Assembly: GCA_026702615.1 (NCBI GenBank)
Contig: JAPPBY010000020.1
Coordinates: 62,001 to 126,000 of the forward strand
DNA from: Chloroflexota bacterium
GTDB lineage: Bacteria > Chloroflexota > Dehalococcoidia > Tepidiformales > Tepidiformaceae
Reading direction: 5' to 3'
DNA length: 64,000 bases
The position numbers and the translations under genes were made by a program. A model generated the notes under the pieces. It had not been told where the DNA came from. It was given only the letters and a program-made list of their open reading frames with translations, and made no database searches. Positions 1-64,000 of the stretch are shown one piece after another; position 1 is the first letter of the stretch, and each line of letters opens with the position of its first letter.

Positions 1-855
1 GGCCACCAGTCCGGCGACAGCGCCGGAGGCGGCGCCCACCACGCTCGGTTTCCCGGACACCTTCCAGCTAATGAGCGTCCAGGTGAGGGCCGCCATGGCA
101 GCGGCCACGTTCGTGTTGACGAAGGCGTAGACGGCCTGGCCGGTCGCGCCCACGGCGCTGCCGGCATTGAAGCCGAACCAGCCGAACCAGAGCATGGCCG
201 CGCCCAGCACGACCATCGTGATGTCGTGCGGCTCCATGGGCTCGACGCCGTAGCCGCGGCGCTTCTTGAACACGAAGACGGCGGCCAGCGCGGCCACGCC
301 CGCGTTCACGTGGATGGCGAGGCCACCGGCGAAGTCGAGGCCGTTGATACCGATGTCGGCGGGAACGCCCTCGCCGGAGAAGGTGTTGAGCCACCCGTTC
401 ACGCCGAACACCCAGTGGGCGATCGGGGCGTAGACGATGAGCGACCAGAGGGCGATGAAGAGGAGGAACGGCCCGAAGCGGGCGCGTTCGGCGAAGGCGC
501 CCGTGATGAGCGCGGGCGTGATGATGGCGAACATCATCTGGAAGGCCATGAAGAGCAGGTCGGGCACGCCCCCGGCGCCGGAATCGACGCCGACCCCGCG
601 AAGGCCGAAGTGGTCGAGGTTGCCGATGAGGCCGAGACCCTGGTCGGGGCCGAAGGCCAGCGAATAGCCGACGACCACCCAGAGCACGCCCACCACGCCG
701 ATGGTGATGAACGAATGCATGATGGTGCCAACGACGTTCTTGCTACGGGTGAGTCCCCCGTAGAAGAACGCCAGCCCCGGCGTCATGAAGAGCACCAGGG
801 CCGAGGCAGCCAGCATCCAGGCCGTGTTGCCAGCGTCGATTTGGAAGTCGGACAC
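1..855 (-). CDS. amt: Ammonium transporter Amt (partial, cut by window edge)
   Basis: Inner-membrane ammonium channel of the Amt/MEP/Rh family. The gene runs off the left edge, so only about 285 N-terminal residues are visible; having no stop in the window, it is missing from the ORF track. Translating the minus strand gives FFYGGLTRSKNVVGT in the first helices, DFAGGLAIHVNAG carrying the first of the twin pore histidines, and GWFGFNAGSA, all family hallmarks. GTG at 855 is preferred because a G-rich Shine-Dalgarno-like run precedes it; an in-frame GTG two codons upstream is the alternative. GAAAC-type direct repeats upstream suggest nitrogen control. No P-II gene is in view. Confidence 0.95.
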   Translation of the reverse strand, partial: MSDFQIDAGNTAWMLAASALVLFMTPGLAFFYGGLTRSKNVVGTIMHSFITIGVVGVLWVVVGYSLAFGPDQGLGLIGNLDHFGLRGVGVDSGAGGVPDLLFMAFQMMFAIITPALITGAFAERARFGPFLLFIALWSLIVYAPIAHWVFGVNGWLNTFSGEGVPADIGINGLDFAGGLAIHVNAGVAALAAVFVFKKRRGYGVEPMEPHDITMVVLGAAMLWFGWFGFNAGSAVGATGQAVYAFVNTNVAAAMAALTWTLISWKVSGKPSVVGAASGAVAGLVA

Positions 856-930
856 GCGCACCCCCCGCGACCCCGCGCACCGGGCGCGGGGCAGCATCCG
901 CTTGAGTGGCGCGTATCTTGCGCGTCCATT

Positions 931-955
931 GTTTCAACGATGTTTCGCGTGACGC
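931..955 (-). promoter_or_regulatory. Candidate GlnR-type box upstream of amt
   Basis: Read on the minus strand this is GTCAC-n2-GAAAC-n6-GAAAC. The GAAAC pair with 11-bp periodicity matches the half-site known for GlnR-type OmpR-family nitrogen regulators (gTnAC / GaAAC separated by 6). It sits about 75-100 bp upstream of the amt start, and the window encodes a GlnR-like protein. Binding is inferred. Confidence 0.4.
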
Positions 956-981
956 CGGAGGCTCGCCACGGGGGAACGTGG

Positions 982-987
982 TAGCGT
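982..987 (+). promoter_or_regulatory. -10 box of purM (leaderless)
   Basis: TAGCGT ends 6 nt before the purM GTG, so transcription would start at or next to the start codon. No clear -35 is seen. Confidence 0.5.
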
Positions 988-993
988 GCGGGA

Positions 994-2055
994 GTGACCG
1001 CCACCCCAGGTGACGCCGGCGCCGACACCCTCCCCGAGGGCCTGCAACTGCTCACGGAGACGTTCTCGTTCTCGGGCCGGGCGCGGCCGCTTCTGGGCTT
1101 CGGGCACTACGCCACCGTCATCGATACGGGCGGCCCGCAGGCGCTCGCGCTGGCCACCGACACGATCGGCACGAAGGCGCTCGTCGCCCAGGCGATGGGC
1201 ACGTACGACACGGCCGGCATCGACTGCGTGGCCATGAACGCCAACGACATCGTCTGCGTCGGCGCGGAGCCCATCGCGATGGTCGACTGCATGCTCGTGG
1301 AGGAGATGGAAGAGGCGTTCCTCGCGGAGATCGCGGCAGGGCTGCGGGAGGGGGCGCGGCGGGCGCGCATCTCCATCCCCGGCGGCGAGACCGCGCGCGT
1401 CCCGGAGATGCTGCGGGGGGCCGTCCCCGGACGCGCCTTCGACCTCGGCGGCACCTGCGCGGGGCTCGTCGAGCGGGACCGCATCCTTACGGGCGCGGGC
1501 GTCGCCCCCGGCGACGCGCTCGTCGGGTTCGCCTCGTCCGGCATCCACAGCAACGGCCTCACGCTGGCGCGCCGCACCTTCCGGGAGGCGGGCTGGGAGC
1601 TCGGCCGCTACGTCGAGGAGTTCGGACGGACGCTCGGCGAGGAGCTGCTCGAGCCGACCGCCATGTACGTCGACCTGGCCATGGCCCTGCTGCGGGAGCT
1701 CGACGTGCGGGCGCTCTTCCACCTGACTGGCGGCGGTTTCCTGAACCTGCGCCGCCTCGAGGCCGAGGCCGGCTTCGACATCGAGACACTGCCGCCAATC
1801 CCGGCCATCTTCACGGTCATCCAGAACCTCGCCGGGCTCGACGACGCGACCATGTACGCCGAATACAACATGGGCGCGGGCTTCTGCGCAGTCGTGCCGG
1901 AGTCGGAAGCCGACCGCGCCCTCGCGCTGGGCGAGGCCTGCGGCATCGCGGGGTGGCGGCTGGGCGCGGCCACCGCCTCAGCGGGGCGCGAGGTCACGAT
2001 CCACGCAGGCGGCATCGCGCTGCGCGGCGGGGCGGTGGGGTTCGGGGCGGGCTAG
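994..2055 (+). CDS. purM: Phosphoribosylformylglycinamidine cyclo-ligase (AIR synthetase) PurM
   Basis: Cytosolic fifth step of purine biosynthesis: ATP-dependent ring closure of FGAM to AIR. The 353 residues match the usual length of about 340-350. The N-terminal AIRS domain shows GFGHYATVID, ATDTIGTKALVA and MNANDIVCVGAEP; the C-terminal half has GFASSGIHSNGLTLAR and LTGGGFLNL. The GTG start fits both the alignment and a -10 box 6 nt upstream. It is a single gene, divergent from amt and converging with the PIG-L gene, whose stop overlaps its own by 4 nt. No other pur genes are nearby. Confidence 0.95.
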   Translation: MTATPGDAGADTLPEGLQLLTETFSFSGRARPLLGFGHYATVIDTGGPQALALATDTIGTKALVAQAMGTYDTAGIDCVAMNANDIVCVGAEPIAMVDCMLVEEMEEAFLAEIAAGLREGARRARISIPGGETARVPEMLRGAVPGRAFDLGGTCAGLVERDRILTGAGVAPGDALVGFASSGIHSNGLTLARRTFREAGWELGRYVEEFGRTLGEELLEPTAMYVDLAMALLRELDVRALFHLTGGGFLNLRRLEAEAGFDIETLPPIPAIFTVIQNLAGLDDATMYAEYNMGAGFCAVVPESEADRALALGEACGIAGWRLGAATASAGREVTIHAGGIALRGGAVGFGAG

Positions 2056-2864
2056 CTCCGAGCCTGCGGGTTGGCGGCCTCGCGGGGCGGGGGTGGGGAG
2101 CGGCGGATCGACCAGCGGCGGAAGCGCTCTTCCATGCGGCCGTGGCCCTGGCGCGCGATCATCTCCTCGCGCATGCGCAGGAAGTCCTCGCGCGTGCGAC
2201 CGCCGATCTGGCTGGCGTGGCAAAGCACCGCTTCGAGGCGCGTCTCCCAGTGGTCCGTGACATCGATGGTGTAGTCGGCGTCCTCGCTGCCGGCGAAGAG
2301 CACCTCGTTCACCTCGTGCGAGGGGAGGCCGTCCTCCTCGTCGCGCGGGTAGTAGAGGCGGTCGCGCACGAGGGGGTAGACGGCGTCGGCGGTGAGGATG
2401 CCGACGTTGCGGTGGTCGCGGTGGTTGAAGCCTCGGCGGAAGGCGTCCCAGGTCACGATGACGTCGGGGCGGTGCATGCGGATGAGGCGCACGATCTGGC
2501 CGCGTAGTTCCTCCTCGTCGATCGTGTGGCCATCGGGATGGCCGAGGAACACGCACTCCTTCACGCCCAGGGCGCGGCAGGCGGCACGCTGCTCCTCCTC
2601 GCGGATGGCGGCGAGCTTCTCCGGGTGCATCTCCGGGTCATGCGTGCCTTTGTCGCCGCCGGTGACGACGACGTAGACGACCTCGGAGCCTTCGGCGCAC
2701 CAGCGCGCCACCGTGCCACCGCAGACGAACTCGGCGTCGTCCGGGTGGGCCATCACGACCATTGCGCGCTCGGGGGTGCCGAGGGCGTTGGGGTCGGGCT
2801 CGGGCTCCTGGTCGCCGCCAGCGAACCAGCGGCCGACGGCACGGACCGTGTCAGCGAGCGTCAT
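2052..2864 (-). CDS. PIG-L family N-acetylglucosaminyl deacetylase (MshB/BshB-like)
   Basis: Zinc-dependent deacetylase of the PIG-L/LmbE fold (270 aa), the family of MshB and BshB, which remove acetyl from GlcNAc-inositol or GlcNAc-malate. Seen: zinc/catalytic motif AHPDDAEFVCGG at about residues 39-50 and the later ligand motif FNHRDHRNVG around residue 148. The start overlaps the stop of the upstream glycosyltransferase (ATGA), so the two are coupled and the glycosyltransferase product is the likely substrate. MshB proper is somewhat longer and the exact substrate cannot be read from sequence; a cell-surface glycan or lipid sugar is equally possible. Confidence 0.85.
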   Translation of the reverse strand: MTLADTVRAVGRWFAGGDQEPEPDPNALGTPERAMVVMAHPDDAEFVCGGTVARWCAEGSEVVYVVVTGGDKGTHDPEMHPEKLAAIREEEQRAACRALGVKECVFLGHPDGHTIDEEELRGQIVRLIRMHRPDVIVTWDAFRRGFNHRDHRNVGILTADAVYPLVRDRLYYPRDEEDGLPSHEVNEVLFAGSEDADYTIDVTDHWETRLEAVLCHASQIGGRTREDFLRMREEMIARQGHGRMEERFRRWSIRRSPPPPREAANPQARS

Positions 2865-4081
2865 GCCGGAACCTCCTCGCCCGCACGGGCGGCGATGACG
2901 TCCCGGTAGAGGGCCTCCATGCGCAACGCGACCTCGTCCCAGCGGAAACGCTGGACGGAGTCGCGGGCAGCGCGGGCGAAGTTCGCCCGCAACTCGGGGT
3001 TGCGGATGAGCACCTCGAGCTTCTCCGCGAACGGCTCGGGGCAGCGCCAGGGGATGAGGTAGCCGTTCACGCCGTCGGTCACGGTCGAGACGAGCCCGCC
3101 GACGCGCGAGGCGACGACCGGCGTGCCGCAGGCCATCGCCTCGACGGCGACCAGCCCGAAGCTCTCGTAGTAGCTCGGCACCACGCAGACGTCGGCGGCG
3201 CTGTACCAGGCGGGCAGATCCTCGTGCGGGACGGCGCCGGTGAAGCGCACGCCCCCCGCCAGGCCGGCTTCGCGCGCCTGCTCCTCGAGCTCGGCGCGCA
3301 GCTCCTCGCCGTGTTCGTCGCCCCCGACGACCAGCAGCAGGATCTCCGGGTCCTCCAGCTCGGCGACGGCGTCGATGAGGATATCGACGCCTTTCAGCTT
3401 CTCCAGGCGACCGACCCAGAGCAGGACGGGGCGGTCAAGCTCGATGTCGAGCGCGCGCCGGCACTCGTCGCGGTCGCGGGGGCGGAAGCGGTCGGTGTCG
3501 ATGCCACAGGGGATGCTGACCATGCGGGCGGGGTCGGCGCCGTAGTAGCGGGCGAGCAGGTCGTGCTCGTGCCCGCTGGCCGTAATGATCGCGTCGGCGG
3601 AGGCGGCGAGCTCGCGTTCGCGGCGGATGCGTTCCCCCGGCTCCTCCTCGGAGACGCGCGCCCGGTTCTTCACCTCGCCCAGGGTGTGGAACATCACGAG
3701 GTGGGGAGCGTCCTGCGCCCGCGCGAACGGCTCGCCCGCGGCGATCGCCTGCCAGTAGTGGCTGTGCACGAGGTCGTACGACTGGCCCTCGTCGGCGGCG
3801 AAGCGGTTCATCTCGGCGACGAAGGCAGGCACGTAGGGCGTGAGCAGGGCCTTGTCGAGCGGGGCCGCCGGACCGGCGGGCAGCTGCACGAGGCGCAGGT
3901 TCGGCGCGAGGGTCGTGACCTCCGGCAGCTCGCCCTCGAGCCGCGTGAAGATGTCGACCTGGTTCCCCAGCCGGGCAAGTTCGCGGGCGAGCTCGTGGAC
4001 GTACACGTTCATCCCGCCGGTGTGCCGCCCACCGAGCGGGGCCACGGGATTCGTGTGGTAGGAGACTTGCGCTATTCGCAT
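2861..4081 (-). CDS. GT4 family glycosyltransferase, MshA-like
   Basis: Retaining GT-B glycosyltransferase (406 aa). The N-terminus MRIAQVSYHTNP...GGMNVYVHELARELA followed by QVDIFTR, and YDLVHSHYW, resemble MshA, the UDP-GlcNAc:inositol-3-phosphate transferase of mycothiol synthesis, and also sucrose-phosphate-synthase-like GT4 enzymes. The C-terminal nucleotide-sugar site has VGRLEKLKGVDILI and YESFGLVAVEAMACGTPVV. It overlaps the PIG-L gene by 4 nt. A 55-bp gap with a strong hairpin separates it from the GNAT-like gene upstream. The MshA assignment is inference from motifs and the deacetylase neighbour; no MshC-type ligase is in view. Confidence 0.85.
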   Translation of the reverse strand: MRIAQVSYHTNPVAPLGGRHTGGMNVYVHELARELARLGNQVDIFTRLEGELPEVTTLAPNLRLVQLPAGPAAPLDKALLTPYVPAFVAEMNRFAADEGQSYDLVHSHYWQAIAAGEPFARAQDAPHLVMFHTLGEVKNRARVSEEEPGERIRRERELAASADAIITASGHEHDLLARYYGADPARMVSIPCGIDTDRFRPRDRDECRRALDIELDRPVLLWVGRLEKLKGVDILIDAVAELEDPEILLLVVGGDEHGEELRAELEEQAREAGLAGGVRFTGAVPHEDLPAWYSAADVCVVPSYYESFGLVAVEAMACGTPVVASRVGGLVSTVTDGVNGYLIPWRCPEPFAEKLEVLIRNPELRANFARAARDSVQRFRWDEVALRMEALYRDVIAARAGEEVPA

Positions 4082-4089
4082 GAGCGTCC

Positions 4090-4108
4090 CGATAGCGTAG
4101 CGCTATCG
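4090..4108. repeat. Intergenic hairpin CGATAGCG-TAG-CGCTATCG
   Basis: Perfect 8-bp inverted repeat with a 3-nt loop, between the GNAT-like gene and the glycosyltransferase. There is no U-tract. It could attenuate or process the mRNA, or be a protein site. Confidence 0.5.
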
Positions 4109-4136
4109 CGGCCTTCTGTATGCGGCATGCCCGGCA

Positions 4137-5180
4137 TCACGCCCCCGAGAGGTGCACGGTGACGATGTCGCGGGGCTGGCCCCCGAGGTGGCGCTTGTAC
4201 GGCTCCGTGCCACGCAGGAAGTCGACGGCGTGACAGCCGCGATCGATGGCGTCGCGCACGAGGAGGGCCTTCGACAACAGGCCCACCGCCAGCTGCGAGC
4301 GGGAGGGGTCGAAGCCGCTGTTGTAGAGCATCGTCGCGCCGCCACCTTCGAGGGCGAAGATGCGAGCGGCGGGCTGGCCGTCGAACGTGAGCGTGGCGAT
4401 GCGCGCGAGCCCGTGCTCGCTGAGCTCGGTCGCGAGGTCGCGGAAGAACGTCTCGCGTTCGGGCGTGAGGAAGGCGGCCTTCTCCTCGCGGCTCTCGCGC
4501 ATCATCGCGAGCAGCCCCTCCACCACCTCCGCTACGTCCTCCGGCTTCGTCGCTGCGACGAAGCCGACCTCACCGGCGCGCTCGATGTTGCGGAGCTTGC
4601 GGCGCAACTCGTGGCGGTACTTCTTCGGGAGCGCCGCCACGTACGCCTCCCACGTATCCGGCAGCTCGACCGTCGGCGTGACCGCTTCGGGTTCCTCGCT
4701 TGCCGTCCAGCCGTAACGTGCGGCGGCGGCAAGAAGGGCGGGGCGGAGGCGACCAGCCTCCGGCAGTCCCCACCCCTCGAAGCCCGGCGACAGGTCCTCC
4801 ATGAGCCACTCGATGAGCGCGGCCGCAGCCCCCACCTCCTGCCCTGGCGCGATCACAGCGCCGGAGTGGTCGCTCAGGTCCGGGTCTCCAAGGAAGCGCG
4901 GCTCCGCGCCCCCGACATCGAGAGGGATAACACCCGCGAGGGGCACCTCGCCCTCCTCGCCAGCGGGCGACCGGAGCGCGAGGAACACGGGAAAGGCGTG
5001 GCCCCCGCAGTGGCGCAGCCAGGCTTCGTGCCAGACGGGGTGGGAGAACGGCAGGGCGTCGGGAACGGAGCGGTGCAGCTCAACCCACTCAGGGGCGAGG
5101 GACTCAAACGGTTCGGAGGTGATGAGCGGCAGAGGCCCGTCCTCGAAGAGGGGTTCGCCACCGTCTGGCGCGTCGGACAT
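4137..5180 (-). CDS. GNAT-like acyltransferase of the BioF2-like/CelD family
   Basis: 347-aa soluble protein. The core YRHELRRKLRNIERAG and the C-terminal AVDFLRGTEPYKRHLGG are typical of BioF2-like (Acetyltransf_6/CelD) tandem-GNAT proteins, often found with polysaccharide or glycolipid genes. The acyl donor and acceptor cannot be predicted. It starts 6 nt after the folE stop, so the two are probably co-transcribed, with the glycosyltransferase and deacetylase downstream. MshD of the mycothiol pathway is also a tandem GNAT, but this protein looks like the CelD branch rather than MshD. Confidence 0.75.
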   Translation of the reverse strand: MSDAPDGGEPLFEDGPLPLITSEPFESLAPEWVELHRSVPDALPFSHPVWHEAWLRHCGGHAFPVFLALRSPAGEEGEVPLAGVIPLDVGGAEPRFLGDPDLSDHSGAVIAPGQEVGAAAALIEWLMEDLSPGFEGWGLPEAGRLRPALLAAAARYGWTASEEPEAVTPTVELPDTWEAYVAALPKKYRHELRRKLRNIERAGEVGFVAATKPEDVAEVVEGLLAMMRESREEKAAFLTPERETFFRDLATELSEHGLARIATLTFDGQPAARIFALEGGGATMLYNSGFDPSRSQLAVGLLSKALLVRDAIDRGCHAVDFLRGTEPYKRHLGGQPRDIVTVHLSGA

Positions 5181-5186
5181 GGACTT

Positions 5187-5771
5187 TTAGGAGGAGCCGT
5201 GGACGAGCGCGAGGAACTCGGAGCGAGTCACGCTCGATCGCTTGAACTGCCCGCGCATCGCGCTCGTGACCATGCGGCTGCCGGGTTTCCGCACGCCGCG
5301 CATGGTCATGCACAGGTGCTCGGCCTCGACGACAACCGCGACCCCGTCCGCCTCGAGCGCTCCGATGACGGCTTCGGCCACCTGGCTCGTGAGGCGTTCC
5401 TGGATCTGGGGCCGCCTGGCGAAGGACTCCACCACGCGCGCGAGCTTGCTGATGCCGACGACCCGGCCGTCGGGGAGGTAGCCCACGTGCGCCTCGCCGT
5501 GGAAGGGAAGCAGGTGGTGCTCGCACACGCTGTAGAAGGGGATGTTGCGCAGGATGACCATCTCATCGTGCGCGACCTCGAAGCCGACCTTGAGGTAGGC
5601 GGCAGGGTCCTCGTAGAGCCCCTGAAAGATCTCGGCGTACATCTCGGCGATGCGCCGGGGCGTATCGAGTAGACCCTCGCGGCCGGGGTCTTCCCCGATC
5701 GCTTCGAGCATCTGCACGACGGCCGAGCGCACGCGCGCCTGGTCGATCCCCGACTCAGAAACGATTGCCAT
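5187..5771 (-). CDS. folE: GTP cyclohydrolase I FolE
   Basis: Converts GTP to 7,8-dihydroneopterin triphosphate, the first step of folate and pterin synthesis, as a cytosolic homodecamer. With start MAIVSESG at 5771 the protein is 194 aa, normal for the family. Zinc ligands lie in [29 protein letters not shown] follows in the catalytic core. The longer ORF-track start (254 aa) reads through an intergenic hairpin repeat (LSERSERF), so it is rejected. A -10-like TACGAT ends 8 nt before the chosen ATG. Other folate genes are absent; downstream genes are glycan or acyl modifiers. Confidence 0.95.
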
Positions 5772-5779
5772 AAGCGGGG

Positions 5780-5785
5780 ATCGTA
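5780..5785 (-). promoter_or_regulatory. -10 box of folE
   Basis: TACGAT on the minus strand ends 8 nt before the folE ATG. A CTCAG-type repeat unit lies about 22 nt further upstream, around the -35 position. Confidence 0.45.
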
Positions 5786-5806
5786 CGGGAATCGCGCGCC
5801 GCTGGC

Positions 5807-5838
5807 GAGGAAAGCGCTCGCTACGCTCGCTGAGTGGA
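5807..5838 (-). repeat. CTCAG-type repeat, single degenerate unit
   Basis: On the minus strand the unit reads CCACTCAG, then GCGAGCGTAGCGAGCGC, then TTTCCTC. It is nearly identical to the unit before the gene at 62928 and shares the CACTCAG / GCTCTCCT borders of the arrays elsewhere in the window. Confidence 0.7.
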
Positions 5839-5881
5839 GCACGCGGCTGGCATCGGAGAACCCAGTGCCTCGGACATGAGA

Positions 5882-5907
5882 GACGCCCCGCCATCTGGAG
5901 GGGCGTC
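5882..5907 (-). terminator. Hairpin after the MBL-fold gene, possible terminator
   Basis: GACGCCCC / GGGGCGTC form an 8-bp perfect stem with a 10-nt loop, followed on the minus strand by TCTC rather than a U-run. A weaker CCCGC/GCGGG hairpin lies beside it. It is placed to separate the MBL-fold gene from folE; a weak terminator is the simplest reading. Confidence 0.4.
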
Positions 5908-6001
5908 GCGCCCGCGGATGCTCTCTGCGGGACCAGTACCGGCATTGTCACGTGACGACAGTTGGCCGGTCAACCTCGCGATCTCCTCAGCGAGTGCTTT
6001 C

Positions 6002-6646
6002 CTACGACTCCAGCCAGAGGACGTCGCCGTGCAGGTCGGGGGCGTGGTCGCGGGAAGCGAATACCTCGTATTCCGCCTTGCTGGCGCCGATCGTCGTGTT
6101 GCCGCCGTGGCCGGGCCAGACGGTCGTGTCGTCGGGGAGGGCGTAGAGGCGGGTGGTTATGGACGCGATCTCCTGCTGGAAGAGCTCCCTCGAGCGGGAG
6201 TGGCCGGGACCACCGGGGAAGAGCGTGTCGCCGACGAAGGCGTGGGCGCCGTGGATGAAGGCCGTGCTCGCGGGCGTGTGGCCGGGGATGGAAACGACGT
6301 CGAAGGTGATGCCGCCGACTTTGACGGTGTCGCCGTCGGTAATGACTTCGTCGAGCGTGCCCTCGGGGATCCAGGGCTCTGCCGGGTCGGCGATGAGCCG
6401 GCAGCCGTAGCGCTCCTTGAGCGCGACGATGCTGGCCGTGTGGTCCGGATGCGAGTGGGTCAGCAGGATGGTGGAGGGTTCGATGCCGGCGAACTCGACG
6501 GCGGCGATGCTCTTCTCGACCTCGTCGGGAGCGTCGATAAAGGCGGCCTCGCGAGACGCCTCGTCGATCACGATGTAGATGTTGTTGCCGAATCCGGCGG
6601 GCCCGGCCCGCACGATCCCGAGATCGCCATCGACCAGCTTCTCCAT
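6002..6646 (-). CDS. MBL-fold metallo-hydrolase (glyoxalase II-like)
   Basis: Metallo-beta-lactamase-fold hydrolase (214 aa from ATG 6646, preceded by AGGGGGGA). Seen: the dinuclear metal motif LLTHSHPDHT, the later ligands SIPGHTPAS and VGDTLFPGGPG, and VWPGHGGNTTIG near the end. This is the hydroxyacylglutathione-hydrolase-like/YcbL branch of thioester hydrolases. The ORF-track start at 6823 adds about 59 low-complexity residues across the intergenic region and is rejected. The hicAB pair lies upstream in the same direction; a thiol-ester substrate is inferred only from the family. Confidence 0.9.
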   Translation of the reverse strand: MEKLVDGDLGIVRAGPAGFGNNIYIVIDEASREAAFIDAPDEVEKSIAAVEFAGIEPSTILLTHSHPDHTASIVALKERYGCRLIADPAEPWIPEGTLDEVITDGDTVKVGGITFDVVSIPGHTPASTAFIHGAHAFVGDTLFPGGPGHSRSRELFQQEIASITTRLYALPDDTTVWPGHGGNTTIGASKAEYEVFASRDHAPDLHGDVLWLES

Positions 6647-6704
6647 GGCGTCCCCCCTCGATCCCTTGTTCGGTGTTGACGCCAAGGGTACCGGGTGGAA
6701 GGAG

Positions 6705-7106
6705 TCAGCGGGGCGCGGAGCGCTCTCGGCTCTCGCTCGCCGCCCCAGTCCCGCGAGCCAGCAGGGTAACTGCGAGCTGGTTGAGGCTGACCCCCTGCCG
6801 CTCCGCCTCGGCCGCAAGCTCACCGTGAAGGTACGGCGGCATCCTCACGAGCACCTTGCCGCTGTAGGAGGCATCCGCCCGGGGCTCCGGCACGGGATCC
6901 CCTGCTTCGAGCGCATCGTCGATCCACGCTTCCATGGCCCGGTCGACGTTGCGAAGGAGCTCTTCCCGGGTGCGTCCCTGCGCAATACAACCGCGAAATT
7001 CCTTTACTTCAGCTACCCAGCCGGCATCCCCGTCCTCGCTCTCGCTCCAGACGATCTCGATGTGATAGGGGCGCCTAAGGTAGCTCTCAATCGATTCGGT
7101 CTTCAC
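6705..7106 (-). CDS. hicB: HicB family antitoxin
   Basis: 133-aa antitoxin. The N-terminal HicB-like fold (HIEIVWSESEDGDAGWVAEVKEFRGC, then TREELLRNVDRAMEAWID) is followed by a C-terminal DNA-binding part, PPYLHGELAAEAERQGVSLNQLAVTLL, of ribbon-helix-helix type. It would bind HicA and repress the operon. The GTG start overlaps the hicA stop (GTGA). The order toxin then antitoxin is usual for hicAB. Confidence 0.9.
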   Translation of the reverse strand: MKTESIESYLRRPYHIEIVWSESEDGDAGWVAEVKEFRGCIAQGRTREELLRNVDRAMEAWIDDALEAGDPVPEPRADASYSGKVLVRMPPYLHGELAAEAERQGVSLNQLAVTLLARGTGAASESRERSAPR

Positions 7107-7339
7107 TCCAACACCTCTTCCATTGCGCGAATGGCCTTCGATACATAGGACGGTAGCAGCGGTGTCCGGGGGTCAATGACAAGCCGCGAACCTGACCAAT
7201 CAGGGTGTCGATACACCCAGTGATCGCCTTTTCCGAACCTCCTTGTGAACCCCGCCTGGAGCAGGAGCCGGTGAAGAACCTGGGGCCGCACGTTGCGGCG
7301 GCTTGTCTTCAGTCGCTCGATGTCCTCGGCGAGACCCAC
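7103..7339 (-). CDS. hicA: HicA family mRNA interferase toxin
   Basis: 78-aa double-stranded-RNA-binding-fold toxin that cleaves mRNA when free of HicB. The conserved active-site histidine is in FGKGDHWVYRHPD, followed by the usual DPRTPLLPSYVSKAIRAM helix. The GTG start lies 7 nt after a TATCAT -10 box, so the transcript looks leaderless, and the -10 overlaps a palindromic operator. The toxin and its partner appear intact. Confidence 0.9.
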   Translation of the reverse strand: MGLAEDIERLKTSRRNVRPQVLHRLLLQAGFTRRFGKGDHWVYRHPDWSGSRLVIDPRTPLLPSYVSKAIRAMEEVLE

Positions 7340-7347
7340 AGAGAGGA

Positions 7348-7367
7348 TGATAGCGTATGAGCTATCA
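7348..7367. promoter_or_regulatory. Palindromic hicAB operator overlapping the -10
   Basis: TGATAGC-n6-GCTATCA is a perfect 7-6-7 inverted repeat. On the minus strand it overlaps the TATCAT -10 (7347-7352) of hicA, as expected for HicB autorepression. Confidence 0.75.
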
Positions 7368-7380
7368 CCCTCTCCAGTCC

Positions 7381-7617
7381 TTAACTACCCGAGGACGCGG
7401 GCCTGGCGCTGTTAGTGCTGGCGAGGCGGCCGGCGGCGAGGCCGACGAAGACGCCGAGGACCGTCTCCAATACGTGGGTCAGGGTGCCACGCACGCCTGC
7501 GTCGCCGTCGACGGCGCCGAGGGCGATGAGACCCACGAGCGAGACGACGAGCACGAGCGCGAGCACGGAGATGACGTTGACGATGTTGCGTCCGACCGCG
7601 ATCTGCGCGCTGGTCAT
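7381..7617 (-). CDS. Small membrane protein, unknown function
   Basis: 78 aa from ATG 7617, whose ATGA overlaps the stop of the 46-aa gene upstream. Two hydrophobic helices are seen, around residues 12-35 (VNVISVLALVLVVSLVGLIAL) and 47-65 (LTHVLETVLGVFVGLAAG), then a short polar tail. I do not recognise the family; size and layout recall holin-like or small envelope-stress peptides, but nothing specific supports that. Much longer ORFs in the track cover this region by reading through upstream non-coding sequence. Confidence 0.6.
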   Translation of the reverse strand: MTSAQIAVGRNIVNVISVLALVLVVSLVGLIALGAVDGDAGVRGTLTHVLETVLGVFVGLAAGRLASTNSARPASSGS

Positions 7618-7754
7618 GCCCGCGCCACCCGGCCGGTGGCGCGCTCGATGGCGCAGTCGCTGCGCGGCCGCAGGAGGCCGTGCAGGGCGAGTCCGGCGCC
7701 GGCGCGCAGGAGCACGCCCACCGTCATCGCGTAGGTCAAGAGAAACGTTCGCAT
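7614..7754 (-). CDS. Very small membrane peptide (46 aa)
   Basis: Too short for the ORF track on its own. The ATG at 7754 has a strong Shine-Dalgarno (GAGGAGGAT, 3 nt spacing), unusual for this window. One hydrophobic segment (MRTFLLTYAMTVGVLLRAGAGLALHGLL) is followed by an Arg/Asp-rich tail. Its stop overlaps the next start by ATGA, so it is coupled to the 78-aa membrane protein. Function unknown; it could be a leader peptide for that gene. Confidence 0.55.
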   Translation of the reverse strand: MRTFLLTYAMTVGVLLRAGAGLALHGLLRPRSDCAIERATGRVARA

Positions 7755-7893
7755 TCCATCCTCCTCGGAAGTTGTGGGGCGAGGATGGGCGTGCGGCGGG
7801 GGAGGCCCGAGGGGTGCGTGTCGCTGGCGGAAGCGGGGAGGCCGTGCGTGGTATCGTCCGCGCGCGCCGGCAGTCGGCGCCGGGAGAAACAGC

Positions 7894-8841
7894 GTGCAGA
7901 ACCTGACAATCGGAACCCACATCCTCGCGCGCGATGCCAGCGGCCTCATCGATGGCATCGTGGCGGCGGATCGGGCAGGCGTGAACACGGCATGGCTCAC
8001 GAGCGGCGGCCCCGCCCCTGATCCCCTCGCCGTCTTCGCAGCGGCTGCGGGCAACACCGGCCAGATCGGGTTCGGCACCTCGATCATCCCCACCTTCCCC
8101 CGCCACCCGCTGGCGCTGGTGCAGGGCGCGGTGGTGGTCGATCAGCTGGCTCCCGGCAGGCTAAAGCTGGGCATTGGCCCGAGCCACAAGCCCGCTGTGG
8201 AGGCGACGTACAGCTTCGACTTCGTACGCCCCCTCCAGCACCTGCGCGAATACCTCACCATCCTGAACGCCATCCTCAAGGAGGGCTCCGTCGAGTTTCA
8301 CGGCGAGCGGCTGCACTGCGAGGCGCAGCTGCAGTCGCCGACGCAGGTGAAGGTGCTCGCCTCGGCCCTGCGGCCGAACGCCTACCGGCTCTGCGGCGAG
8401 CTGGCCGATGGCGCCATCTCCTGGGTGAGTCCGCTGCCGCACCTGCAGCGCGTGGCCGTGCCCGCCATGGACGAGGGGGCGCAGTCGGCCGGCAGGGAAC
8501 GACCGGCGCTCGTGGCGCACGTTCCCATCGTCGTTTCGGAAGACGCGGATGCCGTCTGGGAAGCGGCGCAGCAGCAGCTCGGCTTCTACCCGAGGCTTCC
8601 GTACTACTCCGCCATGTGGCAGGACGCGGGCTTCCCCGAGGCCGAGGACGGCACGTTCTCGCGGGCGATGTCGGACGCGCTCGTCATCCAGGGGTCCGAG
8701 CAGGAAGTGGCCGAGCGCGTCCGCGCGCTGCCCTCGTCAGGCGTCGACGAGATGCTGGCGGGCGTCATCCGCATCGAGGGCGACCACGCCGCCGCCGACC
8801 GCACGATCGAGCTGCTGGGAGCGCTGGCGAAAGACCAGTAG
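7894..8841 (+). CDS. LLM class (luciferase-like) F420/FMN-dependent oxidoreductase
   Basis: Bacterial-luciferase-like TIM barrel, 315 aa. Seen: IGFGTSIIPTFPRHPLALVQGAVVVDQLAPGRLKLGIGPSHK, typical of the F420-dependent branch, and the barrel end DEMLAGVIRI. GTG at 7894 matches the normal N-terminus (QNLTIGTHILARDA); the track start 40 codons earlier is low-complexity. The substrate is unknown and whether F420 or FMN is used cannot be told here. It stands alone, followed by about 220 bp without a gene. Confidence 0.9.
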   Translation: MQNLTIGTHILARDASGLIDGIVAADRAGVNTAWLTSGGPAPDPLAVFAAAAGNTGQIGFGTSIIPTFPRHPLALVQGAVVVDQLAPGRLKLGIGPSHKPAVEATYSFDFVRPLQHLREYLTILNAILKEGSVEFHGERLHCEAQLQSPTQVKVLASALRPNAYRLCGELADGAISWVSPLPHLQRVAVPAMDEGAQSAGRERPALVAHVPIVVSEDADAVWEAAQQQLGFYPRLPYYSAMWQDAGFPEAEDGTFSRAMSDALVIQGSEQEVAERVRALPSSGVDEMLAGVIRIEGDHAAADRTIELLGALAKDQ

Positions 8842-8962
8842 GGTCCGCGCCCCGTCAGGTGACGGTTGTGTCTCGCCGGAAGACAGGCCAAGTCTTGTCA
8901 GATGGCTAGGCATTTATGGCTGAAATCGCATGCCGGGCCGCCTGGCCGGCCCGAGGGCGTCG

Positions 8963-8968
8963 TATAGT
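8963..8968 (+). promoter_or_regulatory. -10 box for the PP2C-like/propeller gene
   Basis: TATAGT about 95 bp upstream of the GTG. Unlike most genes here, this one would have a long 5' leader. Confidence 0.4.
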
Positions 8969-9007
8969 CCCGCGGCAGAGCATTGTGCCGTGCCCAGGCG
9001 GGAGGGC

Positions 9008-9037
9008 GGCCCGGGCGAGCGGGCGCCTGCCCGGGCC
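9008..9037 (+). promoter_or_regulatory. Strong 5'-leader hairpin
   Basis: GGCCCGGGC / GCCCGGGCC is a perfect 9-bp all-GC stem with a 12-nt loop, in the leader 26 nt before the GTG at 9064 and just ahead of its GGGAGG ribosome site. It could modulate translation. Confidence 0.45.
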
Positions 9038-9063
9038 GGGAGTGCTTGCTGCGGGAGGCAGCC

Positions 9064-11400
9064 GTGAACGACGCCTTGCAGATCGGCCAGTTCGCGATCG
9101 TCGCCCACGAGCCTCAGGAGCGTGGGGCCACCATCGGCGTCGCCGAGGGGAACGGGACCGGGGTGGAGCGCTGTGAGCTATTCGCCCTGGCGGAGGGCAC
9201 GACGCCGGCCGCCCACGAGTACGCCGGCCACCTCGTCTCGCAGGCTGAACGCACCTGGAAGACGCTCAACCTGAGCCTCACGGGGGCACTCATCGCCATC
9301 TACGGCGAGGCCCAGCGCTCCCTGATGGACTGGAACACGCGCAGCGTCTCGCAGCACCGCGTGGGACTGGGACTCGGGTGTCTCGCCCGGCAGGGCGAGC
9401 GCATTGTGCTGGCCACGCGCGGCCCCGCGAGCATCCTCCACGCCTCCGGGGATGCGCTCACCATCCACGAACCCGACGACGAGCACGCCGAGCCGATGAA
9501 CGGTCTCCAGCCGGGCCAGCCCCAGCTCACGTCGCTCACGCTCGCCCCGGGCGACCGCGTCTTGCTGGTCACGACCAACGTCACCGAGTCGCTGAGCGAA
9601 GATGCGCTGGCGGACATCCTCAGCCGCTCGCTGCCGGAGGTGCTGCCCAACCTCTACCGTCGCATCACGCACCTGCGCGATGCGGCCGTCCTGCTTGTAG
9701 GGGTTCCGGAGGCAGGCGAGGAGATCCAGCCGCCCCCCGCTCCTCCCATCGAGATCGAGCCGGCGGACGCGGGACCCATCATCGGCGGCGAGGCGCCCGC
9801 CGGCGGTTCCTCCCGGGACTTTCAGCCCAGCCTGTTCGTCGAGAGCAGCCCCGGCGCCTCCGCCCTCGATGTCGCGCGCCGACGCCTCGAGGACGTCGAC
9901 GCCCGGTCGCGGGTCGATGCGGAGCTGCCGCAGGCGACTTCCCTGGCCGAAGCGCAGGAGCTGCCGCCCCTGCGCCGGGCCGCCGGCGACAGCGGGCCGA
10001 TCCCCCAGCTTCCCTCCGCCACCCCCCGCGCCGGCGAAGGCCACAGCTTCTTCCGGCAGGTGGCCCACGTGCGTCAGCCACCCGCGCCCCCGGTGGCTTC
10101 GCACCACACCGGGGCGGCGCCCGTCAGCCAGCTCGCCGCCGATCGGCGCATGCAGCTCTCGGCCACGACGAACGTTCCCACCTCCGGGAGCCTCGCGGCG
10201 GGGCCGCGCACCGGCAGCGCGGTGGTGCGGGCTCGCAGGAGCATGGGTGGCGGGATGCGGACCGGCGGACGCACGGAGACGGCGGGAGGCGGCTTCTCGC
10301 CGCCCGCCTGGCTGGCCGCGCTGGTCGCGATCCTGCTCCTCGCCGGGATCGTCTCCTGGGCGGTCCTCCCCGGACTGCTGGAGAGCGACGAGGCGACGCG
10401 CCTCTCGCAACTCATCGACGAGGCGGAGCGCGAGATCGCGACCGCCAACGCCGTCGACCAGCCGGACCAGCGCCGGGCAGCGCTCACGCGGGCGCGGGGC
10501 ATCCTGCTGGAGGCCACGGCCCTGGCAGGAGGCGCGAGCCTCGCCGAGCCGCTCTTGCGACAGGCCGACCGCGAGCTCGCGGCGCTGGACGCGATCGCGA
10601 CGCCGCTGCAGATCCGCACCTTCGCCGACCTCCGCGGGTTTGGCGAAGCGCCCATCGCGGCGCGCCAGCTCGTGGTCAGCGCTTCGCATGCCTACCTGCT
10701 CGATTCCGCCGGGGGCCAGGTCATCTCCATCACGCTCTCGACGGGCAAGAAGGCGACCGTGTTCGCTGCTGGCGAGGAGACGCCGCTCGCGCCGGTGGCC
10801 ATCACCTACGCCGATGTCTCGCGCCCGGGCGGTTCCGCCCTCCTGATCGTGGATGAGGGGGGAGGGCTGTGGACGTGGAGCGACGCGGGGTGGGTCGCCG
10901 AGATCGAGTTCGCGCGGCCCGAGGGGCTCACCGTTACGGACATGTACTTCGCCGAAGGCCGGCTCTTCGTGCTTGATGCGCCCAACGCGACTGTCTACAG
11001 CTTCGCCGCCAGCCCTTCGGGCTTCAGTCTTGCCCCCGTGGTCGTGCACCAGGGACCAGAGCTCGCAAACGCCCGGCGCATCATGGTGGACGGAGAGGTT
11101 TTCCTGACCGCCGCCGCGGACGGCTCAGTGCGGCGCTACAGCGGCGATCTGACGCTGTTGCTCGCGCAGGCCGGCATCGACACGCCCCTGACGGGGGCCG
11201 CCACCCCGCACACGAGCGGGTTCGCTACCGAGATCGCCATCCTCGACGCGAGCGCCGACCGCATCGTCATCCTGGCGGAGGACGGGACGTTCGCGCGCCA
11301 GTACCGCCACGCGGAACTGGAGAACCTGACGGCCTTCACGATGCGCGGTGGCTTCGGCTGGGTGATCAGCGGCGAGCAGCTCCGCCGGATCACGTTCTAG
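9064..11400 (+). CDS. Degenerate PP2C-like domain, transmembrane helix and C-terminal propeller-like domain
   Basis: 778 aa from GTG 9064 (GGGAGG upstream). Residues about 1-225 look like a PPM/PP2C phosphatase fold (GLGCLARQGERIVLATRGPASIL; LAPGDRVLLVTTNVTESL; RDAAVLLVGV), but I cannot find the Asp-Gly metal motifs, so it may be a pseudophosphatase. A Pro/Ala/Arg-rich linker follows, then one TM helix at about residue 415 (PPAWLAALVAILLLAGIVSWAVL), a short helical segment and a beta-rich C-terminus with repeated blades such as SHAYLLDSAGGQVISITL. The topology predicts a cytosolic phosphatase-like part and an external propeller. Role unknown; envelope sensing is a guess. Confidence 0.7.
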   Translation: MNDALQIGQFAIVAHEPQERGATIGVAEGNGTGVERCELFALAEGTTPAAHEYAGHLVSQAERTWKTLNLSLTGALIAIYGEAQRSLMDWNTRSVSQHRVGLGLGCLARQGERIVLATRGPASILHASGDALTIHEPDDEHAEPMNGLQPGQPQLTSLTLAPGDRVLLVTTNVTESLSEDALADILSRSLPEVLPNLYRRITHLRDAAVLLVGVPEAGEEIQPPPAPPIEIEPADAGPIIGGEAPAGGSSRDFQPSLFVESSPGASALDVARRRLEDVDARSRVDAELPQATSLAEAQELPPLRRAAGDSGPIPQLPSATPRAGEGHSFFRQVAHVRQPPAPPVASHHTGAAPVSQLAADRRMQLSATTNVPTSGSLAAGPRTGSAVVRARRSMGGGMRTGGRTETAGGGFSPPAWLAALVAILLLAGIVSWAVLPGLLESDEATRLSQLIDEAEREIATANAVDQPDQRRAALTRARGILLEATALAGGASLAEPLLRQADRELAALDAIATPLQIRTFADLRGFGEAPIAARQLVVSASHAYLLDSAGGQVISITLSTGKKATVFAAGEETPLAPVAITYADVSRPGGSALLIVDEGGGLWTWSDAGWVAEIEFARPEGLTVTDMYFAEGRLFVLDAPNATVYSFAASPSGFSLAPVVVHQGPELANARRIMVDGEVFLTAAADGSVRRYSGDLTLLLAQAGIDTPLTGAATPHTSGFATEIAILDASADRIVILAEDGTFARQYRHAELENLTAFTMRGGFGWVISGEQLRRITF

Positions 11401-12145
11401 CGGGCCAGCGCGCCCGCCAGAGGTAGGCCAGCGCGCCGCAGGCCACCCCCACGTTGAGCGATTCGACGCGGTCATCCATCGGGAGTTGCACGCGAAAGTC
11501 GCTGGCTTCGTTCAGCAGGCGGCTCACGCCGCGCTCCTCCCCTCCCAGGACCAGCGCCGTGCAGTCGGGCCAGTCGAAACCAGTGGCGTCCTCGGCGCCC
11601 TCGCCGGGGGAGGCGGCCACCACCCAGTAGCCCGCCTCCTTGAGCTGCGCCAGGGCACGGGCGAGGTTCTGGGGTGCGGCTACGGGCGCGTGGAAGCTGA
11701 GGCCCGCGCTCGCGCGATGAACGCCAGGGGTGAGGGCCACGCCCCGCCGAGGCGGCAGGACGACCACCTCGGCGCCCGTCGCCACGGCCACTCGGAGCAC
11801 GGCGCCTGTGTTCTGGGGATCGGTGACGCCGTCGAGCACGAGGGCGAGCGAGGGGCCGGTCGCCTTGCGGGGAATCGAGGCCGCCGGCAGCCGCCGCAGG
11901 CGTACGAGCACGCCCTGGTGCACGCCCCTGCCCGTCAGCTCATCGAGCCGCTCGGCCTCGACCGCCTCGACGGGCAGCCCCTGGGTCGCGGCCTCCTCCA
12001 CAAGCGCGGCCACGCGCCGGTTGGAGGCGCCTTCGGCGTGCAAGAGGCGCTTTGCCACGCCCTGTCGCAGGGCCTGCTCGCAGGCGTGCACGCCGAAGGC
12101 CAGGTCGTCGGGCGTGGACTTGGGCTTCGGCCGCAGGCGCGCCAT
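11390..12145 (-). CDS. rlmB: 23S rRNA 2'-O-methyltransferase, RlmB/TrmH (SpoU) family
   Basis: SAM-dependent 2'-O-ribose methyltransferase (251 aa) with the substrate-binding N-domain starting at FGVHACEQAL and a knotted SPOUT domain: LVLDGVTDPQNTGAVLRVA (motif 1), LVLGGEERGVSRL (motif 2) and VQLPMDDRVESLNVGVACGALAYL (motif 3). All three motifs are intact. RlmB (G2251 of 23S rRNA) is the likely identity. ATG 12145 gives a standard N-terminus; the track start adds 17 basic residues. Its 3' end overlaps the convergent upstream gene by 11 nt. Confidence 0.9.
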   Translation of the reverse strand: MARLRPKPKSTPDDLAFGVHACEQALRQGVAKRLLHAEGASNRRVAALVEEAATQGLPVEAVEAERLDELTGRGVHQGVLVRLRRLPAASIPRKATGPSLALVLDGVTDPQNTGAVLRVAVATGAEVVVLPPRRGVALTPGVHRASAGLSFHAPVAAPQNLARALAQLKEAGYWVVAASPGEGAEDATGFDWPDCTALVLGGEERGVSRLLNEASDFRVQLPMDDRVESLNVGVACGALAYLWRARWPART

Positions 12146-12325
12146 ACGTCGTTTGCTCCGCTCCGGGTAGCGGGCCCTGGGCAAGCGCTCCTTCACCTTC
12201 CGGGGGGACGCTCGCGCCGGGCTGCCCTACACTCAGACCAACCTTGCCACTGCCGATGCGCCCTGTCTCGCACCGAGAGGGGCGACGGCGGCAGCGGCGG
12301 GCTTGATAACATCCGCGAACGGGGC

Positions 12326-12379
12326 ATGCGACCCCGCCAGGAACCTCACTTCATGCCTGCATCCGTGACCAGGGCTTGA
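12326..12379 (+). CDS. Possible 17-aa leader ORF coupled to the protease gene
   Basis: ATG to TGA, encoding MRPRQEPHFMPASVTRA; its TGA overlaps the TTG start of the downstream protease (TTGA). TAACAT, a possible -10, lies 13 nt upstream. It has no visible Shine-Dalgarno. The overlap suggests translational coupling onto a weak TTG start, but such a short ORF could be chance. Confidence 0.3.
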   Translation: MRPRQEPHFMPASVTRA

Positions 12380-14541
12380 GCAACCGCTTCGTGGTGAAAC
12401 ACACGATCCGAATCCTGGCCGCGCTGGCCCTGCTGGCAGCGATCGTCGCGGCCCAGCCGGGCAGTGCCCCCGCCGAACCGGTTGGCGAGCACTGGGTCAG
12501 CATCCGCCTGGACTCCGGCGACGAGGACGCGTCAACGCTGGAGGGCCGGGGCTACCGCCAGCTGCCCGTGCCCGAGGGGATGACGACGGAGGCCTACCTC
12601 GACTGGCTCGAAGACCAGCCGGGCATCGCCAGCGTCTCGCCCAACCCCACCGTGACCGCCGCCGGCGACCCCAACGACGCGTTCTACGCGAGCGCCCAGG
12701 CGCCCTACCTCGGACCCGTGGGCGCGCCCGCCGGGTGGGATATCACCACCAACGCCGAGGACATCATCGTCGCGGTGATCGACTCGGGGGTCGACCTGCG
12801 CCACGAGGACCTGGTGGCCAACCTCTGGCGGAACCCGAACGACTCGGATAACGACGGCGTTGACGACGACAACAACGGCTGCATCGACGACGAACACGGC
12901 TGCCGGTTCCTGAACCTGACGCCCAAGCGCATCAGCGAGTGCGGCTACACCTCGAGCACGCCGACCGGCGACGTGCAGGACGACGACGGCACCGCGGACG
13001 CCCTCGGTTCCCACGGAACGGCCGTGGCCGGGATCATCGGCGCCCGCGGAAACAACTCCACCGGCATCAGCGGTGTCGCCTGGCGGGTGCGTCTCATGAT
13101 CCTGAAAGCCCTCGACTGCGGACCGGGAGACGCGCAGCCCACGGGCGAGATGGCGAATGTCGCGCGGGCGATCGATTACGCCCGCCGCATGGGCGCGGAC
13201 GTCATTAACCTGAGCCTCGCCAGCTCACCCGGCGACCCCGCCGCCGACATCCCCGAGCTGCGGCAGGCGATCGAGGATGCGCTCGCCGACGGCCTGATCA
13301 TCGTGGCCTCGGCGGGCAACCATGCCTCGCGAGGCGTGGGCTTCCCCGCGGCCTACGCCCAATACCCGAACGTGATCGGTGTGGGCGCCACAGACCCCGC
13401 CAACGACAACGCCTGGGCCACCTACAGCTCCTTCGGGGGCGGCGTGGACGTGGCCGCCCCCGGCAGCGGCATGGCCAGCACCGTGCGTTCCGACCTGCTT
13501 GATATCCCCTACGGAAGGCTGCCCGGGGCGACGAGCTGGGCGGCGCCCATCGTGACGGGCCTGTTCGCGCTCGTGATGGCGCGCAACCCCGACCTCACGA
13601 TGGAGGAATACATCGACATCGTGCAGGAGTCCGCCAGCGAGCCCGCGCCGGCCGCTCACGGCGGCAACTGGGCGGGTCACGGCGTGATCGACATGCAGGC
13701 GGCGCTCGAACGCGTCCCCATGACCGTGAGCGGGGCCGCTCTCGACGACTGGACCCGGCCGCCTCCGGGCACGCCGGTGCGCGCCCTCATCGACGGCGTC
13801 GAGTGCGGCGCCACGGAGACCACGAACGCGAACGGGACGGCCAGCTACTCCCTGCGCATCGCCGGCGAGAACGAGGTCCCGGGATGCGGCGCCTTGGGAC
13901 GCGAGGTCGAGATCTTCATCGGCGAGCGTCCGACGGCGACCGTCCTGCCCTGGAGCGCGCAAAACGAGGCGCTCCTCCTCACCGAGTACACGGTGAACGG
14001 CATCGATCCGCCTCCGGGCGCGGTCGTGGCGCAGGAGCTGGGCGCGGGGTGGAGCCAGGTCGCCTACCTCGGCCCGACAGGGTCGCTCCCAGCGGCCGCG
14101 GCCGCCCTCCCCGAGGGCTGGTCCGCCATCGCCACATGGGATCCGGATGCCGAGGGCGGCGGGGCTTTCCGGCTCTACTACCCCGGCGCCCCCGACGAAG
14201 CGCAGACGCTGACCGAGCTCTCCCGCTACCAGGCGCTCTGGGTCTACAGCGAGGGCGGCGGCGTGTTCGACGCCAATCCGGAAGAACTTCCCGGTCGCCG
14301 CGTGGAGCTCGCGGAGGGCTGGAACGCGGTCGTCTACACGGGCGGATCGCGGCCGGTGGAAGAGGCCCTGGCCAGTATCGCCGGTCGCTACGACCAGGTG
14401 CTGCGCTACGACAACCTCACGGGGCTCTGGGACTCGTATCTGCCCGGCTCGGCGCCGGCCCTGAACGACTTTGGGGGCCTCCACCCGTACCGCATCTACT
14501 GGATCCGGATGATCGCCCCCGCCACGCTCGTGATGTTCTAG
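12376..14541 (+). CDS. Secreted subtilisin-like serine protease (S8 family)
   Basis: 721 aa. A Sec signal peptide (VVKHTIRILAALALLAAIVAAQPGSAPA) and short propeptide precede the S8 domain. The triad motifs are visible: Asp in IVAVIDSGVDLRHEDL, His in GSHGTAVAGIIGA and Ser in PGATSWAAPIVTG; the oxyanion Asn is in VASAGNH. DSDNDGVDDDNNGCIDD looks like a calcium-binding insert. After about residue 445 comes a non-catalytic region of roughly 270 residues with two similar segments (LGAGWSQVAYLGPTG and LAEGWNAVVYTGGS). The TTG start is the only one giving a full signal peptide; a GTG five codons inside is possible. Exported, probably degradative. Confidence 0.9.
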   Translation: MSNRFVVKHTIRILAALALLAAIVAAQPGSAPAEPVGEHWVSIRLDSGDEDASTLEGRGYRQLPVPEGMTTEAYLDWLEDQPGIASVSPNPTVTAAGDPNDAFYASAQAPYLGPVGAPAGWDITTNAEDIIVAVIDSGVDLRHEDLVANLWRNPNDSDNDGVDDDNNGCIDDEHGCRFLNLTPKRISECGYTSSTPTGDVQDDDGTADALGSHGTAVAGIIGARGNNSTGISGVAWRVRLMILKALDCGPGDAQPTGEMANVARAIDYARRMGADVINLSLASSPGDPAADIPELRQAIEDALADGLIIVASAGNHASRGVGFPAAYAQYPNVIGVGATDPANDNAWATYSSFGGGVDVAAPGSGMASTVRSDLLDIPYGRLPGATSWAAPIVTGLFALVMARNPDLTMEEYIDIVQESASEPAPAAHGGNWAGHGVIDMQAALERVPMTVSGAALDDWTRPPPGTPVRALIDGVECGATETTNANGTASYSLRIAGENEVPGCGALGREVEIFIGERPTATVLPWSAQNEALLLTEYTVNGIDPPPGAVVAQELGAGWSQVAYLGPTGSLPAAAAALPEGWSAIATWDPDAEGGGAFRLYYPGAPDEAQTLTELSRYQALWVYSEGGGVFDANPEELPGRRVELAEGWNAVVYTGGSRPVEEALASIAGRYDQVLRYDNLTGLWDSYLPGSAPALNDFGGLHPYRIYWIRMIAPATLVMF

Positions 14542-14608
14542 CGCGCCGGCGCGTCACCGCGTCAGGGGCGGGTTCTGGCTGCGGGACCGCCCCCGCAAGC
14601 TCCACCGC

Positions 14609-15076
14609 ATGACCCGGAACGACGATCGCTGCGGCGCGCCCACGCGCGGCGGCGCCCCCTGCCGTTTCCCCGCCGACCAGTGCCCTCACGACGCGCATGC
14701 CCGCACCCGCGAGGGACGGCCAGGCCGGTCGCGGTCGTCGTCACCCGTGGGCGCGATACGGGAGCGCGATCTGCGGGCGCTGGGCTGGTGGCTGATCGAG
14801 GAGACGCTAGCTGGCCGCGTCACGCCCCCTGAGGCTTCGGCCGTGAACCGCATGATGCACACCCTGCTCCAGCTCGGCCCCACCCCCGAGGCGGACGAGC
14901 TGGCCCTGCAGGAAGTGGCGCTGCGCGGTCTCCTGATGCACGGCGTCCCACCGCGCACCGAGCAGGAGTGGCGGCGCGCCGCCGAGATCTTCGACGACGA
15001 GGCGCTCGCGGAGTTTCGCCGCTGGGCGTCCGTGGAAGAAGGCGCTATGGCTGGCGAGGAGCGCGAGGGACCCTAG
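14609..15076 (+). CDS. Unknown protein with N-terminal Cys/His cluster, possibly phage small-terminase-like
   Basis: 155 aa. The N-terminus RCGAPTRGGAPCRFPADQCPHDAH has C-x8-C-x7-C-x2-H spacing and looks like a small zinc-binding motif. The remainder is helical (LRALGWWLIEETLAGRVTPPEASAVNRMMHTLLQLG). Similar Cys/His starts occur in phage proteins annotated as small terminase or DNA-packaging accessory, and portal-like and adaptor-like genes lie 4-7 kb away, but I cannot confirm the family. It is convergent with the DUF5667-like gene (4 nt overlap). Confidence 0.6.
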   Translation: MTRNDDRCGAPTRGGAPCRFPADQCPHDAHARTREGRPGRSRSSSPVGAIRERDLRALGWWLIEETLAGRVTPPEASAVNRMMHTLLQLGPTPEADELALQEVALRGLLMHGVPPRTEQEWRRAAEIFDDEALAEFRRWASVEEGAMAGEEREGP

Positions 15077-16191
15077 TTGCCGCCGCTCTCGGGGGTGGGG
15101 GTGGGGGTGTCCTCGGGATCGGTGAGCGGTTCGGGATTCTCGTCCACCCCGGTTGTGACCGTCCCCTCGAGCGTCGGCTCCGGCGTCGTGAGCGGCTCCG
15201 GATCCTCGTCAACTCCGGTCGTCACGGTCCCCTCCGCGTCCGGGGCCGTGGGCGTCGTAAGCGCCTCCGGGTCCTCGGCGACACCGGTCGAGATCGTCGC
15301 CTCGGGAGTGGGCGTCGCTTCGGAGGCGGATGGCTCCTCGGTCGCGACAGGCGTCGGTTCGGGCGTCGGCGTCGCCCCCGGCTCCGGCGTCGCGGTCGCT
15401 TCGGGATTCGCGCCGTCGAGCGGCTTCACCTTGTCGGTGCTCACGGCGGCGGCCACCTCGGCTGCGTACGCCACCGCCTCCTCGGCTTCGGTGGCGAGTT
15501 CTTCCTCGGTGTCGGCGAGCACGACCTCAGCGGTCTCGCTGATGGAACGCACCTTGGCCTGCTGCAACGCGTCGAACCGCTCCTCCTCGGCGAGCTCGCG
15601 GATGTCGTCGAGCTCGGCGGTGAAGCTGTCGATGTGCCCCTCGCTCAGGTTGCCGCTGGCGGACAGCGCCTGGATCTCGTCGATGCGCTCCTGCGCCAGG
15701 CGGATACGCACGTTGATGCGCTCGTCGCCGCTGGCGAAGCGCACCTGGGCCTGCTCCGTGGCGCGCTTGAAGTTGTAGTTCCACTCGCCCGGCACCGACT
15801 CGCCGGCGGTGACGAACCCGAAGGTGATGACACCGAGCATCGCCGCCACCCCCAGCACCCCCACCGAGGCGACGGCGGCGCCGAACTGGCCGAAGCGGGA
15901 AGGCTCGGGCAGCGGGTCCTCGGGTGTGGCGCCGATGACAGGCGTGGCCGCGGCCAGCACCTTCGCCTTCAGGGAGCCCTCGAAGTAGTAGCTCGCCTCC
16001 TCCGCCTGGAGGGTTCCGCCGATGATCTGGCCGGTGGAGAGCAGCGGCTTGAGCCAGTCCTGCACCTCCTCGGAGTAGCGCTCGAGGATGACGGCAATCT
16101 CCATCCCGTCCTCGTAGAGGGCGAGCGCCTCGGTGAAGATTTCGGCCTGCGGGTCAGGCGTGCGGCGGAAGAAGTCCAGGAACCGCATCAT
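15073..16191 (-). CDS. Membrane-anchored DUF5667-like partner of the ECF sigma factor
   Basis: 372 aa, start codon overlapping the sigma gene stop (ATGATG). A cytosolic N-terminal region of about 110 residues is followed by one TM helix (AVASVGVLGVAAMLGVITFGFV), then an external helical DUF5667-like domain (LAQERIDEIQALSASGNLSE; AEEERFDALQQAKVRSI). The Thr/Pro/Glu-rich tail contains three imperfect copies of about 20 residues of the type GTVTTGVDEDPEPLTTPEP. In other bacteria such genes follow ECF sigma genes and are probable anti-sigma or signal-receiving proteins; that role is inferred. Confidence 0.75.
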   Translation of the reverse strand: MMRFLDFFRRTPDPQAEIFTEALALYEDGMEIAVILERYSEEVQDWLKPLLSTGQIIGGTLQAEEASYYFEGSLKAKVLAAATPVIGATPEDPLPEPSRFGQFGAAVASVGVLGVAAMLGVITFGFVTAGESVPGEWNYNFKRATEQAQVRFASGDERINVRIRLAQERIDEIQALSASGNLSEGHIDSFTAELDDIRELAEEERFDALQQAKVRSISETAEVVLADTEEELATEAEEAVAYAAEVAAAVSTDKVKPLDGANPEATATPEPGATPTPEPTPVATEEPSASEATPTPEATISTGVAEDPEALTTPTAPDAEGTVTTGVDEDPEPLTTPEPTLEGTVTTGVDENPEPLTDPEDTPTPTPESGGN

Positions 16192-16748
16192 TCCTCAGCG
16201 ACCATCCCTTGCAGCTTCGCGATGGCCTTGTGCTGGAGCACCTTCACGTTGTTCTGGGTCTTGCCCAGGGCGAGCGCCGTCTCGGCCACGGAGAGCCCCG
16301 CGCCGAAGCGCAACGAGATCACGTCGCGTTGGGCGGGCGGCAGCTTGGCCGTCGCCTCGCGCACCACCTCGATGGTCGCCTGCAGCTCGTAGGCGGCCAC
16401 ATGGTCCTGCCGGTCGTCGGGCATCGTCTCGGAGAGCTGGGCGGGGATGCCTCGCCGCCGCTGCCGGCGCGCATGCGAGACCACCTCGTTGCGCGCGATG
16501 CGGAAGACCCACGCCCCGAAGGGGAGCCCCCGCCACTCGTACCGCTTCAGGTTCGCGACGAGCTTGAGGAACACTTCCTCGGTCACGTCCTCGGCGTCCT
16601 GCGTCGAGCGTACGCGGCCCGCCACGTAGCGATACACGCGCGGGAAGTAGAAGGTGTAGAGCGTGCTCAGCGCTTCCTGATCGCCAGACTGGGCCTGCTC
16701 GACTGCCAAACGCTCGTCGAAGTCCGGAGCAAGCTCGCTGGGCGCCAT
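16188..16748 (-). CDS. ECF-type sigma-70 family RNA polymerase sigma factor
   Basis: 186 aa from ATG 16748. Region 2 is visible as FYFPRVYRYVAGRVRSTQDAEDVTEEVFLKL and FGAWVFRIARNEVVSHARR; region 4 as LPPAQRDVISLRFGAGLSVAETALALGKTQNNVKVLQHKAIAKL, with the helix-turn-helix. There is no region 1 or 3. The track start 22 codons upstream is rejected because the family begins near DFDERLAVEQAQSGD. It is co-transcribed with the downstream membrane protein, its likely regulator. The target regulon is not visible. Confidence 0.93.
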   Translation of the reverse strand: MAPSELAPDFDERLAVEQAQSGDQEALSTLYTFYFPRVYRYVAGRVRSTQDAEDVTEEVFLKLVANLKRYEWRGLPFGAWVFRIARNEVVSHARRQRRRGIPAQLSETMPDDRQDHVAAYELQATIEVVREATAKLPPAQRDVISLRFGAGLSVAETALALGKTQNNVKVLQHKAIAKLQGMVAEE

Positions 16749-16812
16749 CGGTTCCACACAGACTCCCAGTGCGCGCCGTCTCCACAGCGCGCCCCCACCA
16801 CTCCACGCGAGC

Positions 16813-16818
16813 ATAGTA
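16813..16818 (-). promoter_or_regulatory. Putative -10 box of the sigma-factor operon
   Basis: TACTAT on the minus strand, about 65 bp upstream of the sigma ATG; no convincing -35. Confidence 0.3.
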
Positions 16819-16896
16819 AGCCGCCCCGCTAGAGCGCAACATACCCGTGATAACGCCCAGGGCGTGTAAAGGTTACTCGCGGACCATCACCGTTCG

Positions 16897-16926
16897 TTGA
16901 CTGGCCTCGGGCCTCGCTCGTAGCAT
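16897..16926 (+). promoter_or_regulatory. Promoter of pyrG
   Basis: TTGACT, an 18-bp spacer and TAGCAT, one of the few recognisable -35/-10 pairs in the window. The predicted start leaves a leader of about 20 nt with GCAGGAG before the pyrG ATG. Confidence 0.6.
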
Positions 16927-16954
16927 TCGGGGAGCAATCACCCGCAGGAGTGGC

Positions 16955-18592
16955 ATGGCCAAGTTCATCTTCGTTACCGGCGGCGTGGTCAGCGGCGTCG
17001 GTAAAGGCATAACCACCGCCAGTATCGGGCGCCTGCTCAAATCCCGCGGAATCTCCGTCACCGTTCAAAAGCTCGACCCCTACCTCAATGTCGACCCCGG
17101 CACCATGTCGCCCTACCAGCACGGCGAGGTGTTCGTGACGGCCGACGGGGCCGAGACGGACCTCGATCTGGGCCACTACGAGCGTTTCCTCGACCAGGAT
17201 CTCTCTGCCGCCTGCTCCGTCACCAGCGGTCAGGTCTACCGGGCGGTGCTCGACCGCGAGCGTCACGGCGACTACCTCGGCGGCACCATCCAGGCCGTCC
17301 CCCACCTGACGAACGAGATCAAGGCGCGCATCTACGCGGCCGCCGAGGCGAGCAACGCCGAGGTCATCATCTGCGAGGTGGGCGGCACCGTCGGCGACAT
17401 CGAGGGCCAGACGTTCATCGAGGCGATGCGCCAGATCCGCCACGACGTCCCCGCCGACGACTTCCTCAACGTGCACGTCACCTTCCTGCCCTTCATCGGG
17501 GCCACGGGCGAGCTGAAGACGAAGCCGACGCAGCACTCCGTGAGCGAGCTGCGCTCGATGGGCATCCAGCCCGACGCCATCCTCGCCCGCAGCGACCACC
17601 CGGTACCGGGCGACATCTGCAACAAGATTGCGGACTTCTGCGACGTCGATCCGCGCGCCGTCATCGCCCTCGAGACCGTCGACACGATCTACGCCGTGCC
17701 CCTCATCCTCGAGGCGCGCGGCCTGGGCGACTTCGTGCTCGAACGGCTGGGGCTGAAGGCGAAGGCGCACGACCTGACCGCCTGGGAGGCGATGGTCGAG
17801 CGCCAGCGCCATCCCGCACGCGACCTCGAGGTGGCCATCGTCGGCAAATACGTGGAGCTGCAGGACGCCTACCTCTCGGTGAAGGAGGCGCTCGTGCACG
17901 CGGGGATCGCGCACGATGCCGAAGTCAGCATCCGCTGGGTGCACGCCGAGGACCTGGAGACGCGCCCCGCCGAGGCCGTGCTCGCCGATGTCGACGGGAT
18001 CGTGGTACCGGGGGGCTTCGGGGAGCGGGGCTGGGAGGGGAAGATCGCCGCCGCCCGCCACGCACGCGAGAATGACATCCCCTACCTCGGGCTCTGCCTC
18101 GGCCTGCAGGTGATGGTCACCGAGTTCGCGCGCAACGTGTGCGGCTGGGACGGGGCCAACTCGACCGAGTTCGACCCGGAGTCGCCCTTCCCCGTCATCA
18201 GCCTGCTCGAGGAGCAGGAGGGCGTCGTCGCCAAGGGCGGCACGATGCGGCTCGGCTGGTACCCCTGCCGGCTGCGCCCGGGAAGTGTCGCCGCCGGAAA
18301 CTACGACGAGGGGCTCGTGAACGAGCGCCACCGCCACCGCTGGGAGCTGAACAACCGCTTCCGCGACGAGATGGAGGCCGCAGGCCTCACCGTCGCGGGC
18401 ACCTCGCCCGACGGGACGCTGGCGGAGATCGCGGAGGTGGCGGACCACCCCTTCATGCTGGGGACGCAGTTCCACCCCGAGCTGCAGAGCCGCCCCAACC
18501 GCCCCCATCCCCTCTTCCACGGTTTCGTGAACACCGCCCTCGCGCACCGTTCCCCTCGGAGCGAGACCACCCCCGCCGTCGCCGCCGGCTAG
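16955..18592 (+). CDS. pyrG: CTP synthase PyrG
   Basis: ATP- and glutamine-dependent amination of UTP to CTP, cytosolic tetramer. 545 aa, the usual length. The synthase domain opens with FVTGGVVSGVGKGITTASIGRLLKSRG (P-loop); the glutaminase domain has the nucleophile loop LGLCLGLQVM and QFHPELQSRP. ATG is preceded by GGAG and by a clear promoter. The downstream membrane-protein gene starts within the stop codon (TAGTG), implying coupling. The very long minus-strand ORF over this gene is a shadow. Confidence 0.97.
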   Translation: MAKFIFVTGGVVSGVGKGITTASIGRLLKSRGISVTVQKLDPYLNVDPGTMSPYQHGEVFVTADGAETDLDLGHYERFLDQDLSAACSVTSGQVYRAVLDRERHGDYLGGTIQAVPHLTNEIKARIYAAAEASNAEVIICEVGGTVGDIEGQTFIEAMRQIRHDVPADDFLNVHVTFLPFIGATGELKTKPTQHSVSELRSMGIQPDAILARSDHPVPGDICNKIADFCDVDPRAVIALETVDTIYAVPLILEARGLGDFVLERLGLKAKAHDLTAWEAMVERQRHPARDLEVAIVGKYVELQDAYLSVKEALVHAGIAHDAEVSIRWVHAEDLETRPAEAVLADVDGIVVPGGFGERGWEGKIAAARHARENDIPYLGLCLGLQVMVTEFARNVCGWDGANSTEFDPESPFPVISLLEEQEGVVAKGGTMRLGWYPCRLRPGSVAAGNYDEGLVNERHRHRWELNNRFRDEMEAAGLTVAGTSPDGTLAEIAEVADHPFMLGTQFHPELQSRPNRPHPLFHGFVNTALAHRSPRSETTPAVAAG

Positions 18593-19056
18593 TGGACGCC
18601 TGGCGCATCGTTCACATCCTCGCCCTGCTCTGGATGGGCGCAGGATTGGGCGCGACCTACCCCCTGATCGTGCGCGCCTGGCTCTCGAAGGACGTGCAGT
18701 TCCAGATGTACGCCCTCGTCGAGGCGGCCAACAACGAGACCCGCGTCCTCCTGCCCGGCGCCATGCTTTCGGGCGCGACCGGCTTCTTCTGGGGCGTGGC
18801 CGAGTACGACTTCATCCGCGACGGCTGGCTGGCGGCGCTCACGGGGCTGTTCGTGTTCTTCTGGCTGGTCTGCCTGCCCCTCATGGGGTTCGGCCTGCGG
18901 CGCGCGCGCACCGCCGCGCTCATCGCCGCCCGCGACGGCGAGGCCACCGACGAGTTGCGCGAGATCCTCGACGACCGCGTCCCGCTGGTGTTCGGCACGG
19001 CCCTGGTGCTGAGCGTCCCGCTGATGGCCTGGCTGGCCATCTTCAAGCCGTTTTAG
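18592..19056 (+). CDS. Four-helix integral membrane protein (DUF2269-like)
   Basis: 154 aa from the GTG overlapping the pyrG stop by one base. Four hydrophobic segments: IVHILALLWMGAGLGATYPLIV, LLPGAMLSGATGFFWGV, LAALTGLFVFFWLVCLPLMGFGL and VFGTALVLSVPLMAWLAIF. The layout, with an early histidine in the first helix, resembles DUF2269-type small membrane proteins, but the match is only by eye. The ORF track hides it inside a much longer frame crossing pyrG. Function unknown. Confidence 0.75.
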   Translation: MDAWRIVHILALLWMGAGLGATYPLIVRAWLSKDVQFQMYALVEAANNETRVLLPGAMLSGATGFFWGVAEYDFIRDGWLAALTGLFVFFWLVCLPLMGFGLRRARTAALIAARDGEATDELREILDDRVPLVFGTALVLSVPLMAWLAIFKPF

Positions 19057-19067
19057 TGGTGACTGGC

Positions 19068-19089
19068 GACTAGTGGCTAGTGGCTAGTC
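19068..19089. repeat. Small palindrome built of CTAGTGG repeats
   Basis: GACTAG and CTAGTC flank two copies of TGGCTAG; the tract follows the membrane-protein stop. No function apparent. Confidence 0.4.
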
Positions 19090-19102
19090 CCCGACCCGGC
19101 CC

Positions 19103-19219
19103 CACTCAGCGGCGCGACAGCGACGCACTACACTCAGGCAGCGCAAGCTGCCGCCCTCCTCAGCGAAGCGCGGAGCGCGAGCGCTCCACTCAGCCGCGCG
19201 GGAGGGCGGCGCTCTCCTC
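19103..19219. repeat. Array of CTCAG-type hairpin modules (4 units)
   Basis: Units start with CACTCAG or CTCAG and end with GCTC(T/C)CCT or a variant. Unit 2 has GGCAGC-GCAA-GCTGCC, a perfect stem with a GNRA-type loop; unit 1 is a one-mismatch version of the first unit at 56411; unit 3 is a longer AGCGAAGCGC variant; unit 4 is GCCGC...GCGGC and forms the 3' end of the portal gene, including its stop codon. The same borders recur at three other loci. Confidence 0.75.
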
Positions 19220-20503
19220 CTGGACTCGCTGCCACTCGGCCTCGGGGTCGTCGGAGCCGAGGCGCTCGGCGGCGCTGCGGCGCGAGCGGATGCCCGCCTC
19301 GACGAGTGACCGCTCGTCGGCCACCTGGCGGGAGCGGTCGGCGGGGAGGATGGGGCCCCACAGCGCTTCCGTCTGCAGGCCGTCGATGGCCAGGCCCTCG
19401 TAGCGCGCGAGCAGGCGCAGGGCGAGCATCGCGCGGCGCTCGTAGACGGGCGTGCGGATGAGCCGCTTGCGCGCGACTTTCCGCGCGACCGGGTCCAGTT
19501 CGACGTTGAGGGCGACGCCGCTCAGGCCCGCGGGGTTCTGCCCGAAGGCCGTGCGGGGCGACTCGCCGAGGTCGTGCAGGGTGCGGTAGACGAGGTCGAT
19601 GTAGTCGCGGTGGAGGGCGGCGCCGCCGCCCTGCAGCAAGTCGAGCAGATAGGCGCGGGCGCGCTCGGGCACCTCCCAGACCGCGCCCGGCTCGACGGAG
19701 ATGTCCTGCGACCCGGCGACACCCTCGAGCACGGCGATGGGGTTGCCCGAGAGCTCGAGGATCTGGCTCAACTGGCTGAAGGCGCGGTTCAGCTCGCGGT
19801 TCGGTTCGGCCAGCGGACCGATGTCGCTCGACCCCCACGGCTGCTTCGGCTCGCTCACGTTGGGGAACACGACGAAGGGAATGAACCCGTACGGGTTCGC
19901 CTCGCGACGCTCCAGATCGGACCCACGCCACAGCTCGAACGTCTCCGCCGTCCAGTACTCCGTCACAAGGTGCTCGACGGCCGACGAAGAGAGGGGCAGG
20001 GCCGGTGACGGGAGGGGCGCATCGCCGGCGGCGTACTGCGACGCGACCGCTTCGATGCGCGAGGCGTCGTCGGGGGCGCGCCAGACGAAGATGCCTTGCA
20101 CGTCGGGCGCGGAGATGCGCGCGCGGCCCTCGTCCACGTCCCACGTGACCTTGTAGGCGCCATCGCCGAGCACGGCGCAGTCGAGCTCCGTCTCGAAATC
20201 GAGACGTTCGAGGCCGTTCGCCGCTTCCACGGCGCGCCAGGCCTGCTCGGCCTGCCGCGCGCGCTCGGTGGCGGCGCGGTCGAGCGGGTCGCTGGGACGG
20301 ACCTGGAGGGCGTGGCCTTCGAACAGGTAGCTCGTGATCTTGTCGACGAACGCCCTCGCGTAGTTGAGGACGAGGCGGCGCTCGCCGCGGCGGGCGCGTC
20401 CCGCCCACTGGTCGCCCTCATAGAAGGCCAGGTGCTCGCGATAGCGGCGCAGGCGGTCTTGGTCGAGGGCGCGGAGTTGGAGGGGGAAGGGGGTGGCCGT
20501 CAC
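19190..20503 (-). CDS. Phage portal protein (SPP1 gp6-like)
   Basis: 437 aa. Seen: EHLAFYEGDQWAGRARRGERRLVLNYARAFVDKITSYLFEG, a typical portal N-terminus, then YKVTWDVDEGRARISAPDVQGIFV and AEPNRELNRAFSQLSQILELSGNPIAVLEG, matching the clip/stem pattern. The length is normal and the frame intact. It stands alone: no large terminase, protease or capsid gene is adjacent. The last nine residues (ESAALPRG and stop) are encoded by a CTCAG repeat unit, so the original 3' end may have been replaced. A prophage relic or domesticated gene-transfer-agent part are both possible. Confidence 0.82.
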   Translation of the reverse strand: MTATPFPLQLRALDQDRLRRYREHLAFYEGDQWAGRARRGERRLVLNYARAFVDKITSYLFEGHALQVRPSDPLDRAATERARQAEQAWRAVEAANGLERLDFETELDCAVLGDGAYKVTWDVDEGRARISAPDVQGIFVWRAPDDASRIEAVASQYAAGDAPLPSPALPLSSSAVEHLVTEYWTAETFELWRGSDLERREANPYGFIPFVVFPNVSEPKQPWGSSDIGPLAEPNRELNRAFSQLSQILELSGNPIAVLEGVAGSQDISVEPGAVWEVPERARAYLLDLLQGGGAALHRDYIDLVYRTLHDLGESPRTAFGQNPAGLSGVALNVELDPVARKVARKRLIRTPVYERRAMLALRLLARYEGLAIDGLQTEALWGPILPADRSRQVADERSLVEAGIRSRRSAAERLGSDDPEAEWQRVQEESAALPRG

Positions 20504-20586
20504 GGGCGAACTCCGGGGGAAGAGATTGCACGAACCGTGGCGGTCCTCCGCCCGAGCGCGAAGCCCCCGGTGACAGCCGACGCGTC

Positions 20587-20616
20587 TTGCCGCTCGCCGC
20601 CGCCCCTCGCTACAGT
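20587..20616 (+). promoter_or_regulatory. Promoter of clpS (leaderless)
   Basis: TTGCCG, 18-bp spacer, TACAGT; the -10 ends 6 nt before the clpS GTG. Confidence 0.6.
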
Positions 20617-20622
20617 GCCGGG

Positions 20623-20946
20623 GTGACCACCCCCAACCTCCCCGAGGTCGTCGACCAGCCCGAGGTCGAGGAAGAGCTCGAACAGCCCTGTCACCTCATC
20701 CTGCTCGACGACGACAGCCACACGTACCAGTACGTCATCCGCATGCTGGGCGACCTGTTCGGCTACTCGCGGGAGAAGGCGTTCGGCATCGCCTCGGTCG
20801 TCGACAGCCAGGGCCAGGCGATCCTGATGACGGGCGCGAAGGACGAGTGCCTGCTGAAGCAGGACCAGATTCACGCCTACGGACCGGACCCGCTGATGGA
20901 GATCAGCGTGGGCAGCATGTCGGCGGTCGTCGAGCCCGCGGCCTAG
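20623..20946 (+). CDS. clpS: ATP-dependent Clp protease adaptor ClpS
   Basis: 107 aa. ClpS delivers N-degron substrates to the Clp protease. The core HLILLDDDSHTYQYVIRMLGDLFGYSREKAFGIASVVDSQGQAI matches the family, including the ligand-binding loop region and the acidic N-terminal tail. The GTG at 20623 is favoured by the -10 box 6 nt upstream; the track start 12 codons earlier would lie inside the promoter. clpA/clpC is not adjacent. It is convergent with nothing and followed by the GlnR-like gene. Confidence 0.9.
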   Translation: MTTPNLPEVVDQPEVEEELEQPCHLILLDDDSHTYQYVIRMLGDLFGYSREKAFGIASVVDSQGQAILMTGAKDECLLKQDQIHAYGPDPLMEISVGSMSAVVEPAA

Positions 20947-20951
20947 AACTC

Positions 20952-20974
20952 GTAACCCGCCGGTAACACGAAAC
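20952..20974 (+). promoter_or_regulatory. Candidate GlnR-type box (autoregulatory)
   Basis: GTAAC-n6-GTAAC-n2-GAAAC about 38-60 bp upstream of the predicted transcription start of the GlnR-like gene. The 11-bp direct-repeat spacing suits OmpR-family dimers. The promoter has a good -10 but no -35, as expected for an activated promoter. Confidence 0.5.
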
Positions 20975-20999
20975 GCGATGGCAGAACGCTTCCCCTGCC

Positions 21000-21005
21000 T
21001 ATACT
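21000..21005 (+). promoter_or_regulatory. -10 box of the GlnR-like gene (leaderless)
   Basis: TATACT, the best -10 in the window, ends 7 nt before the GTG. Confidence 0.6.
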
Positions 21006-21012
21006 GGGGTCT

Positions 21013-21672
21013 GTGAACGCCGTCCTTATTGTCAGCGGCCAGCAGGATCTTCTCGCCCTCACCCCGGAGTTGGAGGAGGCGGGCCTGAGCACGACCGTGC
21101 TCGAACCCGCCCGGCTCGGCGAGATCGAGCGCGACTTCGCCGGCGTGCTCCTGCTCGACCTGCGCGACCTGTCCAACGTCGCGATCGACCGGTTGGCGGC
21201 GGCCTCGGGCGAGCACGAACTTGTGCTCGTCTACGCCTGCGGGGAGGACCAGCTCGACCGCATGCCCTTCGACTCCCCTGCCGACGACTTCATCGTGCTG
21301 CCCGCCGCCCCCGGCGAGCTGCGCCGCCGGGTCGAGCGCGCCCTCTACCGCCGCCACGGCATCGATACCGAGAACTTCGTGCGCTGCGGCGCCCTCACCA
21401 TCGACCTCGCCAACTACCGCGTGACCGTGGCGGGCGAGTCGGTCGTGCTGACCTTCAAGGAGTACGAGCTCCTCCGCTACCTCGCCATGAACGCGGGCCG
21501 CGTCTCCACGCGCGAGCAGCTGCTGAACCGCGTCTGGGGCTACGACTACTTCGGCGGGGCGCGCACGGTCGACGTTCACATCCGGCGCATCCGCTCGAAG
21601 ATCGAGATCCACGGCCACACGTTTATCGAGACCGTGCGCAACGTGGGCTACCGGCTGGTCGCTTCCGGCTAG
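21013..21672 (+). CDS. OmpR-family transcriptional regulator with atypical receiver, GlnR-like
   Basis: 219 aa. The C-terminal winged helix (LTFKEYELLRYLAMNAGRVSTREQLLNRVWGYDYFGGARTVDVHIRRIRSKI, then TVRNVGYRLV) closely follows actinobacterial GlnR, including WGYDYFGG. The N-terminal receiver is degenerate: the usual acidic pair is replaced (VLIVSGQQD) and the conserved Lys is Leu (DDFIVLPAAP), although an Asp remains in LLLDLRD. GlnR proteins also work without phosphorylation. Its own upstream region and that of amt carry GTAAC/GAAAC repeats. No kinase gene is adjacent. GlnR function is inferred; related essential OmpR orphans are an alternative. Confidence 0.85.
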   Translation: MNAVLIVSGQQDLLALTPELEEAGLSTTVLEPARLGEIERDFAGVLLLDLRDLSNVAIDRLAAASGEHELVLVYACGEDQLDRMPFDSPADDFIVLPAAPGELRRRVERALYRRHGIDTENFVRCGALTIDLANYRVTVAGESVVLTFKEYELLRYLAMNAGRVSTREQLLNRVWGYDYFGGARTVDVHIRRIRSKIEIHGHTFIETVRNVGYRLVASG

Positions 21673-21729
21673 CGCACACCCCTTCGCTGTGACAGGCGCG
21701 GCTTCGCGCTGCCGCAGGGCCGCGCCACC

Positions 21730-22335
21730 GTGGCGGTCATGACGACCCTGCCCGACATCCGTGACCGCGTCCGCAGCGACCTGCGCGACCTCGACGCCGA
21801 CGCCGCCCGCTGGAGCGACGCCGAGCTCGACCGCCACATTTCCCGCGCCCTCGCCGACGTGAGCCTGGCGGCGCCCGCCGAGGCGACCACAATGGTCGCC
21901 ACCACCCCGGGCAGCCGCGAGCTCACGACCGCCGTCCTGCCGAATTTCCTCGAGCTGGAGTCGGTGGAGCTGCCCATCGACACGTTCCCCCGACGCCACG
22001 TCCCCTTCTCGGTCTGGGTGGAGACGATCACGCTGGAGCCACCGGCGCCGCCGAAGGGCGAGCGCGCGCGGCTGCGCTACCTCGCCCGGCACACGCTCGA
22101 CGAGCAGGGCACAACGGTTCCGGAAGCGCTCGAGGACGTGCTCGCCACGGGCGCCGCGGGATACGCCGCGATCGCCTGGGCCGCCTACGCCATCGACCGG
22201 CTGACGGCCGGCGACGACGTGGCCGAGCGCTTCCGCCTCTGGGGCGAGGGGCGCCTGCGCACCTTCCACGAGCAGCTGCGGGAGCACCAACGCCCGCGCC
22301 GGGTGCGAGGCGGGAGGCTGGCCGCCACCGACTGA
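21730..22335 (+). CDS. Phage head-tail adaptor-like protein
   Basis: 201 aa from GTG (or 198 from the ATG three codons in). The N-terminal pattern IRDRVRSDLRDLDADAARWSDAELDRHISRALADVSLAAPAEA and the later ARLRYLARHTLDEQGTTVPEALEDVLATGAAGYAA are typical of phage adaptor/connector proteins that sit under the portal. The match is by eye. It lies 1.2 kb from the portal-like gene, on the other strand, separated from it by clpS and the GlnR-like gene, which is unlike a functional prophage order. Confidence 0.6.
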   Translation: MAVMTTLPDIRDRVRSDLRDLDADAARWSDAELDRHISRALADVSLAAPAEATTMVATTPGSRELTTAVLPNFLELESVELPIDTFPRRHVPFSVWVETITLEPPAPPKGERARLRYLARHTLDEQGTTVPEALEDVLATGAAGYAAIAWAAYAIDRLTAGDDVAERFRLWGEGRLRTFHEQLREHQRPRRVRGGRLAATD

Positions 22336-22365
22336 CCCGGCGGGCGCGAGAGCGGCAGTGGGTGG

Positions 22366-22371
22366 TAGGCT
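22366..22371 (+). promoter_or_regulatory. -10 box of the LysM gene (leaderless)
   Basis: TAGGCT ends 7 nt before the GTG at 22379. Confidence 0.45.
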
Positions 22372-22378
22372 CGCCGCT

Positions 22379-22864
22379 GTGAGCGACGATCCGCAGGCCT
22401 ACCACGAGCCGGATCCACCCGAACGCGCCACGCCCTCGGCGTGGGCCTACCGCGGTTCGATCGCGGCCCTCGTGCTGGGCTCCTTCCTGGCCCTCTTTCT
22501 CGTCCTGCGCCCACCCGAGAGCGCGAGCCGCGCCGAACCGGTTGGCCCCGCCACCGCGACGGAAACGCCGGAAGCGACCACCACACCCGGAGCGGTCGCC
22601 ACCCGCGAGGCAGCGGCGACGCCAACCCCCGCTCCCGCAACCCCGGCGCCCACGCCGGTGGCAACGCCCACGCCGACCGCCACGCCCGAGCCCACCCCTG
22701 CCCCCGCGCTCGAACCGATCGAGTACGAGATCGTCGCAGGGGACACCCTTTCGGCCATCGCCGTGGAGTTCGACGTTTCCGTCGAGGCCATCCTCGCCCT
22801 GAACCCCGGCCTCGAACCGGATGCGATTCAGGCCGGGCAGATCATCCTGGTGCCGCGAGAATGA
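22379..22864 (+). CDS. Membrane-anchored LysM-domain protein
   Basis: 161 aa. One N-terminal TM helix (SIAALVLGSFLALFLVL), a Pro/Thr/Ala-rich spacer that would cross the periplasmic or wall space, and a single C-terminal LysM (EYEIVAGDTLSAIAVEFDVSVEAILALNPGL...AGQIILVP), which binds peptidoglycan or other GlcNAc polymers. No catalytic domain. The GTG at 22379 is supported by the -10 box. Its stop overlaps the next gene start (ATGA), so a two- to three-gene operon with the membrane protein and radC is likely. Confidence 0.88.
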   Translation: MSDDPQAYHEPDPPERATPSAWAYRGSIAALVLGSFLALFLVLRPPESASRAEPVGPATATETPEATTTPGAVATREAAATPTPAPATPAPTPVATPTPTATPEPTPAPALEPIEYEIVAGDTLSAIAVEFDVSVEAILALNPGLEPDAIQAGQIILVPRE

Positions 22865-23376
22865 CCACCGACCGCGAGGCCAGGATTCGGAGGGCTCGCC
22901 GCGGGCTGTGGCGCACGGCGCTCTTCTGGACCCCCCTCTTCATCGCGGTCACCGGCGGGGGGATCTACTTCTTCATCGGCCAGGCCACGGGCGAAGACGG
23001 GTACGGCTGGGTGCTTCCCTCGCTCCTCGTCGTCTTCGGTTCCCTGTTCGGCTACCAGGGCATCCAGGCCATCCGCGACCTCCGCGGCGGTACCGCCATG
23101 ATCGAGGGCTTCATCACGCGGCGCTGGCGACGCTTCGACCTCGGCAGCCGCAGCTACTACCTGCGCATCGATGGCGACAAGATCATCCGCACCGACCGGG
23201 TCCAGTACGACCCGGTCGAGCAGGGCAACTACGTCGCGGTCGAGTACTACCCCGGTTCGATGATCGCCGTGGCGGTGGAGAAGCGAGAGCCGCCGGAGGG
23301 CTATGAGCCCCCGACGGACGAGCCGGGCGAGCCCGCGCTTCCGGAGCCCGACCCGCTCCTGATCGAGCGCGAGTGA
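22861..23376 (+). CDS. Two-helix membrane protein, unknown function
   Basis: 171 aa starting at the ATGA overlap with the LysM gene. Two TM helices (TALFWTPLFIAVTGGGIYFFIG and WVLPSLLVVFGSLFGYQGI) are followed by a beta-rich domain (GFITRRWRRFDLGSRSYYLRIDGDKIIRTD; YVAVEYYPGSMIAVAVEKRE) and an acidic, Pro-rich tail. The C-terminal part resembles small oligonucleotide-binding or NfeD-like barrels in outline only. The next gene, radC, begins at its stop (GTGA), so the three are probably one transcript. Confidence 0.75.
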   Translation: MTTDREARIRRARRGLWRTALFWTPLFIAVTGGGIYFFIGQATGEDGYGWVLPSLLVVFGSLFGYQGIQAIRDLRGGTAMIEGFITRRWRRFDLGSRSYYLRIDGDKIIRTDRVQYDPVEQGNYVAVEYYPGSMIAVAVEKREPPEGYEPPTDEPGEPALPEPDPLLIERE

Positions 23377-24101
23377 CGGCGCCCCGCGCTTCGATGACTG
23401 ACGGCGCCACCGACGGCTACCGCACCATCCACGACCTCGCGGGCGACGAACGCCCCCGCGAGAAGCTCCTGCGCCACGGCCCGGGCGTGCTCAGCGATGC
23501 CGAGCTCATCGCCATCCTCGCGGGCTCGGGTAGGCGCGGGGAGAACGTCATCGACCTGGCGCGGGGACTGCTCGACTCCCACGGCGGCCTCGGCGGTCTG
23601 CTGCGCGCCGACGCGAAGTCGCTGCAGCGAACACGAGGGCTGGGTCCGGCGAAGGCCGCACAGCTCGCGGCCGCGATCGAGCTGGGACGGCGCATGCCGC
23701 GTCTCGACGGCGACGCCCGCCCCCTGCTCACCTCCCCCGAGGCCGTGTTCGACTATCTGCGGGGGCACCTCCGGGGGCGTTCCCGCGAGGAGCTGCATGT
23801 GCTCGCGGCGGACATGGGCGGACGCCTGCTGGGCACGCCCACCGTTCTGCCGGGCAGCGTTCACTCCGTGGCCTTCCGCATGGGCGACATCTTCCGGGAG
23901 GCGATCGTGCTGGACGCAAGCGCCGTCGTCATCGCGCACAACCACCCCTCCGGGCGCGCCACCCCCAGCCCGCGCGACATCGACCTCACGCGCGACATCG
24001 CAACGGCCGGGGAATCGCTCGACATCAAGCTGCACGACCACCTGATCGTCGCCGGGGAGCGCTACGTCAGCATGAAGCGCGAGGGGCTGCTTGGCGCCTG
24101 A
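23373..24101 (+). CDS. radC: RadC family JAB1/MPN-domain protein
   Basis: 242 aa. An N-terminal helix-hairpin-helix region (LSDAELIAILAGSGRRGENVIDLARGLL; LQRTRGLGPAKAAQLAAAIELGRR) precedes the JAMM metalloprotease-like domain with the zinc motif AHNHPSGRATPSPRDIDLT and downstream LKLHDHLIVAG-type ending. RadC is historically linked to DNA repair, but its activity is unproven. The GTG overlaps the preceding stop (GTGA); ATG 23394 is an alternative start. Confidence 0.92.
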   Translation: MTAPRASMTDGATDGYRTIHDLAGDERPREKLLRHGPGVLSDAELIAILAGSGRRGENVIDLARGLLDSHGGLGGLLRADAKSLQRTRGLGPAKAAQLAAAIELGRRMPRLDGDARPLLTSPEAVFDYLRGHLRGRSREELHVLAADMGGRLLGTPTVLPGSVHSVAFRMGDIFREAIVLDASAVVIAHNHPSGRATPSPRDIDLTRDIATAGESLDIKLHDHLIVAGERYVSMKREGLLGA

Positions 24102-24222
24102 GCGACAACGCGTCCTCCTCGTCGAGTTGACCGCCACGGGTGTCGCCGGACACGAGCTGGTACCAGTCACGATCGTCGACGGCATTCCCGTGCTCACGGA
24201 TTCGGTCGAGGGAACGCCGTGA
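24091..24222 (+). CDS. Small ORF (43 aa) overlapping the radC end
   Basis: TTG start with GAGGGG 5 nt upstream, overlapping radC by 11 nt and filling the gap before the HAD gene. It encodes a balanced, non-repetitive peptide (RVLLVELTATGVAGHELV, then VTIVDGIPVLTDSVEG) that looks protein-like and is too short for the ORF track. The family is unknown. Coupling to radC is suggested by the overlap. Confidence 0.45.
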   Translation: MAPERQRVLLVELTATGVAGHELVPVTIVDGIPVLTDSVEGTP

Positions 24223-24231
24223 GCCTTCCCG

Positions 24232-24237
24232 TATCGT
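24232..24237 (+). promoter_or_regulatory. -10 box of the HAD hydrolase gene (leaderless)
   Basis: TATCGT ends 7 nt before the ATG at 24245. Confidence 0.5.
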
Positions 24238-24244
24238 GAGCCCG

Positions 24245-25033
24245 ATGCGCTACCGGCTCGCCGCCTTCGATATCGACGGCACGCTCGTGGGCCCCAGCGG
24301 CACGCTCTCGCCGGCAACGATCGAGGCGGTCGAGGGGCTGGCCGCGATGGGCGTGTCGGTCGCCGCCGCCACCGCGCGCCCCTACGAGCTCGCCCTCCCG
24401 ACGCTGGCGCCACTGGCGGGCGCCGTGACCGCCGTCATCGCCGCCGCCGGGGCCGACATCCGCCGCGCGACTGGCGAGCCTATCGCCCAGGTCACGCTCC
24501 CACCGGAAGCGGCCGGCGCCCTCGCGAAACTCTGCGATGCGCACAACTGGCGCGCGGTCGCGGGCACGGCGGAGGGGGCGTGTCGCCGGATGCCGACGCC
24601 GGAAGCCCGCGGTCCGGCGGCAACCGTCGCGAGCCTCACGGAGGTCGACCTGTCCCGGACGTACGTCATTGCCCCCTTCACCAGTCCGGCCGACCCGGCC
24701 TTCGCGTCCCTTGAGGCGCTCGTGCAGGAGACCGGGCTGCGTGGCGAGCGCGCCCTGACGAGCTCTGGTCGCGAGATCGTGGCGGTCACGCACGCGGACG
24801 CGGGCAAGGGGCCGGCGCTCCAACGCCTCTGCGAGGCGCTCGGGGTCGAGCCATCAGAAACCGCCGCGTTCGGCGACACGGAAGTCGACCTGCCCATGCT
24901 CGAGCTGGCCGGACTCGGCGTCGCGATGGCCGACGCACCCCCGGAGGTGCAGGCGGCCGCCGACCTGGTCACGGGCACGGCCGAGGAGGACGGCGTCGCG
25001 ACCGCCATCGCGCGCATCTGGGGAAACGGGTAG
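24245..25033 (+). CDS. HAD superfamily hydrolase, Cof-like subfamily
   Basis: 262 aa. HAD motif I is AAFDIDGTLV (nucleophile Asp at residue 9), motif II the Thr in VAAATARPY, motif III the Lys in HADAGKGPALQRL, and motif IV FGDTEVDLPML. A large C2-type cap lies between, as in Cof/YbjI phosphatases of sugar phosphates or flavin and PLP precursors. The ATG at 24245 fits motif I spacing and the -10 box. Convergent with moaC; no pathway neighbours point to a substrate. Confidence 0.9.
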   Translation: MRYRLAAFDIDGTLVGPSGTLSPATIEAVEGLAAMGVSVAAATARPYELALPTLAPLAGAVTAVIAAAGADIRRATGEPIAQVTLPPEAAGALAKLCDAHNWRAVAGTAEGACRRMPTPEARGPAATVASLTEVDLSRTYVIAPFTSPADPAFASLEALVQETGLRGERALTSSGREIVAVTHADAGKGPALQRLCEALGVEPSETAAFGDTEVDLPMLELAGLGVAMADAPPEVQAAADLVTGTAEEDGVATAIARIWGNG

Positions 25034-25071
25034 GCCTTCCGCTCGGGAACCGACTAACCAAGCCGGGAATG

Positions 25072-25557
25072 CTACCCTTCCGCGCGCCACTCCCCGCTTT
25101 TGCCGCCACGCTTCTCCAGCAGACGTACGCCTTCGATGCGCATCCCGCGGTCGACCGCCTTGCACATGTCGTAGACGGTCAGGGCCGCGACGCTCACCGC
25201 CGTCAACGCCTCCATCTCGACTCCCGTGCGACCCTCCGTGCGCACCGTGGCCTCGATGCGCAGGCGGGTGTCGTCCGCCGGGTCGAGGGCAAGGGCGACA
25301 GCGGAGATGGGCAGGGGGTGGCACATCGGGATGAGGTCGCTCGTGCGCTTCGCCGCCTGGATCCCGGCCACGCGCGCCACCGCGAGCACGTCCCCCTTGG
25401 GGAGGCCGCCCTCCTGGATGAGGGCAAGCGTCTCCGCGCGCATCGCGACGAACCCCTCCGCCACCGCCTCCCGCGCCGTGACCGCCTTGCCGGAGACATC
25501 GACCATGCGCGCGCTGCCGCGCTCGTCGAGGTGCGAGAGGCGTGGTTCCTCGGCCAT
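25072..25557 (-). CDS. moaC: Cyclic pyranopterin monophosphate synthase MoaC
   Basis: 161 aa. It completes conversion of the MoaA product into cPMP in molybdenum cofactor synthesis. Conserved segments: [57 protein letters not shown] and the C-terminal [10 protein letters not shown] with the catalytic Lys. ATG with a TATACT -10 six nt upstream. No moaA or other mo genes in the window; divergent from lysA. Confidence 0.95.
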
Positions 25558-25563
25558 GCGGGC

Positions 25564-25569
25564 AGTATA
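25564..25569 (-). promoter_or_regulatory. -10 box of moaC (leaderless)
   Basis: TATACT on the minus strand ends 6 nt before the moaC ATG. Confidence 0.6.
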
Positions 25570-25600
25570 GGGCGTCCCATCCCTCGGCCATCCGGGGGCG

Positions 25601-25630
25601 TTGGGCGGTACGAGCGCCGCGCCGCATAAT
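25601..25630 (+). promoter_or_regulatory. Promoter of lysA (leaderless)
   Basis: TTGGGC, 18-bp spacer, CATAAT; 7 nt then separate the -10 from the ATG. Confidence 0.5.
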
Positions 25631-25637
25631 CGCGGAC

Positions 25638-26978
25638 ATGCCGAACGCCGCTTCCCTTGACGCCCTCCCCTACCGACACGTCCTGCCCCACACGACCGCG
25701 CTCTCGCCCGCGGGGCGCCTCAGCATCGGCGGCTGCGACCTGCGCGAGCTGGCCGAGACGTACGGCTCCCCCCTCTACGTGTTCGACGAGCAGGACTTCC
25801 GCGAGACGGCCCGCGAATTCCGGCGCGAGTTCGAGTCGCGCTGGCCCGAGGTGTCGGTGCTTTACGCGGCCAAGGCGTACCTGAGCCTTCCCCTCGCGGA
25901 CATCGTGGCGGAGGAGGGGCTGGGCATGGACGTCGTCAGCGGCGGGGAGCTGGCTATCGCGCGGGCGGCGGGCTTCCCCTCCTCGCGGCTCTACTTCCAC
26001 GGCAACAACAAGAGCGCCGAGGAGCTCGACGCGGCCGTCGGCGGCGACCCCGTCGGCCGCATCGTCGTCGACAACTTCCACGAGCTGGCCGAGCTCGACC
26101 GCATCGCCGGCGAGCGGGGTGCGCGCCAGTCGATCCTCCTGCGCGTCTCCCCGAACGTGGACCCGCACACGCACGCGAAGACGACGACGGGGGTGCTCGA
26201 CTCGAAGTTCGGCTTCGCCATCGCCAACGGCGACGCCGAACGGGCGGTGGCGGCTGCCATGGCCGCCCCCAACATCGACCTGCGCGGCCTGCACGTGCAC
26301 CTGGGCTCCCCCATCTTCGAGATCGAGCCGTACGAGCAGGCGAGCGACGTGATGTGCGCCTTCGCCGCGCAGATGGGCGATACGCACGGTTTCTCCTTCG
26401 ACGAGTACAGCCCCGGCGGCGGCTTCGCCCTCGCCTACACCAGGGAGCAGCACGCCCCCGCCATCGCCGAGTACGCCGAGCGCGTGGCGAACTCGATGGA
26501 GCGCGCCCTCGCAGAGCACCGCCTGGAGCAGCCGTCGCTGCACATCGAACCGGGTCGCTCACTCATCGGGCGGGCGATGGTGGCCGTGTACACGGTCGGC
26601 GCGCGCAAGGAGATTCCCGGCGTACGCACCTACGTCTCCGTCGACGGCGGCATGGCCGACAACATCCGTCCGGCCATGTACGGCTCGGGCTACGAGGCCG
26701 TGCCCGTCGACCGGCCCCTCGACGAGCCCACCGAGACCGTCACGGTCGCGGGCAAGTACTGCGAGAGCGGCGACATCCTCGTGCGCGATGCCGAGCTGCC
26801 GCGCCTCGAGGCGGGCGAGCTCGTCGCCCTGCCAGCGAGTGGCGGCTACAACCTGGCGATGTCGAGCAACTACAACATGGCCCTGCGCCCGCCCGTCGTC
26901 GCCGTACGCGACAGCGAGTCGCGTCTGCTCCAGCGCCGCGAGACGGTCGAGGACCTGGTCGCGCGGGACGTGCGCTAG
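25638..26978 (+). CDS. lysA: Diaminopimelate decarboxylase LysA
   Basis: 446 aa, PLP-dependent alanine-racemase-fold decarboxylase converting meso-DAP to L-lysine. The PLP lysine is in [10 protein letters not shown]; other family motifs are [46 protein letters not shown] (catalytic Cys) and [15 protein letters not shown] 25638 is supported by the -10 seven nt upstream; the track start 32 codons earlier lies in the moaC promoter. Single gene. Confidence 0.95.
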
Positions 26979-26981
26979 AAG

Positions 26982-27455
26982 CTAGCCCTGCCCTGGCGGG
27001 GGACCGAAGCGCTCCCGCAGGACCTCCCGGCGGTAGTCGAAGATGGCGCGCACGCGGGGGCGCACGGCGAGCTGCGCCGCCACATCGCCGAGGGGGCCGA
27101 AGGGGACGGCGTAGTGGACCGTGTCGCGAACTTCGGTACCACCTTCGACCTCGCGGAAGTCGTGCTCGTGGTGCCAGAGGCTGTAGGGACCGATGCGCTG
27201 GTCGTCGACGAAGCGAATGCGATCGTCAACGTGCGTGATCTCCGTCGCCCAGTGGAGCGGAACGCCCAGGAAGGGGCTGACTGTGTAGGTGATGACGAGC
27301 CCTGGGTACATCTCCTCGGGCGGGTCGGAGGTGACATCGAGCGCCAGCCAGGGCGGCGTGATCACGGGGAGGTTGCGCGGATTCGAGAAGAACGCCCAGG
27401 CCTCGTCGAGCGAGACCGGGACGACCTGCCTCGCGGCCAGGCGGTAGATCGCCAT
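26982..27455 (-). CDS. SRPBCC (START-like) ligand-binding protein
   Basis: 157 aa. The start IYRLAARQVVPVSLDEAWAFFSNPRNLPVITPPWLALDV is characteristic of the SRPBCC proteins that accompany TIGR01777 epimerases; later DDRIRFVDDQRIGPYSLWHHEHDFREVEGGTEVRDTVHY completes the beta-sheet. It probably binds a hydrophobic ligand or acts on the epimerase substrate. The upstream epimerase ends 5 nt before its start; in some bacteria the two domains are fused, which supports a shared role. Confidence 0.88.
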   Translation of the reverse strand: MAIYRLAARQVVPVSLDEAWAFFSNPRNLPVITPPWLALDVTSDPPEEMYPGLVITYTVSPFLGVPLHWATEITHVDDRIRFVDDQRIGPYSLWHHEHDFREVEGGTEVRDTVHYAVPFGPLGDVAAQLAVRPRVRAIFDYRREVLRERFGPPPGQG

Positions 27456-27460
27456 CGCCC

Positions 27461-28354
27461 CTAGTCGCCCCGCAGCAGCGAGCGCAGCGCGCCCTCGACC
27501 TCGGGCTGCGAGAACTCGAACCCGTCCGCGACGAGCCGCTCGGGAACGACGCGGTTGCTCGCGAAGAGAAGGGCGTCGGCGAGCTCGCCGAGGGCGAGCC
27601 GCATGGCGAAGGGCGGGACCATCATGAAGGCTGGGCGGCGCATCACGCGCCCCAGCGCCCGCGTCAGGTCGGCGTTCGTGGTGGCGACGGGAGCGACCAC
27701 GTTGACGGGCCCCGTCACGTCGCCATCGAGCAGGTGGGTGGTGGCGGCAACCCCGTCATCGAGCGTGATCCAGGGCATGTACTGCCGCCCGCTCCCGAGC
27801 CTGCCCCCGGCGCCAAAGCGGAAGGGCAGCGTGAGCCGCTTGAAGGCCGGTGCGTCGTTCGCGAAGACGACGCCGTAGCGGGCCATGGCCGTGGGAATAC
27901 CGGCGGCGTTCGCGTTCTCCGCCTCGGCCTCCCAGTCCACGGTCATGTCCGCGAGAAAGCCCTGACCCCGTGGCGACTCCTCCGTGAGCGACTCGTCCCC
28001 GCGGTCGCCGTAGAACCCCACGGCCGACGCCACGACAAGCCTCCGCGGCTTCGGGTCGAGCGAGGCGAGATGGGCGACGAGCACCCGGGTGCTGTCGATG
28101 CGGCTGGAGCGAAGCTCGGCCTTGCGCGCAGCCGTCCAGCGCCCCTCCCCGACGGAGGCGCCGCTCAGGTGGATGACGGCGTCGCAGCCGCCGAAGGCGC
28201 CCTCGCGGACCCAGCCCTCGGCCGGGGACCAGTCGGCGCCTTCGGCGCCGGCCGAACCCCGCGCGACGCGCACGACCTCGTCACCGCGCGCCTCGAGGCT
28301 CTTCGCGAGCGCCTGCCCCAGCAGTCCCGTGCTTCCCGTAATGGCGACCTTCAT
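27461..28354 (-). CDS. TIGR01777 family NAD(P)-dependent epimerase
   Basis: 297 aa. Extended SDR with the nucleotide motif KVAITGSTGLLGQALAKSL, DAVIHLSGASVGEGRW, the active site VVASAVGFYGDRGDESLTEESP, and the DUF1731 C-terminus (LGRVMRRPAFMMVPPFAMRLALGELADALLFASNRVVPERL). ATG 28354 has CGGAGG upstream in a short leader after a TAAGGT -10. Pairs with the SRPBCC gene. Substrate unknown; homologues have been linked loosely to cell division (YfcH/SulA-like naming). Confidence 0.92.
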   Translation of the reverse strand: MKVAITGSTGLLGQALAKSLEARGDEVVRVARGSAGAEGADWSPAEGWVREGAFGGCDAVIHLSGASVGEGRWTAARKAELRSSRIDSTRVLVAHLASLDPKPRRLVVASAVGFYGDRGDESLTEESPRGQGFLADMTVDWEAEAENANAAGIPTAMARYGVVFANDAPAFKRLTLPFRFGAGGRLGSGRQYMPWITLDDGVAATTHLLDGDVTGPVNVVAPVATTNADLTRALGRVMRRPAFMMVPPFAMRLALGELADALLFASNRVVPERLVADGFEFSQPEVEGALRSLLRGD

Positions 28355-28408
28355 CGGCAAACCTCCGGGGTCGAACAACCCCTCAATCCACCTTACCCGG
28401 CCCCTTCC

Positions 28409-28429
28409 TAAGCGGCGCAAGCGCGCTTA
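28409..28429. repeat. Intergenic hairpin TAAGCG-n9-CGCTTA
   Basis: A 6-bp stem with a 9-nt loop between the epimerase promoter and the end of the small unknown gene. On the minus strand it follows that gene but has no U-tract. Weak terminator or structural element. Confidence 0.3.
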
Positions 28430-28488
28430 CGGGCCCGGGAAAACGGCTCCAGGAGGGCTCAGGTCTGGACTTCGGGCGACCACAGTCT

Positions 28489-28734
28489 TCAGTCCTCGGA
28501 CAGCATGGCCATCAGTTCGAGCGCTCGGTCTCGACAGCCGGAGACCCGTTCTGGGTCGAACCCCTTCGCTATCAGGTAGCCCAGTGCGGAATCTAGGTAC
28601 TCGTCGATACTGGCACCGGAAATGCTGCCCATGAACACGACACGGTCACCTTCAACACCAAGTCTCGCGCTGAACATGGGGACCTGGTCGTGCGCCCGGT
28701 ATCCGAGGCAATCCATCATCGCCTGAACCGCCAA
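28489..28734 (-). CDS. Small unknown protein (about 81-91 aa)
   Basis: From TTG the product is 81 aa (AMMDCLGYRAHDQVPMFSARLGVEGDRVVFMGSISGASIDEYLDSALGYLIAKGF). The reading frame stays protein-like for ten more codons upstream (ITPDPVAAKR) to an ATA that overlaps the preceding stop as ATAA, with AGAGG ahead of it, so an ATA start is possible. It follows another small unknown gene in the same direction. Charge and size would suit a small regulatory or toxin-antitoxin-like pair, but there is no recognisable motif. Confidence 0.6.
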   Translation of the reverse strand: MAVQAMMDCLGYRAHDQVPMFSARLGVEGDRVVFMGSISGASIDEYLDSALGYLIAKGFDPERVSGCRDRALELMAMLSED

Positions 28735-28760
28735 TCGCTTGGCGGCAACGGGGTCCGGGG

Positions 28761-29093
28761 TTATGCCGGGAGCCTCTGAGTCAGGGCAAGGAGCTCACTA
28801 GCCTCGTCCATGGCATCGTGAAGTTCGTTCACCGCGAACTCCAGCCCATCCTCTGCTTCTACTTCACGGCAGTCGATACCAACAGAGCGGCAGTACTCGA
28901 CCACACCCTGTTCCTCGGGCTTGCTCTCGACAAGCCACTGCCCGAACGCCTGAACAGCACTCACGATGTAGCCGATGAGCTCCGGCCGGTTGCTCGCCTC
29001 CAGGAAGAGCGTGATGTTCTCACCCTTCGCCTGCCAGGCGCCGCCGCTAGTTTCGGCTATCGAAACAGAGACGGTGAACTCGTACTGCGGCAC
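28761..29093 (-). CDS. Unknown small protein (110 aa)
   Basis: GTG 29093 is chosen because GGAGAGG lies 3 nt upstream; the track start adds 31 unlikely residues running into the RidA gene. The product has a beta-rich N-terminus (YEFTVSVSIAETSGGAWQAKGENITLFLEA) and an acidic helical C-terminus (VAVNELHDAMDEASELLALTQ-like). Base composition is noticeably less GC-rich than the neighbours, a possible sign of recent acquisition. Probably co-transcribed with the 81-aa gene. No family recognised. Confidence 0.6.
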   Translation of the reverse strand: MPQYEFTVSVSIAETSGGAWQAKGENITLFLEASNRPELIGYIVSAVQAFGQWLVESKPEEQGVVEYCRSVGIDCREVEAEDGLEFAVNELHDAMDEASELLALTQRLPA

Positions 29094-29178
29094 TTGCCTC
29101 TCCGTCGCGAGGAGATAGTTTCCCTCGACAAGATGGTACGCCGCGGGTCGGCGAGCAGGCAACCCTCGACCGCAGCCG

Positions 29179-29652
29179 CTAACCACCTTCCCCGGGCGCG
29201 ATCGCGAACAGGAACTCGACCTCGACGGGGACGCCGAGCGGGAGCGAGGCCATGCCGACGGCCGCCCGCGCGTGGCGACCGGACTCGCCGAACACCTCGA
29301 CGAGCAGGTCGGACGCGCCGTTGATGACGGCCGGGTGCTGGGTGAAGTCGGGGGGCGCGGCGACGTAGCCGCCCACGCGCACGACGCCGGAGATGCGATC
29401 GAGCGAACCGAGGGCGGCGCGGGCGGCGGCGAGCCCGTTGAGGGCGCACTGCCGCGCGAGGGCGTACCCCTCCTCCACGGTCACGTTGAGGCCGCAGTGG
29501 CCGGTCGGGAGTGGTTCGCCCGGGGTCACGGGGATCTGGCCGGAGATGGCCAGCAGGTCGCCGTGCAACCGGGCGGGCACGTACGACCCGGCCGGAGCCG
29601 CCGGCTCCGGCAGCTCGATGCCCAACTCCCGCAGACGTTCCTCGACGCTCAT
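29179..29652 (-). CDS. RidA family (YjgF/YER057c/UK114) protein
   Basis: 157 aa. Seen: GDLLAISGQIPVTPGEPL, QCALNGLAAARAALGSLDRISGVVRVGGYVAAPPDFTQHPAVINGASDLLVEVFGESGRHARAAVGMASLPLGVPVEVEFLFA. Arg in HARAAVGMASLP matches the key Arg of RidA, which hydrolyses reactive enamine/imine intermediates. The length suits the YjgH/longer subgroup. It lies downstream of parB with a 73-bp gap. Confidence 0.9.
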   Translation of the reverse strand: MSVEERLRELGIELPEPAAPAGSYVPARLHGDLLAISGQIPVTPGEPLPTGHCGLNVTVEEGYALARQCALNGLAAARAALGSLDRISGVVRVGGYVAAPPDFTQHPAVINGASDLLVEVFGESGRHARAAVGMASLPLGVPVEVEFLFAIAPGEGG

Positions 29653-29725
29653 CGCGTGCCCTCCTGAGTCTGTCCCGACGCGCGCCGACCCACCCAGGTG
29701 TGCCTGGCGCCCCTGCGAGCGAACC

Positions 29726-30601
29726 CTAAAGCGAGAGCAGCTTGCTCGTGACCGCCTCGAGTTCCTCGTCGCTGTAGGTGTCGACGACGATGCGGGCGCC
29801 GCCGCCGCGGTTCGACGTCACCGTGACGCGCGTGCCGAGGGCTCGGCGCAGATTCGTTTCCATGTCGCGCATGGGGGAGCCCCGGCCGGCGGCGGGCTCA
29901 GCGGTTCGGGGCCGATCGCGGCGGGGGGCGAGGGCGCGCCGCACGGCCGCCTCCGTCTCGCGCACGCTCAGGCCGCGGCGCACGGCCTCGCGCCAGACCT
30001 CCAGACGCCCTTCACCCTCGGGCATGCCGAGCAGGGCGCGGGCGTGGCCCGCCTGTATCTCGCCGGCTACCAGGCTGCGGCGGATCTCCGTCTCGAGCTG
30101 GAGCAGCCGCGTGGCGTTCGCGACCGCGGCCCGGCTGCGCCCCACCCGCTTCGCCACTTCCTCCTGGGTGAGCCCGTACTCGCTCAGCAGGCGGCGGTAC
30201 GCGAGCGCCTCCTCGATCGGGTTCAGGTCGGCGCGCTGGATGTTCTCGACGAGCGCCAGTTCGAGCAGCTCCGAGCCGTCCACCTCGCGCACGACGACGG
30301 GCACGGTCGGCAGGTCGGCGAGGCGCGCGGCCTGCAAGCGGCGCTCGCCGGCGATGAGGCGGTAGCCGCCCTCCTCCTCGAGGCTCACCACGAGGGGCTG
30401 GAGGACGCCGTGCTCGCGGATCGACTCCGCCAGCTCGCGCAGCTGCTCCGGCGGGAAGTTGGTGCGCGGCTGCTCCGGGTTGGGCGCAATCAGATCGATG
30501 TCGATCTCCTGCAGCGTTCGCCCGGGGGGCGGCTCCTCACCGCCGCCGCCGGGCAGGAGGGCGTCGAGCCCCCGTCCGAGTCCTCGTCGTGGCTGTGTCA
30601 T
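29726..30601 (-). CDS. parB: Chromosome partitioning protein ParB
   Basis: 291 aa CTP-dependent DNA clamp that loads at parS. N-terminal basic MTQPRRGLGRGLDALLPG is the ParA-contacting tail; the CTPase/NTD has LIAPNPEQPRTNFPPEQLRELAESIREHGVLQPLVV and YRLIAGERRLQAARLA (GERR motif); the HTH is LTQEEVAKRVGRSRAAVANATRLLQL; a C-terminal dimer domain follows. Start overlaps the parA stop (ATGA). Three matching parS sites lie about 5 kb upstream. Confidence 0.96.
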   Translation of the reverse strand: MTQPRRGLGRGLDALLPGGGGEEPPPGRTLQEIDIDLIAPNPEQPRTNFPPEQLRELAESIREHGVLQPLVVSLEEEGGYRLIAGERRLQAARLADLPTVPVVVREVDGSELLELALVENIQRADLNPIEEALAYRRLLSEYGLTQEEVAKRVGRSRAAVANATRLLQLETEIRRSLVAGEIQAGHARALLGMPEGEGRLEVWREAVRRGLSVRETEAAVRRALAPRRDRPRTAEPAAGRGSPMRDMETNLRRALGTRVTVTSNRGGGARIVVDTYSDEELEAVTSKLLSL

Positions 30602-31371
30602 GCGCTCACTCCCACGCGCTCCGTCAGCTCGTTCGCCAGCCTGCGGTAGGCGGTGGCGGCACGGCTTCCCGGGCTGTACCGAAAGATCGACTGCCCGTAA
30701 CTCGGCGCCTCGGCAATGCTGACGGCGCGCGGAATCACGGTGTTGAAGGTCTGGTTGGGGAAGTGGGTCATCACGTCGGCGGCCACCTCACGAGCGAGCC
30801 GCGTGCGCCGGTCGAGCATCGTCAGAACCAGGCCGAGGGTGCGCAGGCGCGGGTTGAGGTTGCTCCGCACGAGCGCCAGCGTCTCCATCAGCCGCGCGAG
30901 TCCCTCCATGGGCAGGTACTCGCACTGCACGGGAATGACCACGCTCGTCGCCGCGGTGAGGGCGTTCACCGTGAGGATGCCGAGCGAGGGCGGGCAGTCA
31001 ATGAAGATCCAGTCGTACTCCTCCGCCAGGGGTTCGCAGATCGTCTTCAGGCGCTGCTCGCGCGCCATGGCGGGGGCGAGCTCGACCTCCGCGCCCGACA
31101 GCTCGCGCGTGGCGGGCAGCACGTCGAACTGCTCCTCCTCGATGGACACGATGCAGTCGCGGGCATCGGCCTCCATCATCAGGACCTCGTAGATCGACGG
31201 CCCCTCGACCTCCGCGATGCCGGCGGTGCTCGTGGCGTTCGCCTGCGCGTCGAGGTCGATGAGCAGCACGCGTTCGTCCCGACGCCCCAGGGCGGCGGCC
31301 AGCGAGACGGCGGTCGTGGTTTTGCCCACGCCGCCCTTCTGGTTCACGAACGCGATGATCTCACGCGCCAT
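30598..31371 (-). CDS. parA: Chromosome partitioning ATPase ParA (Soj)
   Basis: 257 aa from ATG 31371 (GAGAGG-type ribosome site). Deviant Walker A FVNQKGGVGKTTTAVSLAAAL, Walker A' and B in LLIDLDAQANAT and WIFIDCPPSLGILTVNAL, and IPVQCEYLPMEGLARLMETL, all typical of chromosomal Soj/ParA. There is no N-terminal HTH, unlike plasmid ParA types. Its start lies 11 nt inside the end of the PfkB gene. Works with ParB and parS in origin segregation. Confidence 0.96.
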   Translation of the reverse strand: MAREIIAFVNQKGGVGKTTTAVSLAAALGRRDERVLLIDLDAQANATSTAGIAEVEGPSIYEVLMMEADARDCIVSIEEEQFDVLPATRELSGAEVELAPAMAREQRLKTICEPLAEEYDWIFIDCPPSLGILTVNALTAATSVVIPVQCEYLPMEGLARLMETLALVRSNLNPRLRTLGLVLTMLDRRTRLAREVAADVMTHFPNQTFNTVIPRAVSIAEAPSYGQSIFRYSPGSRAATAYRRLANELTERVGVSA

Positions 31372-32209
31372 CCCCCACCCCTCTCCGTACACGAGCCTCC
31401 ACTTCCTTGCGTGAAGGCATCTCCACCATGCCGCTTCGTTCAACCACCAGGGACCCCATCGCATTTGCGAATGTACACGATTCGAACAAGTCTCCCGACT
31501 CGACTAGCCGCACTGCCAGGGCCGCGACGAAGCCGTCGCCCGCGCCCGTGGTGTCGTTCACGTTCGTGGCGAAGGCGGGCAGGACGCTGCGCGCGCCCCT
31601 GCGATAGAGCCAGGCGCCGCGGGCGCCGCGCGTCACGATTGCCGGGCCGCGGGCGGAGAGTCCGCGCGCGAGGTCGGGCGGATCGTCGGCATCTTCGTCG
31701 CTGAACACGGCGATCGCGCCCCTCGGCTGCAGCGCGCGCGCCCGCGAGGGGGCGTAGGCGGCGCGGCGCACAGGCTGGTTGGGCATCCCCCAGCGCAACG
31801 CCCCCTGGAGCGAGACAACGCGCACGGGCGCCTCGACGGGCGGGAACGCGTCCAGCTCATCGAGCACCGGGGCAGCGATGGCCGCGTCGGCCGTCAGACC
31901 AGCGGGCAGGTCATCCGCGGCGATCGGTTCACCCGCCTGGTGCAGCATCTGGCGGCGGAGCCCACCGTCGGGATGGGTATTCTCGAAGCGGGGACTGCCC
32001 TCGGCCGGGAGCTCCTTCACGGTCAGCCCCTCGAAGAGGCTCCGGTCGTAGTCCTCGGGCACGCGGCTTACGAGCGTCACGTCCGCGCCCAGCGCCGCCG
32101 CGGCGCGCGCGCTGTAGAGCGCGGGGCCGCCCGGCGTCCAGGCGCCGTCGGGCGTCAAATCCTCGGTCACGTTCCCGACGATCACGATTCTTGGCGCGGA
32201 CGGGCTCAT
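31361..32209 (-). CDS. PfkB family carbohydrate kinase
   Basis: 282 aa. The family signature DTTGAGDGFVAALAVRL with the catalytic Asp is near the C-terminus; the N-terminal motif RIVIVGNVTEDLTPDGAWTPGGPALYSARAAAALG matches the ribokinase-fold substrate lid region. Specificity (ribose, adenosine, fructose) is not readable. It is unusual inside the yidC-jag-parAB block; it starts 4 nt before the jag stop region and overlaps parA, so it is transcribed with them. Confidence 0.9.
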   Translation of the reverse strand: MSPSAPRIVIVGNVTEDLTPDGAWTPGGPALYSARAAAALGADVTLVSRVPEDYDRSLFEGLTVKELPAEGSPRFENTHPDGGLRRQMLHQAGEPIAADDLPAGLTADAAIAAPVLDELDAFPPVEAPVRVVSLQGALRWGMPNQPVRRAAYAPSRARALQPRGAIAVFSDEDADDPPDLARGLSARGPAIVTRGARGAWLYRRGARSVLPAFATNVNDTTGAGDGFVAALAVRLVESGDLFESCTFANAMGSLVVERSGMVEMPSRKEVEARVRRGVGDGA

Positions 32210-32213
32210 TCCA

Positions 32214-33251
32214 TCAATCCTCCAGCAGGCTGATGACGACCTTGCGGCTGTCCCCCTCGCCGACGCTGTTCGTCTCGAGCTCGGGGTCGTCGACGAGGGC
32301 GAGGTGGACGAGGCGGCGCTCGGCGGCCGACATCGGCTCGAGCGTGATCGGCTCGCCGATGTCGCGTACGCGCTCGGCCATGCGCTCGGCCAGCGAGACC
32401 ACCTGGTCCTCGCGACGCCGGCGGTACTGCTCGACGTCGACCGTGACCGACCCTCGGCCAGGGAAGCGCCGCGTCATCACGAGGTTCACCACGTACTGGA
32501 ACGCCATCAGGCTCTCGCCCCGCCGCCCGATGAGCATCCCCAGGTCGTCCCCGGAGATGTCGATCACGGCGCGGGCGCTGCCGAGGCCGTCGCCGGCGGT
32601 CACGGGCTCGCGGATGTTGATGTCGGCGTCGATTTCGAGGATCTGGAGGATGGAATCGACCACCTCGGCCGCGAGATCGACCTCCTCGGCGTTGATGTCG
32701 GGCTCGATGTTCTCTTCCCGACGCCTGCGCGGTCGGTCGCGACGGGAACCACCGCCACCACCGCCACCGCCACCAGAGGAGCGGCGTGGGGGCGGCCCGC
32801 TGCGCGCCGGCTGGCGCGGGGGCGGGGCTGCGCCTTCGCCAAAGAAGTCCTGTTCGGTCAGCTGCGGCTCTCGCTCGGCGCGAGGTCCACGCTGACCACC
32901 ACCGGAGCCACCGCGCGGGCCACCCGAGCCGCCGCGCCTGCGCCCACCGCCGCTACCACCGCGCCGTCCACGGTCGCGGCCAGCGGCTCCACCGCTGCCA
33001 CCACGTCCGCCGCGGCCGCCTCGACCGCGGGGGATGCTGGTGTCGGGAGGTTCCGGCGACCGTTCGCGCGGCCCGTCCGCGCGGCGCTCGACGCGCACGA
33101 CGGCGTCGCGGGCGCCGCGCCCGAAGAGCCCGCCACGCTGTCCTTCGTCCAGCACGACGAGCTCGACTTCATCAACGGTTGCGTTGAGCTTGGCCAACGC
33201 CGCCTTAAGCGCGTCGTCGACGGTTTTTCCGTTTGCTTCTGCGTGATCCAT
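32214..33251 (-). CDS. jag: Jag (SpoIIIJ-associated / KhpB) RNA-binding protein
   Basis: 345 aa. Jag-N domain at residues 1-55 (GKTVDDALKAALAKLNATVDEVELVVLDEG; GLFGRGARDAVV), then a long Gly/Arg-rich linker with many RGG and GGG repeats, then a KH domain (VVDSILQILEIDADI; GDDLGMLIGRRGESLMAFQYVVNLV) and a C-terminal R3H domain (EPMSAAERRLVHLALVDDPELETNSVG). Homologues pair with KhpA and bind RNA in cell-envelope control. The linker is longer than usual. It overlaps yidC by 47 nt. Confidence 0.94.
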   Translation of the reverse strand: MDHAEANGKTVDDALKAALAKLNATVDEVELVVLDEGQRGGLFGRGARDAVVRVERRADGPRERSPEPPDTSIPRGRGGRGGRGGSGGAAGRDRGRRGGSGGGRRRGGSGGPRGGSGGGQRGPRAEREPQLTEQDFFGEGAAPPPRQPARSGPPPRRSSGGGGGGGGGSRRDRPRRRREENIEPDINAEEVDLAAEVVDSILQILEIDADINIREPVTAGDGLGSARAVIDISGDDLGMLIGRRGESLMAFQYVVNLVMTRRFPGRGSVTVDVEQYRRRREDQVVSLAERMAERVRDIGEPITLEPMSAAERRLVHLALVDDPELETNSVGEGDSRKVVISLLED

Positions 33252-34185
33252 GGGTAGATGTCCTCAATTCGCGGGAGGGACGCGAGCGTGTCTGGCCCGA
33301 GCCCTCCGAAGATACGGATGCGGCCGCCTCGACCGGGGCGGGGGGATTCGGTGGCCCCACCAGAGGCGGAATGTTGAGCGCGGGGAACCCGTAAACCATG
33401 ACGTTGAGCCCCACGCTCACAAACGAGGTGACAACCCAGTAGAGGCTTACTCCACTGGGAAAACTGAGACCGAAAAACATGAACATGATGGGCAGCATCC
33501 AGGTCATCATCTGTTGCTGCGTGCGCGCCCGTTCGTCCGTCGCGACGGTGACCGTCGTCTTCGATTGGGCCCAGGTGGAAAACCCAACCAGCACCACCAC
33601 CAGGAGGTTGAGGTTGAGCACGCTGATGGACGCGCCTTCGGCGAGGTTGATGCCGATAAAGCTCTCTTCGAGAGGGATGGCGCTCTGGATGTAGCTCCAC
33701 GAATAGAGGTGGCCGGAGAGGTTGTCGAGCGCCTCGGGCGAGATCGCGAGGGTCTGGCGGATGGCATAGAAGAGCGCGATCAGGATGGGGAACTGCAGCA
33801 CCAGCGGGCCCAGGCAGCCAAGCGGATTCACCCCCGCCTCGCGGTAGGCCTTCATCATCTCCTCCTGGCGCCGCTTCGGGTCGGTGAACTTCTTCTGGAT
33901 CTCCTGCACGTGTGGCTGCAGCGCCTGCATCGCGCGCGTCTGCTGGAGCTGGCGCATGGTGAGCGGGAAGGTGACCAGCCGCACGAGGATGGTGAAGGCG
34001 ATGACCGCGAGCCCGAAGCTGCCCCAGAGCGCGTGGTTGAGCACCACCAGCACGTTGATCATCGGATCGAGCAACCCGACGGTGAATGTCTTGCCGAAGC
34101 CGAAGGTCGCGATCGCGAAGACGAGCGCGACGCCGCCGATCAGGGCGAGGCCGAGCAAGGCCCGCTGCGGGACTGCGGTGATCAC
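33205..34185 (-). CDS. yidC: Membrane protein insertase YidC/Oxa1
   Basis: 326 aa, Gram-positive-type YidC without the large periplasmic domain of proteobacteria. Five TM segments are visible (for example GSFGLAVIAFTILVRLVTFPLTM with the conserved hydrophilic-groove Arg, then LGCLGPLVLQFPILIALFYAIRQTL and MMTWMLPIMFMFFGLSFPSGVSLYWVVTSFVSV). EIQKKFTDPKRRQEEMMKAYREAGVNPLG is the C1 loop. A basic tail ends the protein. ATGA overlap with the upstream lipoprotein gene. Confidence 0.96.
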   Translation of the reverse strand: MITAVPQRALLGLALIGGVALVFAIATFGFGKTFTVGLLDPMINVLVVLNHALWGSFGLAVIAFTILVRLVTFPLTMRQLQQTRAMQALQPHVQEIQKKFTDPKRRQEEMMKAYREAGVNPLGCLGPLVLQFPILIALFYAIRQTLAISPEALDNLSGHLYSWSYIQSAIPLEESFIGINLAEGASISVLNLNLLVVVLVGFSTWAQSKTTVTVATDERARTQQQMMTWMLPIMFMFFGLSFPSGVSLYWVVTSFVSVGLNVMVYGFPALNIPPLVGPPNPPAPVEAAASVSSEGSGQTRSRPSRELRTSTHGSRRSKRKNRRRRA

Positions 34186-35318
34186 GGCAGACCTCGCACT
34201 TCACGCTCGATGACGGTGAGCGTCGAGGGGTCGGCGCGGTAGAGCCTGCCCTCGGTGCCGAGGATCCAGGCAAAACCTTCCTTTTCTACCAAACCTGCGC
34301 GAATCTTCCCGGCCCCATCGAGTTTCACAGCGTTCCGCCGCACGCCACTTGCCAGATCCACGAAGTGCACGGTGCCGCTCTCATCGCCAACGATAAGCGT
34401 TTCATCGATTATGACGCCCTGGGCCTTCACCTTGTTCTCCGCCCGGTAGGTCCAGAGCGTCCGCCCCGAGTCCATGTCCCAGGCGTAGACCAGGTCCTCG
34501 AAATCGCCGAAGTAGGCGACGCCGTCACGGATCACGGGGCGCGTCCACACCCAGCCCTCAGCCTCGAACGGCTCGCGCAGGGCGGCGCCGGTCTCCGCGT
34601 CGACCAGCCAGACCCGGCCCCGGAGGGTCGGCACGAACAACGTGCCGTTACCGATGTGCGCCAGGTCGGCAATAGCCCCGCCCGCGTCGAACGGCCGCGT
34701 CCAGAGCTCCTGCCCCGACTCGAGGTCGAAGGCATAGAGGTTGCCATCCATGGTCCCGACGTACATGACATTGTCGACGACAACTGGTTGAGACCAGATT
34801 TCACCCTTCAGCTTCAAGCCATCGGACGGCCAGGGCGCGACAGCGCCCCCATCGACGACGTTTCGCACGTACAGGCGCTGTTCCGTGGTGCCAAAGACAA
34901 ACCGGTCGCCGGCCAGCGTGGCGCCCCCGACGATGCTGCCGTTCACGTCGTCGCGCCACCAGCTCCCTCGCCCCGCGATGTAACGCCCCTCCGGGCCAAG
35001 AGCGACCATTTCCCCCGAAAAGCCGGCGAGAATGATGCGATCCCCCGCGAACAGGGGCGGGCCGTAGACCGCCTCGAGGTCGATTTCACTCTCGGCGTCG
35101 AGATCGCCGTCCGGGAACGTCCAACTCCACTCCGCACCGAACTCATCGAGGTTTGCGGCGACGAACTCGTCGCGATCCAGGAACACGTAGACCGTTTCGC
35201 CATCGAACACGGGCGCCGCCCAGCCGCGGGGCTCGGAAAACCCCACGCAGCCGCTGGAGAGCACGGCTACGACCAGGACCACGGGGAGCAGAAGCTTCGA
35301 CAGGCGCACGGAAGGCAT
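34182..35318 (-). CDS. PQQ-repeat beta-propeller lipoprotein
   Basis: 378 aa from ATG 35318. A lipoprotein signal (LLLPVVLVVAVLSSGC, with Cys lipobox) is followed by PQQ-like blades: LYAFDLESGQELWTRPF, VWLVDAETGAALREPF, VYAWDMDSGRTLWTYRAE, VHFVDLASGVRRNAV. The fold resembles BamB, the scaffold of outer-membrane assembly, but here it precedes yidC; a role in protein export or assembly is plausible. Overlap with yidC implies co-expression. Confidence 0.85.
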   Translation of the reverse strand: MPSVRLSKLLLPVVLVVAVLSSGCVGFSEPRGWAAPVFDGETVYVFLDRDEFVAANLDEFGAEWSWTFPDGDLDAESEIDLEAVYGPPLFAGDRIILAGFSGEMVALGPEGRYIAGRGSWWRDDVNGSIVGGATLAGDRFVFGTTEQRLYVRNVVDGGAVAPWPSDGLKLKGEIWSQPVVVDNVMYVGTMDGNLYAFDLESGQELWTRPFDAGGAIADLAHIGNGTLFVPTLRGRVWLVDAETGAALREPFEAEGWVWTRPVIRDGVAYFGDFEDLVYAWDMDSGRTLWTYRAENKVKAQGVIIDETLIVGDESGTVHFVDLASGVRRNAVKLDGAGKIRAGLVEKEGFAWILGTEGRLYRADPSTLTVIEREVRGLP

Positions 35319-35358
35319 CCTAGCAGCAACCCCGTTACGGTCAGCAGACGTAAGTATC

Positions 35359-35374
35359 TGTTTCACGTGAAACA
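35359..35374. promoter_or_regulatory. parS site 1
   Basis: Exact match to the bacterial chromosomal parS consensus TGTTTCACGTGAAACA, the ParB loading site. It lies just upstream of the lipoprotein-yidC operon. Confidence 0.93.
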
Positions 35375-35482
35375 CCGCGCCCCCGCAACCTTCGCCCACT
35401 CGGAACAGTCCACTTTCACTAATCCACCCAAGCGCTTTAGCCCATTTGTGCGGCGCCTACTTCGACTTCCCGTCCGAGCCCG

Positions 35483-35498
35483 TGTTTCACGTGAAACA
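35483..35498. promoter_or_regulatory. parS site 2
   Basis: Perfect TGTTTCACGTGAAACA; the palindrome extends by one base on each side. Confidence 0.93.
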
Positions 35499-35634
35499 CT
35501 GGCTGCCTCGGGACCGGACAGATCGTCCATTGCGCCGGTACGTGCCACCCGCCACCTGCCGGCGGCCCCCGTCATTCCTACACCGTTGCCCCCTTTCTCC
35601 ACCTCCTGGAGCCACCCGGCCGCTCCAGCAATTT

Positions 35635-35658
35635 GAGCCGCCTACCTACAGGCGGCTC
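35635..35658. repeat. Hairpin in the parS region
   Basis: GAGCCGCCT / AGGCGGCTC, a perfect 9-bp stem with a 6-nt loop. No U-tract on either side; possibly structural or a weak terminator. Confidence 0.4.
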
Positions 35659-35767
35659 CATGTCCCTGCGCGGACCACTAGCCCTGCTAGCCATTACCGC
35701 CCCTGCGATGCCGTGGGCGGGACTCCCGCCGCAGATCATCAGTGCAGGCTTTGCTGTGCCTCTATTC

Positions 35768-35791
35768 CCACTGTTTCACGTGAAACAGTGG
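35768..35791. promoter_or_regulatory. parS site 3, within a 24-bp perfect palindrome
   Basis: The 16-bp parS core is flanked by CCAC/GTGG so that the palindrome is perfect over 24 bp. It lies just downstream of the yidD stop. Confidence 0.93.
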
Positions 35792-35799
35792 CCCGTCAC

Positions 35800-36012
35800 C
35801 TAATCCGGCACCGGGTCGTACCCGAATCCACCTCCCGGCCGACACCGCCCTAGCCGCTTCGCCGTCAGCCAGGTACCGCGAACGGCACCGTGGCGACGCA
35901 GAGCTTCCTCTCCATACCTCGAGCAGCTGGGTTCAAACCGGCAATTCCCCATGAACAGCGCCGCCAGGGTCACCTGGTACACGCGAATGGCTCCGATCAG
36001 CACCCACCTCAC
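35800..36012 (-). CDS. yidD: Membrane protein insertion efficiency factor YidD
   Basis: 70 aa from GTG 36012, whose GTGA overlaps the rnpA stop and which has GGGGAGGAT upstream. The core VYQVTLAALFMGNCRFEPSCSRYGEEALRRHGAVRGTWLTAKRLGRCRPGGGFGYDPVP is diagnostic. It aids YidC-dependent insertion at the membrane face. The ORF-track start 13 codons earlier would overlap rnpA more and adds non-conserved residues. Confidence 0.94.
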   Translation of the reverse strand: MRWVLIGAIRVYQVTLAALFMGNCRFEPSCSRYGEEALRRHGAVRGTWLTAKRLGRCRPGGGFGYDPVPD

Positions 36013-36347
36013 CCGGAATCCTCCCCGCCAAGGAGGCCGGCCCTCCCGCACACGGCCGCCACGTCCTCCCGAAGCGCCGGCGCCGCTTCCGTCAGGGCTG
36101 ACCGCCTCGCCATGACAACTACGTCGTACCCATCACGCAGCTCGAGGCGCCGCAGTACTTCCCGCAGGCGACGACGCACGCGATTCCGGATCACGGCCCG
36201 TTTGTCCAGCCGCTTCCCCACCGCGAACCCAACGCGAGTCGGTCCCTCACCGCGCTCCAGGATCCTGAGGGAGATCGTGCGCCCTGCCACGAATGTCCCC
36301 GATGAGAACACTTGTTCGAAATCTGCGCGCCGCCGCAGTGGCTCCAC
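36009..36347 (-). CDS. rnpA: Ribonuclease P protein component RnpA
   Basis: 112 aa basic protein subunit of RNase P (tRNA 5' maturation). The signature VGFAVGKRLDKRAVIRNRVRRRLREVLRRL is the RNR motif; DYDVVVMARRS-type segment GYDVVVMARRSALTEAAP follows. GTG start 14 nt after the rpmH stop. The order rpmH-rnpA-yidD is the standard one. Confidence 0.95.
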   Translation of the reverse strand: MEPLRRRADFEQVFSSGTFVAGRTISLRILERGEGPTRVGFAVGKRLDKRAVIRNRVRRRLREVLRRLELRDGYDVVVMARRSALTEAAPALREDVAAVCGRAGLLGGEDSG

Positions 36348-36361
36348 CGCGCGCCCCCCGC

Positions 36362-36505
36362 CTAGACGACCGTCAGCCGCCTCCGGCCCTTCACACGCCG
36401 CGCCTTCAGTATCGCCCGACCCGAACGCGACGCCATCCGCCGGCGAAAGCCATGGCGGCGGGCGCGTGGGCGGCGGTGCGGTTGATACGTTCTTTTCGGC
36501 GACAC
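36362..36505 (-). CDS. rpmH: 50S ribosomal protein L34
   Basis: 47 aa, below the ORF-track cut-off. Minus-strand translation gives [19 protein letters not shown] at the N-terminus and [16 protein letters not shown] at the end, unmistakable L34. GTG start with GAGGAAAC upstream. Co-transcribed with rnpA and yidD. dnaA, often the divergent neighbour of rpmH, is replaced here by a lytic transglycosylase in the same orientation. Confidence 0.96.
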
Positions 36506-36545
36506 GGCCTGTTTCCTCGGCCCACTAACCTACGACCCATTCCCC

Positions 36546-38792
36546 CTACCCGCCAGTCCCTTCGCCGTACAGGGCCCGGTACCAGGCATAGTGCTCCATG
36601 ACCAGCTGGACATAAGCACGGGTCTCCCGGAACGTGATCGCCTCCACAAAGTCGGCCGGCGGCCACGACGCCACCAGACTCCACAGCTGCGCGTTCGAAG
36701 GACCGCCGTTGTACGCCGCCAGGGCGTGATGCGGATCCCCGAACTCCCGCAGCTGGACGCCCAGGTAGTAGGCGCCGAACTCAATCGACACGGCCGGGCG
36801 AAACAGCTCGCCCAGAGCCACGTCGCCCTTGCCGAGCCGCCCGGCGATCCACTCGGCCGTCGGACCGATGACCTGCGTCAGGCCCACGGCGTTCGCAACC
36901 GAGACCGCCGTCGGGTTCCAGCGGCTTTCCTGGTAGATGAGCGCCGCCAGCAACAGGGGGTCGAGACCGTTCGCCTTGCCGTGCTCCTCCAGCAGGGCCG
37001 CATGCTGCAGCGGGTAGCGCAGCCGGACGAACGGGTCGGGGAGCGCCTCGTTATCGAGATTCAGTATCAACTGTATTCGCCGTGCAATTTCCGTGACCTG
37101 GTCCGACAGGCCCGCCTCCGTCGCCGTCCGCGCCAGCGACAGCAGCGTCCATGGGTCGCTCGTCCGGGCGCCGGCGAGCTGGATCGTCTCCGCCGCGCGG
37201 TCCCGCAGTCCCACGAGGGCCAGCTCCGGCGCCTCCGCGGCGACCTCCTGCAGCACTCCCCCCGGACGGTGCGTCGCGAGCCAGGCCGCCAGCCCCTCCC
37301 AGTCGGGTACGGGCGGCGGCGCCAGGCGCCGGTAGCGCCCATCCCCACCGACGTCCATCGCCAGCGCGCGACGCGCCTCGATCCCGTGGAACGCGCGTGG
37401 CTGCAGCGCGACGGCGTCCAGATACGCGCGCTGCGCCTCCTCGGCCTCGCCCATCTCCTCCAGCGCCCGTCCGCGCCAGTAGTGCGTCCGCGCCTCCACA
37501 ACGTCTTGCGCCGCCCAGGCCTCGAGCGCGCCCGCCACGTCCCCCATCCGGAGCCGTGAGAAACCGCTCCGGAAGGCCGCCTCCGCGGCGAAGCCAGCGC
37601 CGGTCTCTCCCGCCACAATGTCGTACCGCGCCGCCGCCTCGTCAAAAAGCCCCGCGTTCTCAAGCGCACGCGCGGCCCAGTAGCGCGCGAGGTGTGAGAA
37701 CACTCCCGCCTCCGGGTCCACTGCGACCGCGTCGTAGAGCGGCACCGACTCCAGGTAGAAGCCATCGTCGTCGTACGCCGCCGCCAGGAAGTACGTGCGG
37801 TAGGCCAGCTCCTCCGCGCTCGCCGCCGTATCCTCCGCCGCGGGAAGGAGCACGGCCCGCGCCTGGGCGAACGCCCCATGCCGGTAGTACACGAACCCCT
37901 CCTGGCCCGGGTCGACCGCGTAGCCGGCCTGGCGCAGGTCGCGCACAGCGAACAGCGCCTCCTCGGTCCAGGGGGTCTCGGCGATGATGGCGCGCAACTG
38001 CGCCTCGAACAGGTCGAGGTCGCCGAGCAGGAAGCCGACCGCCGCGAGTTCGTGCCGCACCTCCGGGTCGCCGGTGAGCGCCGCCAGTTCGCCCAGCCAG
38101 CGCCGCCTCCCCTCCAGGTCCCCCTCGACGCGGGCGATGGCCGCGCGCTGCCGCAGGATCGGCAGCCGCAGCTGCTCGCCCAGCCCCGGCGTCGCCAGCA
38201 GCGACTGCCACACCGTCTCCGCCCGCTCCACGTCCCCGTTCCCGGCGAGCGCACGAGCGTACTCGGACGCGATCGAGGGGCCGAGCGCGAGCCCGCTTCC
38301 GAGCACGGAATGGGGCCGCAGCAACGCCACCGCCTCCTCGAAGGCGCGCGCCTCGTTCAAGCGCACCCCCAGCAGGTAGACCACGCGCGCCTCCTCGGGA
38401 GACCCGTGCGTCGCTGCTTCCAGCGCCCGGCGCAGCAGCGCCATCGAGCGCCCGTGCGCCCCCAGGTCGTACGCGGCCACAGCCTCCCCCAGCCACGCCG
38501 TCGAGCGGAGTTGCGGGTCCGTCGCGCGGTCCGCAACGGTCGCGAACATCGCCGCCGCCTCGGCGTAGCGGCCGCCGCGCAGCAGCACGTACGCCTCGTC
38601 GAGGAGCGCCGCCGGTTCCGGCGTGGGGGTCGCGGCAGGTGTCGCGATGGTCGTCGGGGTCGGAGAAGGGGCAGGAGGAGGGGTGTCCTCGCCGCAGGAG
38701 ACCAGCACGAGCGCCGCAATCAGGGCAGCCGGCACACCGCGCCGCACGCCCCTCAACGGACGACGGCCGGTCCGGTTGCGTCTGGCCTCCAC
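36546..38792 (-). CDS. Lytic murein transglycosylase lipoprotein with TPR-like repeats
   Basis: 748 aa. Lipobox-type signal (ALIAALVLVSCGEDTPPP), Pro/Thr-rich spacer, a long superhelical region of TPR-like repeats (for example AYVLLRGGRYAEAAAMFATVADRATDP), and a C-terminal SLT domain: LAALIYQESRWNPTAVSVANAVGLTQVIGPTAEWIA with the catalytic Glu, then AYNGGPSNAQLW. This is the Slt70 layout: cleavage of the MurNAc-GlcNAc bond with formation of 1,6-anhydro ends. Monocistronic, divergent from alr. Confidence 0.92.
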   Translation of the reverse strand: MEARRNRTGRRPLRGVRRGVPAALIAALVLVSCGEDTPPPAPSPTPTTIATPAATPTPEPAALLDEAYVLLRGGRYAEAAAMFATVADRATDPQLRSTAWLGEAVAAYDLGAHGRSMALLRRALEAATHGSPEEARVVYLLGVRLNEARAFEEAVALLRPHSVLGSGLALGPSIASEYARALAGNGDVERAETVWQSLLATPGLGEQLRLPILRQRAAIARVEGDLEGRRRWLGELAALTGDPEVRHELAAVGFLLGDLDLFEAQLRAIIAETPWTEEALFAVRDLRQAGYAVDPGQEGFVYYRHGAFAQARAVLLPAAEDTAASAEELAYRTYFLAAAYDDDGFYLESVPLYDAVAVDPEAGVFSHLARYWAARALENAGLFDEAAARYDIVAGETGAGFAAEAAFRSGFSRLRMGDVAGALEAWAAQDVVEARTHYWRGRALEEMGEAEEAQRAYLDAVALQPRAFHGIEARRALAMDVGGDGRYRRLAPPPVPDWEGLAAWLATHRPGGVLQEVAAEAPELALVGLRDRAAETIQLAGARTSDPWTLLSLARTATEAGLSDQVTEIARRIQLILNLDNEALPDPFVRLRYPLQHAALLEEHGKANGLDPLLLAALIYQESRWNPTAVSVANAVGLTQVIGPTAEWIAGRLGKGDVALGELFRPAVSIEFGAYYLGVQLREFGDPHHALAAYNGGPSNAQLWSLVASWPPADFVEAITFRETRAYVQLVMEHYAWYRALYGEGTGG

Positions 38793-38855
38793 CCCATCGA
38801 TGCTAGGCCCGTTCTCGCGGGCCGGTCAAAGCGCTGCCCGGGGAAGGGGGCAGCC

Positions 38856-40028
38856 GTGACCACCAGCAGTCCCGGAACCACCGGAACACCCCTTGAGAGC
38901 GCCACGCGGGCCCTCAACGCCTGGATCGAGCTCGAGCTCGACGCCCTCGACAACAACGCCCACGTTCTCCGCGAGACCGCCGGCGACGCGACCGTCATGG
39001 CCGTGGTGAAGGCCAACGCCTACGGCCACGGCGCGGACGTCGTCGGGCCGGCGCTCGAGGCCGCGGGCATCGAGCGATTCGCCGTCGTCTTCCTGCCGGA
39101 AGCAGTCGCCCTGCGCGAGGCCGGCGTCACCCGGCCCGTGCTCGTCCTCGGGCATTCGTTCGCCGAAGACGCCGAGACGGCGGTCGCGCACGACATCACC
39201 CTGACCGTCGACGGCGAGGAGCAGGCCGCAGCGGTCGCGGATGCGGCGCTGCGCGCCGGGAAGGCGCCGGTGCCGGTCCACGTGAAGGTCGACAGCGGCA
39301 TGCACCGCTTCGGTCTGGCCCCGGACGAAGTCGCGGCACTCGCCGACCGCGTGCGCACGCTCGAGGGCGTCACCCTCGAGGCGCTCTGGACCCACCTCGC
39401 CAACGCCGACCACGAGGACGACTCCTTCACGATCGAGCAGGACAGGGTCGTGGCCGAGGCGGTGCGCCTCGCCGGGCCGGTTCCGATGCGCCACATCGCC
39501 AACACTGCCACCACCATCCGCCACCCCGAGTTCCGCTACGACGCCGTGCGCACGGGGCTCGGCCTCTACGGCGCCCTCCCCGACCACACGCCCAACCCCG
39601 GCCTGCAGCGCGTCCTCAGCATGAAGGCGCGCCTCGCCCGCGTCTTCGATGTCTCCCCCGGCGAGGGCGTCAGCTACGGCCTCACGTGGGTCGCCGAACG
39701 CCAGTCTCGCGTCGCGCTCGTGCCCATCGGGTACGCCGACGGGTACCACCGCGCCCTCAGCAACCGCGGCCATGTGCTCGCAGGCGGCCGGCGCTGCCCA
39801 ATCGTGGGACGCATCTGCATGGACCAGTTCCTCATCGACGTCACGGGCGTCCCCGGCGTGTCCGAGGGCGACGAGGCCGTGCTCATCGGGGAACAGGGTG
39901 GCGAGACGATCACCGCCGCCGAGGTGGCCGGCCACATCGACACCATCAACTACGAGGTGCTCGCCGGCCTCAACCGTCGCCTGCCCCGCCTCGGCCACCG
40001 CAAAGGCATCGTCGAGGCGACCTGCTAG
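38856..40028 (+). CDS. alr: Alanine racemase
   Basis: 390 aa PLP enzyme supplying D-Ala for peptidoglycan. PLP lysine in VMAVVKANAYGHGADVV; the second catalytic residue, Tyr, in SYGLTW; also GRICMDQFLIDVT and YEVLAGLNRRLPR at the end. GTG 38856 follows GGGAAGGGGG; the ORF-track frame begins far upstream inside the transglycosylase gene and is a shadow there. Ends 4 nt inside the convergent methyltransferase gene. Confidence 0.95.
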   Translation: MTTSSPGTTGTPLESATRALNAWIELELDALDNNAHVLRETAGDATVMAVVKANAYGHGADVVGPALEAAGIERFAVVFLPEAVALREAGVTRPVLVLGHSFAEDAETAVAHDITLTVDGEEQAAAVADAALRAGKAPVPVHVKVDSGMHRFGLAPDEVAALADRVRTLEGVTLEALWTHLANADHEDDSFTIEQDRVVAEAVRLAGPVPMRHIANTATTIRHPEFRYDAVRTGLGLYGALPDHTPNPGLQRVLSMKARLARVFDVSPGEGVSYGLTWVAERQSRVALVPIGYADGYHRALSNRGHVLAGGRRCPIVGRICMDQFLIDVTGVPGVSEGDEAVLIGEQGGETITAAEVAGHIDTINYEVLAGLNRRLPRLGHRKGIVEATC

Positions 40029-40663
40029 GGGCTGCGGCGCACCAGCACGCAGACTCGCGGGATCGGGGGCAGGGCGAACGGCCCCAGCTCGACCAGATCG
40101 ATCGCGTCGAAGCCGCACTCCGTCAGAAGCGCCGCCATGCGGCCCCATCCGCGCAGGTCGACCTCCGCGCAGCCTCCCGACACGATGCGCCGGTGGATGT
40201 CGTTGAGCGGCCCCCAGCGCACCGGCGCGAACTCGACGATCAGCCCGGCGCCGCCCGGCGCCAGGATGCGCGAGAGCTCCTCGGCGAAGCCGTGCACGGC
40301 ATCGTCGTCGAGGGCGCGCAGCACGTGCAGGACCGTGACCGCGTCGAAGGACGCGTCCCGGAACGGGAGCTGCTCCGGCCAGGCGACCAGGTCGACCGAG
40401 TCGCCCGCGGCCGACACGTCGAGCACGACGGGGCGGGCGGGGGAACCCGCCCCCCTCGCCAGCAACTCGGCGAAGCCACCCCCACCGAGGCTGACATCGA
40501 GGTAGGTGCGGGCCGTGTCGAGCTGGAGCAGCTCGATCATCTTCTCGGCGCGGGGGAAGAGGAGCCCGCGCCCCGCGGGCGAATCGAGGGCGCGCGCGAG
40601 GGACTGCGGCCCCGCAAGCCAGCGCTCCCGCGCGCTGATGGCGTCCCGGCGTCGGCGAATCAC
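40025..40663 (-). CDS. Class I SAM-dependent methyltransferase
   Basis: 212 aa. Partly degenerate motif I (TYLDVSLGGGGFAELLA), motif II-like LPFRDASFDAVTVLHVLRAL and post-II LAPGGAGLIVEFAP indicate a methyltransferase_11-type fold. The glycine loop DVSLGGGGF is unusual. The substrate is unknown. Translationally coupled to the 141-aa gene upstream (ATGA) and part of a three-gene unit with the M23 peptidase. Confidence 0.78.
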   Translation of the reverse strand: MIRRRRDAISARERWLAGPQSLARALDSPAGRGLLFPRAEKMIELLQLDTARTYLDVSLGGGGFAELLARGAGSPARPVVLDVSAAGDSVDLVAWPEQLPFRDASFDAVTVLHVLRALDDDAVHGFAEELSRILAPGGAGLIVEFAPVRWGPLNDIHRRIVSGGCAEVDLRGWGRMAALLTECGFDAIDLVELGPFALPPIPRVCVLVRRSP

Positions 40664-41085
40664 AGCTCGTAGGTTAGGCGGACGCGGCGCTTGGCGCGTC
40701 CCGCCGCCTCGACGATGTCGCGCAGGGCAGCCGCCTCCTCGCCCAGTGACTCCGCCCCGGCGCGGCGCACGAAGACGGCCGCACGTTCATCCTCGGCCAG
40801 CGCCGCGACAAGCGCCTCCAGGCTCGCCGTCAGCGGGTCCGCGTCCTGCCAGGCCCGCTCCAGGTTCGCCTCATCCTCGGAGTCCTCGGCGCCGCGTTCG
40901 TAGAAGGTCGTGAGCGGCCCCAGCCGCACACCCAGGTCCGCGACCCACTCCGACAGCGCGATGAGCGGGTGGCGCGCGCCGAACCCGCGCACTGCCGCGA
41001 ACGACATGAACGCCACGAGCGCCGCGCCCTGCCCGGGCAGGGCGCCCGCATCCCCTTCGCCATCGACCTCGACGGTCAGCCGCAT
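40660..41085 (-). CDS. Unknown soluble protein (141 aa)
   Basis: Starts 3 nt after the M23 peptidase stop and overlaps the methyltransferase start. Composition is Ala/Glu-rich; segments such as VAFMSFAAVRGFGARHPLIALSEWVADLGVRLGPLTTFYERG suggest a mixed alpha/beta fold. No recognisable motif. Context (cell-wall peptidase, methyltransferase) does not define a role. Confidence 0.7.
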   Translation of the reverse strand: MRLTVEVDGEGDAGALPGQGAALVAFMSFAAVRGFGARHPLIALSEWVADLGVRLGPLTTFYERGAEDSEDEANLERAWQDADPLTASLEALVAALAEDERAAVFVRRAGAESLGEEAAALRDIVEAAGRAKRRVRLTYEL

Positions 41086-41088
41086 CGC

Positions 41089-42054
41089 CTAGAACCCGTT
41101 CCGCCCGTCGACGAAGCGCATCGGATCGACGAGCACGCCATGGATGGAGATCTCCCAGTGCAGGTGGGGCGCCGTCGAGAGGCCCGAGTCGCCCACGAAC
41201 CCGATCAGTTGGCCCTTCTGCACCTCCTGCCCCTCGGCAACGGCGAAGGCGCTGAGGTGGGCGTAGCCCGAGAACACGCCTCCCCCGTGATCGATGATGA
41301 CCGTGTTCCCGCGGAGGGCGAGCTGCCGCGCCAGCGCCACTCGGCCGCTGTTCGTCGCCGTCACGGGCGCCCCCTCGGGGGCGGCGAAGTCGGTACCGCC
41401 GTGGTTGCCCCCCACGGGGCCGTCGTTGAACGAGCGCCGCTCCCCGAACTGGCTCGAGATCTGGCCCCCGGACGGCGACCGCCAGCGCCCCTCCCAGAGC
41501 TTCTCCGGCGTGAGCACGGCATACGTGTCGGCCAGGAGCGCGTTTTCCCGATCGCGCTCCGCCTGGTCGAGCACCGGGTCGCCCGCGCCTTCTTCGTAGT
41601 AGAGGTGGGCGACATCCCACACGGACTCGGTGATCGTGATCTCGTGCTCGAAGCTGCCCTCCGTGCCGTTCACCATCGTGAGTTGCACCAGCATGGTGTG
41701 CGTTCCGGGTGCATCGAAGACCCCGACGCCGACGTAGCTGTACATGCTGAAGTCGCCCTGGATGAGCGGGTAACGCTGACCCAGGAACACGACCTGGCCC
41801 TCCTCCACGCTCCCCGTGACCGACACGAGCACGGCCCCGCCCTGCGGGACCTCGACGACGGACACAATGAGCTCGGGCGGCACGATGGCGACCTCCGCCG
41901 TCGCCACGCCCACGGCGGGGGGCGGAGTCTCCTCGGCAGCAGGCGTCACCGTCTCGACCGTCACCCCCGAACCGCCTCCACCACCCGCGCAGCCCCCGAC
42001 GAGCAGCGTCAGCGCCACCAGCGCCAGAGCGAGCCGCAATCCTGAGAGGGGCAC
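41089..42054 (-). CDS. M23 family (LytM-type) metallopeptidase lipoprotein
   Basis: 321 aa from GTG 42054. Lipobox LALVALTLLVGGC, then a Gly/Pro-rich spacer, an Ig-like beta region (LIVSVVEVPQGGAVLVSVTGSVEEGQVVFLGQRYPL) and the LytM domain with zinc motifs GNHGGTDFAAPEGAPV (H and D) and APHLHWEISIHG (HxH). Predicted to cut peptidoglycan peptide cross-links, or to act in wall remodelling as a regulator. Divergent from the DUF302 gene. Confidence 0.93.
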   Translation of the reverse strand: MPLSGLRLALALVALTLLVGGCAGGGGGSGVTVETVTPAAEETPPPAVGVATAEVAIVPPELIVSVVEVPQGGAVLVSVTGSVEEGQVVFLGQRYPLIQGDFSMYSYVGVGVFDAPGTHTMLVQLTMVNGTEGSFEHEITITESVWDVAHLYYEEGAGDPVLDQAERDRENALLADTYAVLTPEKLWEGRWRSPSGGQISSQFGERRSFNDGPVGGNHGGTDFAAPEGAPVTATNSGRVALARQLALRGNTVIIDHGGGVFSGYAHLSAFAVAEGQEVQKGQLIGFVGDSGLSTAPHLHWEISIHGVLVDPMRFVDGRNGF

Positions 42055-42116
42055 AGCACAAGAGTGCGCCAGCAGCCCGCCACCGTCGACCGCGCCCCCG
42101 AGCCTCCCCACCCTGC

Positions 42117-42122
42117 TACCAT
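42117..42122 (+). promoter_or_regulatory. -10 box of the DUF302 gene (leaderless)
   Basis: TACCAT ends 7 nt before the ATG at 42130. Confidence 0.5.
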
Positions 42123-42129
42123 CCCGCGC

Positions 42130-42531
42130 ATGTCAGCGTCATCCGTCGAGGAGCACCCCTTCGCCCTGCGGCGCACCGCCAACTTCGACTTCATCGAGGG
42201 GCTTAACCGCACGAAGGAGGCCCTGCGCGAACAGGGCTTCGACATCGCCACCACGCTCGACGCCAGTGGCGCCCTCGGGGGCGCCTGCACCATCCTCGGG
42301 GTCTGCGACGACGACCTGCTTCGCCGCGCCATCGAAGCCGACCCCGACGCGGGCGCGCTGCTGCCCTGCAGCGTCGCCGTTCACGCGCAGGACGACGGCA
42401 TCGTCGTCGAGGCGGTCGACCCGACAGTCACGCTGGGCGGGGTAGGGAACGAGGCGCTCGCCGCCATCGCCGCCGAGGTGCGGGAACGGCTCGCGAACGC
42501 CCTCGGGCGCATACCGGCGGGCAGCCGCTGA
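42130..42531 (+). CDS. DUF302 domain protein
   Basis: 133 aa. The core ACTILGVCDDDLLRRAIEADPDAGALLPCSVAVHAQDDGIVVEAVDPTVTL follows the DUF302 pattern, whose two Cys (in GVC and LPC) are kept. The function of DUF302 is unknown; members often occur beside redox or metal-stress genes, which is not the case here. ATG 42130 is preferred over the track start 22 codons earlier because of the -10 box. Confidence 0.85.
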   Translation: MSASSVEEHPFALRRTANFDFIEGLNRTKEALREQGFDIATTLDASGALGGACTILGVCDDDLLRRAIEADPDAGALLPCSVAVHAQDDGIVVEAVDPTVTLGGVGNEALAAIAAEVRERLANALGRIPAGSR

Positions 42532-42555
42532 CACTGGGAATCGGTGGGGGAAGGC

Positions 42556-42632
42556 TGGTCGGGGTGCCCGGATTTGAACCGGGGACCTCTTCGTCCCGAA
42601 CGAAGCACTCTACCTGGCTGAGCTACACCCCG
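42556..42632 (-). tRNA. tRNA-Pro (anticodon CGG)
   Basis: A full cloverleaf folds on the minus strand: acceptor CGGGGTG/CACCCCG, D-stem GCTC/GAGT, anticodon stem CTTCG/CGAAG with loop TTCGGGA (anticodon CGG, Pro), 5-nt variable region, T-stem CCCGG/CCGGG with TTCAAAT. A discriminator and an encoded CCA end the 77-nt gene. No intron. It stands alone between the DUF302 and SDR genes; I see no integrase nearby or duplicated tRNA end. Confidence 0.96.
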
Positions 42633-42735
42633 AGCGAGTTCCCAGAATAGCGCCGCCGCCCCTACCCGTCGCCCCCTCCGCGCCCTCCTCTCCTACACTA
42701 CGCCGCGCGGGCCACCGGCCCCCGGGAGAACTGTC

Positions 42736-43563
42736 ATGAGCGAGCGCGAAGCAGTCGAGCGACCAGAGAACTCCAGCGAGCACGCAGCAGCACAGCGTTT
42801 CGAAGGCAAGGTCGTCGTCATCACCGGCGCGGCGGGAGGCATCGGCCGCGCCACCTGCGTGCGGCTCGCCCAGGAGGGCGCGCGCATCGTCGCCGTCGAC
42901 CTCGCGGGCAGCGACCTCGGCGGCGCCGTCGAGGCGGTCGAGGCGGAGGGGGGCGAGGCCATCGCCGTCCCCACCGACGTGACCGTCTGGGAGGACCACC
43001 AGCGCTACGTACACGAGGCCGTCGACAACTTCGGCGGCATCGACGGGTTCTTCAACAACGCCGGCATCGAGGGCCTCGTCACCCCGCTTACCGACTACCC
43101 CGAGGACATGTTCGACAAGGTCATCGCGGTCAACGTGAAAGGCGTGTGGCTGGGGCTGAAGGCCGTCGCCCCGGCGATGCAGGCGCGTGGCGGCGGCGCC
43201 GTCGTCAACACCGCCTCGACGGCGGGCCTGGGGGGCACGCCCCACCTCGTCGCCTACGGCGCGAGCAAGCACGCCGTCATCGGCATCACGCGCACGGCCG
43301 CACTTGAGTTCGCCCGCGACAACATCCGCGTGAACGCCATCTGCCCCGCGCCCATCGAGACACGCATGATGCGGTCCATCGAGCGCGGCGGCGATCCCGA
43401 CGACCCCGAGGGCCGCCACCGCGACATCGCCGCCGGCCTCCCCCTGCGGCGCTACGGCGAACCCCACGAGGTCGCCGCCCTCGCCGCCTTCCTCCTGAGC
43501 GACGAGTCATCCTTCATGACGGGCGCCTACTACCAGGTCGACGGCGGCTCCAAGGCCCGCTAG
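42736..43563 (+). CDS. Short-chain dehydrogenase/reductase (classical SDR)
   Basis: 275 aa. Rossmann motif VVITGAAGGIGRATCVRL, NNAG in FFNNAGIEGL, and the catalytic Ser-Tyr-Lys set in NTASTAGLGGTPHLVAYGASKHA. The C-terminal ESSFMTGAYYQVDGGSKAR is typical of FabG/glucose-dehydrogenase-like SDRs. Asp in AVDLAGSDLG at the end of beta-2 suggests NAD preference. ATG after GGGAG; TACACT about 40 nt upstream may be its -10. Substrate unknown. Confidence 0.92.
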   Translation: MSEREAVERPENSSEHAAAQRFEGKVVVITGAAGGIGRATCVRLAQEGARIVAVDLAGSDLGGAVEAVEAEGGEAIAVPTDVTVWEDHQRYVHEAVDNFGGIDGFFNNAGIEGLVTPLTDYPEDMFDKVIAVNVKGVWLGLKAVAPAMQARGGGAVVNTASTAGLGGTPHLVAYGASKHAVIGITRTAALEFARDNIRVNAICPAPIETRMMRSIERGGDPDDPEGRHRDIAAGLPLRRYGEPHEVAALAAFLLSDESSFMTGAYYQVDGGSKAR

Positions 43564-45941
43564 GGGAGCGTGATCCGCCAGATCCTGTTGAACTCGGACA
43601 CGAGCAGGTCGCCCTCGGGCGTAACGAGGACCGAGTGCGGGTCGAATCGCGTGACCCCGGGGAACGACTCGGCGTCTACCACGATGGCGATATCCCCGTC
43701 CGGGGAGATGCTCATCACCCGCTGGTAATCCAGGTCAACCGCGTAGACGGTGCCATCGCTCGCCACCGCAATGTCCCGCAGCCACCCGGAGAACGCTCCG
43801 CCGTAGTGGCCCGGACCCGCCTCGACCAGCACCGTGACGCTGCCCACCTCACTGATGCTCCCGATCATGACCGGGAACGACCTCCCGGCCGCGTAGTGAA
43901 GCCGGCCGCTCGCGTCGACGTCGATCGCCGAGAGCCAACCCGGCTGGACCCGGGCAGCTATCGAAAGCTGGCCGTCCTCGAGACGCCAGACGCCGTTGCT
44001 CTCGTCCCCGATCAGCAGGTTGCCGTTCGCGTCCACGGCCAGACCCGTAATGGAGAACAGTCCTGTCGGGAGCCAGTCCAGGACCGTCGTGACATGACCA
44101 TCGGGGGCGATACGGCGGATGGCCTCGTTGCCGCCGTCCAGCACGTACACATTCCCATCGGCGTCGACGGCCACGTACGAGGGGTTCGAGAACCTCGCTT
44201 CCTCGGCCGGGCCGTCGAGGAAGCCCCGCTCGCCGTCCCCCGCCAGGACCGTGACGGTGCCGTCGGGGGCGAGCCGCCGGACATCGTTGAGGAACGAGCC
44301 AGGCCCGATGAGGTAGCCGTCGGGCGAGAGCGCAAACCCGTCCGAGTTGAACGTGTCCAGCTGCGGGAGAGCCGTGACGGTCACGCCGACGGCGCGGGGC
44401 GGCCCTTCGTGGGTCGCGAGGGGCACAGCGCCTGCCGGCAGACCACCGCGGGCGAGTTCAACGGCTCGCACCACGGTCGTAGCCTGGTCCGCGACGAACA
44501 GGACGCCGTCGGGCGAGAGCGCAAGGGGCCCCGGCAGGTTGAAGCGCGCCTCGCCGCGCGTGCCGTCAAGCCAACCCTTCTCGCCCGTTCCCGCCACCGC
44601 TTCAAGATCGCCCGCGCGGGTCAGCCGGACGAGCTGGTGGAGGCCGGTGTTGGAGAGGTACACGCCCCCGTCTCCGGCCGGCGCGATGCCCGCCGGGTAC
44701 CCGAGCGATCCGCCGCTGTTGAGCCCATCACTGCGCAGGACGGTCTGGACGGTCCCGGTCGTGTCGATGAGGCGGACGGCAGAGTACTCCTCGATTCCGC
44801 CCCGGTCGTTGATATCGATCACGAAGATGTTGCCGTCGTCGTCGATGGTGATCGCCTGCAGCGAGAAGAACTCGGCGTTCTCCCGCCAGCCGTCCTGGTA
44901 GCCGTTGCGCTCCCCGCCGGCGAAGGTCGAGACCTGACCCGCCGGCGAGAGCCGCCTGATACGCGTTGCCTCAATGATATACAGGTCACCGAGCGGGCCC
45001 AGCGCAACCCCTCGCGGGTTGATGATTCCCGCCTCCTCGGCGGGCCCGTCGACGTACTCCCACCGGCCGGTGCCGGCAATCGTGCTCACGATGCCATCGG
45101 CAGTGATCCTACGGATGCGGTGGTTGCGCTCGTCTGCCACGTAGATGGTCCCCCGCCCATCGACCGCCACACCGCGTGGGTGATAGAAGCGTGCGTCCTC
45201 CGCTTCGCCGTCCCGGTCGCCCCGGCCGGCGGCGATGGTCGTGACCGTCCCGTCCGGAGCAACCCGCCGGATGGCATCGTTGTAGTAGTCCGCGACGACC
45301 GCACTCCCGTCCGGGGCGGCGGCCAGCCCGAGCGCCCAGGGTCGATGCTGGCTGAAGACGGCGTGGGCCCCGAACCGCGCGCCGTCGCCCTGTCCGTCGC
45401 TGGACCCCAGCGACCCTGCGCTGCCTGCGAGCGTCGAGACCGGCCGTCGCGGGACAGGGACGTCGAGGCTGATGTTGCCGTAGCGGAAGCGGCCGCTTGA
45501 GCTGACGCCGTCGTCGAGCGGAAGCGGAATCGTTCCCAGGATCCGCCAGTCGCCCTCGGCCGGACGCGCGCTGATGAAGATGCTGGAGCTATCCCCCACG
45601 TCCTGCCAGACGCGCACCTCAACTGTGGCCGGATCCGCCCGGCCGGGCAGGGGAACATCGAGGCTGATATCGCCGTACTGGAACCGGCCCGAGGAGCTCG
45701 TGCCGTCGTCCAGCGGCAGCGGGATCGTCCCCAGCGTCCGCCATGAGCCGCCCGCCGGGCGGGCGCTGACGTAGATGTCGAGCTCGTTCCCCACGTCCTG
45801 CCAGACGCGCACCTCGACGGTGGCGGTGTCCCCCTCCTGGGCCGCGCCCGGCGCCACAGCGGCAAGGGCAAGGAGGACCGCGAGCACGCCTGCCATCAGC
45901 CCCCAGGCCCCGGCACTCCATCCCCTCCGCACTCCGCTCAT
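43560..45941 (-). CDS. Secreted NHL-repeat propeller protein, third paralogue
   Basis: 793 aa with a Sec signal (GLMAGVLAVLLALAAVAPGAAQ). Two N-terminal beta modules of about 70 residues begin TATVEVRVWQDVG and end SLDVPLPGR. Then come NHL blades such as RGVAVDGRGTIYVADERNHRIRRITADGIVSTIAGTG and SYVAVDADGNVYVLDGGNEAIRRIAPDGHVTTV. No membrane anchor, catalytic motif or sorting signal. The gene overlaps its upstream paralogue by 4 nt (ATGA) and is the most diverged of the three. Probably a ligand- or matrix-binding protein; function unknown. Confidence 0.88.
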   Translation of the reverse strand: MSGVRRGWSAGAWGLMAGVLAVLLALAAVAPGAAQEGDTATVEVRVWQDVGNELDIYVSARPAGGSWRTLGTIPLPLDDGTSSSGRFQYGDISLDVPLPGRADPATVEVRVWQDVGDSSSIFISARPAEGDWRILGTIPLPLDDGVSSSGRFRYGNISLDVPVPRRPVSTLAGSAGSLGSSDGQGDGARFGAHAVFSQHRPWALGLAAAPDGSAVVADYYNDAIRRVAPDGTVTTIAAGRGDRDGEAEDARFYHPRGVAVDGRGTIYVADERNHRIRRITADGIVSTIAGTGRWEYVDGPAEEAGIINPRGVALGPLGDLYIIEATRIRRLSPAGQVSTFAGGERNGYQDGWRENAEFFSLQAITIDDDGNIFVIDINDRGGIEEYSAVRLIDTTGTVQTVLRSDGLNSGGSLGYPAGIAPAGDGGVYLSNTGLHQLVRLTRAGDLEAVAGTGEKGWLDGTRGEARFNLPGPLALSPDGVLFVADQATTVVRAVELARGGLPAGAVPLATHEGPPRAVGVTVTALPQLDTFNSDGFALSPDGYLIGPGSFLNDVRRLAPDGTVTVLAGDGERGFLDGPAEEARFSNPSYVAVDADGNVYVLDGGNEAIRRIAPDGHVTTVLDWLPTGLFSITGLAVDANGNLLIGDESNGVWRLEDGQLSIAARVQPGWLSAIDVDASGRLHYAAGRSFPVMIGSISEVGSVTVLVEAGPGHYGGAFSGWLRDIAVASDGTVYAVDLDYQRVMSISPDGDIAIVVDAESFPGVTRFDPHSVLVTPEGDLLVSEFNRIWRITLP

Positions 45942-48379
45942 CGCTCTGGCAACGTGGCTCTGTAGAGCCTGCTGAACTCCGCAATGAGGAGGTCGCCATC
46001 CGGGGTCAGGGTGATGCCCGTGAGCGGATTCCGGAAACCGAACGAGCTATGGTCTCCGACAACCGCGACCTCCCCATCGGTGGCGATTCGTACGACCCGC
46101 TGGAAGGTCCAATCCACAACGTAGGCAGTGCCATCACGCTCGACGGCGATCCCCCTCGTTTCCCACGAGAGCGCCCCACCGTAGTGCCCGGGCACACGCT
46201 CCAGCACCGTAGTCACCGAGCCACCGTCGTCGATTCTCCCGACCCAGGAGGCCCGGTTGTACTGGGCGACGAAGTAGATACGGCCCTCCCCGTCCACGTC
46301 CATGCCGTCCACCCTTCCCACTACGGCGGCGACAACCGAGAACCCTCCGTCTGGCGAGAGACGCCAGATCTCGGTGCCGTTCGTGAACCTCCCCGGCCCG
46401 TAGGGAACCAGGAACGATGGTCGGGTTCCGTAGAGGTTCCCGTCCGCGTCCACCGTCATCTCGATGTTCCTGTCCAGCGTCAGGCTATCGGGCGTGTCCA
46501 GGGTCGAGACCTCGCCATCGGTCCCGATGCGGCGGATGGCGTTGTTACCGGTTTCCGCCACGTAGACCACCCCATCAGCGTCCACGGCGACACTCTGCGG
46601 GAAGGAGAACTGCGCCGCGGCAGAGGGGCCGTCCGCGAATCCCTCCTCGCCCGTCCCGGCGAACGTTCGCACCAGCCCGCTCGGCCCAATGCGGTTGATC
46701 CGGTGTCCATTCGGGGAGGGCGCGACCACAACACCGGACGGGGTCACACCTATGGTGATCAAGGAGATGTTGCCGATCTGCGGAAGCCTGCTGATCGTGA
46801 CGCCCTCGACCCGGGGCAGCGGCTCGAGCTCGGCGAGCAGCACGGTCGTCGTCGGGAGGCCTCCGCGACCCAGCTGGATGGCCCGGACCACGGTGCCGCC
46901 CTGGTCGGCCACGAACAGCACGCCCCTGCTCGAGAGCGCGAGCGACCCGGGGAGACTGAAGGTCGCTTCGGCTCGGGAGCCGTCGCCGTGGCCTCTTTCG
47001 CCGGAGCCGGCCACGCCCTCGAGCTGACCCGCGCGCGTAATGCGGATGACCTGGTCTAACCCGGTGTTGGAGAGGTAGACGGCGCCGTTGCCGGCCGCCA
47101 CGATGCCAGAGGGCGAGGCGAGCGCCCCGCCGAAGACCGGCTGCTCACTCCTGTAGATCGTGCGAACCCTCCCGCTGCCGTCGATCACCCGGACAATCGC
47201 CGTCGGGACACCGACCTGAGAGGCGAAGTCGTTTACCTCGAGCGTGTAGACGTTGCCAGCGTCGTCGACCGTGATGCCCCGCAGGTACCAGAATTGCGCC
47301 GACAGCCTCGGCCCGTCGCGATCGCCGGCTGAATCGCCGCCCGCGAAGGTCGTGACCTCACCCGCCGGCGAGAGGCGCCTGATCTTGCTGCTCTCGAGGA
47401 TGTACAGGTCACCGTCGGGGCCCAGCGCGATCCCAAACATGTTCGTGAAGAGCGCTTCGTCGGCGGGCCCGTCGCGGGACTCGTACCCGATGCTGGGCTG
47501 CTCCGCGCCCGCGATCGTGCTGACGATCCTGTCGGGCGTGATCTTGCGGATGCGGTGGTTCAGGTCGTCGGCGACGTAGATGTTGCCCTCGGAATCCACA
47601 GCCACGCCGGTTGGGTTGTTGAACCTCGCAAGGGCGCCGGCGCCATCGACCAGGCCGCGCACTTCGCCACCCGCGACCGTCGTGACCCTCCCGTCCGGCG
47701 CGACCTGGCGGATCATGTGGTTGTCGCGATCGGCGACGATCACGCTCCCGTCGGGGTGGGCGGCCAGCGCGAGGGCAGTGGGCCGGGAGAAGATCGTGTC
47801 CCGCCCGAATCGCGCGTTGGCGCCCTGGCCGTCCCGCGCGCCGTACACACCCCCACGGCCCGCCAGCGTCGAGACCTCTTCAGCAGGCACCGGTACGTCG
47901 AGCGCGATGTCGCCGAACTGGAAAGTGCCGCTGCTGCTGAAGCCGTCATCGAGCGGCAGCCGGATCGTGCCCAGCGTTCGCCACGAGCCGTCCGCCGGGC
48001 GCGCGCTGATGTAGACCTGCTCGTTCGCACCGACTCTCTGCCAGACGCGTACCTCGACAGTCGCCGGAACCGCCCGGCCCGGCAGCGACACAGGAAGGTC
48101 GATGTCTCCGTAGCGAAACGTGCCGCTTTCAGTCGTTTCGTCGAGCGGCAGGGGGATAGTCCCGAGCGTCCGCCACGAGCCGCCCGCCGGGCGCGCGCTG
48201 ATGCGGATGTCCTCGAGATCTCCCACGTTCTGCCACACCCGCACCTCGACGGTAGCGGTGTCCGCCTCTTGCGCCGAGGACGGCGCCACCGTGGCGACGG
48301 CGAAGAGCACCGCAAGAGCGCCTGTTACCAGCCTCCAGGGGCCGGTGCCCCATCCCCTTCGGACGACCCCATTTGTCAC
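45938..48379 (-). CDS. Secreted NHL-repeat propeller protein, second paralogue
   Basis: 813 aa, same plan: signal peptide (LVTGALAVLFAVATVAPSSAQ), two TATVEVRVWQ modules (NVGDLEDIRISARPAGGSWRTLGTIPLPLDE), then NHL blades (TGVAVDSEGNIYVADDLNHRIRKITPDRIVSTIAG; SVAVDADGVVYVAETGNNAIRRIGTDGEVSTL). It is strikingly close to the first paralogue, with long DNA stretches almost identical, pointing to recent duplication or gene conversion. Start and stop overlap both neighbours by 4 nt, so all three are made from one mRNA. Confidence 0.88.
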   Translation of the reverse strand: MTNGVVRRGWGTGPWRLVTGALAVLFAVATVAPSSAQEADTATVEVRVWQNVGDLEDIRISARPAGGSWRTLGTIPLPLDETTESGTFRYGDIDLPVSLPGRAVPATVEVRVWQRVGANEQVYISARPADGSWRTLGTIRLPLDDGFSSSGTFQFGDIALDVPVPAEEVSTLAGRGGVYGARDGQGANARFGRDTIFSRPTALALAAHPDGSVIVADRDNHMIRQVAPDGRVTTVAGGEVRGLVDGAGALARFNNPTGVAVDSEGNIYVADDLNHRIRKITPDRIVSTIAGAEQPSIGYESRDGPADEALFTNMFGIALGPDGDLYILESSKIRRLSPAGEVTTFAGGDSAGDRDGPRLSAQFWYLRGITVDDAGNVYTLEVNDFASQVGVPTAIVRVIDGSGRVRTIYRSEQPVFGGALASPSGIVAAGNGAVYLSNTGLDQVIRITRAGQLEGVAGSGERGHGDGSRAEATFSLPGSLALSSRGVLFVADQGGTVVRAIQLGRGGLPTTTVLLAELEPLPRVEGVTISRLPQIGNISLITIGVTPSGVVVAPSPNGHRINRIGPSGLVRTFAGTGEEGFADGPSAAAQFSFPQSVAVDADGVVYVAETGNNAIRRIGTDGEVSTLDTPDSLTLDRNIEMTVDADGNLYGTRPSFLVPYGPGRFTNGTEIWRLSPDGGFSVVAAVVGRVDGMDVDGEGRIYFVAQYNRASWVGRIDDGGSVTTVLERVPGHYGGALSWETRGIAVERDGTAYVVDWTFQRVVRIATDGEVAVVGDHSSFGFRNPLTGITLTPDGDLLIAEFSRLYRATLPER

Positions 48380-50775
48380 TCCGGGAACGTCACTCTGTGG
48401 AGTCTGTCGAACGCCGAAACGAGTAGGTCACCGTCAGGAGTCAGGGCGATTGCAAGAGGCGGAAGGCGGAAGCGGAACGAGCTCTGATCTCCGACGATCG
48501 CGACCTCCCCATCCGTGGTGATCCGGACGACCCGCCGGAAGACGAGATCGACCACGTACGCGGTGCCATCACTCTCGACAACGATTCCCCTGGGATCGTG
48601 CGAGAGCACCCCCCCGTACATCCCGGGAATGTCCTCAAGCACGGTGGCTACGGAACCGCTCGCGTCGATTCTGCTAACCGTAGCGGTCCGCCACAGCCTG
48701 GTGAGCAAGTAGATCTGGCCCTCCCCGTCCACGTCCATGCCGGTCACCCGCCCGGGCACCGCTGCCACTACCGAGAACGCTCCGTCCGGCGAGAGACGCC
48801 AGATCTCCGTGCCCTGCGTGCTCGCCCCCTCCCTGTAAGGAACATGGGCATCGCGGGTCCCGTAGAGGTTGCCGTCCCCATCCGTCGTGAGCTTCACGTT
48901 TCTGTCCAGCGACAGGCTGTCGGGTGTGCCGAGGGTTGAGACCTCGCCGTCGGTCCCGATTCGGCGAATAGCGTTGTTGCCGACATCCGCCACATAGACC
49001 ACCCCATCGGCGTCCACGGCAACGCTCCACGGGAGGGAGAACTGCGCTGCGGCCGAGGGGCCGTCCACGAATCCCTCCTCGCCCGTCCCGGCGAACGTCT
49101 GCACGAGGCCGCTCGGCCCGAGGCGGTCGATCCGGTGTGCGAACGAGAATGGCGCGATCACAACGCCGGAAGGCGTCACTTCCATGTCGACCGACAGGAA
49201 GTTGCCGGTCTGCGGAACCGCGCTGATCGTGATGCCTTCGACCCGGGGGAACGGCTCCAGCTCCGCGAGCGGCACGGTCGTCGTCGGGAGGCCCCCGCGA
49301 CCCAGCTGGATGGCGCGGACGACGGTGGCGTCCTGATCGGCCACGAACAGGACGCCCCGGCTTGAGAGCGCGAGCGACCCGGGGAGGTTGAAGGTCGCCT
49401 CGGCGCGAGAGCCGTCGGCATGGCCCCTGTCGCCGGAGCCGGCCACGCCCTCGAGTTGGCCGGCACGCGTGATGCGGACCACCTGGTTCAGCCCGGTGTT
49501 GGAGAGGTAGACCGCGCCGTTCCCCGCCGCCACGATCCCGTGCGGCGTGGCAAGCGCTCCGCCGAACGCCATTTGACTGCTCCGGTAGATCGTGCGGACC
49601 CTCCCGCTGTCGTCGATCACCCGAACAATCGCCGCCGGAATACCCTCTTCCTGGGCAATTTCGTTCCTCTCGAGCGTGTAGATGTTGCCCGCGTCATCTA
49701 CGGTAATGGCCCGTAAGCCCCTGAATTGAGCCGACAGCCTCGGGCCATCGCGATCGCCTTCTGAGTCGCCCCCCGCGAAAGTCGTGACCTCGCCCGCCGG
49801 CGAAAGGCGCCTGATCTTCGTTCCGGCCTCGGCGATGTAGAGGTCGCCCTGGGGCCCCAGCGCGATCCCGTGGAGCGTCTTGAAGAGGGCGGCGGCGGCA
49901 GGCCCGTCGCGGGACTCCTCCCGGATGTTGGGCTGCTCGGTGCCCGCGATCGTGCTGACGATCCCCTCCGGCGTGATCTTGCGGATGCGCCGGTTGTACG
50001 AGTCTGCAACATAGATGTTGCCGTCGGCATCCACGGCAACGCCGCTCGGGCCGTTGAACTGCGCCTGGGCACCGGCGCCGTCCAGCAGCCCGCTCACTTC
50101 ACCACCCGCGATCGTGGTGACCGTCCCGTCGGCCGCAACCCGCCGGATCACGTCGTTGTTGAAATCCGCGACGATCACGCTCCCGTCCCGGTCCGCGGCC
50201 AGGGCCAGGTCGGAGGGCTCGGCGAAGAGCGTGTCCCGCCCGAATCGCGCGTTGGCGCCCTGGCCGTCCCGCGCGCCGTACACGCCCGCACGGCCCGCCA
50301 GCGTCGAGACCTCTGCGGGTGGCACCGGCACGTCGAGCGCGATGTCGCCGAACTGGAAGGTGCCGCTGCTGCTGAAGCCGTCGTCGAGCGGCAGCGCGAT
50401 CGTGCCCAGGGTGCGCCACGAGCCGTCCGCCGGACGCGCGCTGATGTACACGCGGCTCAGGTCCCGCACCCGCTGCCACACCCGCACCTCGACCGTCGCC
50501 GGAACCGCTCGGCCCGGCAGGGGCACATCGAGGTCGATATCGCCGTAGGCGAACGTGCCGCTGTCGGTCGTCTCGTCCAGGGGCAGCGGGATTGTCCCGA
50601 GCGTCCGCCACGAACCGCCCGCCGGGCGCGCGCTGATGCGGATGTCCTCAAGATCCCCGACGTTCTGCCAGACGCGCACCTCGACCGTGGCCGTTCGTTC
50701 AGCCTGCGCCGAACCCACAGCCACCACAACGACACCCAGCAGCGCCGCCAGCACCACGAGCGTCAACCGTCTCAC
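48376..50775 (-). CDS. Secreted NHL-repeat propeller protein, first paralogue
   Basis: 799 aa, first gene of the three-gene operon. Signal peptide LTLVVLAALLGVVVVAVGSAQA; two TATVEVRVWQ modules; then about a dozen NHL-like blades (SGVAVDADGNIYVADSYNRRIRKITPEGIVSTIAG; SVAVDADGVVYVADVGNNAIRRIGTDGEVSTLG). GTG start; a TATGGT -10 lies about 27 nt upstream. Predicted extracellular, with two six- or seven-bladed propellers by length. No enzymatic motif seen. Confidence 0.88.
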   Translation of the reverse strand: MRRLTLVVLAALLGVVVVAVGSAQAERTATVEVRVWQNVGDLEDIRISARPAGGSWRTLGTIPLPLDETTDSGTFAYGDIDLDVPLPGRAVPATVEVRVWQRVRDLSRVYISARPADGSWRTLGTIALPLDDGFSSSGTFQFGDIALDVPVPPAEVSTLAGRAGVYGARDGQGANARFGRDTLFAEPSDLALAADRDGSVIVADFNNDVIRRVAADGTVTTIAGGEVSGLLDGAGAQAQFNGPSGVAVDADGNIYVADSYNRRIRKITPEGIVSTIAGTEQPNIREESRDGPAAAALFKTLHGIALGPQGDLYIAEAGTKIRRLSPAGEVTTFAGGDSEGDRDGPRLSAQFRGLRAITVDDAGNIYTLERNEIAQEEGIPAAIVRVIDDSGRVRTIYRSSQMAFGGALATPHGIVAAGNGAVYLSNTGLNQVVRITRAGQLEGVAGSGDRGHADGSRAEATFNLPGSLALSSRGVLFVADQDATVVRAIQLGRGGLPTTTVPLAELEPFPRVEGITISAVPQTGNFLSVDMEVTPSGVVIAPFSFAHRIDRLGPSGLVQTFAGTGEEGFVDGPSAAAQFSLPWSVAVDADGVVYVADVGNNAIRRIGTDGEVSTLGTPDSLSLDRNVKLTTDGDGNLYGTRDAHVPYREGASTQGTEIWRLSPDGAFSVVAAVPGRVTGMDVDGEGQIYLLTRLWRTATVSRIDASGSVATVLEDIPGMYGGVLSHDPRGIVVESDGTAYVVDLVFRRVVRITTDGEVAIVGDQSSFRFRLPPLAIALTPDGDLLVSAFDRLHRVTFPE

Positions 50776-50878
50776 GCATCACCGCCGCGAGGCATCCGCG
50801 CGACCATAGCAGAACGTGCAGCGGAATTTCCCCATCCCCCCTGCGCGACCGACCGGACGCTCGCCATCGCTCGCCATC

Positions 50879-50884
50879 TATGAT
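50879..50884 (+). promoter_or_regulatory. -10 box for the 247-aa membrane protein (leaderless)
   Basis: TATGAT ends 6 nt before the GTG at 50891. Confidence 0.55.
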
Positions 50885-50890
50885 TGGCGC

Positions 50891-51634
50891 GTGGCACTCG
50901 AAGAGCCCCTGACGCCGCCCTCGCCGTCGAGACGGCGGCTCGTCGCGCCCGTGACGGCGGCCGTGCTCGTGCTGGCGCTGCTCGTCGGGGGCGGAATCGT
51001 GGCCTTCGTCGTCTCGCAGTCGGCCGGCAGCGACGCGCCGCCCGAAGCGGGGCCGTTCGTGACGCCGCCGCCCGCCAACCCCGCCGCCACCTTCGACGTG
51101 CGCGAGGCGAACGGCGCGACGCTCACGCTGCTTCCCGCCAACATCGAGGGGGATGCGTTCACCGCAACGCTCTCCCCGGGCGTGACGCTCGAGGCGTTCG
51201 TCCCGGGCCTCCCGTCCCGCATCGAGCCGGGCACCTGGCTCACCTTCATCGGCGAGCGGGACCCGGTGCGCAACTACGTCATCCGCCAGGTGATCGCCAT
51301 CCGCAACGCGGGGCCGCACGGAGGCGACGGTCTCGGGCGCTCACCGGCGGGCTTCACGGGCGTCGAGATGCTGAGCAACCCGAACCACCGGCCTGTCCTC
51401 TGGGGCCGGGTCGAATCCATCACGGTCTACCCCAGCGACGGCGGCGCCGATGTCGTCCTGGCCGGTCCCGACGGACCCATCACGGTGGAGATACTGGCGC
51501 GCGTGCCCCTTTCCTTCGTCGAGCCCTACGACGCGCCCATCACCGACGGCGACCACATCGCCATCCTCGCCCCCGCCGGCACCAGCCCCGCCGGCGCCGG
51601 TGCCATCCTCGTCTCCCCCCAGGGCGCCCGCTAG
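50891..51634 (+). CDS. Membrane-anchored protein of unknown function (DUF5666-like layout)
   Basis: 247 aa from the GTG supported by the -10. One TM helix at residues 19-43 (LVAPVTAAVLVLALLVGGGIVAFVV), a Pro/Ala spacer, then two similar beta-barrel-like segments: NGATLTLLPANIEGDAFTATLSPGVTLEAFVPGLPSRIEPGTWLTFIG and VESITVYPSDGGADVVLAGPDGPITVEILARVPL...GDHIAILA, recalling DUF5666/OB-like repeats. The track start 25 codons earlier would precede the promoter. Convergent with the next gene (4 nt overlap). Function unknown. Confidence 0.72.
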   Translation: MALEEPLTPPSPSRRRLVAPVTAAVLVLALLVGGGIVAFVVSQSAGSDAPPEAGPFVTPPPANPAATFDVREANGATLTLLPANIEGDAFTATLSPGVTLEAFVPGLPSRIEPGTWLTFIGERDPVRNYVIRQVIAIRNAGPHGGDGLGRSPAGFTGVEMLSNPNHRPVLWGRVESITVYPSDGGADVVLAGPDGPITVEILARVPLSFVEPYDAPITDGDHIAILAPAGTSPAGAGAILVSPQGAR

Positions 51635-52893
51635 TCGGGCGCTGGCGCGGGGCGGGCTGTCCAGAAGTGGTAGTACTCCTCCTGTGATCCGTCCGCTTCT
51701 GGATCGAACCCCTCCGGCAGGGACAGTCCTTCGACTTCATGGACGCTCCCCGACTCCAGGTCGAAGAGCGCAATCCCTGCGGTGTACTGCATGCCGGCGC
51801 CGTGGGACCGAATCTCCTGGACGAGCACTCCCCCCACTGCACAACTGGGGGTCTCTCGGATGGTCGTTCCGCCGGGCGCACTGGCCCACAGCGGTTCGCT
51901 CGTGCCGTAGACCCGCCGGACCGCCCCCTCCTCGTCCACAAGCGCAAGCAGGCGGTCACCCTGCGCCACGGCCGTCCACGGAAACGCCCCGTTGGAACAG
52001 CGGTCCGCCGGCCGCCAGCTCACATTCCCCAACGCCGGAGGGCTCGGAGCGGTTGGGGGCACGTCCGCCTCGCCGGACACTATCCATCGGGTCCGGCTCT
52101 CCCATCCCTCGCGCCCGCCTGGCACCAGGTGCGAGAGACGCGCCCACATCTCCTCCCACTCGGAGTCGGTCAAGGAGCCCAGGGTCTCGCGCCTCCCCCA
52201 CAGGTTCCACTCTTGGACCAGCACGTCTGTCTCCGTTACCTCCAGAATCCACGCGCCCGGCAGCACCTCACCGGCATTGCTCCAGGTCGAGCCAGCATTG
52301 TGGGACACCCACACATGCTCCACTGCGTCGGCGCTGGGGTGGCCCACTCCCAACTCGCACAGGCCGGCGCTGCAGATTGCGGCGGCCATCTCCTGACCGC
52401 TGTGGCTGATGGCAGCGCTCTCCACCATGCCTTTCACGTCGAAGAAGACCAGCGGCCGATCCTCGCGATACTCACCCAGCGCCTCATCGAACAGAATCCG
52501 CCTGAGGTCGCCGAACCCGTAGCCGCACGAGGTGCAAGGACCCACCCGGTAATAGAGCGCGATGTCCGCAGGCAGCGGGCGCGGCTCGCCCCGCGTGATG
52601 GGTATGAACTCGATGCCGTGTGGCCCCGGCGTGGGGGTTGGCGTGGCGGTGGGAGACGGTGCGGGGCTCGGGGTGGACACCGGTGTGGCAGCTGGGGTCG
52701 AGACAGCGGTCGCCGTGGGCGTGGCGACCGGCGTTGGGGTAGCGGTGGGGTCGGGCGACGGGCTCGCCGCTGCTGTAGGAGACTGATGCGCCGGGCCCGG
52801 GGCGGGAGGGATGCTCTCCCCGCCACACGCGGCCGCTGCGAGGGGAAGCAGGCAGGCGAACAGCGGGAGAGAGGCACGAGCCCGGCGCATCAT
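51631..52893 (-). CDS. Lipoprotein with Pro/Thr-rich linker and BNR-like repeat
   Basis: 420 aa from ATG 52893 (second ATG adjacent). Lipobox LPLFACLLPLAAAAC, a spacer of about 60 residues rich in Thr-Pro, then a beta-rich domain with an Asp-box-like motif VSHNAGSTWSNAGE and DRLLALVDEEGAVRRVYG, suggesting a sialidase-type propeller without visible catalytic residues. CTSCGYGFGD contains a CxxC pair. A TAGGGT -10 ends 7 nt before the ATG. Surface-exposed, unknown role. Confidence 0.78.
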   Translation of the reverse strand: MMRRARASLPLFACLLPLAAAACGGESIPPAPGPAHQSPTAAASPSPDPTATPTPVATPTATAVSTPAATPVSTPSPAPSPTATPTPTPGPHGIEFIPITRGEPRPLPADIALYYRVGPCTSCGYGFGDLRRILFDEALGEYREDRPLVFFDVKGMVESAAISHSGQEMAAAICSAGLCELGVGHPSADAVEHVWVSHNAGSTWSNAGEVLPGAWILEVTETDVLVQEWNLWGRRETLGSLTDSEWEEMWARLSHLVPGGREGWESRTRWIVSGEADVPPTAPSPPALGNVSWRPADRCSNGAFPWTAVAQGDRLLALVDEEGAVRRVYGTSEPLWASAPGGTTIRETPSCAVGGVLVQEIRSHGAGMQYTAGIALFDLESGSVHEVEGLSLPEGFDPEADGSQEEYYHFWTARPAPAPD

Positions 52894-52900
52894 GGGGCCC

Positions 52901-52906
52901 ACCCTA
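52901..52906 (-). promoter_or_regulatory. -10 box of the BNR-like lipoprotein gene (leaderless)
   Basis: TAGGGT on the minus strand ends 7 nt before the ATG at 52893. Confidence 0.5.
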
Positions 52907-52952
52907 GCCAGCGAAAGGCCGAATTACCCCGTCCGTTTTCGAACTTTGCCCA

Positions 52953-52974
52953 CCCAGCCGGCGGCGCTCTCCTA
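52953..52974. repeat. Degenerate CTCAG-type unit at the permease 3' end
   Basis: CACCCAG, CCGGCGGC and GCTCTCCT follow the module borders with one change in CACTCAG and a shortened stem. It reaches into the stop codon of the FtsX-type permease. Confidence 0.4.
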
Positions 52975-55900
52975 CTCCGTGCGCAGGACGGCCGCGTCGG
53001 AGGTGCGCGAGAGGGCCTGAACCGTCGCGACGAGCGCCACGGCGAACACCGCCGCCACCGCCGCCGCGCCCACGATGACGAAAGTCCACTCCGTCTGCAG
53101 CACGAACCCCGGTTCGACGGGCAGGCCCGCCTCCGTCACATCGAGGAAGGAGAGCATGCGCCGCCCCACGAACTGCCCGACGAGCACGCCCGCGGCCACG
53201 CCCACCACCCCCACGATGGCGTACTCCAGGCCAAGTACGGCCATCACCTGCCGGCGCGTCAGCCCGATGGCCCCGAGCACCGCGAACTCGATCCGCCGTC
53301 GCTGGATCGCCATCCACAGCGAAACGAGCAACGCCACCGCCACCAGCACCAGCGTGGCCACGAACGAGACGGAGAGGATGCCGGTTCCGCTCGCCGCGAT
53401 CAGCGGGTTCGAACGCACCGCCTCAAGCGTCGCTTCCTGGTCCACGACACGCCGCAGACCCAGCTCGTCCAGCGCCTCGAATATGTGCCGGCGGTTGGCG
53501 TCCGGCGCCAGGTCGAGCCACACCTCGTTCGCACGCGAGAGGTCGCCCGGGACCGTGCTGACCATGTAGCCCCAGCGCAGGAGCTGGTCGCGGTTGAGCA
53601 CGACGGAGGGGCCGTCGAGGGCGGGAAGGGTGGGGAATCGTTCGTACACGCCCCGCACGACGACGGGCACGATGATGTTGTCGATCTCGAGCAGGTCCTC
53701 GTCGCCGATCTCCAGCCGATTCCGTTCGAGGAAGGCCTCGCTCGCGAGGATCGGCATGGGGATGCCGCGGTCGGCGGGGAAGAGGCCGCGCCGCTCCCCC
53801 GTGGTGCCGCGCCGGAAGCCGAGGCGCGCCGCCTGCGACCCCGACCGCACCTCCTCGCGGGACAGCTGAAGGCTATCCGTGAACCGCTCGGCGCTGGGGA
53901 CGGCCTCCCAGCGGACGACCCCTTCGAAGCCCTCCAGCAGGTTCAGGGTTCCGTCGGGGTCCACGGAGGAGAGGTCATCGATGTAGACGGGCTCGTCGCT
54001 CGCATTGAACTGGTTCGCGGGCTCCGTGAGGATGAGCGCGACCAGCACGAGCGGCTCCTGCAGCGGGCGGAACTGCTCGTCGTGCACGACTGCCCGCATC
54101 TCCTGCCAACCCTTGAAGTCGAGCTTTCCGAAGGGCAGCAGGTCGTGCCGGCCGGTGGCGTCCCGCACGCGCGCCCAGATCGTCACGGTGGCGCGTTCGA
54201 TCGCGGGGTTCACCCACACGGAGAGCTCGGTCGAGCCCGGCGGGATGGGCATGCCGCGCAGGATCTCGCCGCTGTCGACGCGGTCGAGGATGGCTTCGAG
54301 CGGGCGATCGGCGAAGTCCTCCCGCCACCAGAGCAGGTCGCCCGCGTCCCCGTCGATGGCGAGCACGGCCACTTCGGGCCCGGAGCTGTTGGGCGTGGCG
54401 ATAGCGCCCTGCAGCCTCAGGACGGCAGAGACGTCGTCCACGCCCTCAATCCCGCCGACCTGGTCCTCCAGCCGTGTCGGGTCGGCGGGCAGGAAGGTGG
54501 TGTCGCCGGCGAGTGCGCGTACCTCAACCCCTGAGGCGAAGCGCGCGCGGTCCTCGTAAGAGCGTTCCGTCGTGCTCGTGTAGCTGGCGGCGAACATGCC
54601 GACCGCCACGGCCATCATCAGGAGCAGGGCGAGCTGGGTGTAGGGTCCCGGCCGCCGCACGAGCTGCCAGAGGCCCATCGCCACGGCCACCCCGGCCACG
54701 CGACCGGCAACCGCCACGACGGCGCGCAACGCGATCGGGTAGAGGCGGGCCAGCACCGCCGCGGCGGCGGCGATGATCAGCGCAGGCGAGGCGAGCAGGA
54801 GCGGGTCGCTCGTGACGCCGCCGGTGGCGGAGGGCGTGTACACCGAATTGCGTTCGTTCAGCTCCCAGAGGGCCAGCAGGGCGAACCCCACGAGCACGAC
54901 GTCGAGGTAGTAGCGCTGGATCAGGCCGGCCGTCGGACGGGCGAGCGCGCGTCGCTGTCCCTGCGGCCCGCGCCGTGCGACGAGGAACGCCGGGGCCGTG
55001 AGGGCGACGATCGAGAGCGCGGCCCCGAGCGCCGCCAAGGGGAAGGCGAGCGGATCGAAGGAGACTGGCAGCGGCTGGCCGCCGGAGATGTCGCTGAACA
55101 CGGGCGTGAACCCGAGGAGCGCGGTCACGCCCGCGGCGATGAAGGGCGCCACGAGGATGGCGGGCAGGCCCAGGGCGAGCCCTTCGAGGGCGTAGAGGCC
55201 GACCACCTGCGCCGTGCTCGACCCGCGGCCGCGCAGCAGCGCGATCTGCTCGCCCTGGCGCTCCACCACCGCCACGGAGATCAGCGCCACGTAGAACAGC
55301 GCGATCGCCGCGATCTGGATCAGCAGGATGGTGAGCGGCGCCCGCTGGAAGTCCGCGCTCCGTCCGAAGGCGTCGAGCGTGACCGTGAGCTGGCTGGTCG
55401 CGTATCCGTTGTAGATGCGGAGGTCCTGGTTGAGCGCCAGGATGTCCTCGCGCGCCCGCTCGAAATTGCCCTGGTCGAGCTGGTCGATGTCGGCGAGCAC
55501 GTTCCAGCGCAGCGTCAGCTTCTGCCCCGGATAGCGCACCGCCAGGTCGCCGAGGACGGCGTCGACGTGCGCGACCATGGGCGAGACCAGGCCCGAGTCG
55601 GCGATCGGGGCGGAGGGCATCACGTAGCGGTCGCTGATCGCCGCCCAGAACGACGCGTCCGGATTCTCGACCGCGATGATGCCCGTGAGCACCGCGGGCA
55701 CGGAGTAGCGCGCGCGCACCTGCAGGTCGCACGGGAGCTGCGGCTGCAGCCCCTGCGGGATGATGCGGTCGCAGTTGTCGATCTCCTCGATCAGGAGGAA
55801 ATGGTCGCCGGGGGCGAGCCGCGCCACCGCGGCCGCACGGGCGCCCATCGCGACTTCCAGCGGCGCGTCGGGGCCGCCGGGCGCCGGCAGGTGTCCCTCC

Positions 55901-56322
55901 AGCACGGTGACGTGCTGCTCGAACCCCTCGAGCGCGTAGAGCACGCCAAGCGGGTTGCTGGTTCGCGACTCCTCGCCCGTCCGCCCGATCGTGAGCCGCG
56001 CCGACTCGACGACGACCGAGCGTTCGTACGCAAACCATCCCAGCCGCTCGTCGATCCGCTGCTCCACGGCGTCGCGTACGGCGAGGGAGTCGGGCGTGGC
56101 CAGCTGCTGCGCCTCGATGCCGGCGCGGATGGAGGGTTCGCCGCGCAGCTCGTCGCGCACGGTGAACTTGAGGCCGAGGTCGGCCATGGCGCGGGCGTAG
56201 ATGGGTGCGCTGGCCAGCAGGGTCGAAGCCACCAGCACGCCGAGGGCGAGCACCGCCAGCATCCGCCAGCTGGCGAAGACGTGGCGCAACAGCAGCGCCC
56301 AGAGGACGGCAAGGCTCCCCAT
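52972..56322 (-). CDS. Giant FtsX-like ABC transporter permease (1116 aa)
   Basis: MacB/FtsX-type permease with an N-terminal TM helix (AVLWALLLRHVFASWRMLAVLALGVLVASTLL), a large extracytoplasmic domain, a block of four or more TM helices (LTILLIQIAAIALFYVALISVAVVERQGEQIALLRGRGSS), a second extracytoplasmic domain and a final three-helix FtsX domain (VSFVATLVLVAVALLVSLWMAIQRRRIEFAVLGAIGLTRRQV). This duplicated layout suits export or extraction of lipoproteins or large envelope molecules rather than import. It has no ATPase of its own strand and may share those of the divergent operon. Confidence 0.9.
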   Translation of the reverse strand: MGSLAVLWALLLRHVFASWRMLAVLALGVLVASTLLASAPIYARAMADLGLKFTVRDELRGEPSIRAGIEAQQLATPDSLAVRDAVEQRIDERLGWFAYERSVVVESARLTIGRTGEESRTSNPLGVLYALEGFEQHVTVLEGHLPAPGGPDAPLEVAMGARAAAVARLAPGDHFLLIEEIDNCDRIIPQGLQPQLPCDLQVRARYSVPAVLTGIIAVENPDASFWAAISDRYVMPSAPIADSGLVSPMVAHVDAVLGDLAVRYPGQKLTLRWNVLADIDQLDQGNFERAREDILALNQDLRIYNGYATSQLTVTLDAFGRSADFQRAPLTILLIQIAAIALFYVALISVAVVERQGEQIALLRGRGSSTAQVVGLYALEGLALGLPAILVAPFIAAGVTALLGFTPVFSDISGGQPLPVSFDPLAFPLAALGAALSIVALTAPAFLVARRGPQGQRRALARPTAGLIQRYYLDVVLVGFALLALWELNERNSVYTPSATGGVTSDPLLLASPALIIAAAAAVLARLYPIALRAVVAVAGRVAGVAVAMGLWQLVRRPGPYTQLALLLMMAVAVGMFAASYTSTTERSYEDRARFASGVEVRALAGDTTFLPADPTRLEDQVGGIEGVDDVSAVLRLQGAIATPNSSGPEVAVLAIDGDAGDLLWWREDFADRPLEAILDRVDSGEILRGMPIPPGSTELSVWVNPAIERATVTIWARVRDATGRHDLLPFGKLDFKGWQEMRAVVHDEQFRPLQEPLVLVALILTEPANQFNASDEPVYIDDLSSVDPDGTLNLLEGFEGVVRWEAVPSAERFTDSLQLSREEVRSGSQAARLGFRRGTTGERRGLFPADRGIPMPILASEAFLERNRLEIGDEDLLEIDNIIVPVVVRGVYERFPTLPALDGPSVVLNRDQLLRWGYMVSTVPGDLSRANEVWLDLAPDANRRHIFEALDELGLRRVVDQEATLEAVRSNPLIAASGTGILSVSFVATLVLVAVALLVSLWMAIQRRRIEFAVLGAIGLTRRQVMAVLGLEYAIVGVVGVAAGVLVGQFVGRRMLSFLDVTEAGLPVEPGFVLQTEWTFVIVGAAAVAAVFAVALVATVQALSRTSDAAVLRTE

Positions 56323-56410
56323 GCGCGCACAAGGGTAGCGGTCCCGGCCCCTTCAGCGCTCCCCCGGGCTTGTACCGTTGCATCGGGCTGAGCTGAGGCT
56401 GCCCGCCGAC
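56323..56410. promoter_or_regulatory. Divergent permease promoter region, left part
   Basis: On the minus strand TACCCT (56332-56337) ends 9 nt before the permease ATG. The remainder holds no ORF. Confidence 0.35.
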
Positions 56411-56560
56411 CACTCAGCGTCGCGCCAGCGACGCGCTCCACTCAGGCGGGCCACGCCCGCCGCTCTCCTCAGCGAAGCGCCCCGCGAGCGCGCAGCAGTC
56501 GAGCGCAGAATTACGGCGCAAGCGCTCCACTCAGCCGCGCGTTAGCGCGGCGCTCTCCTG
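56411..56560. repeat. Array of CTCAG-type hairpin modules (4 units)
   Basis: Best-preserved array. Stems: GCGTCGC-GCCA-GCGACGC, GGCGGGC-CAC-GCCCGCC and GCCGCGC-GTTA-GCGCGGC, each a perfect 7-bp stem with a 3-4-nt loop, plus a longer imperfect unit containing GCGCGCAGCAGTCGAGCGC. Units are joined by GCTC-CACTCAG or GCTCTCCTCAG. The last unit ends directly at the TACGCT -10 of the next gene. Stem sequences differ while borders and geometry are kept, as in compensatory evolution. Confidence 0.85.
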
Positions 56561-56566
56561 TACGCT
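56561..56566 (+). promoter_or_regulatory. -10 box of the second permease operon
   Basis: TACGCT abuts the last CTCAG-type hairpin unit and ends 12 nt before the ATG. Confidence 0.45.
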
Positions 56567-56578
56567 GTCCGCTGCTCC

Positions 56579-59500
56579 ATGACAAGCTTCGCCTCCCTCC
56601 TCCGGATCGTCGCCCAGCGAAGCCTCGCCAACTGGCGGCTGCTCGCCACCGTCATCTTCGGCATGGTGCTCGCCTCCGCCCTCATGTCGAGCGTCATCCT
56701 CTACTCCGACGCCGTGCGCGACCTCGGCCTCAGTTTCACCCTCCGCCAGCAGGACCCCCTCGAACTCGACCTCAAGGTCGTCAGCAACAGCCAGCCGGGC
56801 GAACCCGACATCTACCGGGAACGGCGCGACACCACCTTCTCGCTGCTGCGGCGCTACGGCGGGGGCATCATCGAGGACACGGGGCTCTACGCGCGCACCT
56901 CCACCTTCTTCCTGGCCGAGCCCGGCGTCCCCATCGACTACGACGACGACCTGCGCGCCCGCGCTCACTTCCTCTTCTTCTCCGATGTCGAGGAACACGT
57001 GACCCTCGTCGAGGGAGCCGCTCCCACCCCCACGCCCCCCACCACCGACGTTTTCCAGCGCCCCAGCATCGAGGTCTGGATGAGCGCCACCGCCGCCCGC
57101 GGCCTCGGCGTCGGCCCGGGCGAAACCTTCGACCTTCAACCCTTCTGGCGCGAGGACGTCGATCCCGTGGAGATCACGATCGTCGGGCTCGTCGAGCCGA
57201 ACGATCCCGAGGAGGAGTACTGGTTCGGCAACGCCCACCGCCTCGTGGTCGACACCACGCGCTGGCCGACGTTCCCCTTCATCATCGACGAGCGCACGTT
57301 TGTTGAGGTGATCGCCCCCTACCTGCCGTCCATCGACGGCACCTTCGAGACCTTCGCCTTCATCGACACCGAGCGGGTCAACAGCCGCAACGCGGAGCGC
57401 TACGAACGCAACCTGCGCGCCCTCGACCGCGCGATCCGAGCGGAGCTCGAGCTGTCCGTGCTCCGCACAGAGCTGCCCGACGTCATCTTCGAGTACCAGG
57501 AGAAGCTGTTCTTCACGCGGCTGCCGCTCTTCGCGCTCATGCTCCTCATCGTCGGCATCGCCCTCTACTACCTGGTGCTGGTGGCGACGATGCTGGTCGA
57601 GCGCCAGGCGGGCGAGATCGCGCTCCTCAAGAGCCGCGGCGCAGGCCTCGGCCAGATCATGACGGTCTACCTGGTCGAGGGGTCGGCGCTCACGATCTTC
57701 GCAGTCGTTCTCGGACCGCTCGTGGCCGCCGGCGTGATCCGCCTGCTCGGCCCCACGCCGCCCTTCGCCGACCTGAGCCAGGGCGATCTGCTGAGCGTCA
57801 CGCTCACCGCCGAGGCCTTCGGCATGGCCGCGCTCGGGGCCGTGCTCGCCCTCGTCGCCCTCCTCTGGCCCGCCTACCGCGCCTCCGGGGCGAGCGTGGT
57901 GCACTACAAGCAGAGCCTCGCCCGTCCCCCGAAGCAGCCCCTCTTTCTGCGCTACTACCTCGACCTGGTGCTCGTGGGCGTGGGCGCCTTCCTCTTCTAC
58001 CAGCTGCGCCAGCGCGGCTCGCTCGTGACCGAGAACCTCTTCGGCGACCTCTCCGCCGACCCGCTCCTCCTCGTCTCACCGGCGCTCTTCACGCTCATGA
58101 TCGCGCTCGTCTTCCTGCGCCTCTTCCCGGTCGTGCTGCGCGTGGCCTCGTGGGCGCTGCGCGGTCTGAGCGGGGCCACCATCCTGCTCGGCCTCTGGCG
58201 CATGGTGCGGAGCCCGCTCCACTACAGCCGCCTCATCCTCCTGCTCCTGCTGGCGACCTCCGTGGGCATGTTTGCCGCGGGATTCCGGGCCACGCTCGAC
58301 CGCAGCTTCGAGGACCGCGCCGCCTACGAGGCGGGCGCTCCGGGCCGCGTGGTCGATATCCGCACGCCCTCGCGCCTCTCCCCGGAGCGGATGGAGGAGT
58401 TCTTCGAGTCGATGGACGGTCTCGGCGAGGCCAGCGCCGCCGCGCGTATGGAGGTCTCCTACGTGCCCACCGCCGCCCGCTCCGTCTCCGCCCAGCTCCT
58501 TGGCGTCGGCGAGAACTTTGCCGACGTCGCCTTCTGGCGGAACGACTTCGGCGGTGACCTCCCCTCGCTCCTCGCCGGCCTCCAGCCCGGCGAGGACGCG
58601 GAGTTGCCCGACGGCGCCGTCGTGCCCGCCGGCTCCCGCGCCCTCGGCATCTGGACCCGCATCTCCCTCCCCGGCAACGCCGCCCGCCCCGGCATCCGCG
58701 TGCGCGACGGGAACGGCCTCCTCTACGAGTACCTGTTCGTGAGCGACCCGGTCGAGGAAGACGACGGCTGGCTTCTCTACGTTGTCGACCTCACCCGCCC
58801 CTTCAACCCCCGCAACAGCCCGCCCGACCTGACCGGCGAGCTCGAAGTCGAATCCGTCTTCCTCAGCGTCCGCCGCTTCGCCGCCGCCCCCGGCCGGGTG
58901 ACCGCCGTGCTCGACAACCTCGTCGCTTACCCCGAGGGCGGGGACCGCGACGACGCCGTCACCATCGAGCCCTTCGAGTCGCTCGACCGCTACCAGTCGA
59001 TCACCGGCGCCTCGGGGTCGGCGCAAACGACGATCACGCGCGCCGAGGTCGACAACGACCGGGGACGCTACGCCGCCCAGGTCAGCTTCAACTACGACAG
59101 CTTCTCCGTGACCGCGGTGGGGCTGCGCCTGCGCCGCTCCCCCGAGCCCCTGCCCGTGCTCGCCAGCGAGTCGTTCCTCGACGCTACCGGCGTCGCCCCG
59201 GGCGATACCTTCCCCCTGCGCGTGAACCGTCAGGTGCTGACGGCGCGCGTCGCCGGCTCGTTCGAGCTCTTCCCCGGCTACTACCCCGGCGGCCGCGACC
59301 ACTTGCTCGTCGCCGACCTGCCCACGCTGCGGGGCGCGGGCGCGGGCATCCCGCGCGTGGCCGGCGGCATCACGCCGAACGAGGTCTGGCTGGGCACCGT
59401 CGAGGGGGTCGAGCTCACGCCCGAGTGGCTCGAGGAGCAGGGCATCCGCGCCGGCCAGGTCCACGACGAAGCCGCCCTCTTCGCCCTCGAGTCCTCCGAC

Positions 59501-59941
59501 CCGCTCGTCGCCGCCAGCTGGGAAGGCATCCTCTTCCTCTCCTTCGGCGCGGTCCTGCTGCTCACGGCCCTCGGCTTCATCGTCTTCTCCTACCTGGCCG
59601 CGCAGACGCGCTCGCTGGAGTTCGCCATCCTCCGCACGATGGGCTTCTCCGGGCGCCAGATCGTGGGGGTGGTCGGGTTCGAGCAGCTCTTCGTGATCGT
59701 CGCCGGGGTAGCCGCCGGCACCGCCCTCGGCTTCCCCCTGGGACGCCTCATGATCGGCGCCCTCGCCCTCACCGAGGACGGCAGCGACGTGGTCCCGCCC
59801 CTCCTTTCGCAGGTAAGCTGGGAGACCGTGCTCTCCGTTTACGGCCTGCTCGCGCTCGTTTTCATCGCCACCGTGGCCGCCCTGGCGCGGCTCTACTCGC
59901 GGCTGGCCCTGCACCGCGCCCTGCGCATCGGCGAGCTTTAG
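56579..59941 (+). CDS. Giant FtsX-like ABC transporter permease (1120 aa)
   Basis: Paralogue of the divergent permease with the same duplicated plan: an N-terminal TM helix (LLATVIFGMVLASALMSSVILYSDAV), an extracytoplasmic domain, a TM block including LPLFALMLLIVGIALYYLVLVATMLVERQAGEIALLKSRGA, a second extracytoplasmic domain and a C-terminal FtsX domain (LTALGFIVFSYLAAQTRSLEFAILRTMGFSGRQIVGVVGFEQLFVI). First gene of an operon with two ATPases (9-nt gap to the first). Substrate unknown; the LolCDE/MacB relatives export lipoproteins, peptides or lipids. Confidence 0.92.
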   Translation: MTSFASLLRIVAQRSLANWRLLATVIFGMVLASALMSSVILYSDAVRDLGLSFTLRQQDPLELDLKVVSNSQPGEPDIYRERRDTTFSLLRRYGGGIIEDTGLYARTSTFFLAEPGVPIDYDDDLRARAHFLFFSDVEEHVTLVEGAAPTPTPPTTDVFQRPSIEVWMSATAARGLGVGPGETFDLQPFWREDVDPVEITIVGLVEPNDPEEEYWFGNAHRLVVDTTRWPTFPFIIDERTFVEVIAPYLPSIDGTFETFAFIDTERVNSRNAERYERNLRALDRAIRAELELSVLRTELPDVIFEYQEKLFFTRLPLFALMLLIVGIALYYLVLVATMLVERQAGEIALLKSRGAGLGQIMTVYLVEGSALTIFAVVLGPLVAAGVIRLLGPTPPFADLSQGDLLSVTLTAEAFGMAALGAVLALVALLWPAYRASGASVVHYKQSLARPPKQPLFLRYYLDLVLVGVGAFLFYQLRQRGSLVTENLFGDLSADPLLLVSPALFTLMIALVFLRLFPVVLRVASWALRGLSGATILLGLWRMVRSPLHYSRLILLLLLATSVGMFAAGFRATLDRSFEDRAAYEAGAPGRVVDIRTPSRLSPERMEEFFESMDGLGEASAAARMEVSYVPTAARSVSAQLLGVGENFADVAFWRNDFGGDLPSLLAGLQPGEDAELPDGAVVPAGSRALGIWTRISLPGNAARPGIRVRDGNGLLYEYLFVSDPVEEDDGWLLYVVDLTRPFNPRNSPPDLTGELEVESVFLSVRRFAAAPGRVTAVLDNLVAYPEGGDRDDAVTIEPFESLDRYQSITGASGSAQTTITRAEVDNDRGRYAAQVSFNYDSFSVTAVGLRLRRSPEPLPVLASESFLDATGVAPGDTFPLRVNRQVLTARVAGSFELFPGYYPGGRDHLLVADLPTLRGAGAGIPRVAGGITPNEVWLGTVEGVELTPEWLEEQGIRAGQVHDEAALFALESSDPLVAASWEGILFLSFGAVLLLTALGFIVFSYLAAQTRSLEFAILRTMGFSGRQIVGVVGFEQLFVIVAGVAAGTALGFPLGRLMIGALALTEDGSDVVPPLLSQVSWETVLSVYGLLALVFIATVAALARLYSRLALHRALRIGEL

Positions 59942-59950
59942 GACGGCCGC

Positions 59951-60868
59951 ATGACCACCTTCCCCGACACCGAAACCGAGGCCCCTCCCTACATCGTCTG
60001 CGAGGACCTCTTCAAGATTCACAAGAGCGACGAGCTCGAGGTTGTCGCCCTGCGCGGGCTCGACCTGAAGGTGCGCGGGGGCGAGCTGATGGCGATCGTC
60101 GGCGCTTCCGGCTCCGGCAAGAGCACCCTGCTCAACATCCTCGCCGGGCTCGATCAGCCCAGCGCCGGCCGCGCCTTCGTCGGCGGACGCGACCTCCTCA
60201 CCATGACCGAGGCCGAGATGGTGAGCTACCGCCGCAAGGACGTCGGCTTCATCTGGCAGCAGACGGGGCGCAACCTCATCCCCTACCTCTCCGCCACGCA
60301 GAACGTCGAGCTGCCCCTCATGCTCGACGGCGTCGAGGCCGGGGCAGCCCGCGAGCGCGCCGACGAGCTCCTCGAAGCGGTGAGCCTGACGCACCGGCGC
60401 GAGCACCACCCCGAGCAGCTCTCGGGCGGAGAGCAGCAGCGCGTCTCCATCGCCGTCGCGCTCGCCAACCAGCCGCCCCTCCTCCTCGCCGACGAGCCTA
60501 CCGGCGAGCTCGACGCCATCGGGGCCGACAGCGTCTACGAGGTGCTCGGCGACCTGAACGCTCGCTACGGCGTCACCGTCATCATCGTCACCCACGACCC
60601 CGAGATCGCCTCGCGCGTGAACCGCGTCGTCGCCATCCGCGACGGGCGCACGAGCATGGAGATCTTCCGCCGAGTGGAGCAGACAGGCGGCGTCACGCAT
60701 GTCGTCCACGACGAGTACGTGCTCGTCGATTCCGCCGGACGCCTGCAGGTGCCGCGCGAGTTCCTCGACCGCCTCAGCATCAGCGAGCGGGCCAAGCTCT
60801 TCCTGGGCGAAGGGCGCGTCGAGGTGCTGCCCGACCGCGTCCACCGCGTCGGCGGGGAGGACGCCTGA
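59951..60868 (+). CDS. ABC transporter ATP-binding protein with C-terminal AbrB-like tail
   Basis: 305 aa MacB/LolD-type ATPase. Walker A GASGSGKSTLLNILAG, Q-loop WQQTGRNLIPYLSATQNVELPL, signature LSGGEQQRVSIAVAL, Walker B LLLADEPTGELD, H-loop IIVTHDPEIA. The family normally ends near residue 225; here a 75-residue tail includes YVLVDSAGRLQVPREFLDRLSISERAKL, which resembles a MazE/AbrB swapped-hairpin half and may mediate dimerisation. Q-loop Trp-Gln-Gln replaces the usual Phe-Gln. Confidence 0.94.
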   Translation: MTTFPDTETEAPPYIVCEDLFKIHKSDELEVVALRGLDLKVRGGELMAIVGASGSGKSTLLNILAGLDQPSAGRAFVGGRDLLTMTEAEMVSYRRKDVGFIWQQTGRNLIPYLSATQNVELPLMLDGVEAGAARERADELLEAVSLTHRREHHPEQLSGGEQQRVSIAVALANQPPLLLADEPTGELDAIGADSVYEVLGDLNARYGVTVIIVTHDPEIASRVNRVVAIRDGRTSMEIFRRVEQTGGVTHVVHDEYVLVDSAGRLQVPREFLDRLSISERAKLFLGEGRVEVLPDRVHRVGGEDA

Positions 60869-61761
60869 TGGCCGGGGCGGCAGTCGAGCTGCGCAACGTC
60901 TCCCGCCTCTTCGAGCTGGGCTCGGAGGAGGTCTGGGCCGTGCGCGACATCAGCCTCAGCGTCGAGCCGGGCGAGTTCCTCGCCCTCATCGGACGCTCCG
61001 GCTCGGGCAAGACGACCCTGCTCAACACCATCGCCGGCCTCGATCGCCCCACCGACGGGGAGGTCGAGATCGACGGCGAGCGCGTCGATACGATGAGCGA
61101 GGCGGAGCTGATCGCGCTCCGCCGCCAGAAGCTCGGCTTCATCTTCCAGTCGTTCGGCCTCCTCCCGCTCCTCTCGGCCCAGGAGAACGTGGAACTGCCC
61201 CTGCGCATCGCCGGCGTGCACCGCGACCGCCCCTCCCGCGCCCGCGAAGTGCTGGAGCTGGTCGGCCTCGAGCGGCGCGCCCACCACCGCCCCTACGAAC
61301 TCTCCGGCGGCGAGCAGCAGCGCGTCGCCATCGCCCGCGCGCTGGTGACCGAGCCCACGCTCGTGCTCGCTGACGAGCCCACGGGCGAGCTTGATTCCGC
61401 CACCGCCACCGCCGTCTTCACCCTCATCCGCGACATCTGCCGCGAGCGCGGCGTCTCCATCATCACCTGCACGCACGACCGGCTCGTGATGGAGATGGCG
61501 AGCCGCGTCGAGGAGTTGGAGGACGGCCATCTCGTGACCGGCCACCGGGGCGACGTCTGGGGCCGGGTGCAGTCGCGCGAACGCACCCCCTTCGAGGCGC
61601 CCGCGGGCGAGGACGAGGCCAGCCAGTCCCTCCCCTCCCTCATCGGCGCCGACACCCGCAACTTCGGCGTGGCCGACACCGAACCCGAGCCGGAACCCGA
61701 GCCCGAGGAACCCGAAGAGGTCGACGACATCCCCGAGGACCGCTGGGCGCGCCCTACGTAG
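60868..61761 (+). CDS. ABC transporter ATP-binding protein, MacB/LolD type
   Basis: 297 aa, start overlapping the previous stop (TGATG). Walker A GRSGSGKTTLLNTIAG, Q-loop FIFQSFGLLPLLSAQENVELPL, signature LSGGEQQRVAIARAL, Walker B LVLADEPTGELDS, H-loop ITCTHDRLV. After residue 225 comes an acidic, disordered tail with EPEPEPEPEEPEE. With its partner it could form a heterodimer energising one or both permeases. Confidence 0.94.
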   Translation: MAGAAVELRNVSRLFELGSEEVWAVRDISLSVEPGEFLALIGRSGSGKTTLLNTIAGLDRPTDGEVEIDGERVDTMSEAELIALRRQKLGFIFQSFGLLPLLSAQENVELPLRIAGVHRDRPSRAREVLELVGLERRAHHRPYELSGGEQQRVAIARALVTEPTLVLADEPTGELDSATATAVFTLIRDICRERGVSIITCTHDRLVMEMASRVEELEDGHLVTGHRGDVWGRVQSRERTPFEAPAGEDEASQSLPSLIGADTRNFGVADTEPEPEPEPEEPEEVDDIPEDRWARPT

Positions 61762-61768
61762 CGCCGCC

Positions 61769-61796
61769 TTGACACTTACTTGACACCATATACGGT
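61769..61796 (+). promoter_or_regulatory. Promoter of the second hicAB pair
   Basis: TTGACA, 16-bp spacer, TACGGT, with a second TTGACA 11 bp further on. The -10 lies inside the palindromic operator. Confidence 0.6.
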
Positions 61797-61800
61797 GTCA
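61781..61800. promoter_or_regulatory. Palindromic operator of the second hicAB pair
   Basis: TGACACC-n6-GGTGTCA, perfect 7-6-7 inverted repeat covering the -10. It has the same geometry but a different sequence from the first hicAB operator, fitting HicB autorepression with separate specificity. Confidence 0.75.
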
Positions 61801-61814
61801 GCCACGCTGGTTCT

Positions 61815-62048
61815 GTGCGAACGCTCGCGGAGCTGAGGGCTCTCCGCCAACGAGCAGGGAACCTCCGTTCTCGGGAACTCTTCTCGCTCCTCGAGGAACA
61901 GGGCTATGCGCGGGAGCGAACCACCGGGGGTCACCACATCTATACCCGTACCGGGGCACGACGCCCCATCGTCGTGCCGGACCGGATCCGCACAGCGAAT
62001 ACAGTTCGTGGCGTTATCAACAGGCTAATTCGAGAACTGGAGGACTGA
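61815..62048 (+). CDS. hicA: HicA family mRNA interferase toxin (second locus)
   Basis: 77 aa. The catalytic His is in RTTGGHHIYTRTG, with ELFSLLEEQGYARE before and TANTVRGVINRLI after, as in HicA. GTG start. Directly followed by its antitoxin with one base between. Low similarity to the first HicA, so the two loci are unlikely to be a recent duplication. Confidence 0.85.
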   Translation: MRTLAELRALRQRAGNLRSRELFSLLEEQGYARERTTGGHHIYTRTGARRPIVVPDRIRTANTVRGVINRLIRELED

Positions 62049-62049
62049 T

Positions 62050-62424
62050 ATGCAAACCGCCGACTACCTCGAACTCCCTTATCACCGCGTCATCCAACCG
62101 GACGAGGGCGGGTATTGGTCCGCCCATGTCCTGGAGCTCGACGGGGTCTTCAGCGAAGGCGAGAGCGCTGCCCAGGCGGCGGAAAACCTGAACGTCGCGA
62201 TGGGCCTCTGGATTGACCATGAACTCGCCGAGGGGCACCCGATCCCCAGTCCGTGGGGCGCCAACCGTTCTGGCGAAGTCCGCCTTCGCCTGCCCAGGTC
62301 GCTTCACGCCAGCGCCGCCCTGCGCGCCAAGATCGAAGGAGTCTCGCTGAACTACCTGATCGCCACTGCCCTCACGACCTACCTGACGCAATCCACTGCG
62401 TCGTCAGAGAGGGCTGCCAGCTAG
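62050..62424 (+). CDS. hicB: HicB family antitoxin (second locus)
   Basis: 124 aa. HicB fold (LPYHRVIQPDEGGYWSAHVLELDGVFSEGESAAQAAENLNVAMGLWID) plus a C-terminal DNA-binding segment RLPRSLHASAALRAKIEGVSLNYLIATALTTYL of ribbon-helix-helix type. Neutralises HicA and probably binds the palindrome upstream. ATG one base after the hicA stop. Both members are intact. Confidence 0.88.
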   Translation: MQTADYLELPYHRVIQPDEGGYWSAHVLELDGVFSEGESAAQAAENLNVAMGLWIDHELAEGHPIPSPWGANRSGEVRLRLPRSLHASAALRAKIEGVSLNYLIATALTTYLTQSTASSERAAS

Positions 62425-62433
62425 AACCCGTCG

Positions 62434-62733
62434 TCATGCCTCCCCCACCCGTCGACGGTCGTCCGTGAGCTCGCGCTTCAGGTAGAGGCACGTCGCCTCC
62501 AGCGACTCCACCTTCGCGGAGCTGACCAGCTCCCACCCCTCCATCCCCAGCGTGCCCAGAATCCAGGTGGTCCTGACCAGCTCGGAATTGAAGTGGACGG
62601 ACGTCTCCGTCTGACCCGTGGCCCGGTCGCCGTACCGCTCCAGGCTTGCCTCGTCCTGCGCGTGGCTGAACAGGATCCAGCGCCGCGACGGCTGCTCGTC
62701 GGTCAGGTACAGCAGCGCGTATTCCCACTGCAT
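62434..62733 (-). CDS. Small unknown protein (99 aa), DUF4177-like
   Basis: MQWEYALLYLTDEQPSRRW, then an insert, then TWILGTLGMEGWELVSSAKVESLEATCLYLKREL; the WEY start and GWELV core followed by YLKR are the DUF4177 pattern. ATG 62733 replaces the track start 11 codons upstream because the family begins at WEY; TACCAT ends 9 nt before it. Function unknown. Confidence 0.75.
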   Translation of the reverse strand: MQWEYALLYLTDEQPSRRWILFSHAQDEASLERYGDRATGQTETSVHFNSELVRTTWILGTLGMEGWELVSSAKVESLEATCLYLKRELTDDRRRVGEA

Positions 62734-62763
62734 CGCCCCGGCATGGTACTCGCGCCCGCAACC

Positions 62764-62913
62764 CACTCAGCCGCGCGGCCCCGCGACGCATCACTCAGGC
62801 GGCGAAGCCGCCGCTCTCCTCAGCCGCGCATCGCGAGCGCGCAGCGGTCGAGCGCACGAATCCATGGCGGCGCTCTCCTCTTTACTCAGCGAGCGAAGCG
62901 AGCGCTCTCCTCC
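62764..62913. repeat. Array of CTCAG-type hairpin modules (4 units)
   Basis: Unit 2 is GGCGGC-GAA-GCCGCC; unit 1 is degenerate; unit 3 is the long variant with GCGCGCAGCGGTCGAGCGCA, shared with the array at 56411; unit 4 is GCGAGCGAAGCGAGCG, nearly the same as the single unit before folE. It fills the space upstream of the gene at 62928 and ends 2 nt before its TTACACT -10 region. Confidence 0.8.
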
Positions 62914-62915
62914 GT

Positions 62916-62921
62916 TACACT
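62916..62921 (+). promoter_or_regulatory. -10 box for the SCP2-like gene (leaderless)
   Basis: TACACT ends 6 nt before the ATG at 62928, immediately after the repeat array. Confidence 0.55.
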
Positions 62922-62927
62922 CTCCCC

Positions 62928-63350
62928 ATGCCCGTTTTCCCCTCCACCGAGTGGTTCCAGGAAGCCGCCGACCGCCTCAACGCCTCTGACAGCTTCGAGC
63001 GGCTCGGCTCCTGCGACGCCGAGGTCGGCGTGCGCGTCGGCGACCGCTGCTTCGCCATCACCTTCGACGCCTTCGCCATCACGGACGTGGCCGAGGTGCC
63101 CTGCGACGCGCCCGGCGACCTCGACTTCATCCTCCTGCAGTCGCCCGACCAGTGGCGGGCCATGCTCGAGAACATCAAGACGAACGGCGCCGCCGACGCG
63201 CTCTTCACGCTGAACTCGCTCGACCTGCAGCACAGCGACGGCCTCGCCACGGGCGAGGACTACACTCGGCGCGACCTCTTCTACCGCTTCAACCAGACCT
63301 TCCAGGAGTACTTCGACATGTCCGCGGAGATGGACACGACGTACGCCTAG
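62928..63350 (+). CDS. SCP2 sterol-transfer-like small protein
   Basis: 140 aa. Segments SDSFERLGSCDAEVGVRVGDRCFAITFDAFAITDVAEV, DLDFILLQSPDQWRAMLENI and LTLNSLDLQHSDG-like LFTLNSLDLQHSDGLATGEDYTRRDLFYRFNQTFQEYFD follow the order seen in SCP2-fold lipid-binding proteins, but the match is only by eye. Cytosolic. Its 3' end overlaps the convergent neighbour by 4 nt. Confidence 0.6.
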   Translation: MPVFPSTEWFQEAADRLNASDSFERLGSCDAEVGVRVGDRCFAITFDAFAITDVAEVPCDAPGDLDFILLQSPDQWRAMLENIKTNGAADALFTLNSLDLQHSDGLATGEDYTRRDLFYRFNQTFQEYFDMSAEMDTTYA

Positions 63351-63877
63351 CGCCGCGCCCGGCGGTGCCAGCGCCGCCCGCGACCCGACCCGCCGTGCCG
63401 TCCCGTTGCGGGCTGCGGCGTGGCCACGGCGATGGCCGCGGCTCCTTCCTCGATGAGGGGATGGAGCACCGTCATCGCGCGGGCGACTTCGCCCGAGACT
63501 TCGTGCGCGAGCTCCGTCGTGAGGCGGTCGAAGGGGAAGGGGTGGTGCAGCCGCCGCCAGGTCGAGGTCCACTCCTCCAACTCCCAGTCGGGGCCCAGCT
63601 CCCCGAGGACGTCGGCGGCGTTCGCCGCCAGCAGCTCGACCCAGGCGTCGTTCGCCTCGATCGGCCCCTCGAAGTGCAGCCCCGCCTCCACAACGCCCCG
63701 TCCCATCTGCGGCTGCAGCTCGAAGTGGACGTGCGGGTTGCCGAAGTGCATCTGCAGCATCGTCCAGCGCACGCGCCGCTCGGGCTGGGGGATGGCCGCC
63801 GGGAGCTGCGTCAGGATCTGGTCCTCGCAGAAGTACACGAACTCGCGCGCCTTGAGGGAGCCGTCCCGCTTCGGCAT
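63347..63877 (-). CDS. Unknown protein (176 aa)
   Basis: Segments EDQILTQLPAAIPQPERRVRWTMLQMHFGNPHVHFELQPQMGRGVVEAGLHFEGPIEANDAWVELLAANAADVLGELGPDWELEEW suggest an alpha/beta fold; the C-terminus is a basic, disordered RHGGSGRGRRWHRRARR tail. No family recognised. ATG preceded by TACAGT ending 7 nt upstream, another leaderless arrangement. Confidence 0.7.
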   Translation of the reverse strand: MPKRDGSLKAREFVYFCEDQILTQLPAAIPQPERRVRWTMLQMHFGNPHVHFELQPQMGRGVVEAGLHFEGPIEANDAWVELLAANAADVLGELGPDWELEEWTSTWRRLHHPFPFDRLTTELAHEVSGEVARAMTVLHPLIEEGAAAIAVATPQPATGRHGGSGRGRRWHRRARR

Positions 63878-63884
63878 CGCCCCA

Positions 63885-63890
63885 ACTGTA
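63885..63890 (-). promoter_or_regulatory. -10 box of the 176-aa gene (leaderless)
   Basis: TACAGT on the minus strand ends 7 nt before the ATG at 63877. Confidence 0.5.
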
Positions 63891-63914
63891 AGCGAACGTG
63901 ACCGCCCGGCGGTC

Positions 63915-63920
63915 TACACT
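63915..63920 (+). promoter_or_regulatory. -10 box for the gene at the right edge
   Basis: TACACT ends 8 nt before the GTG at 63929. Confidence 0.5.
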
Positions 63921-63928
63921 GCCACCGA

Positions 63929-64000
63929 GTGAGCACCGCGCCCGACACCGACCCCACCAGCGCCCCCACGAGCGCCGACACCGGCGGCGGGGCCACTATC
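63929..64000 (+). CDS. Start of an unknown gene, cut by the window edge
   Basis: Twenty-four codons are visible: VSTAPDTDPTSAPTSADTG and on, a Thr/Ser/Pro/Ala-rich N-terminus. The GTG and the -10 box eight nt upstream suggest a true start. Too short to classify. Confidence 0.5.
   Translation, partial: MSTAPDTDPTSAPTSADTGGGATI

Follow-up and report, generated by a model that had tools for sequence, protein, structure and literature searches.

What is the run of four GC-rich hairpins that starts at position 56411, and how can its borders stay fixed while its stems differ from copy to copy? The locus lies in a stretch of 64,000 nucleotides of Chloroflexota DNA (the window). A first-pass annotation had described it as one of several arrays of modular intergenic hairpins, bordered by CACTCAG and GCTCTCCT, and had offered two explanations: selection on structure, or a mobile palindromic element of the REP/BIME kind.

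Hairpin units in the window

By reading the sequence, we found the arrays at 19103, 56411 and 62764 on the + strand, exactly where they had been annotated. The single unit at 5807, on the - strand, and the decayed copy at 52953 are equally genuine, the latter being the last hairpin of an array at ~52953-52973 (Table 1). The copies listed in the annotation are thus real, but a half unit at ~5986-6003 (+) and two other kinds of hairpin, described below, had been overlooked.

Table 1. Hairpin copies in the window, with their composition and surroundings
Feature	Position	Strand	Composition	Surroundings
Single hairpin unit	5807..5836	-	CACTCAG-CGAGCGTAGCGAG-CGCTTTCCT	GTP cyclohydrolase I gene (5187-5771, -), its 5' end facing the right end of the unit; on the left, a degenerate upstream half unit
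Half unit	5986..6003	+	CTCAGCGAGTGCTTTCCTA	Right end enters the TAG stop of gene 6002-6646 (-); left end turned towards that of the 5807 unit
Array A4	19103..19218	+	Four hairpins	Between convergent DUF2269 gene (18592-19056, +) and SPP1-type portal gene (19190-20503, -); orthologues in G001, G003 and G004 have different hairpins
Decayed array	52953..52973	+	Right half of last hairpin + CTCTCC	Ends at the stop codon (TAG) of an FtsX-type gene (52972-56322, -); orthologous places in G004 (L165) and G007 (L223) hold full arrays
Array A1	56411..56559	+	Four hairpins, third long	Flanked by two divergent FtsX-type genes; a TACGCT box 1-2 nt beyond the right end, and the ATG at 56579 19 nt beyond it
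Array A3	62764..62911	+	Four hairpins, third long	Flanked by divergent genes; TACACT 4-5 nt beyond the right end, with the ATG at 62928 another 6 nt past TACACT

A longer variant containing GCGAGCGCGCAGC(A/G)GTCGAGCG had been said to be common to two arrays. This 22-nt repeat is indeed found inside the long third hairpins of the 56411 and 62764 arrays, at 56485-56508 (A1) and 62835-62858 (A3). This repeat or a similar sequence is also seen at L028 and L026, at L028 at the start of a coding sequence.

The gene that directly adjoins array A4 on its right encodes an SPP1-type phage portal protein (PF05133). Since the place beside the portal gene is occupied by an array in three relatives too, the gene may be part of a stable prophage remnant or a gene transfer agent.

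Borders, stem and loop of the unit

Read along the CTCAG strand, a unit opens with CTCAG, continues with a GC stem of 5-6 bp around a loop of 3-4 nt, and closes with CGCTC plus two linker letters. Such units lie at all the places named. The borders first proposed need correction: the true ones are CTCAG on the left and CGCTC(TC/CA/TT) on the right; the CACTCAG and GCTCTCCT forms belong to the array ends and to one of the linkers. Taken alone, both strings are near chance in the 64-kb window (11 CACTCAG found vs 7.4 expected; 8 GCTCTCCT found vs 3.5 expected). Border, stem and border together greatly exceed chance, and the combination ACTCAG-N(8-26)-GCTCTCCT occurs 15 times in the genome, compared to once for a reversed control.

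Our first alignment retained stemmed units alone, and this bias was removed by picking cores by their borders only, with no stem required. Among 112 distinct cores of 13-17 nt obtained in this way from the genus, 79 fold with a perfect outer stem of 5 bp or more, compared to 1.5% of shuffled cores, in agreement with modular units held between fixed borders. In 33 distinct units of the source genome, all six stem pairs covary, with both sides changing, and the covariation score is 0.73, whereas shuffling gives 0.16 and sliding the partner no more than 0.17. Pairing is seen in 98.5% of the cells of this alignment, a figure inflated by the fact that the units had been pre-selected for pairing. 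Compensation is also seen within orthologous hairpins: the first hairpin of the 56411 array reads CGTCGC-GCCA-GCGACG in the source genome and CGCCGC-GACA-GCGGCG in its relative G004, a stepwise change. The stems therefore vary in compensating fashion well above chance, as had been claimed.

What this covariation means is another matter. The differences between stem pairs are mostly C-G to G-C, and G-U cells are very few. So many swaps without intermediates do not necessarily point to selection on RNA, and an exchange of entire hairpins accounts for them no less well than compensation in single steps. We considered whether the covariation could be mutational altogether, with template switching copying one arm onto the other, unequal recombination at CTCAG shuffling the hairpins, and the borders persisting because the element is young. 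The C-G to G-C swaps, the turnover of hairpins at orthologous sites and losses that spare the last hairpin, as recombination between CTCAG copies would, are all consistent with this explanation. However, arm copying cannot explain why the linkers retain position-specific letters, nor why the G and A of the loop are kept on one strand only while the middle is free, and we regard a purely mutational origin as improbable.

The loop itself is informative. In the border-picked set, 35 of 47 distinct tetraloops are GNNA (30 GNYA and 5 GNRA), and loops closed by a C-G pair, C(GNNA)G, make up 43 of 64 in a looser set. The loop G and A are conserved and the two middle bases vary, on the CTCAG strand only. 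As the third base is mostly a pyrimidine, the loop is unlike the RNA GNRA type. In DNA, C(GNNA)G forms a very stable loop, and the tetraloops described here match that motif, although we found no support for its unusual stability in the open-access literature. By computed energy, as DNA or as RNA, the CTCAG strand has no more than a slight advantage; it is the loop sequence, not the energy, that carries the strand argument. Two other kinds of hairpin accompany the standard one: CGAGCGNAGCGAGCG, a mirror-like, imperfect palindrome with a GNA triloop, and C(G/A)A(A/G)-stem-GAG.

A composite element of four hairpins

When the genome was searched by BLAST with the 56411 array as query, about 19 array loci were recovered; parsed by hand, the 2.87-Mb source genome proved to contain ~64 units in 19 arrays. 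The two outcomes that the annotation named as refuting it, few copies elsewhere and stems without covariation, were therefore not observed. The element measures ~115 bp and has four hairpins running in one direction: CACTCAG-H1-CTC(TC/CA)CTCAG-H2-CTCT(C/T)CTCAG-H3-CTCCACTCAG-H4-CTCTCC. Linkers were counted in 27 distinct full arrays, some of which are orthologous to one another and hence not fully independent. The second linker is TC or TT in all 27, the third is CA in 25 and CC in 2, and the array ends in TC in 25; the first linker alone is free to be either TC or CA. Positions 2, 3 and 4 are the usual places of the C(G/A)A-stem-GAG and mirror-like CGAGCGNAGCGAGCG hairpins. Position-specific linkers and set hairpin places indicate that the repeated entity is a composite element, found in two common orders, and not a tandem of single-unit copies.

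Units inside any array share a single orientation, while whole arrays face each other at A10/A11, A14/A15 and A5/A2. The arrays fold strongly (z -3.8). The closest pair within the genome is ~85% identical, and there are no near-identical recent copies. A MAFFT alignment of whole arrays broke at the third hairpin and was left out of model building.

Distribution across genomes

For genome searches, a covariance model of the unit (R1) was built. Among the candidates scored per genome, it gave 31 matches in the source genome and 10-42 in each of the other positive genomes of the genus. The family is present in eight of the nine genus genomes; R1 had no match in the ninth, G008 (1.9 Mb). The order comprises a single family, and its 17 other genera, represented by 29 genomes, likewise gave no match. 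Across the class, an even sample of 294 genomes gave none in the 183 other genera. Since a limited number of candidates was scored per genome, isolated degenerate copies outside the genus could escape the model. The repeat is genus-specific within the sampled class.

Looser scans yielded nothing further. In a genome contig collection, ACTCAG-N10-30-GCTCTCCT proved too loose a pattern and none of its matches was a real unit; in viral contigs, a pattern of two tandem units matched twice, neither time with hairpins. Against Rfam, the window and 14 array loci gave nothing but tRNAs at curated score, with C/D-box matches below threshold only. Nor is there a description of palindromic or intergenic hairpins with such borders in the open-access literature, in line with the earlier remark that no named family has them.

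The Rfam result also bears on whether the arrays encode a structured non-coding RNA, for example a protein-binding RNA of the CsrB/RsmZ kind. Such an RNA would have four hairpins separated by purine-rich, GGA-containing linkers, and on the other strand the linkers CTGAGGAGAGCG and CTGAGTGGAGCG do lie between tandem hairpins. We consider this highly improbable. No Rfam family reached the gathering score, no dedicated promoter was found, and some sites lie upstream of two divergent promoters, where they would not be transcribed by their neighbours. In 9 of the 27 full arrays, moreover, the second linker is CTGAGAAGAGC, which lacks GGA; with one array in three affected, a CsrB-like sponge was rated low.

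Position relative to genes

Genes were called with a codon-usage gene caller, and right flanks were clustered to give 27 independent right ends. All 27 are intergenic, as the annotation supposed. The nearest gene boundary lies a median of 5 nt from the right end, compared to 80 nt from the left end (p=0.00027). Convergent genes flank 12 of the 27 sites and divergent genes six. In the source contig, convergent pairs account for 4 of the 73 gaps that measure 20 nt or more (p=1.5e-5) and, when every adjacent pair is counted, for 19 of 113 (p=0.004). Arrays directly follow two tRNA genes (A13 and A17).

The contact with the neighbouring gene is often exact. A second and looser clustering gave 39 right ends, and at 11 of them the last base of the element is overlapped exactly by the facing gene's TAG stop, reading ...CTCTC[CTA], or TAG-GAGAG on the gene strand. 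The remaining right ends include some with a stop within a few bases and some with a TAnnnT box within a few nt. Putative boxes, read by eye, are TACACT+6 nt+ATG, TAGAAT+7 nt+ATG and TAAGAT+6 nt+GTG. Stop codons in this DNA are TAG in 57 cases, TGA in 33 and TAA in 6 (n=96). With TAG as the main stop, part of the contact with TA follows from adjacency to stop codons; the exact register does not.

T-tract terminators are few in the window.

Turnover of hairpins at orthologous sites

The same intergenic gaps carry arrays in several species, with flanks that are often >90% identical and hairpins that are different. At the A3 site, upstream of the 62928 gene, the source genome and G001, G003, G004, G006, G007 and G002 all differ, with two to five hairpins. 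Turnover with the site kept was also seen at A4, A6, A8, A9, A10/A11 and A13. G003 is 97% identical to the source genome downstream of the 56411 array, and in G003 only the last hairpin remains at A1, A8 and A9, which is the expected outcome of recombination between CTCAG copies.

Whole arrays may also be missing from a site. A10/A11 is absent in G008, where the stops of the two convergent genes read CCGTAGGAGTTACTC; A5/A2 is absent in G008 as well, and A7 is absent in G003 and G004. The third array of the L262 region (4241) is found in G007 only, while the source genome, G003, G004 and G006 have a gap of 56-57 bp. Judged from these alignments, it would most simply be a gain in G007, one that replaced ~56 bp of local sequence and was not a plain insertion. 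We sought target-site duplications at A7, A10/A11, A14/A15 and the L262 sites and found none that was convincing. TA stands on both outer sides of the facing pairs A5/A2 and A10/A11, but the empty site in G008 shows no clean duplication. Single arrays have no inverted end, and their left end has no TA.

Several of these places carry further sequence. Between A5 and A2, which face left end to left end (L005/L002), there are several hundred bp with small ORFs. The stretch lies between rpiB-like and thiolase-like genes, is seen in relatives at L172, L184 and L268, and is absent in G008. In G003 (L237, on C28, behind A6), an extra ~1.4 kb with coding sequence stands at the left end of the array; it is absent in the source genome, G001, G004 and G007. 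Where the source genome has the 56411 array, relatives have an NYN-domain gene (PF01936, E 2e-9), at L223 5850-6770 in G007, L221 in G001 and L227 in G002. The gene has a conserved leader, CCCGTnAGGG...GTTCCCCGTCGT..CCACC..GGTGG..GGCGGGGGTTTTT, which resembles a terminator or attenuator RNA and had no match in Rfam. G004 (L220) has two copies of the leader without the NYN gene.

Do the arrays serve the host as boundary elements?

Same gaps bearing arrays across species while the flanks drift, right ends at gene ends with an excess of convergent sites, strong folding and arrays directly behind tRNA genes would all suit an element kept by selection between transcription units, as a bidirectional terminator, an insulator or a protector of mRNA 3' ends. 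Such a host-useful function is the main rival explanation of the family, but we find it doubtful. Unlike intrinsic terminators, the GC stems are not followed by a U-tract on either strand, there being no T run at the arrays at 19103, 56411 and 62764, and a terminator scan of 50000-64000 was negative at the arrays. The six divergent sites of 27 lie upstream of both genes, and which strand of the array is transcribed varies among sites. Thirteen of the 19 convergent pairs in the source contig (C30) overlap or lie at most 10 nt apart without an array, and a single site ranges from two to five hairpins. If the arrays do separate transcription units, they would be an unusual boundary element for compact, GC-rich genomes in which convergent genes mostly overlap.

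Probable origin as a mobile palindromic element

Altogether, we lean towards the view that this genus-specific composite palindromic repeat spread in the past, most likely as a non-autonomous element that moved in the form of single-stranded hairpin DNA, with an enzyme that either was not Y1/RAYT or has been lost. The element would have spread through the intergenic space of the genus. The strand specificity of the loops and the constancy of the borders suggest that hairpin DNA is recognised in single-stranded form, as it is by Y1 transposases; the strand recognised would probably be the CTCAG strand with its C(GNNA)G loops. The right end, CTCTCC (GGAGAG on the other strand), would join a TA, usually that of a TAG stop or of a -10 TAnnnT box, and the element's own G would rebuild TAG at the joint, leaving the neighbouring gene intact. 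Insertion of the right end at TA would explain the positions at stop codons and -10 boxes, with genes intact because the G of the element restores TAG. After insertion, hairpins may have been exchanged, deleted or corrected with their pairing retained. Any present role, such as a putative separation of transcription units, would be secondary. Of the alternatives offered in the annotation, the palindromic, intergenic and multicopy nature of the hairpins stands, but their covariation need not mean selection on RNA.

A more specific scheme combines these steps: insertion by the right end next to TA, with TAG and -10 boxes preferred and G rebuilding the stop, catalysed by an enzyme unrelated to Y1/RAYT, followed by self-renewal of arrays that exchange hairpins. 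We offer it tentatively and think it rather unlikely to hold as a whole. Against the mobile origin as such speak the absence of recent near-identical copies, of a clean duplication and of a Y1 mover, and the prevalence of TAG among the stops, which accounts for some of the TA contact. Selection would also explain arrays that are kept in place across species. As the left end follows no matching rule and no clean duplication was found, a cut-and-paste TA element would be conjectural.

Small, GC-rich intergenic palindromes in clusters are known in bacteria as REP, BIME and REPIN sequences, which are associated with RAYT proteins and thought to be non-autonomous mobile DNA (PMC8266576, PMC3116915, PMC3733652). 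They are the closest bacterial kind, and the arrays share with them the clustering, the hairpin on one strand and the conserved flanking motif. The arrays could accordingly be a relic of a classical REP/RAYT (TnpA-REP) system whose transposase was lost and whose palindromes were left; group 3 REPs include perfect palindromes (PMC8266576), and single-strand hairpins, conserved flanks and strand-specific loops would also fit. We hold such a relic to be unlikely. The Y1_Tnp domain (PF01797) is absent from all nine genus genomes, which are 89-96% complete, whereas a control search was positive in five reference genomes; transposition by Y1 was rated low because the gene is missing. The borders, CTCAG and CGCTC, contain no GTAG/CGTC tag. 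Units run head to tail and do not alternate as REP and inverted REP, both borders are fixed while stems are free between units, linkers are position-specific, and there are ~64 units where REPs typically number hundreds. The hairpins therefore match REP/BIME as many-copy intergenic palindromes but have no RAYT gene, tag or alternating orientation, and membership in REP/BIME is not supported. The best reading is that the element is REP-like but distinct from REP/BIME, and the family looks like a fast-changing relative in kind of the known bacterial palindromic repeats.

Other systems resemble the arrays in part. In way of life, the closest parallel we found is the mobile GC clusters M1-M4 of yeast mitochondria. 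These intergenic, GC-rich palindromes of 30-80 bp stand alone or in short tandem arrays of set order, vary from strain to strain and have a proposed TAG target motif (PMC4464245). The likeness lies in ordered palindrome arrays and contact with TAG, and no sequence kinship is claimed; the yeast clusters belong to the AT-rich DNA of a eukaryotic organelle and have class consensus sequences, whereas the stems here are free. LIMP and HyLIMP in Lobosphaera mitochondria are lineage-specific palindromes with a fixed loop, and HyLIMP stems change with compensation (PMC4524435). In contrast to the arrays, their stems are built of repeated pentamers or decamers, with neither a four-part architecture nor fixed outer borders. 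MITEs and Tc1/mariner-IS630 elements are similarly small, non-autonomous and palindromic, and the outer TA of the facing pairs A5/A2 and A10/A11 recalls them, but single arrays have no terminal inverted repeat and no array-flanked transposase was found. Integron attC sites also form single-strand hairpins with fixed borders and variable middles; the borders here contain no GTTRRRY/RYYYAAC cores, however, and no cassette array was found.

Bacterial palindromic repeats are usually explained by RAYT transposases. A family that has fixed borders, free stems and four hairpins in set order but no such transposase offers a case in which the spread and change of these repeats can be studied without it. 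The contact with stop codons and -10-like boxes, together with presence and absence among species in nine genomes, makes insertion and loss directly testable.

Minor observations near the arrays

A second simple repeat, of the TGGTGGTCGGTGGTCGG / TAGTGGCTAGT kind, lies beside several arrays (window 19051-19100; L255; L233), and in G004 it stands in place of arrays A14/A15. To the left of array A3, a HicB-type protein is encoded at 62050-62424, and the sequence upstream, from ~61780, includes a small ORF. G003 lacks this locus, and its versions in G004, G001 and G007 are shorter; it may thus be a mobile toxin-antitoxin unit.
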